Below are positions 1-64,000 of a stretch of DNA of 64,000 nt, one piece after another. Every line of letters begins with the position of its first letter. The stretch's first letter is position 1. The notes below the pieces were generated by a model. The model saw only the letters and a program-made list of their open reading frames with translations, was not told the DNA's origin and made no database searches. Both the position numbers and the translations under genes were made by a program. The DNA is taken from the NCBI GenBank assembly GCA_008933995.1, contig WARS01000052.1:3100001-3164000 (forward strand), read 5' to 3'. This DNA is from Datnioides undecimradiatus (lineage: Eukaryota; Chordata; Actinopteri; Lobotiformes; Datnioididae).

Positions 1-1137
1 TTAAATGATGCATCATTCTTTAAAATGACCAGTTACCAGCACTAGCTTGTTGAAACAAAGCAACTAGGAAGGATTTAGAAATGTATTAGTCAAGATCTGG
101 TGCCACCCAATCCAGATTCACTGAGGTCTACTGAGGTTGTCAAAGCCTCAAGCACCGTGACAACACTGCATACAGATCAATGGAAGTGTGCATCTTATTC
201 CGCCTTCCCCAGTCACTCCTCTCTGCTCCTCTCCTCACCCTTGGACAGATGTCTGTCCAGATAAATCGTCCATTTTGAAGCTGCAGAACCACGTTTCCCT
301 CCCCAAGGCTATTTCCGAGAGCCAGATAACTCAGCAGCTCCCACGGCACCGTGCAGCACAGATAATAAAACTCCAATTTGACGTCGCAGACCACTGGCCC
401 ACTGTACAGACCCATTTGACACACAATAAGCGCATCACAACAGACGTATCTGCCACATCAGCGGCTGAAGGTCAGCTTGAGCCTGCGCAAACATGCTGGA
501 GGAACACTTCCCCTATGTTACAGGGCAGGAGGATGTTTGTGACTGCAAGGCTGCCTTGTTCATCAGATTTTTAATGGCAATCACAAATAAAGGACCGTGT
601 CATACGATGCTATATTTATGTTCCGAAAACAAAAACAGTTTCTGTATCTGTGTGACTTCACCGAGGACGCTGCTGCTGTGCTGCATCAGTGTGCTGAATT
701 TAATTCCTCCCACACATCTTGCACAACTCCCTCATTCTGTTTTTTATTTCAATGAGACCTGCTAATAAAAGTGAGTCACAGCAGATGGATAGGCAGCTCT
801 ACGGTCAGCCGGGCCATCTGTTATTGTTCTAACAGGCAGCCAGTCGCCTTAACACAGAGCTGATCCAGGACCTGCAACGTATGCTGATGTGCTGATGCGG
901 CATATGGTGGTTTCCACGCTTCCAGCGCCTGTCACAAGCACACCCGCAAGGCAGCGTGTGTATTAAAATAAACCAAATCTGAAGGTGGGGGAGAGCGGGG
1001 CTGATGATGGAGACGTGTGATTCTCTTCAACATGGATGTGCCTAAACATTCCTGCATGCACCTGAACGCCCACACACACACACCTTCACATGTCACCCAG
1101 AACACAGCTCATAGATGCACGCACACAAGCTACTCAC
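1..1137. other. no gene seen; possible intron of the left-edge gene
   Basis: No exon with convincing splice sites and coding content is visible here. Short open frames exist on both strands but show no recognisable protein. If the signal-peptide exon at 1138-1219 is real, this stretch is the next intron of that minus-strand gene, whose remaining exons would lie left of the window. Confidence 0.4.
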
Positions 1138-1219
1138 CAAGGGCAGCAGAAGGATTGCAGTCAGCAGGTATCCTCTCATTGTCTCCCGTGAAGCGCTTGT
1201 ATCCAAGAGGCTCCACAAT
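1138..1219 (-). CDS. candidate first coding exon (signal peptide) of an unidentified secreted or membrane protein
   Basis: On the minus strand an ATG at 1179, with A at position -3, opens a 14-residue frame, MRGYLLTAILLLPL. It runs exactly into a GTGAGT donor (GT at 1137-1136). A CAG acceptor lies at 1222-1220, though it is preceded by a CA repeat rather than a good pyrimidine tract. The peptide looks like the start of a classical signal peptide: one Arg, then a run of hydrophobic Leu/Ile/Ala. A CpG-rich leader exon with a good donor sits upstream on the same strand near 5047, and many secreted and receptor genes have this arrangement. I do not recognise the gene, and its downstream exons would lie outside the window. 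The same exon is also open in another frame that joins without a stop to an upstream ATG at 5091, so the frame is not settled. Confidence 0.4.
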
Positions 1220-1239
1220 CTGTGTGTGTGTGTGTGTGT
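1219..1239. repeat. (TG)n microsatellite
   Basis: About nine TG units. On the minus strand this CA tract sits directly upstream of the proposed acceptor of the signal-peptide exon. Confidence 0.85.
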
Positions 1240-3295
1240 CTTCACAGGGACGCACTGAAATTGCTCCCCTCAGCTGCACCACACTTCAGCATCAAGGGCT
1301 CTGAAATACAACACACAGAGGGAAAAAAAAGGGGTCCTGTAAGAGAACAAACAACAACAACAACAAAACACAAGAGCATCGTCACCGTGTCAGGCCACTG
1401 CATCACTTTTATTAGTTTGTTCTGTTGGTAGGAGCCTTAATAAGAAAATAAATAAGCAGGTATATGTTATTTTCATTTAATTTGATTGATTATGGCTTTT
1501 AAAACATGGTCAATTTCAGTTTTTGAGATGCTGAGTAGTATTCTCATTTATTCTTTAAACGGTGTACACAGTGTTGCCTAACACTGATCCCTACGTGTTT
1601 ACGTGTATCAACTTTGTTTCTGAGAAAATATACTTCAGCATCCATGAGCCTCTGCAGCTGTTGCCATGGAGAGGAAGTCAGTCAGAGACATGAATCAGAG
1701 CTGCAGTGAATTCAGAACGGCTTCGTCGGTGTAGTTGAGAATAAAACACGGTGTAGTTGTTGTTGAGTTGATCCAGTATTTAAAATTCAATTCACCTAAA
1801 CTGCGCCAATCAGTTTTCTAAACACTGTACAGCTCACATATTCAACTATTTATGTTTGTATGTTCAACTTTGATTTTCTTCCTCTGTTGGCCTCAGATCA
1901 GTGGTAAAAATGCTCTGCGCTGGCTGTGATGTTGGCGAGAGCTGTGGCGTCCAACTGGACAGGACTGCAGCCCTTTAAGAGGTGCGCCACTCAAAGTTGC
2001 AGCAGAGCTTTAAACCTCAGATGCTGTTGGCAAACGACACAACAGATGTATGTGATGAGGCAGATGTGACGGTAAAGAGTGATGGAAGACAAATGCAAAC
2101 TTAACCAGGCCATGTCCCAGAAACTCAGTCACGCAACATTAAAAACACACCACGATCACGATTGCATGGCCACACGTGATCTCTCAGGAGCCATCGTGCA
2201 GTTTAAGAACTTAGCTGTACTGGACGCTACAGCAAAGTTTGATAAAGTTTGCCTGCGCCATCTGCACCCTGCGCCTAACTCACACTTAGAGAAGAGGACA
2301 CCTGAAAGCAGCTTCAGCCTGTTAGTCAGCGGAACAAGACAATTTGTTCAATTATTAACCTGTGATTTTATATTTTTTGTCGTATTAAACCTTTAAAACG
2401 GAGTGACTGTCTTCTAAGGATCAGCCACTGTGTTTTTCGGAAACACTTGAAGTGCTAATTTGAAAAACCGAGAAGTTTGCTGCAACACAGCTGCAGGCCG
2501 AGAGAGCGACACACTTAGATACAAATTTGTGGGAAGTTTGTTTAATGCAGCATTCGATTCTGGAGTGGATTCATGTTAAAAAACAATGAAGTCTTCCCAA
2601 AAAAAAAGGTATTTCCCAAACGTTAAACTCGATAAATTATTCCTAAATCCACTCCTTTTATCTTGGTTACTTGGTTACTGTTACTGAGGTTCTGCCTTTC
2701 AGTTTTCTAGCATTTTATGGAAAAAGAATCAATCCATCAATTAATCAGAAGATTTAATGATAAAGAAGATAGCTGTTAGTTGCAGCTGCACAGAAATATT
2801 CTTACTGACTTGTCTTTAATTAAAAGTTTTGAGCAAAGTTTTATTAAATTCTTTTTTTTAGTAAACAACAACAAACATAAACCAGGAGCAGACAGGGTCT
2901 CATAGATAAAGTTTTAACTGCCTCACACACGTAAACAAACCCACACCTCGTCAGCGGGTACATATATAACTTCATATCTAATCCCAGCAGAATCTTAAAG
3001 CCATAAAATAACACCTCGATTAAATCACAGAGACGACATTTGTTGTTTTTCGCTGAGTTTAAACACAGCGGCAGAAGGTATGTCATCACCTGAACGTCAA
3101 ATGAAGGCAGAGAAGCACGACAAAGGTGTGGATTTATGAAGGACAAGTTGATAAGCGAAGGATAGAAATTCAGAGGGATCGCATAAATTTCCTTTAAGAT
3201 AACGAAGTCAGATCCACCCCTCCGCCTCGTGTCTTTCTCATCCGCACAGCTTCCTGAAAACACAATGATTCACTGCAAACACAAAACACTGGAGG

Positions 3296-3367
3296 AGACA
3301 CACACACACACACACGCAATCCAAGAAAGAGCAGAGCACAAACACACATACACACACACACACACAT
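3296..3367. repeat. interrupted (CA)n microsatellite
   Basis: Two CA runs, about 3296-3316 and 3341-3367, separated by roughly 25 bp of purine-rich sequence. Confidence 0.85.
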
Positions 3368-4193
3368 CTTCTTCCTGAGCTAATTCATGCGCACACACAG
3401 ACAAATTCCGCTCTGTGTCCCTTCCCTCTAGTACCGAATCCAATTACCTCTAAAGCATCTCTCGGATGCTTTATCATGTAATAGGACCGACCGTGCTCGG
3501 AGGAGAAACCCAGAGATATAGACGAGGGATAACATGTGTCAAGTAGGGCTGAAATCAAAACTGTCAGGGTGCACGTTTAAACAGAAAAACACTCAGGCCG
3601 ACTGCAGACAGACACGGAGAGGGACGCAGTGACAACTTGGCAGACGTGGGGATGAAATAGCTCGGTTGCTCTCCTCCTCTTTACACCGATATGTTGCTGG
3701 GGGCTCCAAATGAAGTTAAATTTAACAAAAAGAAAAGCAGGGCTTGGTATTTAGAACAAATCCGTATGGCTTTGGTGTTGAGGAAGCGCTGGTGCAGGAA
3801 ACAACAGAAGGGCTAAACATCAAACTACCCCGAGGGCAAGAAAGCAAGAGAAGCCTTTGCTTTGCTCAGCAACTGGATACATGTGAGTCACTTAGATCTG
3901 TGGAGCTTTACGCTGATGGGAACAATCAAATGGTGCTCAGCCCTGTAACTGCAAAGCTACAGGGTTTACTCAATGCACGGGTGGTACTTGTTTATTTTAA
4001 TGAAGTATTCCAATAGGACAGAACAGGAAATCACAGTTTTCATGAGCTTTAATGGAGGCTGAATCCGATCTAAGGGGCTGAACTTGAAAGACCCCTAAAA
4101 CGGATCATTCTCAGTGCTGATGGGAGGATTTTGAACCTCATCGACTTTAATTATCAGAGGAATCACTGGGTTGTCAATTAGCTGCAAGACTGG

Positions 4194-4195
<2 letters not shown>

Positions 4196-4227
<32 letters not shown>
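4196..4227. repeat. (TG)n microsatellite
   Basis: An uninterrupted run of about 16 TG units. Confidence 0.9.
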
Positions 4228-4228
<1 letters not shown>

Positions 4229-5194
4229 TACAGATGTAGAACAAAGCAGGAGAAAGGGCTCCTTAATTATTTATCTCCATTGTAAAAGGCTGGTTTTAAA
4301 GATCTGCCACAACATATCACCTTCCTCCTGGTGTGTGTAGGATTCCTCTGAACATCGTGGCGCATTAATAATTCATTTTCACTATGAAACCATCGCGGTA
4401 AGACGGGAGAACAGCTTTCATTTAAACCCAAACGCCAGCCCGTTAATGCCTGTGACGGGGGACTGCATGTCTGTCAGCGTGCAACAACGCGGCCATTCAA
4501 AATCATTAGCTCTTGACAGCTTTGTTAATATGCACAGCTAATTTCCCCGTGCCATACTCACACAGGACACACAGGCTTCATTACAGGAGGAGCAGCTCGC
4601 CTCTCACGCACTTCTTCTTCTATTATCCTTTTAATTAAAAAACAGATTTGCGGGTACATCGGAGGAAGGCGGTCTTAATTGCAATCAATCAGGGACAAAT
4701 GATTTCCCCCCTTCGTGGTGCACAATCAATAGGCTGATTTTGCCCAGCCTCTGTAGCCTTTATTTCCGCATTCGTAAACGTTTAATTCATCAATGCATGT
4801 GGGTGACCTTCGCTTTGCACATGGACAAACATCAGGGAGGAACGCGTCTCCTTTGGCGAACACTCACGCGGGACATTCACGCACGCCGTTAAACGTCTGT
4901 CTTTTGAAAGAAAGGGTTTTTGTTTAATGCAACACAGAGCCCCGGTTTCAGTGAAAAGCCGCTTAATTGATCAGCCGCAGCGTAAACCCGGGGTGTGAGT
5001 GAAAGCGCGCAGCACTCGGCGCGGAAAACAAGTCGAAGGAACTTACCGATGCGTAATTTTCAGAGGCGCAAATATCTGTACATGAAGCCATCGGTATCCA
5101 CGGATCCCCGCGGTGTTTGGCTGTAAATTGTCTCACGAAACACCTTGTTTTACTCCTAAAACGGTTATCAGCTCGTCCCGTAAACGACAGGTGC

Positions 5195-5212
5195 CGTTGC
5201 TGCTGCTGCTGC

Positions 5213-5244
<32 letters not shown>

Positions 5245-5250
5245 CTGCAG
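5195..5250 (-). repeat. CAG/CAA trinucleotide repeat (CTG/TTG on the plus strand)
   Basis: About 18 triplets: CTG units interrupted by three TTG units on the plus strand. It sits inside the proposed leader exon of the minus-strand gene. The CAA interruptions are of a kind that tends to stabilise CAG tracts. Confidence 0.9.
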
Positions 5251-5297
5251 GACGCACTCACCGCGTTGGCTGCTGCTGCTGCGGCACCACGACGAGG

Positions 5298-5338
5298 CGG
5301 AGGAGGAGAAGGAAAGGAGGAGGAGGAGGAGGAGGAGG
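5298..5338. repeat. (GGA)n purine-rich triplet repeat
   Basis: An imperfect GGA/GAG run, followed by a second block at about 5419-5451. Confidence 0.85.
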
Positions 5339-5418
5339 GTGTCAGTTCCTTCGGGGTTCGCACCTCGTCAGACACAGAAGCAACAAACTGAGACAACAGT
5401 TTAGTCTACAAATGCAGC

Positions 5419-5451
5419 TGGAGGAGGAGGAGGAGGAGGAGGAGGGAGAGT
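5419..5451. repeat. (GGA)n purine-rich triplet repeat
   Basis: About nine GGA units with one degenerate end, in the CpG-rich region. Confidence 0.85.
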
Positions 5452-5994
5452 TATTTTTCAAAGTCTGAAAACTAAAGGCAGAAACACACCTTTACACGTC
5501 TGCGCGTCGCATGCGTGGGACCTCCAGAAAATAAACTCGCTCATAAAACCGCCTGACATTTGCGCCTGCGCCTCTCAGACGCTCCTGAAGGCGCGGGGTC
5601 CGGTCCCCTGCTGGGTGTAATTTGTGAGGCAGTGACTCGGCCCCGTGATGCGTGTGACTCACGTTTGCTCAGAAGTTTCAGATGTGACTTCCCGCATGTG
5701 TTCCCCAGGAATCCAAAGAACACTGTGTTTCACTCCAGCCATATTCCCATGTAGGTGATTTGCTGTGGACTCTATGGCCGCTGGCAAGCCTTGTTTACTT
5801 TCAGCACCACGGACAGCGACCAAATATCGCCTCAGGGCGTCAATGGGCTCAAAAACAAAGCCTCAACTAGAGTCCATTACAATATTTTATCTGCAAATAC
5901 AAAGCATTCTCAGCCTGAATACTGATTAGCTGCTTTAATTATATCTCAACAGGACTGCTGCGATCCAGGTAGGGGGTGGATTACTGAGCAGGCT

Positions 5995-6600
5995 AAAAGA
6001 GGCGCAAAATAACCACAAAGGGACACAAGACAGCCAACCGCAGACGCAAAACAAAACAGAAATAGATGTCAAACGACCAAAGAGAAACCAGAAGCGACCA
6101 CGAAGACACAAAAACGGCTGCGGGGAGATGCAAAATGACTACAGAGAGATGGAAATCTTCAAAGAGACGCAGGATGGTTGCTTAGAAATAATGAATGACA
6201 ACAGAGGCAAAAACAACTACAACATGAAGAACAACCACGAAGAGAAAGACAAAAAACAACAAGGGATAACAAATACATGCAACTTGACTACAAAGAGACA
6301 GCAACCACAAAGACACAAGGCGACTACAAGGAGATGCAAAATCACTGCTGTGAGATTTGAAGTGACTGGAAAGAGACATAGGAAATTACATCAGAGAGAC
6401 AAAGATAACCTACCAATAGATGCAAAAGTGCTACAAAGAGACAACAGATGACTACAAAGATACAAAAATTGATTACAAAATGATTCAAAATGACTTCACA
6501 GTGACAAATAACAACAACTAAGAGGCAGACGGTGCCTAGAAAGAGACGCAATATGACCACAATCTGTCACCATACGACTACAAGCTGATGCAAAACATGT
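5995..6600. repeat. degenerate minisatellite, unit about 21 bp (CACAAAGAGACGCAAAACTAC-like)
   Basis: The stretch is built from imperfect repeats of a purine-rich unit of roughly 20-22 bp that reads ACAAAGAGACACAAAA-NGACTAC. The same motif recurs at 15,490-15,645. This kind of array is common in fish genomes. The array gives long open frames on both strands (for example 6128-6451), which are a by-product of its composition. Confidence 0.75.
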
Positions 6601-7709
6601 CGTTTCTTTGTTTGCAGTCATCGTGTGTCTTTGTTGGAGTGGTTTGGGGCCTTTTGTGTGTCCAGCGGCCCGCTCATGGCCATAGTTTACGTGGAGTTAC
6701 AAATAGCAGAAAGTATTGTCAGCTGTGGCAAATATAATCAGATTATTGAAAGTTATTCATTACTTTATTCATTTCCTAGCTGGTAATTTATTTACAGTAT
6801 AATTGAACCAGGGTTTAAATGTGAGTCTCTCTCTTTCTCTCTCTCTTCAGTTTCTAAACCCGGATCCAGGCGAGACAATTTCCAGTGGCAGCCATATGCA
6901 GGCTAGTGTTTTGAGTGCAGGGGTGATTGATCACCCAGCTGGGGCCTTTTGATGGGTTGGCCATAAATCAGTGAGACATAAAAAGTATTAAACCCTGCCG
7001 CGATGTAGATATTCTCAGAAAATAAAACAAAAAAATAGAAAAGGCTGCAATAACTGCACTTCAGGACACCAGCTCTATCAAAATGTATTAAATGTTGAGA
7101 GAGGGGGAAAAAAAAAAAAAAAAACCTCATGACAGAGGAACGGAAATGTCTGATTGGATGAAGCGTAGTGACGCATGTTTCCTGCCATTCCCGGAACATT
7201 TTAACACTGTTACTGGACCTGCCTCAAGGACATCCATGGAAATGCTCTCATTGAGAGAAATTAAAAAATTCTCTGCTGCTGCAGGGAGCAGTCTGCCGGC
7301 TATTTCCGCAGCATAACAACAGGTAAGACAATGGTTTGAGCCCTGTTTCCATGGAAAACACTCCAGTCCTCTCTGAACTTTGGACGGCGAAGCGAAGACG
7401 GTCTTCTGCTGCTGTGATCATTTCGACTGCGTGTGGGCAGAATAGCGACAGAGATGAGACTGAAGTGACCACGTTTGGAGGTTTTTCATCACGGGTCTTG
7501 ATTGTGGTCACAGCGTAAAATAATCAATTCAGGGTTTCAGGCATTTACTCAAGGACACAGTGACATTGATTGCTGGTGCCATAATTGAAATGTCTGTCAG
7601 TGTCAAGGGTCAAACCGGCAACCTTCTGGCTGTTAAATGGCTTCTCCACCCGGAGACCAGGACCCGTCTGTGCGCTGTGTGCGTCGGGTTATTTCACATA
7701 TTTAACTGG

Positions 7710-7748
7710 AGAGGATTAGGATTAGGATTGGGGGTAGGATTAGGGAGA
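7710..7748. repeat. short GGATTA-type tandem, telomere-like but degenerate
   Basis: Four to five imperfect units of GGATTAG/GGTAGGATTAG. The canonical vertebrate telomere unit (TTAGGG) appears only once, so this is a short G-rich simple repeat and not a convincing interstitial telomere. Confidence 0.5.
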
Positions 7749-9790
7749 TTGTTTGCATTTTAGGGGTTCTTGTGCGTGTTCCTTTTCTCACCAAGCTCAC
7801 ATGAAAGCAAAGACAAGCGGCCAAGATTTTAATCGTACAAACAAACAAACAGCTAACTGTAAAATTAGATCACCACTGAAAAAGACACATCTGAACTCAG
7901 GCGGCCTAAACACTCCTCAGTGAAATCCCTTCTCACTTAATGCTTGCAAATTCAGTCTGACTGATCTTTGGTTTATCACAATTAAATCTGTGAAAATCCG
8001 ACCGGTATTAACGATGAATTCACACCAACATGTCGGTGAGCAAAGATAATGAATCGGGTCAAAGTGGAAATGATCCGACTGATTCATGATTTTCAAGTGC
8101 TACGAATTCAGCCGTATTCATTTCTCATGGTAAAGTGTTCGGATATTAAATATGATTTATTCATTTGCTTAGAAAATTCAAGTTATTGTTTGCTTACACA
8201 TAATTCAACATTTATAAGAGACCTAGAGTACTATGAAAACCACAGATATGAACAAATTAAGAAGGTTAAGAGATGTGAAGAAACTCAAATACCTACATTG
8301 ACTTTGCCGTCCATTGCAAACAGCTGGATAGCTGTTGTCTCACTCAGCTTTGCTGCCAGATGTCAGATGTTGGTTTTTCACTTACTGGCTAACCTCTTGA
8401 CTTGACGATGCAAACTAGCATTCGAGCATTAAACTCTACACAAATTACAGCATTAACCTGTTGTTTTACGCTCTGCACAGCCGCAAATAGATTTGACAGG
8501 GATGTGAGAACAAGCCCACGGACAGATGAGGAGAGTTTGCTCCTTCAGTTGCTATATTGAGTCTCTTGGAGGTGTGTATGCTCCATTGCGCCACCACTCA
8601 ATGAGGCTCTCCACAGGACACGTCTCCCTTTGTGGTGTGTCTCTCCTCTGCCGTCACGCAACAATCAGACAGTTGGACTGCCCGGTGACTCGTGTTCGAC
8701 TAAATGTGGGAGGGGGGCATCAAGTGGTCGAGCGCTAAACCCTCCTACCCGCCTCGTCTCAAAGAGGACGCCATGGGGAACCAGGCGAGACCTCATCCTC
8801 AGCCCCATTTCCATGTATCTGTCTCCCACTGAGCGTCTTACTTGTAGAGGATTAATCAATCAGCTATGCACATTTGAAAAGACAAAGAGGAGACTGCTGG
8901 TAGGGGATACCAAAAAAGAAAGAATATGGAGATGAAAAGACAAAATGTGGAATTTAGATTAAAGAACCTTTGACTTACAAGTGAAAAAAACAAAAACACC
9001 TACTGATTTTGACCATTTTGTTTCATTTTCTGGCCTTTTTATTAATCCGTTTAATGGAGAGTGCGCCCTGATCGAGAAACCACTGGAGCATGGCAATGAA
9101 GAAAACAAGAAAATTAAGAAAAAACAGATGCAATGGAAAAAAAAAAAAAAATTATGGCGCATAATCTGTGCAAAATGGTCTAATGTAAGTTTCCTTATTC
9201 AAACTTGGATATATTGCTTCATCAAGCTTAAAAACTGGGCATAAACGGTCTGAAATAGGTTATTTCCTTTGGTTTTGAAGTGTGATGAAGGTCGACATTG
9301 GCCAGTTTCTCATGACCACGCCATGTAACTAATAAAAGCTTTTCATTAACAAACGTACACTGTCACATTTTCAACCACTAGCAGCACTGTGGAGCGCTTA
9401 AACGTTTAGGTTTTTATTCCAAACATGCGCTAAGATGCACATGGTTTCACACTGTTATGCCAATCAACAGTAACACGTAGAGAAATGCAGCAGTGCACTG
9501 GAATCGGCAGTGAAGAAGAAGACCGTTAGCTGAAGAAATGCATTCAACATGTTGTGGGAGACCTCAAGCTCGACTTTGGTGAGCGACACAGACTTTGTTT
9601 GTACAAGAAGACTCCACGGGGCACCTTCAAACAGGAATTTCTGTATTTTTCAATCCTGGATCCAATTTTCCCGTGCTCTGGTGTCTGAATGACATCTGGG
9701 GGAAACAATAGGTTGGTTGAAATTGGTCCAACACTGAGCGAGGTGCCAGAAAACAGGCTACAATGTACAATACAGGACAACTACCCTGTA

Positions 9791-10298
9791 TATGTTGTTT
9801 TTGCCACTGACAGACTCAGATTGTTGTTGTTAAAATTGTCCAACATTATGAAGCAGAGGACAACTCTTTGAGATATGGTGACTAGTTGCAGAGTTTGATG
9901 TTTTGCAGAACAGAAATCGTAGCTTGGTGTTGTGTAAAAGATCAAAAACGACTCGTGTGTGTCAACAGTTCAGCTTTCATGGGCTGCCTTTGTCGGATAA
10001 GGAGGAAATTGTTCTACAAGTAGATGCTAACACTGCTGTTCATACACGTTGCTGCTGACCATCCGGTCTGCATGGACACATTTTAACTGGTACGACCGCC
10101 GGCAGCCAAAGAAGAGAAGAAATCCTACAGAAACGATGTTCGAGCCTGGGAGAGCTGCTGCAAGACAGCGTGGAGCTAATGCTGTTAGCTGAAGTTGTTG
10201 TGTTGAATTGATATCAGCACACAGAAAAGCAGCTTTCATAATGTTGTCTGACAATTTTAACAATCTGAGTTCATCGGTGACAATAACAAACACGTACA
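9791..10298. repeat. imperfect inverted repeat, arms about 70 bp, separated by about 370 bp
   Basis: The left arm (9791-9858) and the reverse complement of the right arm (10,228-10,298) share an ordered series of words: TGTTTTTGCCACTGA versus TGTTATTGTCACCGA, then CTCAGATTGTT, TTAAAATTGTC and CAACATTATGAA. Small insertions separate the words. This looks like two opposed copies of one dispersed element, or the arms of a decayed foldback element. Confidence 0.65.
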
Positions 10299-13200
10299 TT
10301 AACGATTGACAGTTGCCTTCGTACTGTAAATTGCAGCCCAACTCCTGGGTGGAGGGTCGCTCAACGCAGCACCAGATTCAAAACTTATGGTCTGGACTGA
10401 AGTTATTAAGAAAAGCGCATATTATAAAGTGCCTTTATTTAGCGCTGACCCACCATCCTGCGTTCAGTGTCATTAAAATAGGTGTTTTTAAATATTTAAG
10501 GTCCAGCGTGCAGCATCTCAACTCCAATCAAAACCATTACGACCACTAGTTTTGACAGATTACCGTAATTACCATAAACAAGGAGATCGCCGCCAAGACG
10601 ACTGGCAGCTTCAACTGTCTTTTTTTTTTTTGTGTGCTGCCCGGTTAGCATTTCACAGGAAGTCTGCTGGATTGCTTTATGGCACCAAAAAAAAAAAAAA
10701 AGAAAAAAGAAAATGAAATCAAATTGAAAGACGAGGAGGAGGAGGAGGAGGCAGAGGAGGAGTGCTGCTGATCTTCCAGCACAGAAGGAGCTAATGTTTT
10801 CTCGCAGTGGCAGATGGTGAGATGAGCAAAAGGCTGCTGGAAGATTCTCAGCTCTCAGCGATGAGCTCTCGCCCTCTTTCTTGCTCTTTAAAACAAATGC
10901 ACATGGACAAATGCCAGTGAGTTGGAGGGAGGATCTGATGCAACGTGTCTTCTGTGAAATGTGGCCTGAATTTTTACGAGGAGTGCGCGCTGACCAGCTG
11001 AAGACCATTTCTGCAAGAATAACTCTTCTTGCAAACACACTGTTGAATAGCCTTCAAGCTCTTGAGAGTTTGAGAGTGATACATCGAGGTAAATACTTAA
11101 CACACGGACACTTTCGTGATGTTCAAACGCTCTTTTTTCCCCGAAGCCATCAGTGTCAGTACGACAGCGGAGGGCCTGCACCTCCATTTTGTGCCTGACA
11201 AGTCTGCTCAAAAGCTTTTGATTGACTTTAATGCGAGGCTGGCGGCGTGGACTGACTCCTCAGAGCATGCTGATATAATTGCAGGTTGTCAGAGGAAGGG
11301 AAAAGCAGCTCGACAAAAACGTTCTGTAATGGATGACACATGTCGTCACAGGGTCCTTTCACTAGTGTGGGAGAGGAGAATGACAAATCGTGCATCAGGA
11401 GTCTCAGTAGGGGAGATTTCAGTGCGTGCGAGGGCCTGAGTGCATGTTTCTGCTGCATTGTCGGTTACTGTGTTCAGACATTTCCACAGCTGCCAGTCTG
11501 AGCAACAGTTGTACATAGAGGCAGATTAACCAGAGCTTCTGAGTTATGATTTGCATAAACTATATTTACTGCAGAATAACTATCGTATCTTTTAAAACCA
11601 CAGTATGTGTCAGTGTTGCATAACCTTTGAATACACCCATACACGTAAATACCATTTATGTCAGTGTCTTTTGGACTTGTGAGCATTAAAACAAACCAGT
11701 GGCTACATATGATCCCTTCTTACTGGTTGCATGTGTCTACCATTTATTCTTTTAAATTTGAGTTTGAATACGTTTTGAAGACCTGAAATACTTTCGAAAC
11801 GTCTCATGGTCGTCACTGTTTCATCGATAACCAGGTGCTGGTGCTGTGATGGAGACATCTTTATCTAAGCGCTGTAAGCTCGGCTGCAGCCGGCAAATAA
11901 GCCGCCGAACAACTGCAATCACTGGGTTTTATCGTGATCAGCGGAAAATCTGTGCAAACACTTCGCAAAGAGTTTAACTAGGATAAACTTTAACCAACTG
12001 ACCAATAGCGGGTTGCATTGAAACACTATCTTGTGGACTTTATCTCCGTTGGAGCAGCTGATCTACAAGTCTTTTCAAGAAGTCATTACATCACCAAGTC
12101 TCCAGAACCAAATATTTCAGGACGACACACAGGTCGGTGTAGCTGTGCCTTTTCCTGCTGTGACCAGGCTTTCGCGCTGCGCTTGCTGTTGCCACAGTAA
12201 CTGCAGCCAAAGCAGGACTGAAACCTTAAGGATTAAAACTTTAAAAATAATAAAAATAAATAACTAAATAAATCGTATCCTCTCTCAACAACCTGCTGAA
12301 GCTTACGGCCCCTTACATGATTGTTTCATCATCTTTTCATTCTCACCATGTTAATCTTTGTTTGAAAAACTTTTTTTTTCTACATCTACAAACTTGCGTG
12401 TCTCTTTGTTTTCTCAAGTTGACAAAATAATGGATCCGTGGCTTTTTCAAGCCAAAATACATAAACTACCACATCAGGGACTAATTGGCTCAAGGTTCGG
12501 CTTCTCTACACTGTTGTTATTGTAAACAGTATGTGCACCATCAAAGAGACATTTGGAGTTATGCTTGATTGTGTCTCAGATATTCCACGAAATGCTGACG
12601 TGAGAACACACACAAGTGCACCCAAGACACGTACTCCAGGTGTTTTGTATCACTGTTCTCTCTTTTGTCCTCTTTCTACTGGTTTAAGGTTGAAAACGCA
12701 GGACGCGGATGTGGAAAGGGTTGCAACACGCTGAGAGCAATATTCAGCAGACGAGACAATTGGAAATCAAACCATTTGGAAAGCTCTAATTTTATATTCA
12801 GCTCGGCTGTGTTTATTCTAAAACACTGCGGCACTGATGTCTTTGTTTTCACCACTATGACTTTCATTTCTTAGTCATCGCCTTGCTAATGATGGCAGGA
12901 AACAGCATTACAAACTCCTCCAAATGGCGTTTTCACAGGTTGCGTCTAAACTTAATGGTTTGTTTGGAACATTATGAATCTCCTGCACTCATTAAAGTTG
13001 AGAGAGAGACAATTACGGGTAATTCCCACCTCCAAGTCAGTGAATAATGATGCTAAATGCACCTGAATCGGGACGGAGAGCCGAAACAGAACGCCATTCT
13101 TAACCGATGACAACAGTCGCCGTGAGTAAATCTGAGTAATTGTTTCTGCTGCAGGCTATGTCAGCTGTAAAGTTGCACCTACGGGAAAACATGGGTGCTT

Positions 13201-13539
13201 TTTATTTCAGACTTCTTCTCAAGCATTGATGGTCATTCTAAACATTTACTGACAACACCCCAGGACTTCAGTCAAACAGGTCCACGTATGGGCAAAGATC
13301 TGCCACATTGATCACTGTGCAGTTGCCCAGCTGATTAATGGTTGCCATGTGCTACGTGGTAATCACTGTCATTCTGCTTTAGACAACTAATTATAAGGCG
13401 AGAGGAAGCCAGCTGCATGACCTCCAGGCTTTGTTCGAGCAGCTGGAGCTTTCAATACGCTACAATGACCATTTGGCCCGTTCTGATGACTGAGATCTCA
13501 TGAATCTCCCGAAGCTACATCACAGAATTATTACTGAGT

Positions 13540-13965
13540 GCTACTTGTTGGTGATGTACTGCTCAGTCCTGATCTATAAAGGTCTTAGACATTTCAACGG
13601 ATGGTTGTCTGGACGGATGTGTAGGTCAGTCAATCAGTCCTCTGAAATATAAACTACTGGATCAATAAACAGGAATTTGGGGGCTAAACATGCGTGGTGC
13701 CCAGAGGATGAACCCCAGTGACTTCGTTGTCTCTTTTGTGATCGTCCCTTTTAGCTAATGCAGTTTTTGTCGTAATATGTGCAAAACTAAACGTCAGTCA
13801 TATCAGAACAGCTTCACTTTGGGTTTACTGCTAATTAGCAAGTGCTACCATGCTAACACACTAAAATAATGGATGGAAAATACGGTAAAGACTGCTAAGC
13901 ATTAGCATGTTAGCATTATTATCGCTAGCACTTTAGCGACGTACTGACGCACTTAAATAAAGCCT
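13540..13965 (+). repeat. dispersed fish repeat copy (CCAGAGGATGAA / GCTAATTAGCA / ATGCTAACA family)
   Basis: The order of words (CCCAGAGGATGAACCCC, then TTACTGCTAATTAGCAAG, then CCATGCTAACACACTAAA, then GCATGTTAGCATT) matches a repeat I recognise from percomorph fish genomes. Other fragments lie at 21.53, 22.88, 23.82 and 32.78 kb. No coding capacity is visible. Confidence 0.65.
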
Positions 13966-14047
13966 CGCGTTAGTAAATGTGCGCTCTCAGTCTGATGCAT
14001 ATCATCACCAACCACTTCAATGTTTCTAATTTTACTTTTATTTTCCC

Positions 14048-14071
14048 GCCTCAGTCAGGCCTGACTGAGGC
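14048..14071. repeat. perfect 24-bp palindrome without a spacer
   Basis: GCCTCAGTCAGG is followed directly by its reverse complement CCTGACTGAGGC, so all 12 base pairs match and the loop is zero. The surrounding DNA is AT-rich with no gene, and I cannot assign a function. Confidence 0.95.
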
Positions 14072-15489
14072 TACCCCTGTGGCTTTCTTGCAGAACATTT
14101 TCACCTTCCTTCAGCTCTCGAGCAGGAGGCCTAGCTATTATTCATTAGTCCCTTTTGAGTCTTTCAATGGTGTCATAACTGCTCAGTTCCTTTTCTTTGT
14201 ACGCACTCCGCCTTAATCACGGACTCATTCATTGTATGTCTGAGCTCTTGTCTCTTGTTGCGCACATCTGTGTAGTGTTTTTTGGCGATACGCCTATTGA
14301 TTTTATGATTTTAATAATATATTTGTTGATTTATAGACCTAATAGAGGCTTTTAATGTGAGCTACCTAATAAAAGGGATCACAGACTCCAAAGGTCATAC
14401 CTGAGACTTAAAGCCCATCTCTGCTTCTAATCAGATGATGTGAACCTGGTGGATGCATTACGGCTATTGTTTCCACCCTCTCCACCACCAGCCGCGTTCT
14501 GTGTGTCCATCTGTGAAGGTATTGTTCCCATTTATAGTCAGCTTGCAAAGATCAAGTGACCTCACTGTTCCTAAATGATCAAACTGGAGAAAGAGGCTGA
14601 ATCACAGTCGGGAAGCAAATGAGTAAAATTTCCCCTGACGTCTTCGAGGTTTTTTTACGGTTAAGCGCGAGAAAACAAGTTTCACGTTTAAGATCAATAT
14701 GCAAAGCAGAAGTCAGCTTTCTGGGGGCATTATGATGGGAGGGGTATCTTTGGAAATGAAAGGCTGGATATGGAGGGACCTGCATGGCAAAAGTCATCAT
14801 GAATGTTGTAACTGTGTTAACTGTTTTGGAGTTAAACAGACATCTGTTGTGTCATGTATTTGTGACGCACCTCATAATCCCATAGTAAGGTGTAAAGTGC
14901 AGAATAACACTTGGTGAAAATATGACAACCTGATAATGATAATTAACGACAGACTGATTGATTGATTATTGCTTTGCTTATTTGCGAGTACTCACATTCT
15001 TTTGTACGATATGGTCAAGCGTTAACCAAAGTATGAATTTAGATTCTTATTATATTAACTAAATCAGCTTTATAGGCACTATGCGTGTGTTTACACATGC
15101 AAGACAGTGACTCTAGTTTTCAGTTTTAAGCCAGCGTTCTTACACACAAGTCAGAGGACAGCTGTCGGTAAAAAACAAGCAGGACAGAGATGAACAAAGA
15201 TGGGCAAAATGAACATTTAGCATCAGTGCAAGTAGGTGTACACACAGATTCATAAAAGCAACAATGAACATCACACAGTCTTTACATACAAGTGAAAGTA
15301 ACTTAAAATAGTAAACTGGAACACATTAGTTCCATGGCGCAAAGTGCCGTAATAAATCTAAAATGATTAACGTAACAGATTACTATATGTATACATGCCA
15401 ACATACAGGAGCCACAGTATGCTATGATATAACTGGGCTACCAATCACAGGCCCACAGGGCAGGGCGGCATCTGTTCCGAGTGACTGGT

Positions 15490-15645
15490 AACATTTCAAA
15501 CAACAATCAAACAACCACAAACGGACACAAAAGGATCACAAAGAGACGCAAAACTACCACAAGGAGACAAAAAGGAATATAAAGAGATGCAAAACTACCA
15601 CAAAGGGACACAAAACTATCACAAAGAGAGACAAATATGAAGAGA
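15490..15645. repeat. degenerate minisatellite, same unit as at 6.0-6.6 kb
   Basis: About seven imperfect units of CACAAAGAGACGCAAAACTAC type. The unit is clearly shared with the 5995-6600 array, about 9.5 kb away. Confidence 0.75.
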
Positions 15646-16237
15646 TTGTCGCACAATCTGCAGTTTTAAATAGCACACAGGCTGTCAGTCACGTACAGTA
15701 CAGTGTGGCTTCGACTCCCACAGCGTCATAAAAATCAAGGAACAAAACCGTCCCCTGTTGTCATGGAGACCAGAAGAGTCTGAAGAGCTTTGCACAGACA
15801 GAATTTGTTGGTTTTATGTGCAGGATCGAGACGCCGGGTCTTTTCCTTGTAGATTTCTCAAGAAAAAAAAAAAATCAAAATGTCTTAACACTCAGAGTAC
15901 AAAGCCGAGTTTTGTCTCACTCTGACACTTTCAGCGACCGGAGGACACAAAGTTTTACAAAGAGAAAAATCACACCAGCGCGTTGGGAACCGAAACTGAG
16001 ACATTTCCCCTTCTTCAAATTAGCGAGAAAACAAAAAGGGGCTCCCTTGGTGTTCACGAAAATGACAAATAGTTTGCAGCTTTGTCCCGAACACTCACCA
16101 TAAATCTCTGCTGGGAGATGTCAGAGGTAAAAAAAAAAGAAGTCATAGTTTTGTCCCCGCATGCAACAAGCAGTGTATGATAGTATCAAAGGGCTATTTA
16201 GGTGCAAGGAAAAGAAAATTAGTTTGTGGTTGCTCAG

Positions 16238-16238
<1 letters not shown>

Positions 16239-16281
<43 letters not shown>
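16239..16281. repeat. (AC)n microsatellite, about 21 units
   Basis: An uninterrupted AC run, followed by CCTTTTTT. Among the longest dinucleotide runs in the window. Confidence 0.95.
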
Positions 16282-16287
<6 letters not shown>

Positions 16288-19200
16288 TCTCCAATTTTGT
16301 TTTTCTGTAGCGAGCGCGGGAGGGAATTAAGCTGCTGAGGTCAAGTGAGCTGCCCTCCAGACTGTGACAGTAGATCACTTTAGTGGTGTTTCATTGCATT
16401 TATAGATACTTAGAGATCTTCCATCATCGCTCTGTGGCCAACAGAGGGGTTGGAAAGCCGATTTATCTCTTCTGTAGCGTTCACACAAAAGCGCTAATGA
16501 GTGATGATGTCACCAGACACTGAGCTCGCTGAAATCAGAAGACCTACAACACAAAGACTATGACACAATGCGTACAGTTGTACAAAATGCCAGGTTTGGA
16601 CTTTGCAACGTCAGCCTTTTGACCTGGACCCCTATGTTGCATTAAGAATGACGACGGCGTTGGGTGAAACAGTTTATGTGGCGTGTTGTCGTTGATGACG
16701 ACTGACGCTGCATCTGGGACGCAGCAGTGCGAGATTCTCATGACGCTGCTGTTCCTTTCTTTGCTTTGCTGTTGTGCACGTTGACGAGGTGTGTGTTAAA
16801 ATCAATGCAGATGTGGGAAGTGAGTTAAAAAAGGTTATTTTTCTGTTTTGCCCTCTAGTGGTATCCCTCAGGAGCACACGTAGTAAGGCGAGTATGTAGG
16901 CCGAACGTAACTGTTCACAAACTTGCCAAAGTACGATGACGTTGCTGGAATATACCAGATACTAGACAGTGCATGGAAATAAATCAGCCTGTATAAACCT
17001 ACCGATTTGCACTGATTGTTTGTTAAATCTGACATCACGGCAAGAAAATCTCCAGTCTAGCCGTGAGCCGTCCCGAATGCAGCATAAGTCGTCGTGTAGG
17101 GCCCCTAAATTAAGCACATCCATTTTTAAATGCCCGCCACCCAGTGCACAAACAGTAAGACGGTCAGCTCTGCCATCAGCCACTATCCCTACACTGCCCT
17201 CAATGGCCCAACAGTTTATGTGCATACTGTATTTTGCAGATGCACAGCATTTTATGCACAAATGACACTGCATAGGGACGCAGTATAGACGATGCAGCGA
17301 CCATGCACATGCAAATGCGCAGTCATCAGACTGAAGCTTCAAGAAACAGACAGACTTTAGCATTGGAGTTCTTTTCGTCTCTCACCAATGGCACTAAAAG
17401 AATCACTTGAACTTGCCTGCAGATAATTAGATGCAAACACATTCAAACATTTGTGCAGTTGTAGATTTCCCATGTTTTCTGGCACACAGTACCACAAACT
17501 AAGAAAACAATGACATCATTTCTCATAGCAGCATATGTGAAATTATCTAAACTACTCACATCTGATATTAACCCGCGTGTGAAGAGACTATTAAGCGTGC
17601 TGAGATCTGTATTTCACAAAAAGAGATGTACTGTGCCACAAAAGCCATCAGACTATAAGACAGCACACAACAGCAGTTGCCTTCCTCGCACACAAACACA
17701 AACACAGATGTTTGGTTTGGACTACTGAAGAAAAGACATGCCGTGCAACTCGAAAGCTTAGTGATGCGAACAAGCATGAAATGTTGGCAGCCTGTGACGG
17801 GCGCTGAGTCTGGTGAGCAGAGACAGAGCAGAGAACAAGCGAGTCAATCAGACGGGTTCTGGTTTATACAGCGTGTCACATTATGCATGGAGAATGTAAA
17901 GCGTAAAGTTGGAGAGCAAAAAGCAAACGCGCGCCGTTTAAGGAATCAATCATTTGTGAGTGTTTTTCAGCGCAACCACATTAACAAATGCACAATGTAT
18001 TCAAATATACTGGAAGTAGAAAGGACTCCAGAAGATTCATCTGCTGCGGAGCAGTCGTGCTAGACCAATAAACCTCGAGAGATTGTCCACAAGAAATAAA
18101 GTCACAGGTTCATTTATGAGTTTCTTTTGTGTTACATCTCAGTGAAACTCTGCTCGCCAACACAGCTGTTTTTTTAAATTACAACAAAAAATACTGAATG
18201 GCGCTGAGCGACAGAGTCATTTCAACAGGATCAGCTTTTCAAGATGCTTTAACAACTCAGCGACGAGCGCAATTCGAGGATACGAACACAAGGTGAGGCA
18301 GGACTCCATTAACCTAACCAGATGGTGCTGAACTCCCAAGTCAGCAGCAGGTCAACACAGGTTCATCTCTGTCTTACAGGCAAACTCTCTCCCTCTGCAG
18401 GTAAATATTTTGTCAAAAAGACATTTTGTGTGCAGGATTCACCACAATACTGTGTGGTGATCCAGTCCAAAGCTAACCACGTCTTTGATGATAGCAGTAT
18501 CCAAAGCCAAATGACAGGTTTTTATGCTGGATAGAGTCTCTACTACCTAACTACCTTTTCTCGGGAGCTACAGGACAATCGTATACTTAAAAAACAAAAC
18601 TTCTGCACACAACAATCTTCACACTATGTTTAACTTCACACACGCTTCAGGAAAGACTTTCATCGGGCATACAAGGCAAACAGGCTGAACTAACACTGCA
18701 GTGTATACATAGACATACCAGTAATTAGCCCAATTGCAAAAGATCTGCGTATCCCTGACGCAAGCTCACACTAAAACTTACTGTACTGCATTGTGTCAGT
18801 GTAATGCTGTATCACAGATTTATGTAGACAATCACATACATGCAGGCAAATAAATAATAAAATCTCCTATAATGACTCTACTGTATTGCAATATTAATGT
18901 TGACCAGGTGAAACCATGATTAAGATTAAGATGATTAAGACTAGAAAAACATTTGTATCTTGCAGTAAAACATGTGACATTGTCCCCTTACCAGTTCTCA
19001 AAGCAGTCCAGCATTGAGGCTTAATGCACCTGTTTTCACTTATTCATTTGAGGCAGAGCAACATGAAGCTGGGCGGTGCTCATGTTTGCAAGCTGTGACA
19101 ATGCAGACAGATATTTACTATTCAATCCTCATGGAGTAGTATTAGAGGTGACTCTGAGTTACATTTGTAGGCGCTTGCATACTCATTTAATCAGGTGCTT

Positions 19201-21529
19201 TCACATGGAAATGTATATTTTAGCAGCTCCTGAGGCTGCCGTCTCTGTCATGCTCCTCTGTGTAAACACGTGCGATCAGGGGGTGTTTGTCCTTTACTTA
19301 CATGCAGCACATTAACCATGCAGTAAGTGTTGGTGCTGCTCAGAAGCGTGTGTGAGTATAGCCAAGTATGAAGCAGGTAGTGGTGTGTTAGAGATGTGTG
19401 TGTGTGTGTATGTGTGACCTTATAAACCTCTCAGTGGTCCCCAGTTTACATGTATTGTCACAGCATACATGTACTTCATTAAATCTTAAACTTGGGCCTA
19501 ATGAACCCATGCGGTGCTCACACCATGAAGCTGCTATTTCAGTAACAGTCGAGCCACTGGGGAAGATATCATTAGTTAACGGCATCTCTTCCTTTGCCAT
19601 TGTTCATACGTGTACTTGAGTAAATGCAACGAAGAAGAAAAAGAGCATCTCTGCTAATTTTCAAATGGGACGGAAAGGTTTTGGATTACATTATACATTA
19701 CATTATCAGAAAATATACAAATGCTCAAAATACAAACCCAAGGAGAGCAACTACAGATCATATGTAACTCGCTTGCCGCTCTGTGTTTAGGCATCTGATA
19801 AGCCTTTGACTTTTAACATGGACAGACATCAAAAGGCTCATTCCCACACCGCTGCTCTGTAACTTAACACCGTGTCACCTCTAAATATTTAGTGTTGTGG
19901 CCTGATCTTCAGTACCTGTGCCAATATTTAGTAATAAACACTGTAAATTATGCAGAGCTGCAGCTTTCCTGTGTATGTCTGATACGGTTCAATGCAAGCC
20001 GGCTGCTTTACAGATAATGTTATGGATATGGTGTTGATATTGTAGGAACGATATGGTCTCGTGACTTTTACACTGATTTTTATGTTCACAGTGTGTGATT
20101 TGCACACAGTGCACCCGTGCAGAGCCTTTTATTCGCTTACTTTTAAAAGGATTTCACAGGCTGGAGTAAATGGACAGACGTGGCGCGCACACGTCTTGTC
20201 TTGCACCCTGAATGGCGCCGCATTTTGCAGTAAAATTCATTGGCTGAAATGACTCCGGCTCAGTACTCACCAGAAATAGTAAGAGCTGCAGTAGGTCTGT
20301 GATGTGAAAGTCGAAATCAATGGCGATGCAGCACACTGTGGCAATCACGGCACATGTACGGCTCTACCTCAGCCGTTCAATCACAACTCATCATCGGATT
20401 GCCATGGCAACTTGGAGCTCTGAGCATGTGTCTGCGTGTGTGTCTGCGTGTGTGTGTGTGTGCACTTTGAGGGACAGAAAAAGACCGGAAATGTGTGAGG
20501 TTACCGGCTTTCATCATCTCAGTGACACAGAGTACCTGAAGAACCTGGCGACGCGCTCGCCTGTCATGCTGTTGATTGGCCGTGAAGTGCAGGGAAGGAG
20601 CGACGAAGGCGGGCATGTCGGGAACTGAAGGAAAGAAAGTCAGAGAAATAAAAACAGACAGACAGACAGATGCAGAGATGAGGGGCTGAAGAAAAGCAGG
20701 TTTCTGCTTTGCAGGAAGTTGAGTGTGTCAGGAACGTGTCATGTTCCCAGTCACCGGCGGGGGTGAAGGACTTTCTACAGACGGCAGTCAGTTGAGTTTT
20801 GACATCAGTTTATCTAATAAACACAAATAACTGTACATATAATATCAATGCTTTTTAAATTACAGTTTCTTCATGCAGTTACCTTCTCTGTTCAGCACTG
20901 AGAGTTGTTGAGCTCTGACTTCTTGCATGTGTTAGTGACTTTCTTGTTCTTATCCAATACGACACACAGTAATTCGGCCCTATGAGGCTGAGGAGGCAAC
21001 ACAGGGCTAATCTTAGCATTCGCTTGAGCACAAAGTACATTGTCAACTTAAATCCCTGTCAGAACGAGGAGGTGATGAAGTTTTATAAACATCTCTTTGC
21101 ACAGAAACGTGGTCAGCTAGAGCTTCAGCAAACTGGTCATGCTGCTCTTGACTGCAGTGCCTCGTCACTGGTCTCAGGCTAAAATCAAATGGAGATAAAA
21201 CATGTAAACTGAAATGTCTGGGACTCCGGCAAAAAGGAAAATATTGCTGAATTGCAGCAGCAGAAGACTTGTTGGTATGACGAGTCCTCCAGCTGTTAGC
21301 ATGATCGCGCTGACTTGCTGTTACCCCACAGCATTGCAGATGGATGATACACACTGACACACTTTATTCTTGTATACTGACGTGTTGTGGTCTACTGATT
21401 AGCTTCGGGTAGTCTGCATATACATCAAAGTTGATGTTGCACTGATGTTTGTTTGACCCATGTCAGGCAGTGTGGCTAACAGTAAACTTATAAGATGTTT
21501 TTCTGTTTTAATACACATGATGGTGGCTC

Positions 21530-21720
21530 AGCTCTATGGATGTCAGTATCAGTCAGTCAGTTGTCCGCTTTGGCTCGACAACCATTGCCACGAAATGTCG
21601 TACAGACTGTCATGATCCCCAGAGGATGATCTTGTTGACTTTGGTTTACATTTGTGAATTTGATTTCTCAACTACTGAGTAGATTGCTGTGAAATACGTT
21701 TAAGACATTAATTGCAAATT
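21530..21720 (+). repeat. fragment of the dispersed fish repeat (CCAGAGGATGA family)
   Basis: It contains GACAACCATTGCCACGAAAT, ACAGACTGTCATGATCCCCA and AGAGGATGATCTTGTTGACT in the order known for this family (a 'lowest temperature'-like imperfect duplication is typical of it). The fragment is diverged and incomplete. Confidence 0.6.
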
Positions 21721-22197
21721 GTGTGAACTGGGTGTATTTAGTCCAATATATTTTAATATATGTGAAGTTCTCTGAGTTATTGCCTAATATGATTGAGCAA
21801 TATATAAACTCCCTCTCAGGAGAAACAGTGATTATCCCTTAATTTCACATCCTGGATTATTTTTCATTAGATTGAAAATTAAATTTGCTCAATATTTTGG
21901 TTAATGGCTAAATTCCTGTAAAACCACATCAAGCAATTAATGCAAATTAGCAGATATTAGCAAAGTGTCGTGAACCCCTAATAAAAATCTCGGGAGGATT
22001 CAAAAATTGGGGTCAAAGATGAAAAAGGACAAAGTTCAGTGAAACCTGAAAGTTCGTTTAATTCAAAGCTTGTGACTTTTGAGTGTTGAGGTTTTGATCT
22101 GGAGCCACAGCCCAGTCCTGTCCTAACCATCTGCTCTGCTCTGAGGGCCGGGCTGCTGTCAGCACATTGTGCCCCTGACTGCCCTCCTGTCCTCTGA

Positions 22198-22228
22198 CAC
22201 ACACACACACACACACACATATATATTC
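22198..22228. repeat. (AC)n(AT)n microsatellite
   Basis: A compound AC run passing into a short AT run. Confidence 0.9.
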
Positions 22229-22879
22229 ACACATGCACACACTTCCTCTCCTCTCCTTTTCTCTCCTACCTCCTCCTCTCCCCTCCTCTTGTTGTCACTC
22301 CAGCTGGTGGTTTTCAGTGCGGGCTGTCAGATGCTGAGCTCCCTGGTGCGGAGGCGAGGAGTGAGGAGAAGAGGACGAATGGATGAATAAAAGATCACAG
22401 GCTAGCTATCACCCTATTCTGTTTTCAAATGAAAAGAAAAAAAAAACATTCTGACGCAGATGCACATGAAATGAAGTGTTCAGAGCCTGTGTGCTAGCGA
22501 TATAGGGAGAGGCAGAGAGAAGCCGAATATAAGCAGTTTCAAAACACAGAAAAACTCTTCAAAGGATTCTTCAAAGGTTCCCTGGGGCATTGCAGCACAC
22601 AACCTATAACAACGTTTTCTGATTTGGCATCTTTGGTGCTTGGTGGTCACTGTCGTCACACGCAAAGAGTGTGGCTTCTGTAGAGGCTTGGATTTCATTT
22701 TTATGAAATTTGACTTTGAAAACGACTAAAAGTGCAGACAAATATGTCCATATTTGGCCCTAAAAAGACAAAATCTTGACTAGATGAAGACATTAGATGT
22801 AAAGTTAACTAATCCCCAGACTTGCTAAAATATAACCAGAGGGCACGGTGCATGTTTGGAACTGTTTTCACTCAGATGT

Positions 22880-23010
22880 TGTTGCTAGAGGAAAAGTTGT
22901 TGGGTTCATCCTCTGAGGACCACAAATATCAAAAAACCTCAGAGCAATCCGTCACATAAATGTTGAGATTTTTCAGTTTTGGACTAAAGTGGTGGATCAA
23001 CCACTCTGCT
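22880..23010 (-). repeat. reverse-oriented fragment of the dispersed fish repeat
   Basis: It reads TTCATCCTCTGAGGACCACA and GAGCAATCCGTCACATAAAT, the reverse complement of the CAGAGGATGAA region seen at 13.7, 21.6 and 23.9 kb. Confidence 0.6.
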
Positions 23011-23814
23011 TTGATATTAAGACGAGTCGTTCCCGAGTCGTTCCCACTAAAAAGGGTCAAAAGAAAACAAAATCAAACTGATTTCCAGATTATTAAGGTG
23101 GCACATTGAAGAAAATGCATTTTTTTCTTCTTTAAACTGAACAACACAACAAAACAGGTGCACATTATGTTGTTGTAAACCTTTCTTGGGCTACTATTAG
23201 CATCATATGTTGCAAGAAAGCTGTTCTGCAAAACATCCTTGACTATTTTTTTGGATTTGGCAAAACCTGTTCACATGCACCCACCTTGAAAAAGGCCAGC
23301 TCCTCTGGTGACCACACAGTTTGCATGCAGGAGCTGAGTCTGGAAGCCTCCTCTGTGTAAACACAGCAGCCTCCCCACCTGTGCTCCCCTCAGAATAAAA
23401 GCGAAAGTAATTGTGTGCTTTTCCTCGCCCTGAGGTGCACAACGTTTCATCCCCGTGGTTAAACGTTGAGCTCGCTGTGGTAATTAGAGGGGTTAATATC
23501 CCGGGCAGCATCTCTAAATTAAATCTCTAACTCCACGGCGATGCGGCTGAGTGATGCACCTGTTCACGGTAATTACAGATGCAGCCTGGGAGTGTGCTCG
23601 TAATGAGTTGGGAAAGTCAAGGTTGAATCACTTTAAAGGCACATCCCACCACTCTGCCAGCGATGTTTTTGTCAGTCTACATGGAAATTTAAGCTCCGTA
23701 CTGGGAAATGACGCATGGAGCCGAGTCACTGGACACGTTTAAAACCAATGGCAACAATCATCCTAAAAAGCTGCAGAAAGGTGAAGGGGGCGTCTCCGGG
23801 TTAGCAGCATGGGT

Positions 23815-24330
23815 CAGCTCTGGTCAACTGGTTGGTCTACCACTATCATCCAGCTGGGAATATCTCAACAATTGTGTGGACTGGCGGGTACAGACGCTCA
23901 TGGTCCTCAGAGGATGAAGCCAACTGATAAACATTTCATTCAGCTCTGCTACTAAGTCAAATTTTGCACAGGCAGACTGGATTCAAAGATGATCTGTCCC
24001 AATGATTCTGGTGATACCGTGACATCTTCTTGCACCGCCATGAAATCTTCTTGCACCGCCATGACATCTCTGGTTTGAGTGAAATACCTGTTCATCAGAT
24101 GGATGGATTGATTTTAAACTTTATAACACAAATACTTGAAAAACTGACTGCGCTCCCCTTGCGTTTAGCATCATTTTATGTTTAGTTCTTGTATTGTTGG
24201 CGTGCTAACAGGCTAGTTAGATGGTGAAAATGGTAAATACTATCACAGCTAAACAGCAGCATGTTATCATTGTCATTGGGAGTATCTTAGCATGCTGCTA
24301 GCTGCAGACTATTAGTCCTGTCTACAATTG
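23815..24330 (+). repeat. dispersed fish repeat copy with an internal 21-bp duplication
   Basis: It carries ATATCTCAACAATTGTGTGG, CTCATGGTCCTCAGAGGATG, GGCGTGCTAACAGGCTAG, ACAGCAGCATGTTATCATTG and TTAGCATGCTGCTAGC in the family order. It is one of the more complete copies in the window. Inside it, a 21-bp unit is repeated in tandem at about 24,023-24,064. Confidence 0.65.
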
Positions 24331-24339
24331 GGACCAGAC

Positions 24340-27300
24340 CTTTAGAAAGAAGAAAATCATATTTTTAAAAACGTTATTCATTAGATAAAAGAATAAACAT
24401 AAGCTGTGCAAAAAACAAAAAGAGAACATATGGAAAGTGGCTACAGTATGCAGACGGGTAAAGGAAACATGATTCACTCAGGGTTGTTTCGTCAGTGACA
24501 GGAGATAGATGAGGTCGTCAGAAAAGTGGAGGGAAAATTGGGGTCAAAGACTCAAGCTCACCTGCAGCAAACCACGTGATACATGATTAGATGTGCTGCA
24601 AGATACCATAAGTAAGTAAGGATAACAGATTATGTCAGAAAAAAATGAAAGAAGTTTGTCATGACGTCCCTCCGAAGCTTTAGTATTTCCCAGAACAAAT
24701 ATCCATTCTGCTGATGCCTGAAGCAGAACTTGGCCGCCATCCCACCCTGGTGGGGGGTTTAATTGTCTGTATGGCCGAGAGCTTTAATTCTGTGACTGAT
24801 GAGTGTCCATTACCCCAAGAAGTGGTTGACACGTGGTGATAAAGAGTCTAATGCTCCCGTCACGTGCAGGAAACGGGACAATAAAGGGGTGGAGCCAAAT
24901 GCAGACAGAGGCAGAGCCAATGTAATCTAAGTGCCTACAGGCAGGCAGGAATGGTCAATACAGGGAAAAGGGTCTGATATAAACGCATTGGAGCAGTCAG
25001 AAAACCTCAAGTTCAGTAAAACAAGAGAAAGTAAAATCTGTGTGTTCACAATGAAACACGAGGACGATACCTCCGACACGGACCACAATGAGCTCAGACG
25101 ACCTGGAGAAGATAACAGGACACAGGTGAAACGCCATCAGGGCGGGCAAACCGTCATCCCTCAGGAAGTTAAGAAACCGAGACACCAGGTTTGTCTGTTT
25201 TCAGGATAAAACAGGAAACAGCAGAACTACAGCTCCAAACCTCGACAGCTCCTTCATGTTTAACAAAATGCAGCGATTTCACCAAAGTTTTGGGCACCGA
25301 GAGACACGGATACACCAGAAAACGGAAATTAAGTAGCTGAAGACTCGTCTTAAAACCTTTATGACTGATAAACATCAGTTCATCAAAGTATGAGTGTGAA
25401 AGTGCAGCTTAAAATACTTTCAGGTTTGATTTAATAACACAACCTGATCCTCTGGATACAATTTAGAAGATAACGCTCCGTCTAATTAAATGTTTGGTTT
25501 GGCTTATTAATTGGCTTTGAGCTGCAACTCATGTACACTGCAGGTCTTCGGCACTTGATGAAAGCAGACGTAAAATATGCAGGAAAAACAAAATTAGGTC
25601 GGGGCAATCAGACACACATGATAAAATTAAAACAGCGTGAGATTTATTGAGGACACGAGCGGCTTAACCAGCTCAAAGACGGAGAGAGAAAGAGAGGGAG
25701 AGCTGACGTTCCTACCAGGGAACAAAATAAAAACTGTTTAAGTCCGTATAATTTTGGCAGCAGAGGAGAAAACTTGAAACCCAGAATGAGGGTTTTTAGG
25801 CGATCATCTGCTGTAACAGGAAAACTGCTCTATGTTTTTTGTTGTAAGTCGTGATCTAAGGGAAAACAAGGCTTTCACTTTATTGTTGCAGCTTCGCACT
25901 TGACAGAGCCTGAATTCAAATGTCACATATTTAGTTTTGACGATCTCCCAGTATTTCAAATGAACGCCATTACACCATAAAGCCGCTCCGCAGCCCTCTC
26001 CGTCGTATCCGACGCTGTCAGATCGCCTCTGCCAACTCTCTCCAACCCTTTGAGGCCGGCTCTCTGTGTAAGTATGTGCTTAGGCAAGACGGCCTTCTGC
26101 ACTAATTGAAGTCAATGACACAAGCTGCAGGGGCGCGTGAACAAACTGCGTCTCCATGGAAACACACGCTGGCAAGTGTGTCCATTGAGGAGCCTGCAGC
26201 GCTACATTGGAATTGCTGTGTACACCCATCTGAAGCCCTTCACCAAGAGAAGAGGGGTTTGGAGGCGGGGGTGAAGATCAGCCCTGGACACGGGAAAGGA
26301 GGCGACACAGAGGAGGGGCTCTTACTGTGTCAGCGATGCCCTGCTATGCCTCCGAGAACGTGGTAAAAGATGTCAAGACATCCCAACATGCGATGGATCC
26401 ACGAGCCGCATCCGTGCAGGAGGAAGACAGGAGCCAGGAAACTGACAGACTGGCAAATTTAGTGGCGTGTCAGGGGCCAAATCTCCAGACTGAGAGTTTG
26501 CACCAACGGCAAACTCAAATAAAGGGATGGAAATGATTGACAAGTCTTCACAGGAATCAAGTCAGTCAGTGAGGAGGCTCTGATGGCCCCTGCTGTCAGA
26601 GCAGGGATGCCAACCATTGACTGCAGGGTCTCTGGTTTCGTGTCCTGCTGTGACAGTTTCATCTTCCCCTCATTTCCTGACATCTCTCTACTGCCAATTA
26701 TTAATAAAATGCACAAAATTATGTTAAAAAAGACTGAACCTTTAAATCAGCGGGGGAGAAAATGGAAGTTTTAGCATCTACATGTCCGTGACAGCTCCTC
26801 CAGCTACTGAGCAGATCTTTGTTTTTTGCAGTTTAAAATGAATTTTGACCTGAGTAATATTTTGTGTCACGGCACTAAAATGTGATTATACACAAATATT
26901 GACGAGATAAAAAGACGTTAAAGCCTCAGTTATTTTTGTATTTGTGCATTAACCTGTAATTTATATGACTTTTAACCTGACCGTTTGTATTATTAGGTGC
27001 ATTATTTTGGCTTTTAACCAGTATTTGTATAAAAAATCTTGTGTTTTATATCCTGGGATTGTATTTTATGAAAGAGCTTGTTGTGTTGTGGAGTCCTGAT
27101 ATATGATGTCATACAATATAACGTAATACATAATGTAAAATACTGTCCCAGTTCATAGTGTCGCGCCACTTTCACACCAGCGCCATGCGACCCCTCGTGT
27201 GAAGGACGACGTGTTTGTTTGGTCTCACATGCAACAGATAATGACAAAAGCGATGGACCCGTGACCTCCCCACTGTGTTTCCTTGACTTCCACACAAAGG

Positions 27301-28194
27301 ATGCTGGGAAAAGGCTCCAACCATTTGAAGAGGCAGACAGTGAATTAATATGGCAAAAGCAGCATTTACCAGGATTAAATGACAGTTTATATATTTCAAA
27401 GCAAATTATAGTACATCTGGTTCATACTTTTACACATTTTAAAGATGCACTATAAGTAGGTCATTTAATTAAACTAATTAATTAAAATACATTTTCACCT
27501 CAGAAGCAGGTAAGGAAGAGCAAATGTGGTTTTAACAGGATCAAACCCACAGTTATCACTTTGTGCCACATGAGGCCGCCAAGTGTAAAGACGTCTGGTG
27601 CGTTTGACATAATGAAAATAAAGCAGTGCCATAAACTGCTGCAAAGACAGCGACAATTAAAGAGCGGGAAGTTTTATTTAAATGCAGGACCAGACAGACA
27701 AAATATTAAACTTCATCCCGCCTTGTTCACACAAAATAAAAAACGTGCAGCTTCTGTTTGTGCACACGCGTCCACTCGCTGAACGTGTCCGTCCTTCTTC
27801 TGTGTGAGAATGTATCATTTTTCCCCCCTTCGAGCTTTTAGACACCATCTTGTCTTTAAAAATAACATCTCTGATCTTTTGAGATGTTGTGGGCAGAGGT
27901 TGCTCTTACTGGGTTGCCATGGAAACAGTGGCCATCAAGCTACCATTTCGCAATCTACCTCTAGATAGAAGAAAGCCTGTAATGAACAACTATGCCCCCC
28001 CCTCCCCACCCCCGCTCCTCCTCCTCCCTCCTCCTCCTCCTTCCTCCCCTCTGCTCTTTTCCATCTATATGTGATTTAAGATGGTGGGGATTTGTGGGTG
28101 GATCAATGCAGGATTGGAAAAGAAGAAATAAACATGGCTCAGCTACATCAGCATGGGAATACTGCATGTAAAGACACTTTTATACATGCATTAA

Positions 28195-28237
<43 letters not shown>

Positions 28238-28600
28238 TAGGTCTGATTGTCTCTCCTGCTTCCCCTCACGAATCTGTTTCAGTTAATGATCACCCTGCTG
28301 GATCTTTATCCCCGGCCTCCCCTAACTCTTCCACATTCATCGCAACGACAACTCCAGGCTGTGATGCTGCAGGGAAGTAACAGGAGAGACAAAACTCCAG
28401 ACACGATGGATCATAAAGAGCCAAGGGGGGATAAAAACATCACCTCTCCATCTGATGCCTGTGGCAAAGAAATAAAAATTTAGACGCAGAAGACGCAGAG
28501 GAAAAACAAACCCCGCGGTAATGATACTTCAGACGGCGACCGCTTGCAGGAGGAATGAGGTCATCATCAGCATTTACACCCAGGTCGATTATATCTGACT
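24340..28600. other. no gene seen
   Basis: No exon-like segment, recognisable protein or RNA gene is visible. Open frames here are short, and their composition does not differ from the flanks. Confidence 0.45.
28195..28234. repeat. (AT)n(AC)n microsatellite
   Basis: A compound run: about six TA units followed by about 13 AC units. Confidence 0.9.
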
Positions 28601-28609
28601 CACCAGCGG

Positions 28610-29240
28610 CGGAGAGTAACTAAATACATTTACTCAAGTATTATACAGCAATGAGTATTAACATTTTATTTGACTCTATACTTCCAAATCTCTACATCTA
28701 CACCAAATCTTCAGTTAGGATTTATTGTTTTCAGCTTGTGACCTTTTAGATTAAAGTGTCGGAGTCTGGTTGGAGCCTGTAGTCTGATCTTCAAACGTTT
28801 GCACCAGTTGTTTGCAGCTCCACCAGAAAGGCATTTCACCTCTAAACCTTTCAGATGTTTTCATTCAGTGGGCTGTTTAAGGCCAATTTAACAGTATCAT
28901 TTTTTTATGCAAAGAAAACAAAAAGTGCAGCTGAATTTAATTTTTGACTCTTTTCTGCCTCATTAAACCCCCTCAGATCTTCCATGTGGCTCTTTGGACG
29001 GACACCAACGTTTAAGTCTGGAGCCGGTGTTGATGCATCACAGGGGCTTGGTTTTCCTGCAGTGCTTTTACGATTGATCCTGTCAGTACATTTTGCTGAT
29101 AGCACATCAGCATTTTTACTTAAGAAGAGTTTTAAATTCAGGAATTATAAATACAATTCCTTGTTTTTTAAATTGTTGTGCTACTCAAAACACTTATATT
29201 ATAAATATTTATATGATAATACCACCATTGAGTGTTGAAA
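28610..29240 (+). repeat. dispersed fish repeat (AGTAACTAAATACATTTACTC family), decayed
   Basis: The left end, GAGAGTAACTAAATACATTT followed by ACTCAAGTATT, matches a repeat that is very common in teleosts. A related fragment lies at 46.67-47.0 kb. The right boundary is uncertain, because only scattered words (TCAGTACATTTTGCTGATA, TTTTTACTTAAG) remain near 29.09-29.13 kb. Confidence 0.55.
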
Positions 29241-29394
29241 CAAGGCGACAATATCAAACAGGCCTCTTGTAGTGATGAACCTCCAAAGGATCTGAATCTG
29301 AATCTGAATTCTTAGCCACAGCCAGCAGCTGTTCTCAGTAAAGAAGCTGAAAAGGCCCACTGCACAGTACCTGCTAACCATCAAACAGTAGGCA

Positions 29395-29560
29395 GACACA
29401 GTTAGCCATTAGCTGGTGAACACAGTGGAGCATTTAGCAGCTAAAGAGACAGATAAGTCCTCCTGGACAGAGCTAACGGTTCACCTCTGAACTTAAAACA
29501 TGGGTATGTGTCAGTGTTGTGTTTACATCTTGTTCCAGTGGCCTACAAGTGCACAAAAAG
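29395..29560 (+). repeat. dispersed fish repeat fragment (TTTAGCAGCTAAAGAG family)
   Basis: The words GTGGAGCATTTAGCAGCTAA, AGAGACAGATAAGTCC and CAGAGCTAACGGTTCACC recall another dispersed element that I recognise from fish genomes. No coding capacity. Confidence 0.45.
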
Positions 29561-29599
29561 GTGTGCTGCAGCTTTTAGGTTGAGGATATGATCACGTCT

Positions 29600-32540
29600 T
29601 TCTTTGCTGTCCCACCTGATAGAAGGTTGAGCTGTAGGTTGGTTGCAATAAAGACCTCAATGAAGGAAACTAAAGTGAGAAATCCTTGTTTGTTTGAATG
29701 CATTACATACAGTATCATAGCAAGAACAAGGGAAAACACAGGAAACAGGAGAAAATGGGGAGAGCATAAAGTAGATTAATAAATAAATAAGAGGAATGGG
29801 AGTCCAGTGGAGGAAACAAGATCTGCTGCTGTGTGGGGAAAGTCTCTGACAGGCCTGCAGCTTGTGATGGAGGGTCCCAGTGCAGCAGGAGCTGAAAGCG
29901 TCAGGGTGAAACTATGTTTGACGGGAGCAAACTGTCTGAGAGGGGCCAACACGACCTGCCATTACAGCTGCGGGGGGGCTGCAAGGCATGAGGAGAGAAA
30001 TTGTCGAGGAAACACACACACACTCTCACTTGCACACACACACATACGCAGTTAGCGGACAGATGGGGGTACACTTAGAAACACACACCAGCGTGCCAGT
30101 GTGGATAAACTCTCTCTCACACGCACACAAACATGCAGACGCAGACATGCACACACTGCAGGGACACAGTGGCAAGTTCATATCAGTGCTGCCGTGCCCT
30201 CTGCACACAGAGAGGCTGCCAAACTCACTCTGACCCATCTTTATTCAGTTATGATAATTCAGTGTCACGCAGGTACGGATTATGTTAAGGTGTCTGAGGC
30301 GAAGGCGTGTTTAGAGGATGAGGGTGTTGCTGCAGAGAGAGCGGGCTGCCTGAGACTTCAACCGCTGTGATGTGGAGACGCTTAAGCCTGCAGCACCAGA
30401 AGTTGTAGGAGTCACTCAGAAGACGGCAGCAAATCACATTACTCTGTTTTCTTCTGCTTACAATAAGAGACTTAGTTGCTGGAGGGGTTCAATGTTCATA
30501 TTTCTCTTCTCAAATCAAATGAAATGTATTTTTCATGTCTAACGCTGCGATGCTATAACATGGGACCAAATTCTTTGTCCGGCATAGTTTTGTTGGATTT
30601 ATATATGATATAAGCTGCAGGACCGTGATACTCATTCCCTTCAGTTCATTAATATTGCCTGTTTTAATGGCAGACATGCAGGTGTATTGATGTCTGGGTT
30701 TGCATTAACGCAAAGTAAACGCACGCCAAGGCTGGACAGTGTGGAAACCGAATGTTTAGTAATGACGATGGGGAATCAGTTACATCCTTGAAACAGGCTG
30801 TAACGTGTGCGCGAGCGTGTAAACCTCACTACAGGCACGCCAACAGCCCCAACTGCAAAGCCCTGGAGGAAGGTGACCGGGTTATTATTAACCTGGCCAA
30901 GTGTCCGACAAATCTTTAGGCTACTGGAAAGCTTCAAGCCCAGTTTTTAATTAATAACACAGGTAACTGTAAAGAAAACATGCAGAGTAGTTGCTTCGTT
31001 ATGCCACTATCCCATTATCTGGGATATGAGGTGTAATTATACATATGACTGCCAGCCTCAGAGCCTCCTGGTGGGCCCGATTGGGCCATGGAGATGTGTT
31101 TTTGCTCAACAGATTTTACGGGAAAAGACAAAAATACAGGTTTGCTATTCGCTGATGTGTTTTTAATATTTTTTCTAAGCATTTTATTTAATATTAATGT
31201 AGTTTTCTAGAATACTTTTGTAAGCACTGGCTCGTTTTTACCCTATTTAATCACATTTCAGTCATTTGTTCCCAGCGGGCAGGTGCTGGCACGGCGGTGA
31301 AATAGAAGCACAGAGTAAAAAGACATATAAACACACGTTAGTAACTCAGATTAGAGAGCAAAGCACAAAATTATCTTCAATTTAAAGACTTTAAGAGTTT
31401 AAAGGAAGCCTGCAAAGGGAACCCAACTTATGTGTTCTTCTCAATAATCTATCAATTATTGGGTGTGATTATTTCATTATGTCCCCTTCAGCTGCCGAAA
31501 ACCATTTTTAATCTGCTGGAGGGGTAAAACTGTTAAGAGCGCATCGCTTCACACAAGAGCGCTCCAGACAAATGATTCATGACACATTTCAGGTAACGCA
31601 CAGGCGAAACGCACTGCGGCTGACACTTCGCGCTCTCCAATGCTCTGCGGAAACGCTTTTGCGAAATGTCTTTGCAGCCTTCGTTTGAACAGCGGGAGAC
31701 TTTGACAAGCTGCAAGCTACAGATAATAAAAGTGTTTCTCCTTTTGATTTAACGCAAAAAGGAAGTTGAGCGCTGACATGCGGTATCGCGCGGTTTCAGA
31801 AGAGCTCCAAATTCCTGTGTAGCTGTCAGGTAGACGATGAGCAGAGCTGAAAAGGACGGAGGTTAAAGCATGTTCTTCATCGTATCACATGTGTGAGTGA
31901 TGTCTTCCATGTATTCAAAGGATCTTGACTCTATGTCACACGTGCATGTGCAGGAATGCATTTATCTCTGCATACGTATGTGTGTGTGTGTGTGTGTGTG
32001 AATATCCCCATCTGTGAACTGATTACATGTATGCATGTGCATTCTTGCTGCATTGGCATTCAGCACGCTCACGCACACATATACGCAAATTCACACGTGC
32101 ATGGCCACTGTGCAAATCACAGATTCAGTGAGAGGAGCCATAGAGGAGGGGGAGGCGGAGGATGTGACATGATTTACAATGAGATCATTAACCTTGAGAA
32201 ACAGAACGGCCTGTGAGACACAAACACAGTCTCTCAGACGGACACCTTGCGAGAACAATACCTCGTCCACACGCACGCACGCACGCACAAAGCGCTCACT
32301 CCGGTGCTCAGACGAAAACACACGCAGGCGAGCGTGCGCACACACTCGCAGTGATCAAAGCTCAATAGATTCTTGAAATAAAACACGTCAGCAAGGTTTT
32401 CCGTGGTGCGTTTACACCAGCACTATAAAGAAAGTGACAAAATTAAGTAGGCACTCCGAGCAAACGGAATAAAATGTAGAAAAATAAGCCGTTTGTGAGC
32501 TTCTGTTGATTCTCCCCCGATGCAATGCACAAAGGAAAAG
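29600..32540. other. no gene seen
   Basis: CA-rich patches at 30.01-30.16 kb and 32.23-32.29 kb and a TG run at 31.98 kb are the only structure that I can name. Confidence 0.45.
31976..32000. repeat. (TG)n microsatellite
   Basis: About 12 TG units. Confidence 0.9.
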
Positions 32541-32550
32541 TATTTACAGG

Positions 32551-32621
32551 GTCACCCTGACAGGGTGACAGCATGAAGAGAGGAGGAAGGGATGGGGGTT
32601 AGATGTCACTTCGCACTTATT
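32551..32621. repeat. copy A of a 65-bp dispersed repeat, preceded by a 9-bp inverted repeat
   Basis: The stretch from CTGACAGGGTGACAGCATGA to TTAGATGTCACTTC is nearly identical to 35,668-35,730. At 32,551-32,569 the sequence GTCACCCTG-A-CAGGGTGAC forms a perfect 9-bp inverted repeat around one base. Confidence 0.75.
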
Positions 32622-32779
32622 AAATACAATATTTGAATTAATGCCTTGCCATCTTATCACCTGCCATGCTCTGCTGTCAAAGTGGGCTAGTTGTGTACCC
32701 ACAAATATTTCCCAGACTGTGTGATTTGCTGTTGGAATTGAAAACTCATTTGAAAACCTGCGACAGGGAAACCCCCAAT

Positions 32780-32850
32780 AGCCGATTAGCATGTTAGCAT
32801 GCCAGCATATTGCTAATTAGCACCAAACACACAACTCAAGGTGCATATGG
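32780..32850 (-). repeat. reverse-oriented fragment of the dispersed fish repeat
   Basis: GATTAGCATGTTAGCATGCC and TTGCTAATTAGCACC are reverse-complement words of the family seen at 13.8 and 24.2 kb. Confidence 0.6.
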
Positions 32851-35309
32851 CTCAGGTTAAGAACCAGAGTTATACAGGTTACCTTGTGTTTTACAGGTAT
32901 TTGGTCATACAATAAAGAACAAATTCAGGTTTACACCTGATGGTGCTATTGTGGCTAATAAATCACAGCAAGAAGCGACGATAGCTGCGTTAGCACTGTG
33001 TTTTTTCAGCATGTTATAATGAGGGGAAGAAGCATTGCTATGATGCAGATACAGTTAATCACCCAACAAACGTTATGTGTTACCACACAATCCTTATTTA
33101 TTTGTTCACAATCATAAATCCATTTCTAAAGTATAAATCTTTAGTATGTAAATGATATTTAAGCAAAACATCTGTCAACAATCCTTTACAGGTTAGGTCA
33201 AAGAGAGAACGCTTCCCCCTGATGAATCCAGCAGTAAAAATCTACAGTCACACATTCACTAGATACAAAAGAAGAGAAACACATTCATTATGTGCTAACA
33301 AGGCTCGTGAGATACAGACTGACAGAAAGCCCTTTCAAAGTGCATCATACAGCAGTCACGTTGCAGCGCCTTGAAATAGAAACAATAAAATAGACAAATA
33401 TGTTTCCCCAATATATTTGGCAATATGTCACTCTTCTTTTTCAGATAGGTATAAAAAGTGTTATTTGTATTTGTCCTCATCTCATTTCTTTCGCATGTCA
33501 TGTTTAAAATATAAGTTAGAAAATGGTTTTTAATAAAGTGGAAGACAGTCTGGAGTCTGATAATTCTCAATATGTTCAATATGCAAAGTCAGTAAAATCT
33601 AATGGCTCAACTGGTGACTGAGAAAAAGAGGTAAATGTCAACATTAAAGCCTTCAGATGATAAAAAGATCCATACGAGACGACTTTAAGTATAAAATTAA
33701 TGCTGAGAGTCAAACGGTTTCTGGTTTACACACGGCAGAACTCATCACACAGCAACTGCACACAACTGTACCGCAGAACAAACATCTAGAAAAGCCGTAA
33801 ATCAAAAGTCTCCTTATTGTGATAACGCTTGTTTCTCCCAAAACAAACCTTTCTTCATCTAAAGGCTTCGTGTATCTTAAGACAAAATGTCAAAAGTGCA
33901 GCTTCACTAACTTTAATGCAAAGTCGTTGTTTGTCAAGGACACGAGAACTGATTCAAGTGAAACTCAAAGGAAAAAGGTATTTAAAGCACTGAAGTCATC
34001 TTGATATATGGTTAAACTGGGGAATCATGTGCGCATTCTCAGTGTTTGCATACAAAGAAGATCTTGACCTCATTTCTTCAACTGCAGTCAGTTTAAAGCC
34101 AGTTTCCTGTAGAAAATAAACACCAAATGAAGTGTTCCTGCAGTTTTTCGCAGAAGTCCTGCTTCTTTCTGTTAAGACGAAACAACAAATCCACTTCTTG
34201 TAATTTCCAACAGCTGGAAAGGCAACGGTCTCGAAGTTTACTTTGCTTTGCTGTGTGCGAAATGAGCACGAACGCTGCGCGGACTGAGTTTCTCCGCCAG
34301 CAAAAGCAGGACACCAGCACACCAGCTGAAAGAGTGACAGTTCGCTAACGCTACGTTTGAGCTATTAAAACAAATTCAGCTAGGAGTTAAAGGTTACGTT
34401 TCTCAAACTAAAACTATAAAACTGACTCTGTGTAAAACTCTTTAATATCAGTTTACTCCCTGACTTCCAGCTATGTGTGTTAAATGTAGTTAAATGACCT
34501 TTTACTTTACCATTTATGCTGCGGTGCAGTACAAATACACCTGCTCCTCTCCTTCATCATCTCCAGGCGTATTAGGCAATGTTTTGGATATCAATAAGCA
34601 GGATATGATTTATGGCAATATGTTGTTTTTATATGTAGTTTTGCATCAACGTGATGAAACAGCTGAATTTCATATATTTAATTCCCTAATTCAGTGAAAA
34701 ACAGACATTTGACCTGTTTCTCAATTGATTTTCTCAGAAATCTATTAAATCATGATATCACCACAGAATATTATAACTTACCGTGATAGAAGATATTAAC
34801 CGTATTTCCCAAGTGTACAGAGTGCTTTAGTCAGTGTGCACAAAACACGTGTATACAACAGGAGTCTAGCTTCACGAGATGAGGAAAACGATCTTGATCT
34901 GTCAAACAATTGCACCTCAGGCTAAAGCAAAAACGCAGCTTTACGTCTGCAAAGATGCAGCGCACACACACACACACACACACACACAAGTTCCTCACAC
35001 TGACATATGCAACGATCCTTCACACCCCTGTATGAGGGGTCCCACACCCTTAAAGCTACATTTAAACAACGTGAAGCCTGTATGAAAGGTAGTGCATGCT
35101 CACATTCAGTAGTTTTACTTCGTCTTTCCCATGAGGTCATCTTATGTGCGACGCCTCAGGATCAAGCAGCTGAGACAGAGACGCATTTAAAAATGCTGCA
35201 ACCTCCCACCGAGGTCGCTGAACGTCAGTAGACTACGACCCGTTCGGTGAAACAACCCGGATGTTTCCAAAGTGAGTTTTACACCTGCTTCTCGTCCCTC
35301 CCGTCGCGC
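32850..35309 (-). other. fyco1: probable fyco1 3' UTR and downstream flank
   Basis: This is the DNA directly downstream of the fyco1 stop codon. No further coding exon is seen. On the minus strand an ATTAAA-type signal is present near 34,440 and an AATAAA near 33,093. Either could end the transcript, and I cannot choose between them. A CA microsatellite lies at 34,967-34,989. Confidence 0.4.
34967..34989. repeat. (CA)n microsatellite
   Basis: About 11 CA units in the probable 3' UTR or flank of fyco1. Confidence 0.9.
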
Positions 35310-35385
35310 TCAGAGGAGGTCGGTTCCATCGTAGACGACAGGCCGGTCTAGACTCAGATGGTACAGCACTTTCTTTGAGATGAAC
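35310..35385 (-). CDS. fyco1: fyco1 coding exon 17 (end of GOLD domain, stop)
   Basis: It encodes residues 1468-1491 plus a TGA stop at 35,312-35,310 and ends [12 protein letters not shown], close to the conserved C terminus of the family. The acceptor AG is at 35,387-35,386; the first base completes Arg1467. Confidence 0.93.
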
Positions 35386-38300
35386 CTGATTAACAGGAGA
35401 TGAGGAGAAATGGCTGCTGCAAAAACTTTATGTTTTCTGATTTGTGATTGAAAAGGATTTTGAAGGTAAGACAAGCAGCGACAGACCTGGAGAAAGAGTT
35501 GTCAAAGATGAGCGTGTATTCCCCGGGGTACCTCACTTTAAGTTCCCCCTGGATTGTCTCTTTGTGGGAGTTGCATCGAGTCAGTGGGATCAAGACCTGC
35601 GGAGAGCAAAGGGTAGACATCTTGTTTGACATTTATAGCGACGCGTCTGCATACATTAGGTGCAGGTCTGACAGGGTGAGAGCATGAAGAGAGGCGGTAG
35701 GGATGAGGGTAGATGTCACTTCCCGCATATGAAATCCTGTTGAATCCCTCATCTGAAGGTTGTGTAGGTTAGGTTCTTTGGTGGGCATCTTATTTACATA
35801 TGTACTGCTTTTATTTCAGTCACTATCACACCTAAGACACTGAACTCTGTACTGAAAGGCTGGAGGGCCTGTCGCTGCATATTTTGTGACTGTGATATTC
35901 AATAAACCTGCCCTGGCGTGTTTTCTATTTCGCTGTGAGGGAAAACAGTGTTGTTGCTGCTGCCGCTACAGAAGTAAACACAGTGTTGTATTAACTGCAC
36001 TTTTCACCACTCGGCAAATATCAAAAGATGCATTTTCCACACGCGCGACGCAGTGAACCCGCAACCTGAAGGTGAGCTCGCTGTTGCACTGCTAAATCTG
36101 ACGTACCCTCTGTCATACATAATCTGGTGTCTGACCTTGGCCTGCTCCAGCGGAGTCTCTGCACTCTCCCTGTAGACCACACTGAAGGAGATGCTCTTGG
36201 GTTCAGAGGTGAACGTCCAGCTGACAGTTGGACCGGGAGCGCTCACGGTGATGGGGATGGTGCTGTAACAGCTGGACTTGATGAAGAGCTCCCTGGAGCT
36301 GTCCCCAAAACCTGAGATGTCATCAACCGTGAAGCGGACAGAGAGCCTGCGGCACGAGCAGTAAAACATTTGGGTTATTGTCGGGCTGCAGCTCCCTATG
36401 CAAAACAGTGAAAACAGTATCATGGACGTATCTATACCAGGCCCGGGGGGAGGTGCGTCGTATTTTTGTTTAATCTATTATTTCCTGTTTACAGAAGTTT
36501 ATTTAGGAACCAGACTGGTCTTTTTGTTTGAGTACGTAATTCTTTGTTGGTTAGTTTAATTCTTGTTTGTTACTTTGCTGTTCGCCTTCCCTGAAGCCAA
36601 AATATCCTTTTAATTACCGAGAAATAAACAGCATTAACTGTTCCTGTTCCTGGTTCCTGGGAGCTGGGAGGAGGGGAGCCTCATTCATGCTGCACCGCGC
36701 TCAGCTGGACCCTAACGCCCTAACGCCCAGCTGACACATCTAGATTTAACAAACCGGTGAGTTTTATTGTTTAAATGGGCTGATTAATAGATCAGATTGT
36801 TTCAGCCCCGTGAGCTTTCACAGGAGGATTCTCAAAAATGTTGCGTATTGAAAGAATTAAGTTGCTGCGTTTTCTGTGCAGGCTGATATATTTAAGCAGA
36901 GCCGAGATGATTCATCCGTCCATGAGTCAATCAGCACTCGTTCGATATTTGATATTTTTAAAACAGAAACAAACATTTGACAGTCCAACTTCTCAAATAT
37001 GCTCCTGTGCTGCAACTATTTGGTCTTTTATTAATGAAACTGTGGTGGTTACTTTGAATATTTTCACATTATTTCAGTTTTTATTCAGTTGTCGGACACG
37101 CTATGGACATCAAAATCAATGCAGCAGATGTGGTTGTCCTATATTGTTAGGTCAAAACATGGCACTTACTGTTCCCACAATGCAACTCAACCACAAACAG
37201 TTTGGTCATCTACTGATTTCCAGCAGAGACGAGGAGCGACTACAGAGGAAACCCGCTTCTTTCTCACTCCACATCTCAACATTTTCAAACTCATCAGCAC
37301 CAACCACTGCTGACTTTAATACATCAGATTTCACTGAGCTTCCTCTGGACCTTTAACAGTCCTTGTACAACTTTTCCATATGCAGTAGCACCCCACGTGA
37401 CCTGTAAACAGACTCTGTTGTGTGAAATGTATGGTTCCCCTTTAAAATAACATGACGTGACGTCTGTAAACTTTTACCAGCTTCGCAAAAACAAAGATGC
37501 TCTTAATACAATAGAAGTGAAACAGACTATCCTACATTCAGGAACATGGTCCACCCACACATGGATTAGTTTCATGGTTTACTTCCTATCTTGTAATTTA
37601 GAGTGAAGATTTCACCAGAACAAATAATGCTGAACTGAAACCTTGTGACTGCATCCGCCCTCGAAGCTTACCAGACGCAGCTTTCACCACAATGTGAAAC
37701 TCACGTGAGTTCTCCCGACTTCAGCAGGCAGATCTCTGCATCCTGCACCGCAGCACTGAGGTCCTCTGTATTTTCTGACGCGATGTCTTCGGCACTGGCG
37801 CTGCTGTTTCTAGCAAAAACAATGAATGTTTCAGTCCATGCATAATTCCTATGAAGTTTTCTCTTCTTTCTTTTCAGTGATAGAATAAAGTAAAGTGAAT
37901 CAGGGAAACTATGCAGTATCATCCATATGTAGGCATGGGAGTGAACGTGTTGTAGAATATTGAATTTCTTTTCACTGCAGCGAAAATGTCCAGTTTTCTA
38001 AACGTGATGATCGGCAAAATCATGCTTGAAACAGACTGAGCAGATTGTTTTGAAGGCGCCGTGTTGTAAACAGAAAATCAGCTTCTGTGGTTATTTTCAG
38101 TCTCTCTCATCAGGTTTATAATCTCCATCACACATAGCCTCATATCTCCTGCGGGGGAAGGCATGTGAGATACTTACAGCTGTGCTGCCCCCTGCTGTCC
38201 GTGTTCAGGAGAGCAGGCGGTGGCAAAAGAGAGGGAGTCGCTGTCGTAAACCCTGCTCACTTCCTCCTCCGTGATGATGTCGAACACACCATCATCCAGC

Positions 38301-41300
38301 TTGTCGCCGTCATCAGCTCCTATAAATTCAACACCCACAACATTTTATACTCCTCTTTATGCTCCTTCTGTCTGTCATGATGCCAAGTCTGCAAACACAC
38401 GTGTGTTGTTCTTTACCTGCAGCGCCAGTCACAGCTCTCCCAGCCTGCAGCAAGCGACTGAAAGGTGTTCCCGGCGTGCTGTTAGTCACTTCTTCCTGTG
38501 GGTGGCGCTCAACCACTGCATTGTGCTGGTTGTAACAGTCCCTGCAGCAGCGCTCTCTGTTGCCGCCCTGCTGGGTGCTGACTGTGTTACTGCAGCAGTA
38601 GTAGCAGAAGGGACGCCCACACAGTCTGGGAATAGATAAATGAAATGTGGCTTATTAGAGCGCGGAGGGGAGTTCATTTGTAATGATGCAAATGTTTTAT
38701 TGACAATGTTTGAAATCATATCAGATCCGTTTCTGCACGTAAGAGATACAAATAAGACACATACACATCAGAAAATGAACAATTTCTATTTTTGTCACTG
38801 ATAAAAAGTGCATTTAAGATTATTTTTGTAAAAAAAAGTCTGAGATTTCTGCAGAAAGTTGAAGCAAAATTGCAAATTTACAACAGGAAAAGCACGGTGT
38901 GTCTGTGGTTTTCAGCTCTGACCTTCAAATAGTCAAGTTTCTATTCTGAGTCTCTAACTGTGTCCAAAGAAGGGCCTAACTGTGGACGACAAGACACATT
39001 TTTATAAATATACAATGTGAGATTGACACTTAGTTTCGTTGAAAGTGTGGCTAAACTGATGCTTACTGTGACCACTGCTCAAAGCCCTGTGTGAAATTCT
39101 TCCATTCACAGCTCATTTTGCTCTCAACAATGTGTGTATTTGCTGTTGTTTTTACACACAGACCTGATGTGTGCATACAAATATCGGCCCAGTGATGCAT
39201 CAAGATACAGGCAGCAATTATACCGCTTCCCTACTGAGCGGTTTAACTCTCAGACATGTTCATCAACATGCTCGTTATGTAAATCCTCACATGCAAAATA
39301 CCGTTATAACCGGACAAACGTATATATGTTTCATGCATTTCACTAATCTGCAGCTGATAACAGATGAATATTCGGTTCATTATCAAATATCGGTGCAAGT
39401 TGTATCACATGTTGTAGAGGCAGTTTTACAAGAATAACTCACGTGCAGACACTCTGACGCTACACAGAGCGAGACCGACTTTTACAAAAGGCAAAGCGGT
39501 TCCCGAACAAGGAGCAGCAAAGCCGTATCTGTAAGGAGCTCTGATGGTGTGCTGAGCTGATTACAGCAAATGGGAAGTGAAACAGACAAACAAAATGTCG
39601 TGGAACGACGGTGACGGTTTCTTTTGGCGCTTGACTGTCTCTACCTGAATAATCACAAACAGAAATAGAAAAAGTCGTTTTGCACTGATTGATGACTGGA
39701 TTTACTTTTGGCTTATGAGTGCAATGTTTGGAGTGAACGACGGCCTTCTGTCGAGTTTAAACCAACTGCGATTGCGCTTAATGTGACACACGTATATGTT
39801 TATCATAACCCAGAGGACCACCTGACCTGCAGTTGTACTTGCGGAGCCACCAGTTGAACTGACTGCGGCAGCCCACGCAGTAGTTGATGTCCCTTTCTGT
39901 CTCCTCGTCCCGCAGTTTCTGCTCGAACTCCAGAGCGTCCGTCTTCTGCCACAGTGCGTCTTTCTCCCTGCAGAGAGCGCCATCGAGCACGTTCGTGTTT
40001 GCAGTAATAATCACACAGGATACTGCAGATCGCGCAATCCACGTGGGCTGCTTGTGGCCATTATAAAGTTTAAAAAAAAAAAAAAAAAAAGGCAGCAATC
40101 CAACGTGTCTAAATCCTGATTTCTGCTAATTTAAATCCATTTAGCCTCGCTGATAAATACACAGACAAGCAGAGGTAATATGGGGCGCGTCTCTACCTGA
40201 TGAGCTCGACAAGCCGTTCCTCCAGATTGATTTTGGTGCGGTAAAGATCATCAAGTTCAGCAGCAGTCCTTAGATCAAAGCTCTGTTTGTCCTGCGTGAC
40301 TTTCCGTAGGTTTTCGCTCATCTCCTGACAGGCCAGCTGAGCCGCTGCGAGACTACCCTCAGACCTAACACACACACACACACACACACGGGGTAATTTA
40401 TAATATGTCCAAACACACAGGCTTTCTCAGGTTTCAATTATAAAGAACAGTAAGAACAAGGTAGATAAGACACACTAAACAAAAACAGTCTGACGTAAAC
40501 ACATGATCAGAAAGTTGTTTTCTTTTCCACAGAGCTCCAACTCGCTGCAGAACGTGTGATTATGAATACTGTATCTCACCTTGATAAATTCCCTTTCAGA
40601 TGGATTATCTCGTCTTCTTTCTGCTGGATGAGATTTTCAGACTCGGCCATCTGGATGTTTTTCTCCTCAATCTGTTGGCAATATCCCCGATTCTCAGCCT
40701 GCGATCAGTACGGCGAAGCAACACATTATTTCTGCTTCTTTGTGAATTATGCCTGTGACCATAATGTTATGATTACTTCTATCACCGATACAGACGACGA
40801 ACCTGGATTTTGTGTTTTGCACACAAATACAGCTTCCTGATAGTTTGTCAGAGGCCATCATTTAAAGTTAAAGTTTCATGCCTTTGCTTAAAACCTCTTT
40901 AGGTTTACTATCGCCGCACCAGCTCCTCAAGTGACTTAAAACACCTTTTGACTGCTTTAGGGATTAGAGACTGAATAATCTGCTTAGAATGTAGCACCGA
41001 ACATTTTGTGGGATCCTCTCACCTCGAGCTGTGAGAGTTTCTTCTCCAGGTCGACTGTTTTCTCCTGCTCGGTCGTCAGCTGCAATCGCACCTCCTGTAA
41101 CTCCTGATTCACAGTCTGGGGGAGAGTGCATTACATGCTGATCAGCGATGTATAACAGCAGATCTGCCGACGCCAATGAACATGGAACAATCAAGCAGTA
41201 TGTTTACATGACCAGGTGACCAGGGTGTTCAGAGAAATCAGGTTACGACGGCGTCAAGCTGCACTAAATGCATGCGTACACGCAGCAGGTCAGTAATCAC

Positions 41301-44300
41301 AATTTATCAACTGTACCATGAAAAGGCATTATCACAATACTAAAAATTTAAACTTTGACACAATGCTAACTAAAAACAGAAACAAACAGGTTTAGACGCT
41401 CTTATTATGAAATTAGGACTTTTTACTTCCTCTGAATTTCTCGCATTCTCTCGGCCTTTTCATTGTTCCCCCTGCAGCAATCCACGATGATGGAAGTTAC
41501 AATATTACAAAACAATTCAAGCATCAACACTTTTGAAAATCCCAGGGGGTACTTTATGTAACTAAGTTTCACTCTGACTAATGCGGACTGTTTGATTGAT
41601 TATTATTGATTATGCAATGGTATTCAGAGGGCTGCCTTCTTAAACGAATACCTTGATTGAAGAATAGATTTCTCTGAAGCATTCTTCATATAATACAATT
41701 AAAAATGATGTTGCCGATAATTATGGTTTCAGAAATCAGCTTAAAATGACAAACTGTAACTTGGCTACTTAAGTGCATGTAAAAATATCAAAGCATGCTT
41801 CTGAATTAGCTGAACACTTTGTGACTGACCTGGATCTGGCTGCTGAAGTTCATGGCTTGGCTGCTGAGCTGCAAGCGGAGAGCCTGGATCTCCTCCTGGT
41901 TAGTCTCCTGTGCAGCTTTAGCCTCCTGTTGCACTTTGCTTAGCTCTTGCTGCAGCTCCTGCTCGGATGCCAACGAACCATCCTTGTTGTTGAGCTGATC
42001 GAGCAGTTGCTGGTTTTCCTCGTGTAGCTGCTCCATGCAGGTATTCAGCCTCTCTGCCTCCTGGGTCGCCTCTTCCTCCAGCTCCTGAAGCTTTGTTGAC
42101 AAGCCCTCCCAGCGCAGACGAGCCTCTTCATTCTCAGCGGTAAGCATACACACGTGTACTCCGAGTTCAGCAGTTTCGGTGTTGGCTCTATGGAGTGCCT
42201 CCCTGGATTCACTGTTCTCCAGACACAGTGCATCATAGCGCAGCTTCAGTTTATTATACTCCTCTCTCGAGGCAGTCACTTCTGCAGCCAGACCTGCTCG
42301 AGCCTGAGCTTCACCATCACGCTCCCGGATAAGGGCCTCCTCTCGCTCCCGGGATCGGAGAATCTCATCCACATGCCGGCGGTTTAGCTCCTCAACCTGG
42401 GCTTTGAGCTGCTCTGTTAAGACACGGAGATCCTCTCTAGAGGACTCTGTCACCTCCTGCAGCGCCTGAACTTTCATCCTCTCCTCAGTTCCTGCTAGAA
42501 GTTGAGCCCTGAGCTCCACCACCTCCTCCCGAAGCCGGTGCACCTCCCTTAGGTTGAGTTCAAGTTGAGCCTCAGCTATAACCAGCCTGAATGGGGCCTC
42601 TTTGGTTTCCACTGAAGCTGTCTGATGCTCATCGTGAAGCTTCTGCATTTTTTCATTGCTCTCTGCAGCTCCTTTCTCATCGTGCAGCTCCCCGGCCCTG
42701 CTCTCCAGCTCCTCTGCTCTCGCTTGCAGAAGCCCACATTTAACAGTCTGGTCTCTCAGCTTGGCCTCAGTTTCTTGGAGTTTTTCAAGCAACTCTGCTT
42801 GGCTTCTTTGGGACACTGTGAGGTTACTGTCCAACTTTGCAGCTTTGGCAGTGAGCGAGTCCAGTTCCTGTTGAGTCGTGGCCAACTGTGTCCTCAACGA
42901 GGACTGTGCCTCAAGAAGCTCATTGTTCTCATGCTTTATCTTCTTCAACTGAGAATCGGATACTTCCTTCTGAACAAGCATCTTCTGAACGATCTCCTCC
43001 AAATGCAGGTTTTCATCCAGAAGCTTCTTCTCTCGATCTTCCACACGCATGTTTGCAGCCTCTACTCTGCCCTTCAGCTGCTTCTCAGAGGCCCTCAAAA
43101 GTGCCAACTGGTCTAACATGGCTTCCCTGCTCTCTGTCAACTCTGTAATGCTCTGCTCACTCTTCTTCACTGTTTCCAGTAGCTTAGCGTTTATTTCCAT
43201 TAGACTGCTGCATTGGATCTTGTAGTCCTCAGGGCTCTCGGTTTGATCACATGAAACATCGTCATTATCAGCAAGTCTGGAGCTCAGACTTTCTTTCTCG
43301 ACGTTGAGCTTCTCCAGCTGCTCCTCTAAATGCTTGATTCTCTCTGAACTGGTGGCTAGCTCTTTCTCTCTGTTTTTTAGAGTTCGTCTTACATCCATGA
43401 GCTGGCTCTCCAGTTCCTCGTTCTGGCTGCTGCTCATACTGCATCTCTGCTCTTCCTCCTCCCTCTCCTCCTGCAGTCTTTTCCTCAGCTCCTCTGCCTG
43501 TCGCTCTCTGCACTCCAGTGATGCCTGTAGATCCTGAAGCTGTGCTCTCAAGTTCCCTGTCTCCTTCTCTTTCAAAGTCAGCGCCCCTTGAATGCGCCCA
43601 ACTGCGCTTTGGAGCTCCTCCAGCCGCCTGAGTGCGTCCTCACGTTCGGCATGGGCTCCGGCTTTTACTTCGGCAAGCTTCTCCTCACTGTTCCTCAACT
43701 CTTCTTCCCTGAGTTTTAGCTCCTGTGAGAGACGCTCAGATTGCCTGGCCCGGTCCTCAGCCTCTCGCTTTGCCTCCAGCCTCTCCTCCTCTGCTGCCTT
43801 GAGTTTATCCAGGAGTTCCTGGATTTTCCAGGCTGAGTCGCAGTAGCTCGCTGTTTGTTGTCCCTTTTCTTTAAGAGCCTCGTCCAACTTCGAGAGAAGC
43901 TCCATATTTTTATTCTCGGCAGCTGCAAGTCTTTCTTCAAGTTCACTATTTATTGCTTCCCTACAGGTCTGAAGGTGATTTACTCTCTCCTGATTCTCTG
44001 TTTCCTGGCTTCTTTGGGCTGCTGTAGTCACTGAGGGGCCAGAGCACCTCTGGGCTGCTGCAAGCTGGCCTTGAAGGTCTTTCACCACACCTTTAAGCTC
44101 AGCAGCTTCTTTGCCCAACTCCTGCACCTGCACAAGTAGCTTCTGCTGTCTAAGTTCAGACTGGTCAAGCTCAATACGGAGGTTCTCTGCAATGCTGCAA
44201 GGAGACGGCTCCCCCAGTTCTCCCAGTTCCCTGAGGAGACTATGATTTGAATCTGGGACTGGGAGAAACTCCTGCGCCTGAGCGGAACAGAAGACGTCTG

Positions 44301-47300
44301 GTCAGGTGCCTTAAAGTACAAACAGTCACCGAGTATTGACTTCAATATGTTTGTACCTGTGAGTGTGAGTAGCTGCTCACAAGACTGTTGATGCTGGAGC
44401 AACGACTGGGAGGCTTCCACAGGAAAGCTGATGAGGCGGTGCCTAAGGTTCGCCTTTAACATAATGAGATGACAAATATGAAAATCAATTAAAAAAAAAA
44501 AGTGTATTTCCTCAAGTTCCTTTTCTATGATTTCAAACTTCAGACTCAGTACACTGTTTTCAGAGGGAGACCGTGTGTAGAAGCTTCTAAAATGACCGTT
44601 AAAGGAATATGTTCTGATTTGTGGCATATTTCTACTCTGCTATGGTGATGAAATTGTTTTTATCAAACTGTCCAGTCATGATTCATGTGAGGGAAACAAA
44701 GTGTGAGAGTTTGTGTGGGTGTTTCATCAAATAATCTCTGGTCACTCATGGGAAATGGAAACAAGCCAAACAAATATTTGTCCTCAAGTAAGAAACACAG
44801 GAGGTGTCGACCATGTTAGATACATGGTGCATCTGTGGGCTCTAATATATTACTGCACAATAACCCTGCAAAGAAACAATGCATTAGTGAATTATATCAT
44901 GTTGATTTTATAGTGCATGTGACAGGTGTTAATGTAACTCTTTTATTCCCAGGTACTCTTCTAGGCTTGTGTTGCCGTAGGTGTTGCTGCACGCACGCTG
45001 CAATGAAAGATTTCAAAAATAACCACAATAATATGATGCACAACAACAACAACAACAACAAAAACTATGTTTTTATAATAAACTAGTGCCAGTACACTGA
45101 CAGCAAATTGATGACAAGGAAGTGAAAAGTTTTGGCAAAGGTGCTGACGTGAGGAACAGCGATCAACGCTCACACAGTGTCGACACCCACAAGCTCTCAC
45201 ACACACATTTACACACATGTGTGAATGTGCAGAGTGATCAGATAATTAAGTGTTACTTCAAGTTGTGAAGTACCCAAAATTGCCTCACTACAATTTTACA
45301 TTAGCTGCGCTTAACCGGTGTGTTATTTTGAAATAACTTAACGTCTGTCTCCGATCACTTTACAAATCATTTCCAACCCCGGGGCAGAAGAGCTACACGC
45401 TTTCATTTCCTTACTTAAGCATCTGCTTCTTCTTCCCGCATCTCAAACAACACCCACATTATTTGTTTTTCTTAAACAAAAGCAAGGAAACAGACAAAGA
45501 GTAAACTGACAACTGTAGGCACAGGTTACCTTGCAAATCTCGGCCAATCGGCATCGAGGTCGTAACCTCTCGCTGCCACGTCAAATTGGATCTGGTTGAG
45601 CTCATAAAGGTGGTTGATTATGTCAGCAGTGAGGTGAGACTTAAGGAAGGGACTCCGGGCATAATACCAGTCACTGTGTGAGAGGAAAACAAACAAACAA
45701 ACAAAACAAAAAAGATAGTAAAGATATTTAAAGATATTTTTTCCTTTGTACACTAAAACATTTACTGTTAATAAAGCAATTTGTGCACTTTATGTTATGA
45801 TTCATGCTAAGATATTATATTATATATTATATCTTATCTTATTCTAGGTTCTTTAATTTATCCTATCTTAGCTTAGCTTAGCTTAGCTTTACTGGTCCCA
45901 TGCAGGGAAACACAGCACAGCATAGACGCACTAGCACTACAGCAAAAAATGACAAATAAGCATATGAATATACTTTCAAAAACAATATTTGCACTTGAAA
46001 GAATGTAAATAGGTGCTTATGGTTTCTGCAGATCGTGGGCGATTGCAGCATGTGATACCTTGTCAGACACAAACACACAGCCTACAATATGGAACTAAAT
46101 CACTTTTAACTTTGTCTCCAATTCCATATTTTCCTCTTGAGGTCGAAATGTAAAACGTTAATGAGTATTCTGGTCAAATGGACTTCAAAACAAAATGGAC
46201 ATTTGGTCTGACGAAAGGTTAAGGAACTGAGATTGGCGAGCGCGTGTCAGTGGTTGGTAGAGTCTGACCGCTATAAGCCGATATCACTGGCCAATCATAG
46301 CCAGTATCATTGGCTCTGAGTCATTTAGCATACACAGCTACTGTAAAGAAATCAAAATGCAACCTCACTAATGGTAAGAACTACAAACAGTTCAATCATG
46401 CACTGCGCATGCTGGAAAATTAAAAAAAAATCTGAATCCATGAACCCATCATTTCCCTTTTTAATACAACTTCAACATGATCCTGTCCCTGCTGGTCACA
46501 TCTGTTTGTTCTTAGTGCAGCAGCCATAGTTCGTCACTGTTGAAGCTGCTGTTCACCTCTCGACCGTGCAGCAGCGAATCACGAGATCATGTGCGGGATC
46601 TCAGACATCAGTGAGAAACGGTTTCCCGATTGGAGCTTTATCGATCGTGAGAACACACTGCAGAATGTGTGGACGTAACAAAATGTATATGTTGAGTATT
46701 TTTACTCAAGTACTGTACTTAAGCACAGTTTAGAGGTGCGTTTTCTTTACTTGGGTCTTTCTATGGATTCATGTCCATTCAACTAATGCTCATGCTAATG
46801 CTAATGCAGTTTCGATCCGTATTAAATGAGTAATGTTTTCCTATTTCCGGTGTCAAAGCTACATATTTTATGCATGAACAGTTAAATATTGTACTTTTTA
46901 GTCCACTGCATTTATTAAATCACAGCTATAGTTACTGTTTAAATCAATATTTTATAAGTAAAATAAATGATCAGCCAAATTTAAGTGTTCTTTACACCTC
47001 AAAAAGGCTAAATAGAAGGAGGCTGGTGTCTTTTTTGGGTTATTATTTAACATATTAAACAATATCTAGGTGAAATATATCCTTCAGTTAAGCCACTTAT
47101 TTAAGAAAGCAGCCTTCTGAGTTCACTCGCATAGTTGCGTCAGAGCTAAATCAGTGTAAAATCCAGACAGAAAAGATAAATTATCATTCCAGCTTGGTTA
47201 TCCTCAGTCTAAATCTCATACCGGTCAGGTTTCTAATTGTTAGTCTGTGTGGCTTTTGTGTTTTCTGTAAAAAAACAGAAATGAGATAGAGATCAGGAAA

Positions 47301-50300
47301 CGGAGAGTCACACTTCCTAAGAAACAGCACCATCAAAACATGGACTGTCTCATTGGTGCCAAACATCTCAACACAACTTCTGTCTGCAGTTTTGTTTTTT
47401 TTTAGAGTGCAGTGTGCCTGAAATGTTGAAAAATAAAAGACAAAAATATATGAAACAATAAAATAATAGAAGCACTATAATCCAATAAAAGTGTGTATTC
47501 ATCCAGTAAAGTAATATTTAGTTTTTTTTCTATTAAAATATTGTTTTAAAAGCAATTTATTGCACATTGGCGTTCACATAAAACAGTTTATTGATTGTAT
47601 CTAAGGGAAAAAATCTACATTGACATAGAGCCATGTAAGCGCTCACCCATTCAAAGGAACATCTGTACACTGCTGGATCTCAGTGGATCACAGCATGTGG
47701 TGTGTGTGCGTCTGTGAAAGAGTGTGTCCACAGACCTCGTGACCTTTTGGTTTATGAGACACTGCTGCAGCGTGTCAGCGAGACGCTGGTGAACGAGCGA
47801 ATAGCGGATGAAGGCCCGTCCTTTCCCCAGCGATGTCTTCAACTGCGGACACACAAACATAAACACTTTGGTGTGCGTTCACACCCACTTACACACGCGC
47901 ACAACCTCAGTGTGATAAGAGCCTGTAAAACAGAGCACTTCCTTCTTTTTTTCAGCTGCTCACATCAACACATAAATCAACTTTACTTCAATTAACACTC
48001 TGGTGTCTACGTTTCATTTCAGTGTGTTCAGTGACACGATGAAAATACTAACTGAATAGCTCTGATCATCATAACGTGGTGTGATTTGTGGGCGTTTCGC
48101 TGGAAAAAAATGACTCAAAAATCCAAATAGTTGCTGTTTGTTTATCTGTTGATCAAATAAAAAAGTAATTTCGAGCTCTAGTTCTAATTTGACCCCAATT
48201 TAAACTTGTGTTTCCTTAAAAAGAGTCCCGACACAGAATGTTTAAGGATGTCTGAGTTTAAAAGTCACCACTGCACAGGCAGGAAATCTGCAGTGCCCGT
48301 CTGTGAGCCCAGACTCTCCAATACATTAGCAGATGGAGGGATTTAAGTAAGACAACAGACACACAGATCCACCATAAGGACACCAGCTGGAGACTTACGT
48401 CAGTGACTGACAGACAAGAAACAAGAAGAGTAAAAGAAGAGTAAAAGTAAGATTTTAAGTAAGAGTACTAAATGTTCCCAACAAGTAATTAACAGATACT
48501 AACTAAACTATGAGATTTTTCAAGAGAGAAAACACTGACTATGGTAAATCCCTGAGAAAACATTAGACATCTCACAGGTTTTGCTAATCAAGGAGCATAA
48601 AATGAGACACGTGGTCTTACTGCCTTTTAAAAACAGGACTTATATTCATCACATTCAGCTCCCTCACGCTGGAATACAGACGAATACAGAAGAGTTTTTC
48701 CTAAAGAATGAATCGATTGGTCCGGCAACACGAGCCGTCCAAAGATATGCAGTGAAATCATAACAAGCATATTATAAATAAACACGTAATAATATAGCAG
48801 CATTATGCATTTCATTCACTGTCGTTTCAAACAGGCGCCGGTGGCAGCCGCTCAGATGTGACGATGTGCTGATTTGCTGTCGTACACGACTGTAAATCGA
48901 TGCCTTTGAGTTAAGGAAAGTTGCTAAGACAGAAACATGAAGAAGTCTTTGCCTCGCCTTTTCGAGGTTTACTACATTTTAATCTGTGTCGGCATATTCA
49001 GTGATAACTACAATAACTGCATGCCGTAGCCCTAAGAGAGAGAACAACACGAGTTTTACATGAAGCTTTCTAAGCACAACCACACTCAATATGGTTAAAA
49101 ACACCTGCAAATGAAATACAGCACGAACTAGGACTAGTTCAGCTACAGGTATTCCAGTATGAGGCTCACCGCTGTGAATCCCCGGGACAGAAGGTGAGGA
49201 AGAAACAGTACAGTACAGCAGGTACGGCTGTAAGGCAGCAAGTAAATTAGCAGCAATGAGTCTTACTGTACCTGACCGAGCAGAGGATTAGTTACACGGT
49301 TATACCGTCGCTGCGTATTTCTGTGTGTCGCACGCCATGGCAGGGCCGAGATGCAGACGGTGAGTGTGCGTGTTTGTGTGTGCTGCAGAGGAGGATTACC
49401 TCAGGGATGGACTTAACGAAACGGATGCCATCGTTAGCTCCCTTGATCTTAATCAGGCACTCGCAGAAGTAATCCCAGTAGTCTTTCCTCTGACCAAGAA
49501 AGGTTGTCTTCTCTTTCTGATCAAACTAAGGAAAACAAATCACCTTATTAACACACTGCATAACGATGTACAAAAGGCCTGCTTCTGTTTGGCGACCAAT
49601 CTGAGGGTCAGGGCCTCTCAAAGGAGACCCATTTCGGTTTTTCTTGTGAAATACATAAAGTTCTTTCAACATGCAAAGCACTCCCACTTTAGCATTCGTC
49701 TTCTGAGCCCTTCAGGCAAAGCTGGAGACTCCCGATCGGGTGAGCCACCCGACCACATTGTCATACCGGATCATTATGATGAATGCTAAATAAAAAAAAC
49801 TTAATAAACTTAAAATAAAAAAGTTGTTTTTGTTAATGTTTCTTGCTTTTATGTGATACCATACCTGCAGCAGGTACTCCAGTTTATAGAAGAACTTGTG
49901 CAGGTTGGCGCTGTCATCGGTTACAGGTTCACCACACTCCATGTGCTCTTTACTCAACTCTAACACGGCATCTGACCAAGACATTATAAACACATACACA
50001 CACACATAAATTTCAAATTGGGTTACTGGTTAAAGACTGAAGGCAATCAAATAGAAAATACATACAGCTTTTTACTCCGACAGTAAACTCCCTGACATTT
50101 CTATTAGTCACAGATCTATAAGGACTAAATATTTCTTGATCAAAGTCTGTGACCGATCTTTATTTCCTGCATGGTCCATTATTTATAAACAAAAACCTAA
50201 ATATACAAAAATACACAAATAAACAACTCGTGCTGCATTGCAAACACTGGGCAACACGCTGCACGAGAAGGTGCTCATAGTGCGTGTGAACAGTTTGGTT

Positions 50301-50375
50301 ACCATGCAGATCTCTGATTATCCTTTGCAGTTGATTATCTCCAACTGATGATGATGAGGAGGAGGAGGAGGCCAT
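35310..50375 (-). CDS. fyco1: fyco1: FYVE and coiled-coil domain autophagy adaptor, 17 coding exons, 1,491 aa
   Basis: FYCO1 links Rab7- and PI3P-positive late endosomes and LC3-coated autophagosomes to kinesin for plus-end transport. I rebuilt the coding sequence from splice sites: 50303-50375, 49865-49971, 49400-49525, 47736-47842, 45530-45673, 44357-44453, 41830-44277, 41023-41115, 40580-40698, 40197-40364, 39827-39967, 38417-38625, 38178-38319, 37705-37809, 36136-36346, 35487-35596, 35310-35385. The exons total 4,476 nt; all introns are GT-AG and all phases agree. The domains are RUN (about residues 36-170), coiled coil (about 219-1160), FYVE-type finger (1191-1238), an LC3-interacting motif VFDIIT (1289-1294) and GOLD (about 1352-1491). 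The length is close to the human protein (1,478 aa). The start MASS(S)n...QLQRIIRDL matches the family N terminus. Teleosts can carry two copies (a and b), and I cannot tell which this is. The FYVE lipid-binding motifs are altered. Confidence 0.97.
35487..35596 (-). CDS. fyco1: fyco1 coding exon 16 (GOLD domain)
   Basis: Residues 1431-1466, with [13 protein letters not shown] and the [17 protein letters not shown] core, the best conserved part of the FYCO1 GOLD domain. Flanked by AG and GT; it ends two bases into Arg1467. Confidence 0.95.
35668..35730. repeat. copy B of the 65-bp dispersed repeat, inside fyco1 intron 15
   Basis: CTGACAGGGTGAGAGCATGA through GTAGATGTCACTTC differs from copy A (32,557-32,621) by only a few bases. 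Copies A and B lie 3.1 kb apart in the same orientation. Confidence 0.75.
36136..36346 (-). CDS. fyco1: fyco1 coding exon 15 (GOLD domain)
   Basis: Residues 1361-1430. It includes [20 protein letters not shown] and [12 protein letters not shown], which match the family's GOLD beta-strands. The first base completes Thr1360 and the exon ends in phase 0. Confidence 0.95.
37705..37809 (-). CDS. fyco1: fyco1 coding exon 14 (linker and start of GOLD)
   Basis: Residues 1326-1359 in an acidic linker that ends [12 protein letters not shown], matching the conserved start of the GOLD region (human [12 protein letters not shown]). Donor is AC|GTGAGT. Confidence 0.92.
38178..38319 (-). CDS. fyco1: fyco1 coding exon 13 (LC3-interacting region)
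   Basis: Residues 1279-1324. The motif [13 protein letters not shown] carries the core F1290-x-x-I1293 flanked by acidic residues, as in the FYCO1 LIR that binds LC3A/B. The donor CT|GTAAGT joins exon 14 to give Leu1325. Confidence 0.92.
38417..38625 (-). CDS. fyco1: fyco1 coding exon 12 (second half of FYVE finger)
   Basis: Residues 1209-1277, [11 protein letters not shown] through NRERCCRDC. It supplies zinc-ligand cysteines 1210, 1215, 1218, 1235 and 1238. A Ser/Thr-rich linker follows the finger. Confidence 0.94.
39827..39967 (-). CDS. fyco1: fyco1 coding exon 11 (end of coiled coil, first half of FYVE finger)
   Basis: Residues 1162-1207: [18 protein letters not shown] continues the coiled coil, then [19 protein letters not shown] begins the finger. 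The basic motif reads RKYNCR where the family has RRHHCR, and the usual WxxD before the first Cys pair is absent. Confidence 0.94.
40197..40364 (-). CDS. fyco1: fyco1 coding exon 10 (coiled coil)
   Basis: Residues 1106-1160, heptad-rich, ending [19 protein letters not shown], which matches the human LDDLNRTKKYLEERLIELL. Arg codons are split at both ends. Confidence 0.94.
40365..40389. repeat. (CA)n microsatellite at the fyco1 exon 10 acceptor
   Basis: About ten CA units lie directly upstream (minus-strand sense) of the exon 10 acceptor, so the pyrimidine tract is a TG repeat. Confidence 0.85.
40580..40698 (-). CDS. fyco1: fyco1 coding exon 9 (coiled coil)
   Basis: Residues 1066-1104, [20 protein letters not shown] through HLKGNLS, rich in Glu, Lys and Gln in heptad spacing. 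The phases fit exons 8 and 10. Confidence 0.9.
41023..41115 (-). CDS. fyco1: fyco1 coding exon 8 (coiled coil)
   Basis: Residues 1035-1065, [13 protein letters not shown] through KKLSQLE. A 93-nt phase 0/0 exon with AG and GT borders. Confidence 0.9.
41830..44277 (-). CDS. fyco1: fyco1 coding exon 7 (giant coiled-coil exon, 816 codons)
   Basis: A single 2,448-nt exon encodes residues 219-1034, almost wholly coiled coil (Glu, Leu, Lys and Gln heptads), the rod of FYCO1. It begins [13 protein letters not shown] after a CAG acceptor and ends NFSSQIQ before [26 protein letters not shown] near its end matches the human [20 protein letters not shown]. It runs open for the whole length in one frame. 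The first ATG-free part (44,134-44,277) is also coding, so a start at 44,133 would be wrong. Confidence 0.97.
44357..44453 (-). CDS. fyco1: fyco1 coding exon 6
   Basis: Residues 187-218, [20 protein letters not shown] and [12 protein letters not shown], matching the human segment between the RUN domain and the coiled coil. Its first base completes Arg186. Confidence 0.93.
45530..45673 (-). CDS. fyco1: fyco1 coding exon 5 (end of RUN domain)
   Basis: Residues 139-185, [18 protein letters not shown] through [11 protein letters not shown], a conserved block at the C-terminal edge of the RUN domain. Ser138 and Arg186 are split codons. Confidence 0.95.
45825..46060. repeat. possible LINE 3'-end remnant with AGCTT tandem, in fyco1 intron 4
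   Basis: A short TTAGC tandem leads into TTTACTGGTCCCATGCAGGG, then AAACACAGCACAGCATAG. This recalls the tail of LINE-derived fish repeats (TTTATTGATCCC...GGGAAA). Only the tail is visible. Confidence 0.35.
46670..47000 (+). repeat. dispersed fish repeat (ACTCAAGTACTGTACTTAAG family), in fyco1 intron 4
   Basis: The words TTTTTACTCAAGTACTGTAC, AGTTTAGAGGTGCG, TTGTACTTTTTAGTCCACTG and CATTTATTAAATCACAGCTA follow the order of a very common teleost repeat. It is related to the copy at 28.6 kb but better preserved. Confidence 0.65.
47736..47842 (-). CDS. fyco1: fyco1 coding exon 4 (RUN domain)
   Basis: Residues 103-137, [20 protein letters not shown] and [15 protein letters not shown], nearly identical to the human RUN core. 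It ends two bases into Ser138. Confidence 0.96.
49400..49525 (-). CDS. fyco1: fyco1 coding exon 3 (RUN domain)
   Basis: Residues 61-102, [20 protein letters not shown] and [23 protein letters not shown] 126-nt phase 0/0 exon. Confidence 0.96.
49865..49971 (-). CDS. fyco1: fyco1 coding exon 2 (start of RUN domain)
   Basis: Residues 25-60, [20 protein letters not shown] and [16 protein letters not shown]. The acceptor AG is at 49,973-49,972 and the donor is CAG|GTATGG. Confidence 0.96.
50303..50375 (-). CDS. fyco1: fyco1 coding exon 1 (start codon)
   Basis: It encodes MAS(S)[15 protein letters not shown] with the ATG at 50,375-50,373 and the donor CATG|GTAACC. The serine run comes from a TCC/TCA triplet repeat. 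A CAG acceptor at 50,412-50,410 suggests a 34-nt UTR segment ahead of the ATG and a further upstream non-coding exon. Confidence 0.92.
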
Positions 50376-51084
50376 TGTGGCGTCAGGGCAGTGTAGAGGA
50401 CAGGAGATTCTGCACGTGGGATTAAAATAACAGAGATTATGATTATTTCTGGATATTTCAGAAATGTCTTCATGATAAACAGTTCGTCACATCCCTAAAC
50501 TGAGAGAAGACAGGACGTGGCTTTAAATCTGCAATCACCTGGAGGCAAACATTAAAACAGAAATGATTGTCTTAAATTTCAAGTTTTCCTTTTCTTGAGC
50601 GGTTTAAACTTTTACGACTGCTCTCTGAGAAAGTGTTTAAGTGTTCAGCAGATGAACTGCACTGACCCAGAGGAGTCCATTTGATCAGGGCACACAGCGA
50701 GGAAACCGCGGCACCTCAGCTGAAGTTAGTCTGAGCAGCATTTGCATTTACATTTACATGATGACGACAGGCGAAAGCCCATCACTGCTGTCTGTAGCGA
50801 CGGTGTCCTCGTCAGATACCACTGGCACAGGAGTTATCTAATCTTAACTACTGTTATAAAACAGTAAAGGTGACTCAAATCACTTTCAGGCAGCAATAAA
50901 AATGAAATAAACCGTGACATAAACATCGTATTGGTAAAAGCTGGCGAGAGCTAACCGACATGCACCTGTTCGTAGCTCCTAATTTCCCGGTTGTATTTAA
51001 AGGACATTTCTGTTAAAAACAACAGCATTTTGTTAGGAAATGAGCCAAACGCTTAAATGTTGAATGAACAGTTAAATAACAGAC

Positions 51085-51240
51085 GTACTTGATATGTTAA
51101 TTTGTCCAGAGTGTCCAGTTTGTGGGTGATACAGCAGAAACTTGCTGACGTCGGGGGGCGGGCACTGAGGGTGATTGACAGGCCGTGGGCACAAATGGCC
51201 GCCTGCTACCGCAGCTGATCTGTCCTAGTTTGGTTGAGAG
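51085..51240 (-). promoter_or_regulatory. fyco1: candidate fyco1 promoter (GC box, CRE-like and YY1-like sites)
   Basis: A GC-rich island in AT-rich DNA, about 0.7 kb upstream of the fyco1 start codon. It holds TGACGTC (51,146-51,152, CRE-like), GGGGGGCGGG (51,153-51,162, GC box) and AAATGGCCGCC (about 51,194-51,204, YY1-like). There is no TATA box. A GTACGT donor near 51,088 on the minus strand could end a non-coding exon 1. The start site is inferred. Confidence 0.4.
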
Positions 51241-51514
51241 ACAAAGGGTAAATAAACAGAAAGCTGAGACGGAAGTTTGACAGTATTACATGAACAGTTG
51301 GCATCAAAAGCGAAAAGAAAAAAAGATTAAAAAAAATAATAAATTGAAGAACAATTCAGACAATAAAAAGAAAGAATTAAGAATTATATTCTATTTAATA
51401 CCATTGAACATTAAAGCAAAATTGTTTGAGATTTTGTCTAGATCATTGCTTAAGATGTAGGTAATAGAGACTGTCACTGTAACAATACCAATGGCCCATT
51501 TCTCTTGTTTATAT

Positions 51515-52331
51515 TACAACCCCAATTTCCAAAAAAAAGTTGGGATGCTGTGTAAAATGTAAATGAAAACAGAATGCAATGATCTGCAAATCTCAGAAAC
51601 CCATATTTTATTCCCAATAGAACATAAAGAACTTATCAGATGCTGAAACTGAGACATTTTACCATTACACAGACAATATTAACTCATTTTGACTTTGATG
51701 GCACATCTCAAAAAAAAATTGGAACAGGGCAATGTTTACCATTGTGTAGCATCCCCTCTTCTTTTAACAACTGTCTGTAAATGTCTGGTAAGTGAGGAGA
51801 TCGATTGCTGGAGCTTTAGGAGACCCCATACAGGCAGGCTTTTGAACTGTCCGCTGATAACAAGCTGGATGGTCCCTCTCCTCTTTAGTCCGCAGGACAC
51901 TGCGTCCATGGTTTCCAAGAAGAATTTCAAACTTTGATTCATCTGACCACAGAACAGATTTCAATTTTGCGTCAGACCATTTCAGATGAGCTTTGGCCCA
52001 GAGAAGACGGCAGCGTTTCTGGATCATGTTCACATATGGCTTCTTCTTTACATGATACAGCTTTAACTTGCATTTGTGGCTTGCACGGCGAACTGTGCTC
52101 ACAGACAGTGATTTCTGGAAGTGTTCCTGAGCCCATGCGGTGATGTCCAGGAGATAATCATGCCTCTTTTTAACGCAGTGCTGTCTGAAGGCCCGAAAAT
52201 CACACACATCCAGGTTTCACTTCCATGGAATAGCAGAACATCTCAGTTTCAACATCTGATATGTTCTTTATGTTCTACTCGGAATAAAATGTTTTACACA
52301 GTGTCCCAACTTTTTTGGAACTGGGGTTGTA
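51515..52331 (-). mobile_element. Tc1-like DNA transposon, internally deleted, with long terminal inverted repeats
   Basis: It is bounded by TA at both ends. The left end (TACAACCCCAATTTCC, then AAAAAAAAGTTGGGATGCTG) and the right end (CCCAACTTTTTTGGAA, then CTGGGGTTGTA) are inverted repeats. Similarity continues inward over about 140 bp (AACATAAAGAAC...ATCAGATG...GAAACTGAGA), with one insertion in the left arm. At 817 bp it is shorter than a full Tc1 element. It lies between the fyco1 promoter and the first receptor. Confidence 0.9.
51764..52207 (-). pseudogene. Tc1-family transposase remnant
   Basis: The minus-strand frame carries SVSTVRRASHKCKLKLYHVK, VLWSDESKFEILLGNHGRSV and KEERDHPACYQRTVQKPA, all typical of Tc1 transposases. 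WSDES holds the first catalytic Asp. After QKPA the frame jumps to a tail like the protein's end (AIDLLTYQTFTDSC), so the central catalytic part is missing. The N-terminal DNA-binding part is also incomplete. It cannot encode an active enzyme. Confidence 0.88.
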
Positions 52332-52372
52332 TTAGGTTAAGGTTAAAAGGTTAAGGTTAAAAGGTTTTTAAT
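52332..52372. repeat. short GGTTAAGGTTAAAA tandem
   Basis: About two and a half copies of a 14-bp unit abut the right end of the Tc1 element. Confidence 0.7.
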
Positions 52373-52494
52373 GATTAAGGCAAGTATAAATGATTAAGGG
52401 GAACATGTTTTGTCACATGTGCTGCTAAGGTGGAACACCCACGGATGTCACGTGTGTTGATGTGAAAATGCATGTTTTATTTCTGTTCACCTTT

Positions 52495-52578
52495 GTGGTC
52501 AGTACTTAAGGAACAATTCAGCAACTTTCCAGTGTTTGCAGGACTGACTCTGGTGTGTACACAGCCTGATATCTGCAG
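52495..52578 (+). other. candidate non-coding 5' exon of the first chemokine receptor gene
   Basis: A good donor, CTGCAG|GTAAAG, lies at 52,578/52,579. A matching acceptor CAG ends at 53,660, 25 bp before the start codon. A leader exon with a single intron is the usual layout for chemokine-receptor genes. The 5' boundary is not defined by the sequence. No TATA box is evident. Confidence 0.4.
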
Positions 52579-53660
52579 GTAAAGTATCCACATTTCTTGA
52601 TTATTTGTGTGATTTTAAAAGTATATTTCAGCAGGAATGTTGTGTATCCTTATTATACCTGGCTCAGCCGTAAAGCAGAGATAAAGAAAACATTAAATGG
52701 CTAATACAAACATACCATGGAAGGAGTGTATTACTGTTGACTTGACCTGAAAACATATGATCTTAGTCTGCTATTTATGTTATGTGTTGGCATCTTGCAT
52801 GAAAACTAATGATTTTCTGCAGATGGAAGTTGAAGCAATTTGCCTTATTTCATCCCAACTGGTGAGGAGTTCCACAGGGATCAGCAATAACATGATAAAC
52901 CTAAGCTGGAAATCGTATAATTATATAAAAAAATGGCGATGCATTATGTTACTGATCATACCACCCAAGACAACACAAAAAATCATGAGCAAAATAAAAT
53001 GCCCATCCCAATAAAGGCACAGTGAACTGTGCTGTTTTCTCTGTGTCTTCCTGTCACTGGTTTAAAGTGAGCAGGAGTAACTTTAAACCAGTGAGAGAAA
53101 AGAAAAAAGGTGATGTCACATATTTCCACTCAAAAAACAATATTTAAATTGCCTGCAGTGACATTTCTGGCACTGAATGTTAACAAATCAGTGCATATAT
53201 TTGAATGAATTAAAAAATATGTATTTATAAGCTGTAACCCTGAGTGTTATTTATTTAAATACAATTAACTGATGTTATGCAGAAATGTGATATGATTTGT
53301 TTTCAAGTTGTGTTTGTGTGTGAGTAAATTGTGAAAATCTAAATCTTAATCTTAAAGATGATGAAATCTCAATCTATCTAAATATCATTAGAAGTCTGTG
53401 AGAAAATTAGGTTTTGGTAACTTGGGTTAACTAGTATATAAAACAATAAGATATGTATGATAATCACATGTCCCATGAATGAAGTTATACACCAAGGTGC
53501 TAAAATAAGAGTTTACATTTACACTGTAGCTGTGGATGTCTATGAAGAAATCCATGAGTAACATGTTTTTAGTGTAATGATCGAATTCCTCATCATTATG
53601 TTTCTGTAATCTGATCTGCGTGACTTGCCCATCTAACCAAGCTATTTCTTTAAAATCCAG
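52579..53660 (+). other. proposed 5'-UTR intron of the first receptor gene; no gene seen
   Basis: AT-rich stretch with a short open frame at 52,757-53,014 that has no recognisable domain. It contains the perfect 15-bp inverted repeat at 53,054-53,094. Confidence 0.35.
53054..53094. repeat. perfect 15-bp inverted repeat, 11-bp loop
   Basis: TCACTGGTTTAAAGT (53,054-53,068) and ACTTTAAACCAGTGA (53,080-53,094) are exact reverse complements around GAGCAGGAGTA. The outer flanks (TTTTCTCT and GAGAGAAAAG) can extend the stem imperfectly. Confidence 0.92.
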
Positions 53661-53672
53661 ACTTCTTCTTGG

Positions 53673-53715
53673 AGTGACTGCAAAAATGGCAACAGTTGGA
53701 GATTTTGCAGTCACT
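53673..53715 (+). promoter_or_regulatory. perfect 13-bp stem whose loop begins at the receptor start codon
   Basis: AGTGACTGCAAAA (53,673-53,685) and TTTTGCAGTCACT (53,703-53,715) are exact reverse complements. The 17-nt loop (53,686-53,702) begins with the ATG of the receptor. In the mRNA the stem would place the start codon at the 5' edge of a hairpin loop. That it controls translation is inference. Confidence 0.6.
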
Positions 53716-54780
53716 GCTACAAGAGGTATCAGCGAAGAGTCAACGTTCAACGCCAATGACAATTATTCCGATTACTATGACTATGATGAGGAGTATGAAG
53801 ATGAACTGTGCAACAGAACAAACATTGCAGACTTTGGAGCAACCTTCACGCCACTGTTCTTCTCTGTTGTGGTGCTCCTCAGTCTTTTTGGCAACATCCT
53901 GGTCATTGTGATTCTGGCAAAATATGAGAATCTTAAATCCCTCAGCAACACCTTCATCCTGAATCTGGCTGTGTCAGATCTCCTCTTCACTGCAGGTTTG
54001 CCCTTCTGGGCCTACTACCACATGTATGGATGGACTTTAGGGGAACCTGCATGCAAAGTGGTGACCTTTGTCTTCTACATTGGTTTCTACAGTAGCATTA
54101 TCCTCCTCATCCTCATGACTGCTCACCGTTATGTAGCTGTAATGAATCCCCTGTCAAACATTGTGTCCATCAAAGGTTTCTATAGTGTCTTTGTGTCTGT
54201 GGTCATTTGGGCGGTGAGTGCATTAGGCTCCACTCCAGCTGTCATTTTCACAGAAGTTGTGGACCAGAAAGACTGTGGATATGTGAGTTCTTACTGGAAA
54301 TTATGGGGAGTCTACCAGCAAAATATTCTCTTCATAGTGAGTTCGGTGGTTTTTATTTTTTGCTATTCTCAGATCATATGTAGGTTGCTGCGTCCCACTG
54401 CCCAAAGAAGAAAGAACAAAACTTTGAAATTAATTTTCATTCTCATGGTTGTGTTCTTCGTGGGGTGGACACCTTATAATGTAGTAATATTCCTACAGTC
54501 CTTGGAGTTTTGGCAAAAAAGTGAAGAGGTTGACCCGAAGGACTTGGGTACACACTGTGAACGGTCCAAACCACTGACCTACGCCTTCTACATCAGCCGA
54601 CTTTTTGCCTTTTCACACTGCTGCCTTAATCCTGTGTTTTATGTGTTTGTCGGGGTGAAATTTAAAAACCATTTGAAGAGAATGCTGAAGACCTGGGGCC
54701 ACAACAACAGCGGCATCCGCAACAGGCAAAGCCGACTTACGATCACATCGCTAACAAGTGGTGAAGAATTCTCAATGTAG
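53686..54780 (+). CDS. xcr1: XCR1-like chemokine receptor (class A GPCR), 364 aa
   Basis: A seven-helix chemokine receptor at the plasma membrane of leukocytes. XCR1 in mammals binds XCL1 and marks cross-presenting dendritic cells; the fish ligand is not shown here. The N terminus is acidic with sulfatable tyrosines (Y27, Y30, Y31, Y33, Y37) and N-glycosylation sequons at N26 and N43. TM1 holds GN (69-70) and TM2 LAVSD. Cys123 should pair with the ECL2 cysteine in KDCGY. The TM3 motif is HRY (147-149) rather than DRY, an XCR1 hallmark. TM6 has WTPYN and TM7 NPVFY. FVGVKFKNHLKRML after TM7 closely matches human FVGVKFRTHLKHVL. The frame is open upstream to 53,620 without an ATG, so I place the start at the first ATG. 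AATAAA lies at 54,919-54,924. It may be one of several fish xcr1 paralogues. Confidence 0.93.
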   Translation: MATVGDFAVTATRGISEESTFNANDNYSDYYDYDEEYEDELCNRTNIADFGATFTPLFFSVVVLLSLFGNILVIVILAKYENLKSLSNTFILNLAVSDLLFTAGLPFWAYYHMYGWTLGEPACKVVTFVFYIGFYSSIILLILMTAHRYVAVMNPLSNIVSIKGFYSVFVSVVIWAVSALGSTPAVIFTEVVDQKDCGYVSSYWKLWGVYQQNILFIVSSVVFIFCYSQIICRLLRPTAQRRKNKTLKLIFILMVVFFVGWTPYNVVIFLQSLEFWQKSEEVDPKDLGTHCERSKPLTYAFYISRLFAFSHCCLNPVFYVFVGVKFKNHLKRMLKTWGHNNSGIRNRQSRLTITSLTSGEEFSM

Positions 54781-54918
54781 TTGATATAACGCGCAGAAGG
54801 GAAACTGCAACACAAAGAAAACCAATTTCCAATTCCCCTGGACATTTGGAATATTAATAATAATCTATTTCCTTAAATGAAAGCCTGGGTCTCAAATAAT
54901 ATCTGGTTGACATGCACA

Positions 54919-54924
54919 AATAAA
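54919..54924 (+). terminator. polyadenylation signal AATAAA of the first receptor gene
   Basis: Canonical hexamer 139 bp after the stop codon, the first one downstream on this strand. Confidence 0.55.
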
Positions 54925-55005
54925 GACTGTAGTAAGGTATAGCAATGCTTTGATGTCAGCTTTCTAACATGCTCAGGCAGTGACAACAGTGCTGCTAACA
55001 TCAAT

Positions 55006-55745
55006 GGCCACCTTATACGGTACACCTGTACATCAGCTCATTAAAGCAGATATCAAGCCAATCATGTGGCTGCAGACTGATGAATAAGCATGCAGACGTG
55101 TTGGGTGTAGCTGTTTGAACATTAGAAAAGGGAGGAACTGTGACTGACGTGACTTTGACTAACAAAGGGTTTCAGACAGGTGGTTTTCACACCTCTGATC
55201 TAGTGGGATGCACATGCACAACAGTTTGCAGAGAATGGTGCAGAGAGGGGGCTGGTTCAAGGTGACAAAGCTGCAACAGAAACTTAAGTAACACTTCACA
55301 ACAATGCTATACAGAAAACCACCCGTCCTGCCTGGTGTCAGTGGCTTAGCCAGCTGATGTTGTAATGGTATGGGGGAATATTAGGCACACAGTCGGGCCC
55401 TGAGTACCAGCTGATTATGGTTTAAATGCTACAACCCTCCTACGTATTGTTCCTAACCAGGTGTATCCCTTTATGGCCACAGCCTACTCCTCTTTTGAAA
55501 CTACTTCTAGCAGAATAATACGGATGTTGCCGAGCGCACGTCATCTTGAGCTGGTTGACAACAGGTTCAGTCACAAGGTTTCAGTAGTAACAATGTGTAA
55601 TAGCAGTGACTGTGTGATGCTGTCATGTCAATGTTGACCTGAATCTCTAAGAAGCTTTCCAGCACTGTGCTGAATTCATGCCACACAGAAACCAGGGTCT
55701 TCTAGGGGCAAAATGGGGGTGCTATGCAGGTGCACTGATATACCC
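55006..55745 (+). mobile_element. heavily decayed Tc1-type transposon remnant
   Basis: The left edge reads GGCCACCTTATACGGTACAC, then CTGTACATCAGCTC. Scattered words that follow keep the order of a common fish Tc1-like element: AGCCAATCATGTGGC, AGTGGGATGCACATGCACAA, CAGAGAATGGTGCAGAGAG, AATGGTATGGGGGAATATT, CCCTTTATGGCCACAGCC, GATGCTGTCATGTCAATGTT and CTTTCCAGCACTGTGCTGAA. The transposase frame is broken by many indels and has large deletions. It lies between the two receptor genes. Confidence 0.75.
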
Positions 55746-56254
55746 ACCACCAGTGTATAAGGCTTTTATCAAACAGAAGTGCAGCTGTAAGTGATGTATA
55801 GTGTTTTTTTAATCATTTTTGTCTCAGTTTCCAATCAAACTGTGCTGTATTAAAAATGTTGCCTTTTATCTCTTTGTTAATCCAGTGAGCATCCGAATGC
55901 ATGTTGATAAATTGATTATGCATTGTTACAGAGACAGTTTAAGTGTGTTTAAGGGTTTGATCAACTTTTTTACTCTATGTTTTCATATAAAGCATTTTGA
56001 TCAGTCTTTTTTTATTTTACCTCCTGCAAGCAAAGTGAAAGCTGCTCTCTTTTCAAGATAATATGTTGTTTTTGTTCAGTCGGGCATTCATTTCGTTTGT
56101 AATAGCGATTTTTATCACGTGATCAACATCATTTACATTACTTACAACAAAATAAAAATTACTCAGTTTCAGATCTGGGGTGTACTTGGTTTGAATGGTG
56201 ACTAATCTTCTGTTTCCAGCAGCACCATTGACTTACCGTGAAACAGAAAGAGGA

Positions 56255-56333
56255 AGTATTTGTTGACTTTTGTGTGCCGCAGCTTTTCCCTCATACAGGA
56301 AAACAGTAGAAGACATCGCAGCCCTTGTTCAGG
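56255..56333 (+). other. candidate non-coding 5' exon of the second chemokine receptor gene
   Basis: A strong donor, CAGG|GTAAGT, lies at 56,333/56,334. The acceptor TCCTAG at 56,459-56,460 starts the coding exon 18 bp before the ATG, which leaves a 127-bp intron. The 5' boundary is not defined by the sequence. Confidence 0.55.
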
Positions 56334-56478
56334 GTAAGTTCATTTATATATACTGTAATTTCGTACCATATTTTAAGTAAACTACTTCCAACTTAATTGC
56401 TATCTATACAGGGATTATTGGAGGGCTGAGTGAAGTTTGTTTTGTGTTTATGTGTCCTAGAAAACCTACAGCTCCACC

Positions 56479-57489
56479 ATGGACAGTGGCAGTATGAACG
56501 ACAGTGACTCTTTGGCCTATTTCTGTGATGACATGTTTGACTTTGAAACCATCAGCGGGGTCATCTTCATTTTGATCTTCGTTGTCAGTATCACCGGCAA
56601 CGTTCTCCTCTTGTGCGTTCTTGTCATCTACGAGAAATTGACGAATGTCACAAATCTGTTTGTGCTGAACCTGGCATGCTCTGATTTGGTCTTCACTGTC
56701 ACGCTTCCATTCTGGGCCATCTACCAGCTTCACCACTGGGTGTTTGGTGAATTCACTTGCAAATTTATGACTATGGCTTACTTCGTAGGTTTGTACAGTA
56801 GCATCATTCTGCTGACTGCTATTACTGTGGATCGCTTCATTCTGGTGGTGCTGCACCACTGTCCAGGCTACCCTACAAAGCGGCGTAGGTGTGCAATGGC
56901 CGCCTGTGCAGCTGCCTGGATCATCAGCATTGCTGCTTCCATCAGAGATGCTATTACAGTAAAGGTGGAAACCCAGTGGAACGATATGATGACATGCGAT
57001 GATTCTTCTGATGACTCTGATGTCAACCTGGGATATTATCTCCAAGTTTCATTGCTCTTCTTTCTCCCATTCACCATAATTGTTTTCTGCTATTCTGCCA
57101 TCCTCAAGACAGTTCTGCAGGCCTCCAACAAAAAAAGGTATCAGACTGTGGTGGTGGTTTTGTGTATCGTAGCTGCTTTCTTCATCTGCTGGGGACCTTA
57201 CAACATTCTGCTTTTCATCAAGTCTTTTTATAAACCCGAAGGTTGTTATGCAGAGGAACGCTTATACATTGCCTACTCTATTTGTCATATACTTGCATTT
57301 TCTCACTGCTGCATGAACCCACTATTATACATGGTCTCACAAAAGTTGCGAAGACATCTTTTGCAGCTTTTGCACTGCACCAATCCCAGGACGAAAGAGC
57401 GAGTCACTGGCCAGAGAACTTCTGTTTTTCAGAATGCAGCTTTCACCGCACAAAACTCAGCTGTCTTATTGGAACTACCCTCAAAATAG
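56479..57489 (+). CDS. diverged chemokine receptor (XCR1/CCR-like GPCR), 336 aa
   Basis: A seven-helix chemokine receptor, tandem to the XCR1-like gene 1.7 kb upstream. The short acidic N terminus (SDSLAYFCDDMFDFE) has Cys16, expected to pair with the ECL3 cysteine in EGCYAEE. TM1 holds GN (40-41) and TM2 LACSD with LPFWA. Cys94 starts TM3, whose end reads DRF (118-120) instead of DRY. The second loop (VVLHHCPGYPTKRRR) departs from the usual DRYLAIVHA form. TM6 has CWGPYN and TM7 NPLLY. The ATG context is CACCATGG, an ideal Kozak, directly after a splice acceptor. SHCCMNP and the neighbour support an XCR1-type origin, but orthology to XCR1 or to a fish-specific CCR is open, so I give no symbol. 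Confidence 0.92.
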   Translation: MDSGSMNDSDSLAYFCDDMFDFETISGVIFILIFVVSITGNVLLLCVLVIYEKLTNVTNLFVLNLACSDLVFTVTLPFWAIYQLHHWVFGEFTCKFMTMAYFVGLYSSIILLTAITVDRFILVVLHHCPGYPTKRRRCAMAACAAAWIISIAASIRDAITVKVETQWNDMMTCDDSSDDSDVNLGYYLQVSLLFFLPFTIIVFCYSAILKTVLQASNKKRYQTVVVVLCIVAAFFICWGPYNILLFIKSFYKPEGCYAEERLYIAYSICHILAFSHCCMNPLLYMVSQKLRRHLLQLLHCTNPRTKERVTGQRTSVFQNAAFTAQNSAVLLELPSK

Positions 57490-57963
57490 TTTTTTTTTAC
57501 ATCTGTGAGCACTTTTACACAATGCAGTTGGTATCTATTTCATTCTAATTTTATATTTGAATTTATTTGAGTCTATTTTGATAAAAAAATGTGCTTTAAA
57601 AGTGGCATGTAACTATGTGGATAATGATGAGTGGGACCGCTTTCACACATACCCTTTAGAATTAGCTGTGCTTTGCTGTTACTGTAATATTTTTGTAACG
57701 TTATGCTGGAATCCACTTCAGTTTTTTTCACTTCTGTTTTTGGCTACTTGTTATGACACCACAAGAAAGGCTGAATTTCAAATTCTGCTATGACAGTAGT
57801 TTTCTCCTGTATACTGTGCAAGTGCCCTGCAATATGCCCTGACAGGCATAATGCAGTGTAATTACTGTGAGAAACACGGTTACAGTGCGTATCGGTGGTA
57901 AAGTTTCTTTGGCATTTTGTCAGTTTGAATTATTTTAAAGCATTTTTTATTAATTTGGGAAAA

Positions 57964-57969
57964 AATAAA
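57964..57969 (+). terminator. candidate polyadenylation signal AATAAA of the second receptor gene
   Basis: The first canonical hexamer after the stop codon at 57,489. Another lies at 58,065-58,070. Which one is used is unknown. Confidence 0.4.
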
Positions 57970-60866
57970 TGGAAAAACTTGAAAATTTCGAGTGAAACTT
58001 GAAAATAGCGATTGAATCTCAGATAATCTGCGTAAAAACAAGGGCCAAAAGCCTGAAAACACTGAATAAAACATGAGCATATTGAACAAATATTGAGAAT
58101 ATGAAATGAAGTTGAATATGCAGGATGGGCAACCCTCATATTAATGTGGTGTAGCTTCTAGTGGCACTTGAATCAGAGCTGACAAAGAAAATATTGTCAT
58201 GATTTCAATTTGAAAAATGCCCCAAAAGCAGAGACATAATCCTCCACCTCCTTGGACATGCTGTGGTTTGGAGATGGTGTGATTCTGTGATTCCATTCAC
58301 GGAAAATAATTTACCATTTTTGTTTATTACAATAGTTGTTTATTGTATTATTATGCATTAGCCATAATTTTACTTTCATCATTAGATTGTTGTTGAATCA
58401 CTCATTGACTTGCATGCTAACTAGCTTATTGTCAGTTATATATGCGATACAAACTGTCATTATGGCATTTAACAATACATCCATTGTTTAAAATAAGTAT
58501 TCTTTGTCATTTTTAAACTTTAGATCTTTAATTTCACTTCATATATAATAATGACTTATTTATATTATTAATTTAATTTGACTGTAGACTGTTGACATTG
58601 CTTCCTAAATTGGTGACTGACTCTGTTATTTATATGAGTTTAAAGAAGACATTGTCTATGGTTGATGTTTTTACCTTTTCATTTTTTTTAAATTATTATA
58701 CTGTTTTTGACTCTTGATGGCTCTAAGGACTGAAGCTAATGCTGGATGTGCAAAAAGCATCCTCCCCAGCTGATGAGCCATTTAGAAAACATGGAAATTA
58801 CAAGGATTGTGTGAAGAAATGTTTCCTGTATTTATAACTGAAATTTTCAAATGTGGGATAAGACAGTTGCATAACCCTGTTTGGCTACTTAACTCCTACA
58901 CTTGTTAGTCATTTTATACCTGTGTGTGTTAAGTTATTGTGCTACAAGCCCAGGTTACATTGGCTGCTGTTGCTGGAGTTTAACCTTTCCAAAATCTGTT
59001 AAATCTTAGCCTAAACTGTGATGCATCTAAGACCAGCTTCTGTGCTTTTATAATAGATTTAGCAAAAATATATAACTCTAGTCCTTTGAAGCAAGACTGG
59101 GTAGAGAGCTAAGCTATAGCTAGCTGGGCATCCTTATGATAGGAGCTTATGTAAGAAAAAAAAAAAGCACTGATGATTCACAAAGAGAAACATATGAATT
59201 TGTGGTTGTTAAACTATCACACCATATACAATAAATATATATTGCTGAGTTATTGTTTGGGCAAGGGAAATTCAGTAGCCGATGACTACAGAATAACAGC
59301 AGACAACAAGAGAACTGATGAATCATGCATCATATAGATTGTGTTTAAGGTGAAACGATGCAGTGAATGACAGCTCCTGATAAGCGGCCAATGCTGAACT
59401 GTTGACTTGTGAGAAAGAGGAAGAGCGGCCTGAAGCAGAAAAACAAGTGGTTTTGTATAACCAGTGTTTCAGATGATGACTGACAACGATCGCGTTGTTT
59501 TATATCAGATAAAACACGTCTCAGCTCTTGACTGTAACACCCCTCACTTAACACACTTCATCAGTTTGATCAGTTGATCAGATCAGTTTGTTATAGTGAT
59601 TTTACTGCACTGAACAGCTCAACCCACAAGATGGCAACAGAAATGAATGGAAGTGAGAGACGTGATCATTGGTTCAGCTTAACTTTTAAAAAAGAGAAAA
59701 GATCAAATTTATATCATGTTATTTAACCGTGTGATGTGTGATTATTAAGCTCTTCACCATCTGACATTTACTGTTTGTATTTAATGTTTTATGTTGTGAT
59801 ATGCTATAATTAAATCATATTTATAGGTAAAACAAACCCGTGTTTTTGATTATGAGCAATTACACACAAGTTCTTTGCTTTTCATGTATAAATTAGGCTC
59901 CTCAGTGACTTATGTGTGTAAATATACTTCACGTTTTTAAAGATTAGGCCTGATAAAGGGGATTAAATGTATTGTTTTTGTTCACAAGCTGTATGTGATA
60001 CAGGAGGCTATTACCTGCACTTCTGCCCACACCTCTGGTCTCTGTCCTCATGCATGTATAAGCACCAATTAACCAGGCAATGTTGCTCGTGCACCCGCTG
60101 TAAATGCAGATACAGCAATTCTGAATCTGGTTTCCCCGTCTTCTTTTGCATTTAATATCTTAGTGGAGTATTTACCTCTGGAGTGACCTTGTCTATGTGA
60201 CACAGAATAAACAAATTAGCCCTCAGCAGCAGGATCAATAAAATATAATATAACAGACTGCATATTCGTGATTAGAACCACAGGCAGTGAGGCACGTCTG
60301 ACTCAGCCGTGCACGCGTTATTGGTTGCTTTTCTTTAAAATGATGTGAGCCAGTAAAGTAATCCAACTCTATTATTACGGTAATTAAAATATTTTACAAA
60401 TCCAAATCTTTTAACTCTATTATATGCAATGTGTTTCTCCAGAGCCCCGTCAGTGTACTTGAACATGGTTGAGTAGCGCAGCCCTGATGGCTCCACGGGG
60501 GGTCCAGAGAAGAGTGTACAGGGACAGCTCAGTGGGCCACTGTAACAGCACTCATATCTGTCTCTGGGGGTAGATTAAGCTTAATTAACTAAACCATCCA
60601 GCACGCTTGGATGAATGGATACAAGTCAAGGGCAGAGCAGTCACGGGTGTGCTCACACATTCTCTGGCAGGCACCGGGAGAGCGTTTTGTGCCGAAATCT
60701 ATCTGCGCGTGTGAATATGATAGAAGCAAAACATTGGATATAGCTCTGCACATGAGCTGTGTTCAGTCGACCTGCAGTCAGCACACTCAAAATACAAAAT
60801 GACTTGTGATGCAGGTTTGGGGAACCGTCTTGAATATTGTTCCTCATGTTTCACCAGCAGCTTGGG

Positions 60867-60884
60867 TGTGTGTGTGTGTGTGTG
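60867..60884. repeat. (TG)n microsatellite
   Basis: About nine TG units. Confidence 0.85.
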
Positions 60885-61574
60885 CGCAAATGCAGCAATA
60901 TGCTGAGTTTATTTATAAGAATTGATAACAATCAAATGTCACAGACAGCAGACCGAACTAAAGAAGCAAATATGACAGAAAACCAAGCACACAGAGTTTA
61001 AATAGCAAAGACAATCCAAGGCATCTCATTTCTTATCTTTGAGCCAGAATCCCTTTTTTTTCCCCTGATCGTTTTCTTAGCAAATGATGTTGTTGTTCAA
61101 TCCTATTTTTAGCCACGAGCTAAACAGCTGTTGCTGTTTTCTTATGTAGTCTCTGCTACGAGCCCTCCCTGGCCCCAGCATTCACTCCCTGCTCCTCCTT
61201 TCTCCGGGGCAACTCTGCCTCCTTTTCCACATCGATATCTCCCCTTTAATTTCAGTTATCTATAACGATAATTACTCTAACCATATGTGAATTTAATTGA
61301 TGCCTTGCAAATGTGTAAATGTGTGCGTGCTTTGTGCATATTGCTAATAAAGTCTTATTGCCTGTTAATCTGGACTGTCAGGGAAACGCGCGCAAATCGA
61401 TTAAGTGTGTCAGCCTTATCATTACAAACAACTGTTTTAGAGAACAAATATAGACGACTTAATCCGCATATGACATACACTGGCATGTGTGACATTTCAC
61501 TAATGCACCTCATCCTGATTGAATTTGTCATGGGAATAAAATGTTTTAAAAAAAGGATTAGATCCAGCGTTTAA

Positions 61575-61576
<2 letters not shown>

Positions 61577-61612
<36 letters not shown>
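61577..61612. repeat. (CA)n microsatellite
   Basis: About 18 CA units. Confidence 0.9.
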
Positions 61613-61615
<3 letters not shown>

Positions 61616-63827
61616 ACCTCACACATAGATGCAAACACACACATGTTTGTTTTGCTTGATCATAAATCAAAGAAGGTGACATGTTCGGAAACATGTAGGG
61701 AAACGTGTGTTTGTTGGGTGATGGATGAAACATCACTAACCTCTCAGGCTGCGTCTTGGCCTCTATTCTGCCACTGCAGTGCCACATTTGTCCACTAGAG
61801 GGGACATATGCATCGGTATAGCACTGTTTGAGCCACAGTATCGATTACAATCTCACACACTTCCCACATCAGACGCAGAAACTGAATACAGAGATATCCT
61901 CTCTTGTAGATCACCAGTGCCTGAGAGACGCACTGCTTTTAATGCATCTTCTATTTTATGACTCAACAACTTTTTTCAAACACTCAGCACAAAGAAATGC
62001 ATCCTGTCTCTTCCAACGCCATCGTAACTCTGCATTTTAGGGTCACCCTCCTCTACTTACCTGCTGTCGTCAGATAGAAAAACACAGTGATTAACTACCA
62101 TGGAGACTTAATTAACAAATCAAACATCTGGATATTCAGACTAGGCCCACTGCAAAGGCTTAGCTGCCTCTTGTAAGACTGGCCATTTGATGTATCAAAC
62201 AGTGCGTCCTGATGTTTCTTGCTAAATTTTTCCCATCTGGCTCGTTTGTTTTTTTATTTTTATTTATTTATTTTTTTACAGCTTTTCTCTCACTTTGCAA
62301 CTTTCACTTTTAATGTTGTTCAGTTACAAGTATTTTAATATAACTTTTTTTGGGGGGGGGGTTACTTTGTGGCACAATGCATAACACTGCATTGTATGTT
62401 ACTTTACATCGCTTTTATTACATTACAGTAGAAACATAACATGGAAATGTGTCCACAATGACACACTGGACTACCAATAAGAGGAAATAGGTGTTTGTTT
62501 TATATTACGCTAACATCAGATGTTACATTTTTGTGCCCAAATGTCAAGAAACAACATGACATGTGTTCAAAATAACAGATATGTAAATGATTTCTTTGTC
62601 GGTATGATTTAAAAAGGTCATACGGTTTTTAGATGCAAACGTGCAGGCTATTAAGAAACCATTATGGTGTTTGTAATCCCGTGTGAATGGCTCGCTGTAA
62701 TAGTTATTCACAATAAAGCCTGCGCGTGTGGAAATACGCAACAAAATAAAGCAGGTGCACTCAAAAAATAATCACATCCAGCTTTCTGACTGTGACAGTG
62801 ATAGACTGTATGTTGTCCTGTACGACTGCTAAGTGTATAAAGAGCACAGTTGCGTGGTGTGTATAAAACACAATAACGCTGGTATCACCGCTAAAATGAG
62901 ATCTACGGCCACGAGTGAATCACCGTTGGCTTCTTAAAGCTGCAACTGTGCAATCAGCAGAGTTTTGACAGTCTACTCTCGATGCCTTCATGGACGAGAG
63001 CCTGAAAGCAACATTTGAGCTTGAGCTAGTTAAAGCACATAACAAAATAACATTACATGACATGACATGACATAATGTCAACGAGTATATCTTAAATATA
63101 TATGGCTGAAGATTACAGATTGGGCCATTAATATAGAGAAACAGCTGTATTCCCAGCTGTATGTATTTATTTATTGGGCTCATAAACTGCATGTCAAAGA
63201 GTATCACCTCCGCAGCAGATGTTATGTTTCTCTCTACAATTTATCTTGACGTCACGTCATAAGGTAACCTACTATTTATCCCAAAATGCTTTGCACTACT
63301 ATGAATGAAAACGTTTTTTGGATGGTCCCGATGAGAACTGGGCCCCCAGACCTGGCGCTGACTCTTCAACACTCTACCCACCGAGCTAATATCCCACAGA
63401 CCATGCTTTTTGGCTTACCCTTCCTTATCCTCAGGCTGCACCAGCTGCCGTCTACCTTCGACCACACTCCACGCCCCTGATATGTTGTCCTCTACCTGCT
63501 TCGTCCCTCCACCTCCTCCTTCTCCTCATTTGTAGGTGTTCTATCCCCCTTTTCTGGCCGCAACTTTCCAAAAGGTGAACAGAAGTGATTTTCAATAGCA
63601 CCGTGCATGACTAATGGTGGAAACATGTTAAAATCATCGCAGAAATGTCCTTGGGAAGACAAATGAATTTTCAGCAGAATAATTAACTTAATTAACAAAT
63701 TTGCATGCATATTCATCAGGGCCATTGAAGTCTTTCCAGCTCAGCTTGATGAACGTTGCTGTGTAATAACCAGCTCATTTACATTCTGCCATCCACTGCC
63801 ATTTGTGTGGATTACTGAGAAAAGGCA

Positions 63828-63829
<2 letters not shown>

Positions 63830-63877
<48 letters not shown>

Positions 63878-63892
63878 GTGGGTGTGTGTGTG
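63830..63892. repeat. (TG)n microsatellite, about 22 units plus a second short run
   Basis: TG run at 63,830-63,874, then AGGGTGGG, then a second TG run to about 63,892. Confidence 0.95.
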
Positions 63893-64000
63893 AGCATGAT
63901 GCTCGGGGTACATCATATGAGCACACACTTTTTTCCTTCCTTTAACATGTCACACAGAAAGCTTGATGAATTGATTTGACATACTGTTTTGTTGGATCTA

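What the first reader, a model, noticed from the sequence alone, without database searches (positions are those of the whole stretch)
38417..39967. fyco1 FYVE finger lacks its lipid-binding motifs
The rebuilt protein keeps the eight zinc-ligand cysteines (1191, 1194, 1207, 1210, 1215, 1218, 1235, 1238), but the basic motif reads RKYNCR where the human protein has RRHHCR. The upstream WxxD motif is also absent ([12 protein letters not shown] versus human WLGDTEANHC). In FYVE domains these two motifs contact PI3P. I infer weakened or lost PI3P binding with the fold retained. If the fish has a second fyco1 copy, this could be division of labour between duplicates.
Basis: partly seen in the sequence, partly recalled or inferred. 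Interest (0 to 1): 0.72.

Follow-up and report, generated by a model that had tools for sequence, protein, structure and literature searches.

The report
Fish fyco1 with non-canonical FYVE finger
A fish gene for a cell-transport protein keeps the zinc-finger frame that normally grips one membrane lipid but has changed the gripping residues; such changes are known in related proteins, so it is a modest variant whose effect on lipid binding still has to be measured.

Summary
fyco1 lies on the minus strand; I rebuilt 16 coding exons (50375 to 35310) as one open frame of 1443 residues. The basic motif reads RKYNCR instead of R(R/K)HHCR. In EEA1 register, the W and D of WxxD are E1134 and E1137. 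Two separate substitutions in an intact frame make an assembly error unlikely.

The inference is only partly supported. Four basic residues of the contact motifs (R1155, K1156, R1160, R1185) survive. The turret loop reads NWWL, the most membrane-insertive of the six FYVE loops compared. The LC3 motif is kept. In print, FYVE fingers without the histidine pair still serve at membranes: RUFY4 and RUFY3, though both also lean on ARL8, and a plant HN-type finger that binds PI3P and PI5P.

Best reading: a weaker or less selective FYVE acting beside Rab7 and LC3 contacts, not a dead one; no binding datum exists. Division of labour between duplicates is untested: no other fish fyco1 could be reached, and the genome search gave no answer to 14 requests.

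The parts
35310..50375 (-). fyco1 coding region, 16 coding exons, 1443 aa
   Evidence: Exon rebuild, 15 introns all GT...AG, one open frame ending in a stop; residues 6-184 match PDB 7bqi, FYCO1, E 3.4e-93
39827..39967 (-). coding exon 10: end of coil, lost WxxD (E1134/E1137), zinc ligands C1143, C1146 and C1159, turret loop NWWL, RKYNC and two bases of the R1160 codon
39832..39837 (-). codons TAC AAC (Y1157 N1158) in place of the two histidines
38417..38625 (-). coding exon 11: last base of the R1160 codon, remaining five zinc ligands, R1185 of the RxC motif
38178..38319 (-). coding exon 12 with the LC3-interacting motif VFDIITEEE (from residue 1241)
   Evidence: Matches the FYCO1 LIR peptide of PDB 5cx3, 12 of 21 identical; position
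40197..41115 (-). coding exons 7-9: stretch just upstream of the FYVE exons, where FYCO1's Rab7-binding coil would lie
   Evidence: exons; Rab7 site by position only, from PMC7431699; not tested here
45530..50375 (-). coding exons 1-5: RUN domain
   Evidence: Pfam RUN 51.3 bits; 135 of 179 identical to PDB 7bqi
35310..37809 (-). coding exons 13-16: GOLD-like C-terminus
   Evidence: Pfam GOLD_2 26.2 bits, under its cut-off of 28.4

Best explanation
This is an intact fyco1 whose FYVE finger keeps the two-zinc ligand set, the basic residues of the contact motifs and a hydrophobic turret loop, but has lost residues that make PI3P recognition tight and selective (W of WxxD and both histidines). Most likely the finger still touches endolysosomal membranes, with lower affinity or looser phosphoinositide choice and with little of the pH dependence that histidines confer. 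The protein is then placed on late endosomes and autophagosomes by several weak contacts at once: coil dimerisation, Rab7 through the coil before the finger, and LC3 through the LIR. Shown: sequence, zinc ligands, intact frame, conserved RUN and LIR. Inferred: lower selectivity, the compensation, and all cell behaviour.
For: Pfam FYVE 45.2 bits. EEA1 register: W to E1134, D to E1137, HH to Y1157 N1158, while R1155, K1156, R1160 and R1185 remain. LIR and RUN conserved. Precedents, passages seen: RUFY4 lacks HH, yet deleting its FYVE disrupts association with PI3P organelles (PMC7431699, PMC11094054); RUFY3 FYVE lacks HH but contributes to vesicle association together with CC2-ARL8 (PMC8938451); plant class V FYVE has HNCY and WxxG or no such motif, and one member, AT1G65920, is reported to bind PI3P and PI5P (PMC3017826). 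FYCO1 binds Rab7 by part of the coil before the finger and LC3 by the LIR (PMC7431699).
Against: No binding datum for this finger and no structure model. W1349A, R1400A and basic-motif mutations lower EEA1 binding (PMC8491906), so simple loss is possible. Rubicon's FYVE-like domain does not bind PI3P (PMC7431699). The precedents are not clean: RUFY4 left vesicles almost completely when ARL8 was knocked out, and the RUFY3 FYVE alone was cytosolic (PMC8938451). The turret comparison covers 5 of 13 FYVE proteins; the recalled human FYCO1 turret (SWMV, from no call) is already hydrophobic, so the fish tryptophans may not be a compensation. One sequence only; no orthologue was compared over the finger.
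Confidence: 0.48

Rival explanations
1. The finger no longer binds phosphoinositides. It is a zinc-stabilised cap on the coiled coil, or a protein-binding site, and membrane recruitment rests on Rab7 and LC3 alone.
For: Loss of W and both His together; a RUFY3 fragment (441-561) holding the FYVE-like domain binds Arl8b (PMC8938454); Rubicon's FYVE-like domain does not bind PI3P (PMC7431699); RUFY4 depends heavily on ARL8 for vesicles (PMC8938451).
Against: Four basic residues of the contact motifs and a hydrophobic turret are kept. PMC8938451 maps the RUFY3-ARL8 contact to CC2, not the FYVE.
Confidence: 0.24
2. Changed lipid choice: loss of the WxxD Asp and the second His, the two residues credited with excluding other phosphoinositides, lets the finger bind PI5P or PI(3,5)P2, lipids nearer to its late-endosome site of work.
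For: PMC3017826 names these two residues as implicated in exclusion and reports PI5P as well as PI3P binding for a plant FYVE of the class in which both are replaced.
Against: E1137 stays acidic at the D position; the first His, which plants keep, is Tyr here; PI(3,5)P2 is my extrapolation. No lipid data.
Confidence: 0.15
3. The changes are near-neutral and PI3P binding is ordinary, helped by the tryptophan turret and dimer avidity.
For: Basic residues retained; hydrophobic turret; ZFYVE19, PDB 1wfk, has KKEYGCK and is listed with 'PIPs' as its lipid at the midbody (PMC9776629 table).
Against: W1349A and basic-motif mutations in EEA1 lower PI3P binding (PMC8491906).
Confidence: 0.1
4. Sequencing or assembly error, or a wrong exon.
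For: Single sequence; no reads or transcript were available.
Against: Two independent substitutions, intact frame through 16 exons and splice sites; no contiguous HHC alternative in the window.
Confidence: 0.03

Closest known systems
FYCO1 (RUN, coil, FYVE, LIR, GOLD; Rab7, LC3 and PI3P adaptor)
   Same: Same order of parts; RUN 135 of 179 identical to PDB 7bqi, LIR 12 of 21 identical to PDB 5cx3; two XCR1-like receptor genes next to it
   Different: FYVE lacks both histidines and the W of WxxD
RUFY4 FYVE
   Same: FYCO1 'appears to be a RUFY4 ortholog' in PMC7431699; lacks the tandem histidines but is reported at PI3P membranes
   Different: Exact replacement residues not compared here; depends on ARL8 for vesicles
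RUFY3 FYVE
   Same: Lacks the tandem histidines; works together with a coil-GTPase contact
   Different: GTPase is ARL8, not Rab7
Plant class V variant FYVE (HNCY)
   Same: Second His is Asn; WxxD changed or absent
   Different: Keeps the first His; CY instead of CR; unrelated architecture
ZFYVE19/ANCHR FYVE (PDB 1wfk)
   Same: First His is Tyr (KEYGCK)
   Different: Second His is Gly; Arg positions of the motif differ too

Membership tests
FYVE zinc finger | eight zinc-ligand Cys in FYVE spacing | tested here: met
FYVE zinc finger | Pfam PF01363 above its cut-off | tested here: met
   45.2 bits vs 27.8
FYVE zinc finger | FYVE fold by structure | not tested
   no structure prediction was asked for; the finger is spliced from two exons
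canonical PI3P-type FYVE | WxxD | tested here: not met
   E1134, E1137 in EEA1 register
canonical PI3P-type FYVE | R(R/K)HHCR | tested here: not met
   RKYNCR
canonical PI3P-type FYVE | Arg of RVC | tested here: met
   R1185 of RCC
canonical PI3P-type FYVE | PI3P binding | not testable with these tools
   needs an assay
FYCO1 | RUN domain of FYCO1 type | tested here: met
   7bqi E 3.4e-93; next best RUFY3 4.2e-18
FYCO1 | LIR of FYCO1 type | tested here: met
   5cx3, E 0.019 with a 48-residue query, 12 of 21 identical
FYCO1 | GOLD domain | tested here: inconclusive
   GOLD_2 26.2 bits, below cut-off 28.4
FYCO1 | Rab7 binding by coil | not testable with these tools
   position only
teleost fyco1 duplicate clade | YN and WxxD loss fixed in one clade | not tested
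   no fish sequence reachable; the genome search unanswered in 14 requests

The most novel reading that the evidence does not exclude
In this fish lineage, and perhaps in one of two teleost fyco1 copies, the FYVE finger has dropped PI3P selectivity and reads late-endosomal phosphoinositides (PI(3,5)P2 or PI5P), or bilayer properties through its double-tryptophan turret, turning FYCO1 from a PI3P sensor into a general endolysosome adaptor governed by Rab7 and LC3.
Probability: 0.12. Interest if true: 0.6.

Novelty: new variant of a known kind. Interest (0 to 1): 0.3.

Why it matters
FYCO1 links autophagosomes and late endosomes to kinesin, and its mutations cause human cataract (PMC7431699). 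A natural vertebrate FYCO1 without the PI3P signature would be a ready experiment on how much PI3P sensing FYCO1 needs when Rab7 and LC3 contacts are intact, and on how RUFY-type FYVE fingers without histidines hold membranes, which PMC8938451 leaves open for RUFY3.

Tried and rejected
No relative of the finger in viral contigs (3 pattern matches, none confirmed) or genome contigs (64, none confirmed). A degenerate DNA pattern for GR.FCYYCC gave 5 viral and 8 prokaryote stretches; their 13 translated contexts show no FYVE-like cysteine pattern around the match. NCBIfam: no match. No contiguous HHC motif elsewhere in the window. No tRNA. Pfam found nothing in 6 of 7 further ORFs (the seventh is a receptor ORF), in 2 ORFs on the + strand inside fyco1, or in the ORFs 5939-6451 and 10496-11053.

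Literature: no paper holds fyco1a or fyco1b. Four hold FYCO1 and teleost: one was looked into at its single FYCO1 mention, the other three seen only as a listing. A wider search (at least 3 of FYCO1, zebrafish, paralog, FYVE) gave 131 papers, of which 20 were listed and none was opened. So I found no description of this variant in those searches, but the library is open-licence only and most hits were not read. Three key primary papers (FYCO1-PI3P 2010, plant variant FYVE 2001, histidine switch 2005) are not held and are known to me through citations in papers read.

A structure prediction was not asked for: the tool takes proteins that the DNA gives letter for letter, and this finger is spliced from two exons.

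Full report
What is there. The finding lies in a gene on the minus strand. From the window I rebuilt 16 coding exons between 50375 and 35310; the 15 introns all begin GT and end AG, and the joined frame is open for 1443 residues to its stop. I chose the joints by reading the sequence; no transcript was available. Residues 6-184 match the solved FYCO1 RUN domain (PDB 7bqi) at E 3.4e-93, with RUFY3 far behind at 4.2e-18; 135 of 179 aligned residues are identical. A C-terminal stretch matches the FYCO1 LC3-binding peptide of PDB 5cx3 (E 0.019; 12 of 21 identical). The GOLD-like end scores just under Pfam's cut-off (26.2 against 28.4 bits). Two neighbouring + strand genes are closest to the XC chemokine receptor XCR1 among solved structures; that XCR1 lies beside FYCO1 in human is recalled. 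The gene is fyco1.

The finger. Coding exons 10 and 11 carry a FYVE domain (45.2 bits, cut-off 27.8) with all eight ligands. Against EEA1 in the alignment, W becomes E1134, D becomes E1137, and HH becomes Y1157 N1158. R1155, K1156, R1160 and R1185 of the third motif are kept.

Chance or error. From HH (CAY CAY) to TAC AAC takes at least one change in each of two neighbouring codons. The frame, splice sites and other ligands are intact, the window has no N, and no contiguous (R/K)(R/K)HHC or HHC(R/K)xxG was found in six frames. Error is unlikely but not excluded without reads or a second individual.

What the turret shows. Between the first zinc-ligand pair and the basic motif, this finger reads F-NWWL. 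On an interfacial scale (values from memory) these four residues sum to -3.84 kcal/mol, against +0.41 EEA1, -0.01 HRS, +0.14 ZFYVE16, -0.56 ZFYVE19 and +0.76 RUFY1. These are 5 of the 13 FYVE proteins hit, those whose alignments had been printed; it is no survey. A finger that had simply decayed would not be expected to keep both the basic residues and such a loop, but this is an inference from one sequence, and the human FYCO1 turret as I recall it (SWMV) is hydrophobic already.

What is known of such fingers. Passages of PMC3017826 describe plant class V FYVE domains in which R(R/K)HHCR is (K/R)(R/K)HNCY and WxxD is WxxG or missing; one, AT1G65920, is reported to bind PI3P and PI5P. The same paper says that the WxxD aspartate and the second histidine are implicated in excluding other phosphoinositides; both positions differ here. 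[quoted passage not shown] PMC11094054 reports that deleting the RUFY4 FYVE disrupts its association with PI3P organelles. PMC8938451 finds the RUFY3 FYVE contributing to vesicle association together with CC2-ARL8, by a means yet to be established; the same paper finds the FYVE alone cytosolic, and RUFY4 almost wholly dependent on ARL8 for vesicles. PMC8938454 reports Arl8b binding by a RUFY3 fragment that holds the FYVE-like domain. PMC8491906 recounts that W1349A, R1400A and basic-motif mutations lower EEA1 binding. I saw passages of these papers, not whole texts.

Conclusion. The best-supported reading is a non-canonical FYVE that contributes weak or less selective membrane contact beside coil, Rab7 and LC3 contacts; outright loss is the main rival. 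Membership: FYVE zinc finger met by sequence; canonical PI3P signature not met. Division of labour between duplicates rests on comparisons that I could not make: the genome search did not complete in 14 identical requests, and I found no fish fyco1 in the other collections searched.

Noticed in passing
53581-54780 (+) and 56461-57489 (+): Two neighbouring chemokine-receptor ORFs, both closest to XCR1 in the PDB but only 31-32% identical to each other, so not a recent tandem copy.
   Followed up: partly
35310-50375: No receptor-like sequence was found inside fyco1 by tblastn with the two receptor ORFs, although CXCR6 is nested in FYCO1 in human and in coelacanth and/or zebrafish (PMC3933685 table passage); this may help to tell which fyco1 copy this is.
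   Followed up: partly
51764-52216 (-): Tc1/Tc3-type transposase remnant (Pfam HTH_Tnp_Tc3_2) upstream of the fyco1 coding start.
   Followed up: no
39827-39967: Turret loop of the FYVE finger carries two adjacent tryptophans (NWWL), the most insertive of six loops compared.
   Followed up: partly
40197-40364: The coil just before the finger matches Pfam's RUFY4-like domain weakly (17.3 bits, below its cut-off of 27).
   Followed up: no
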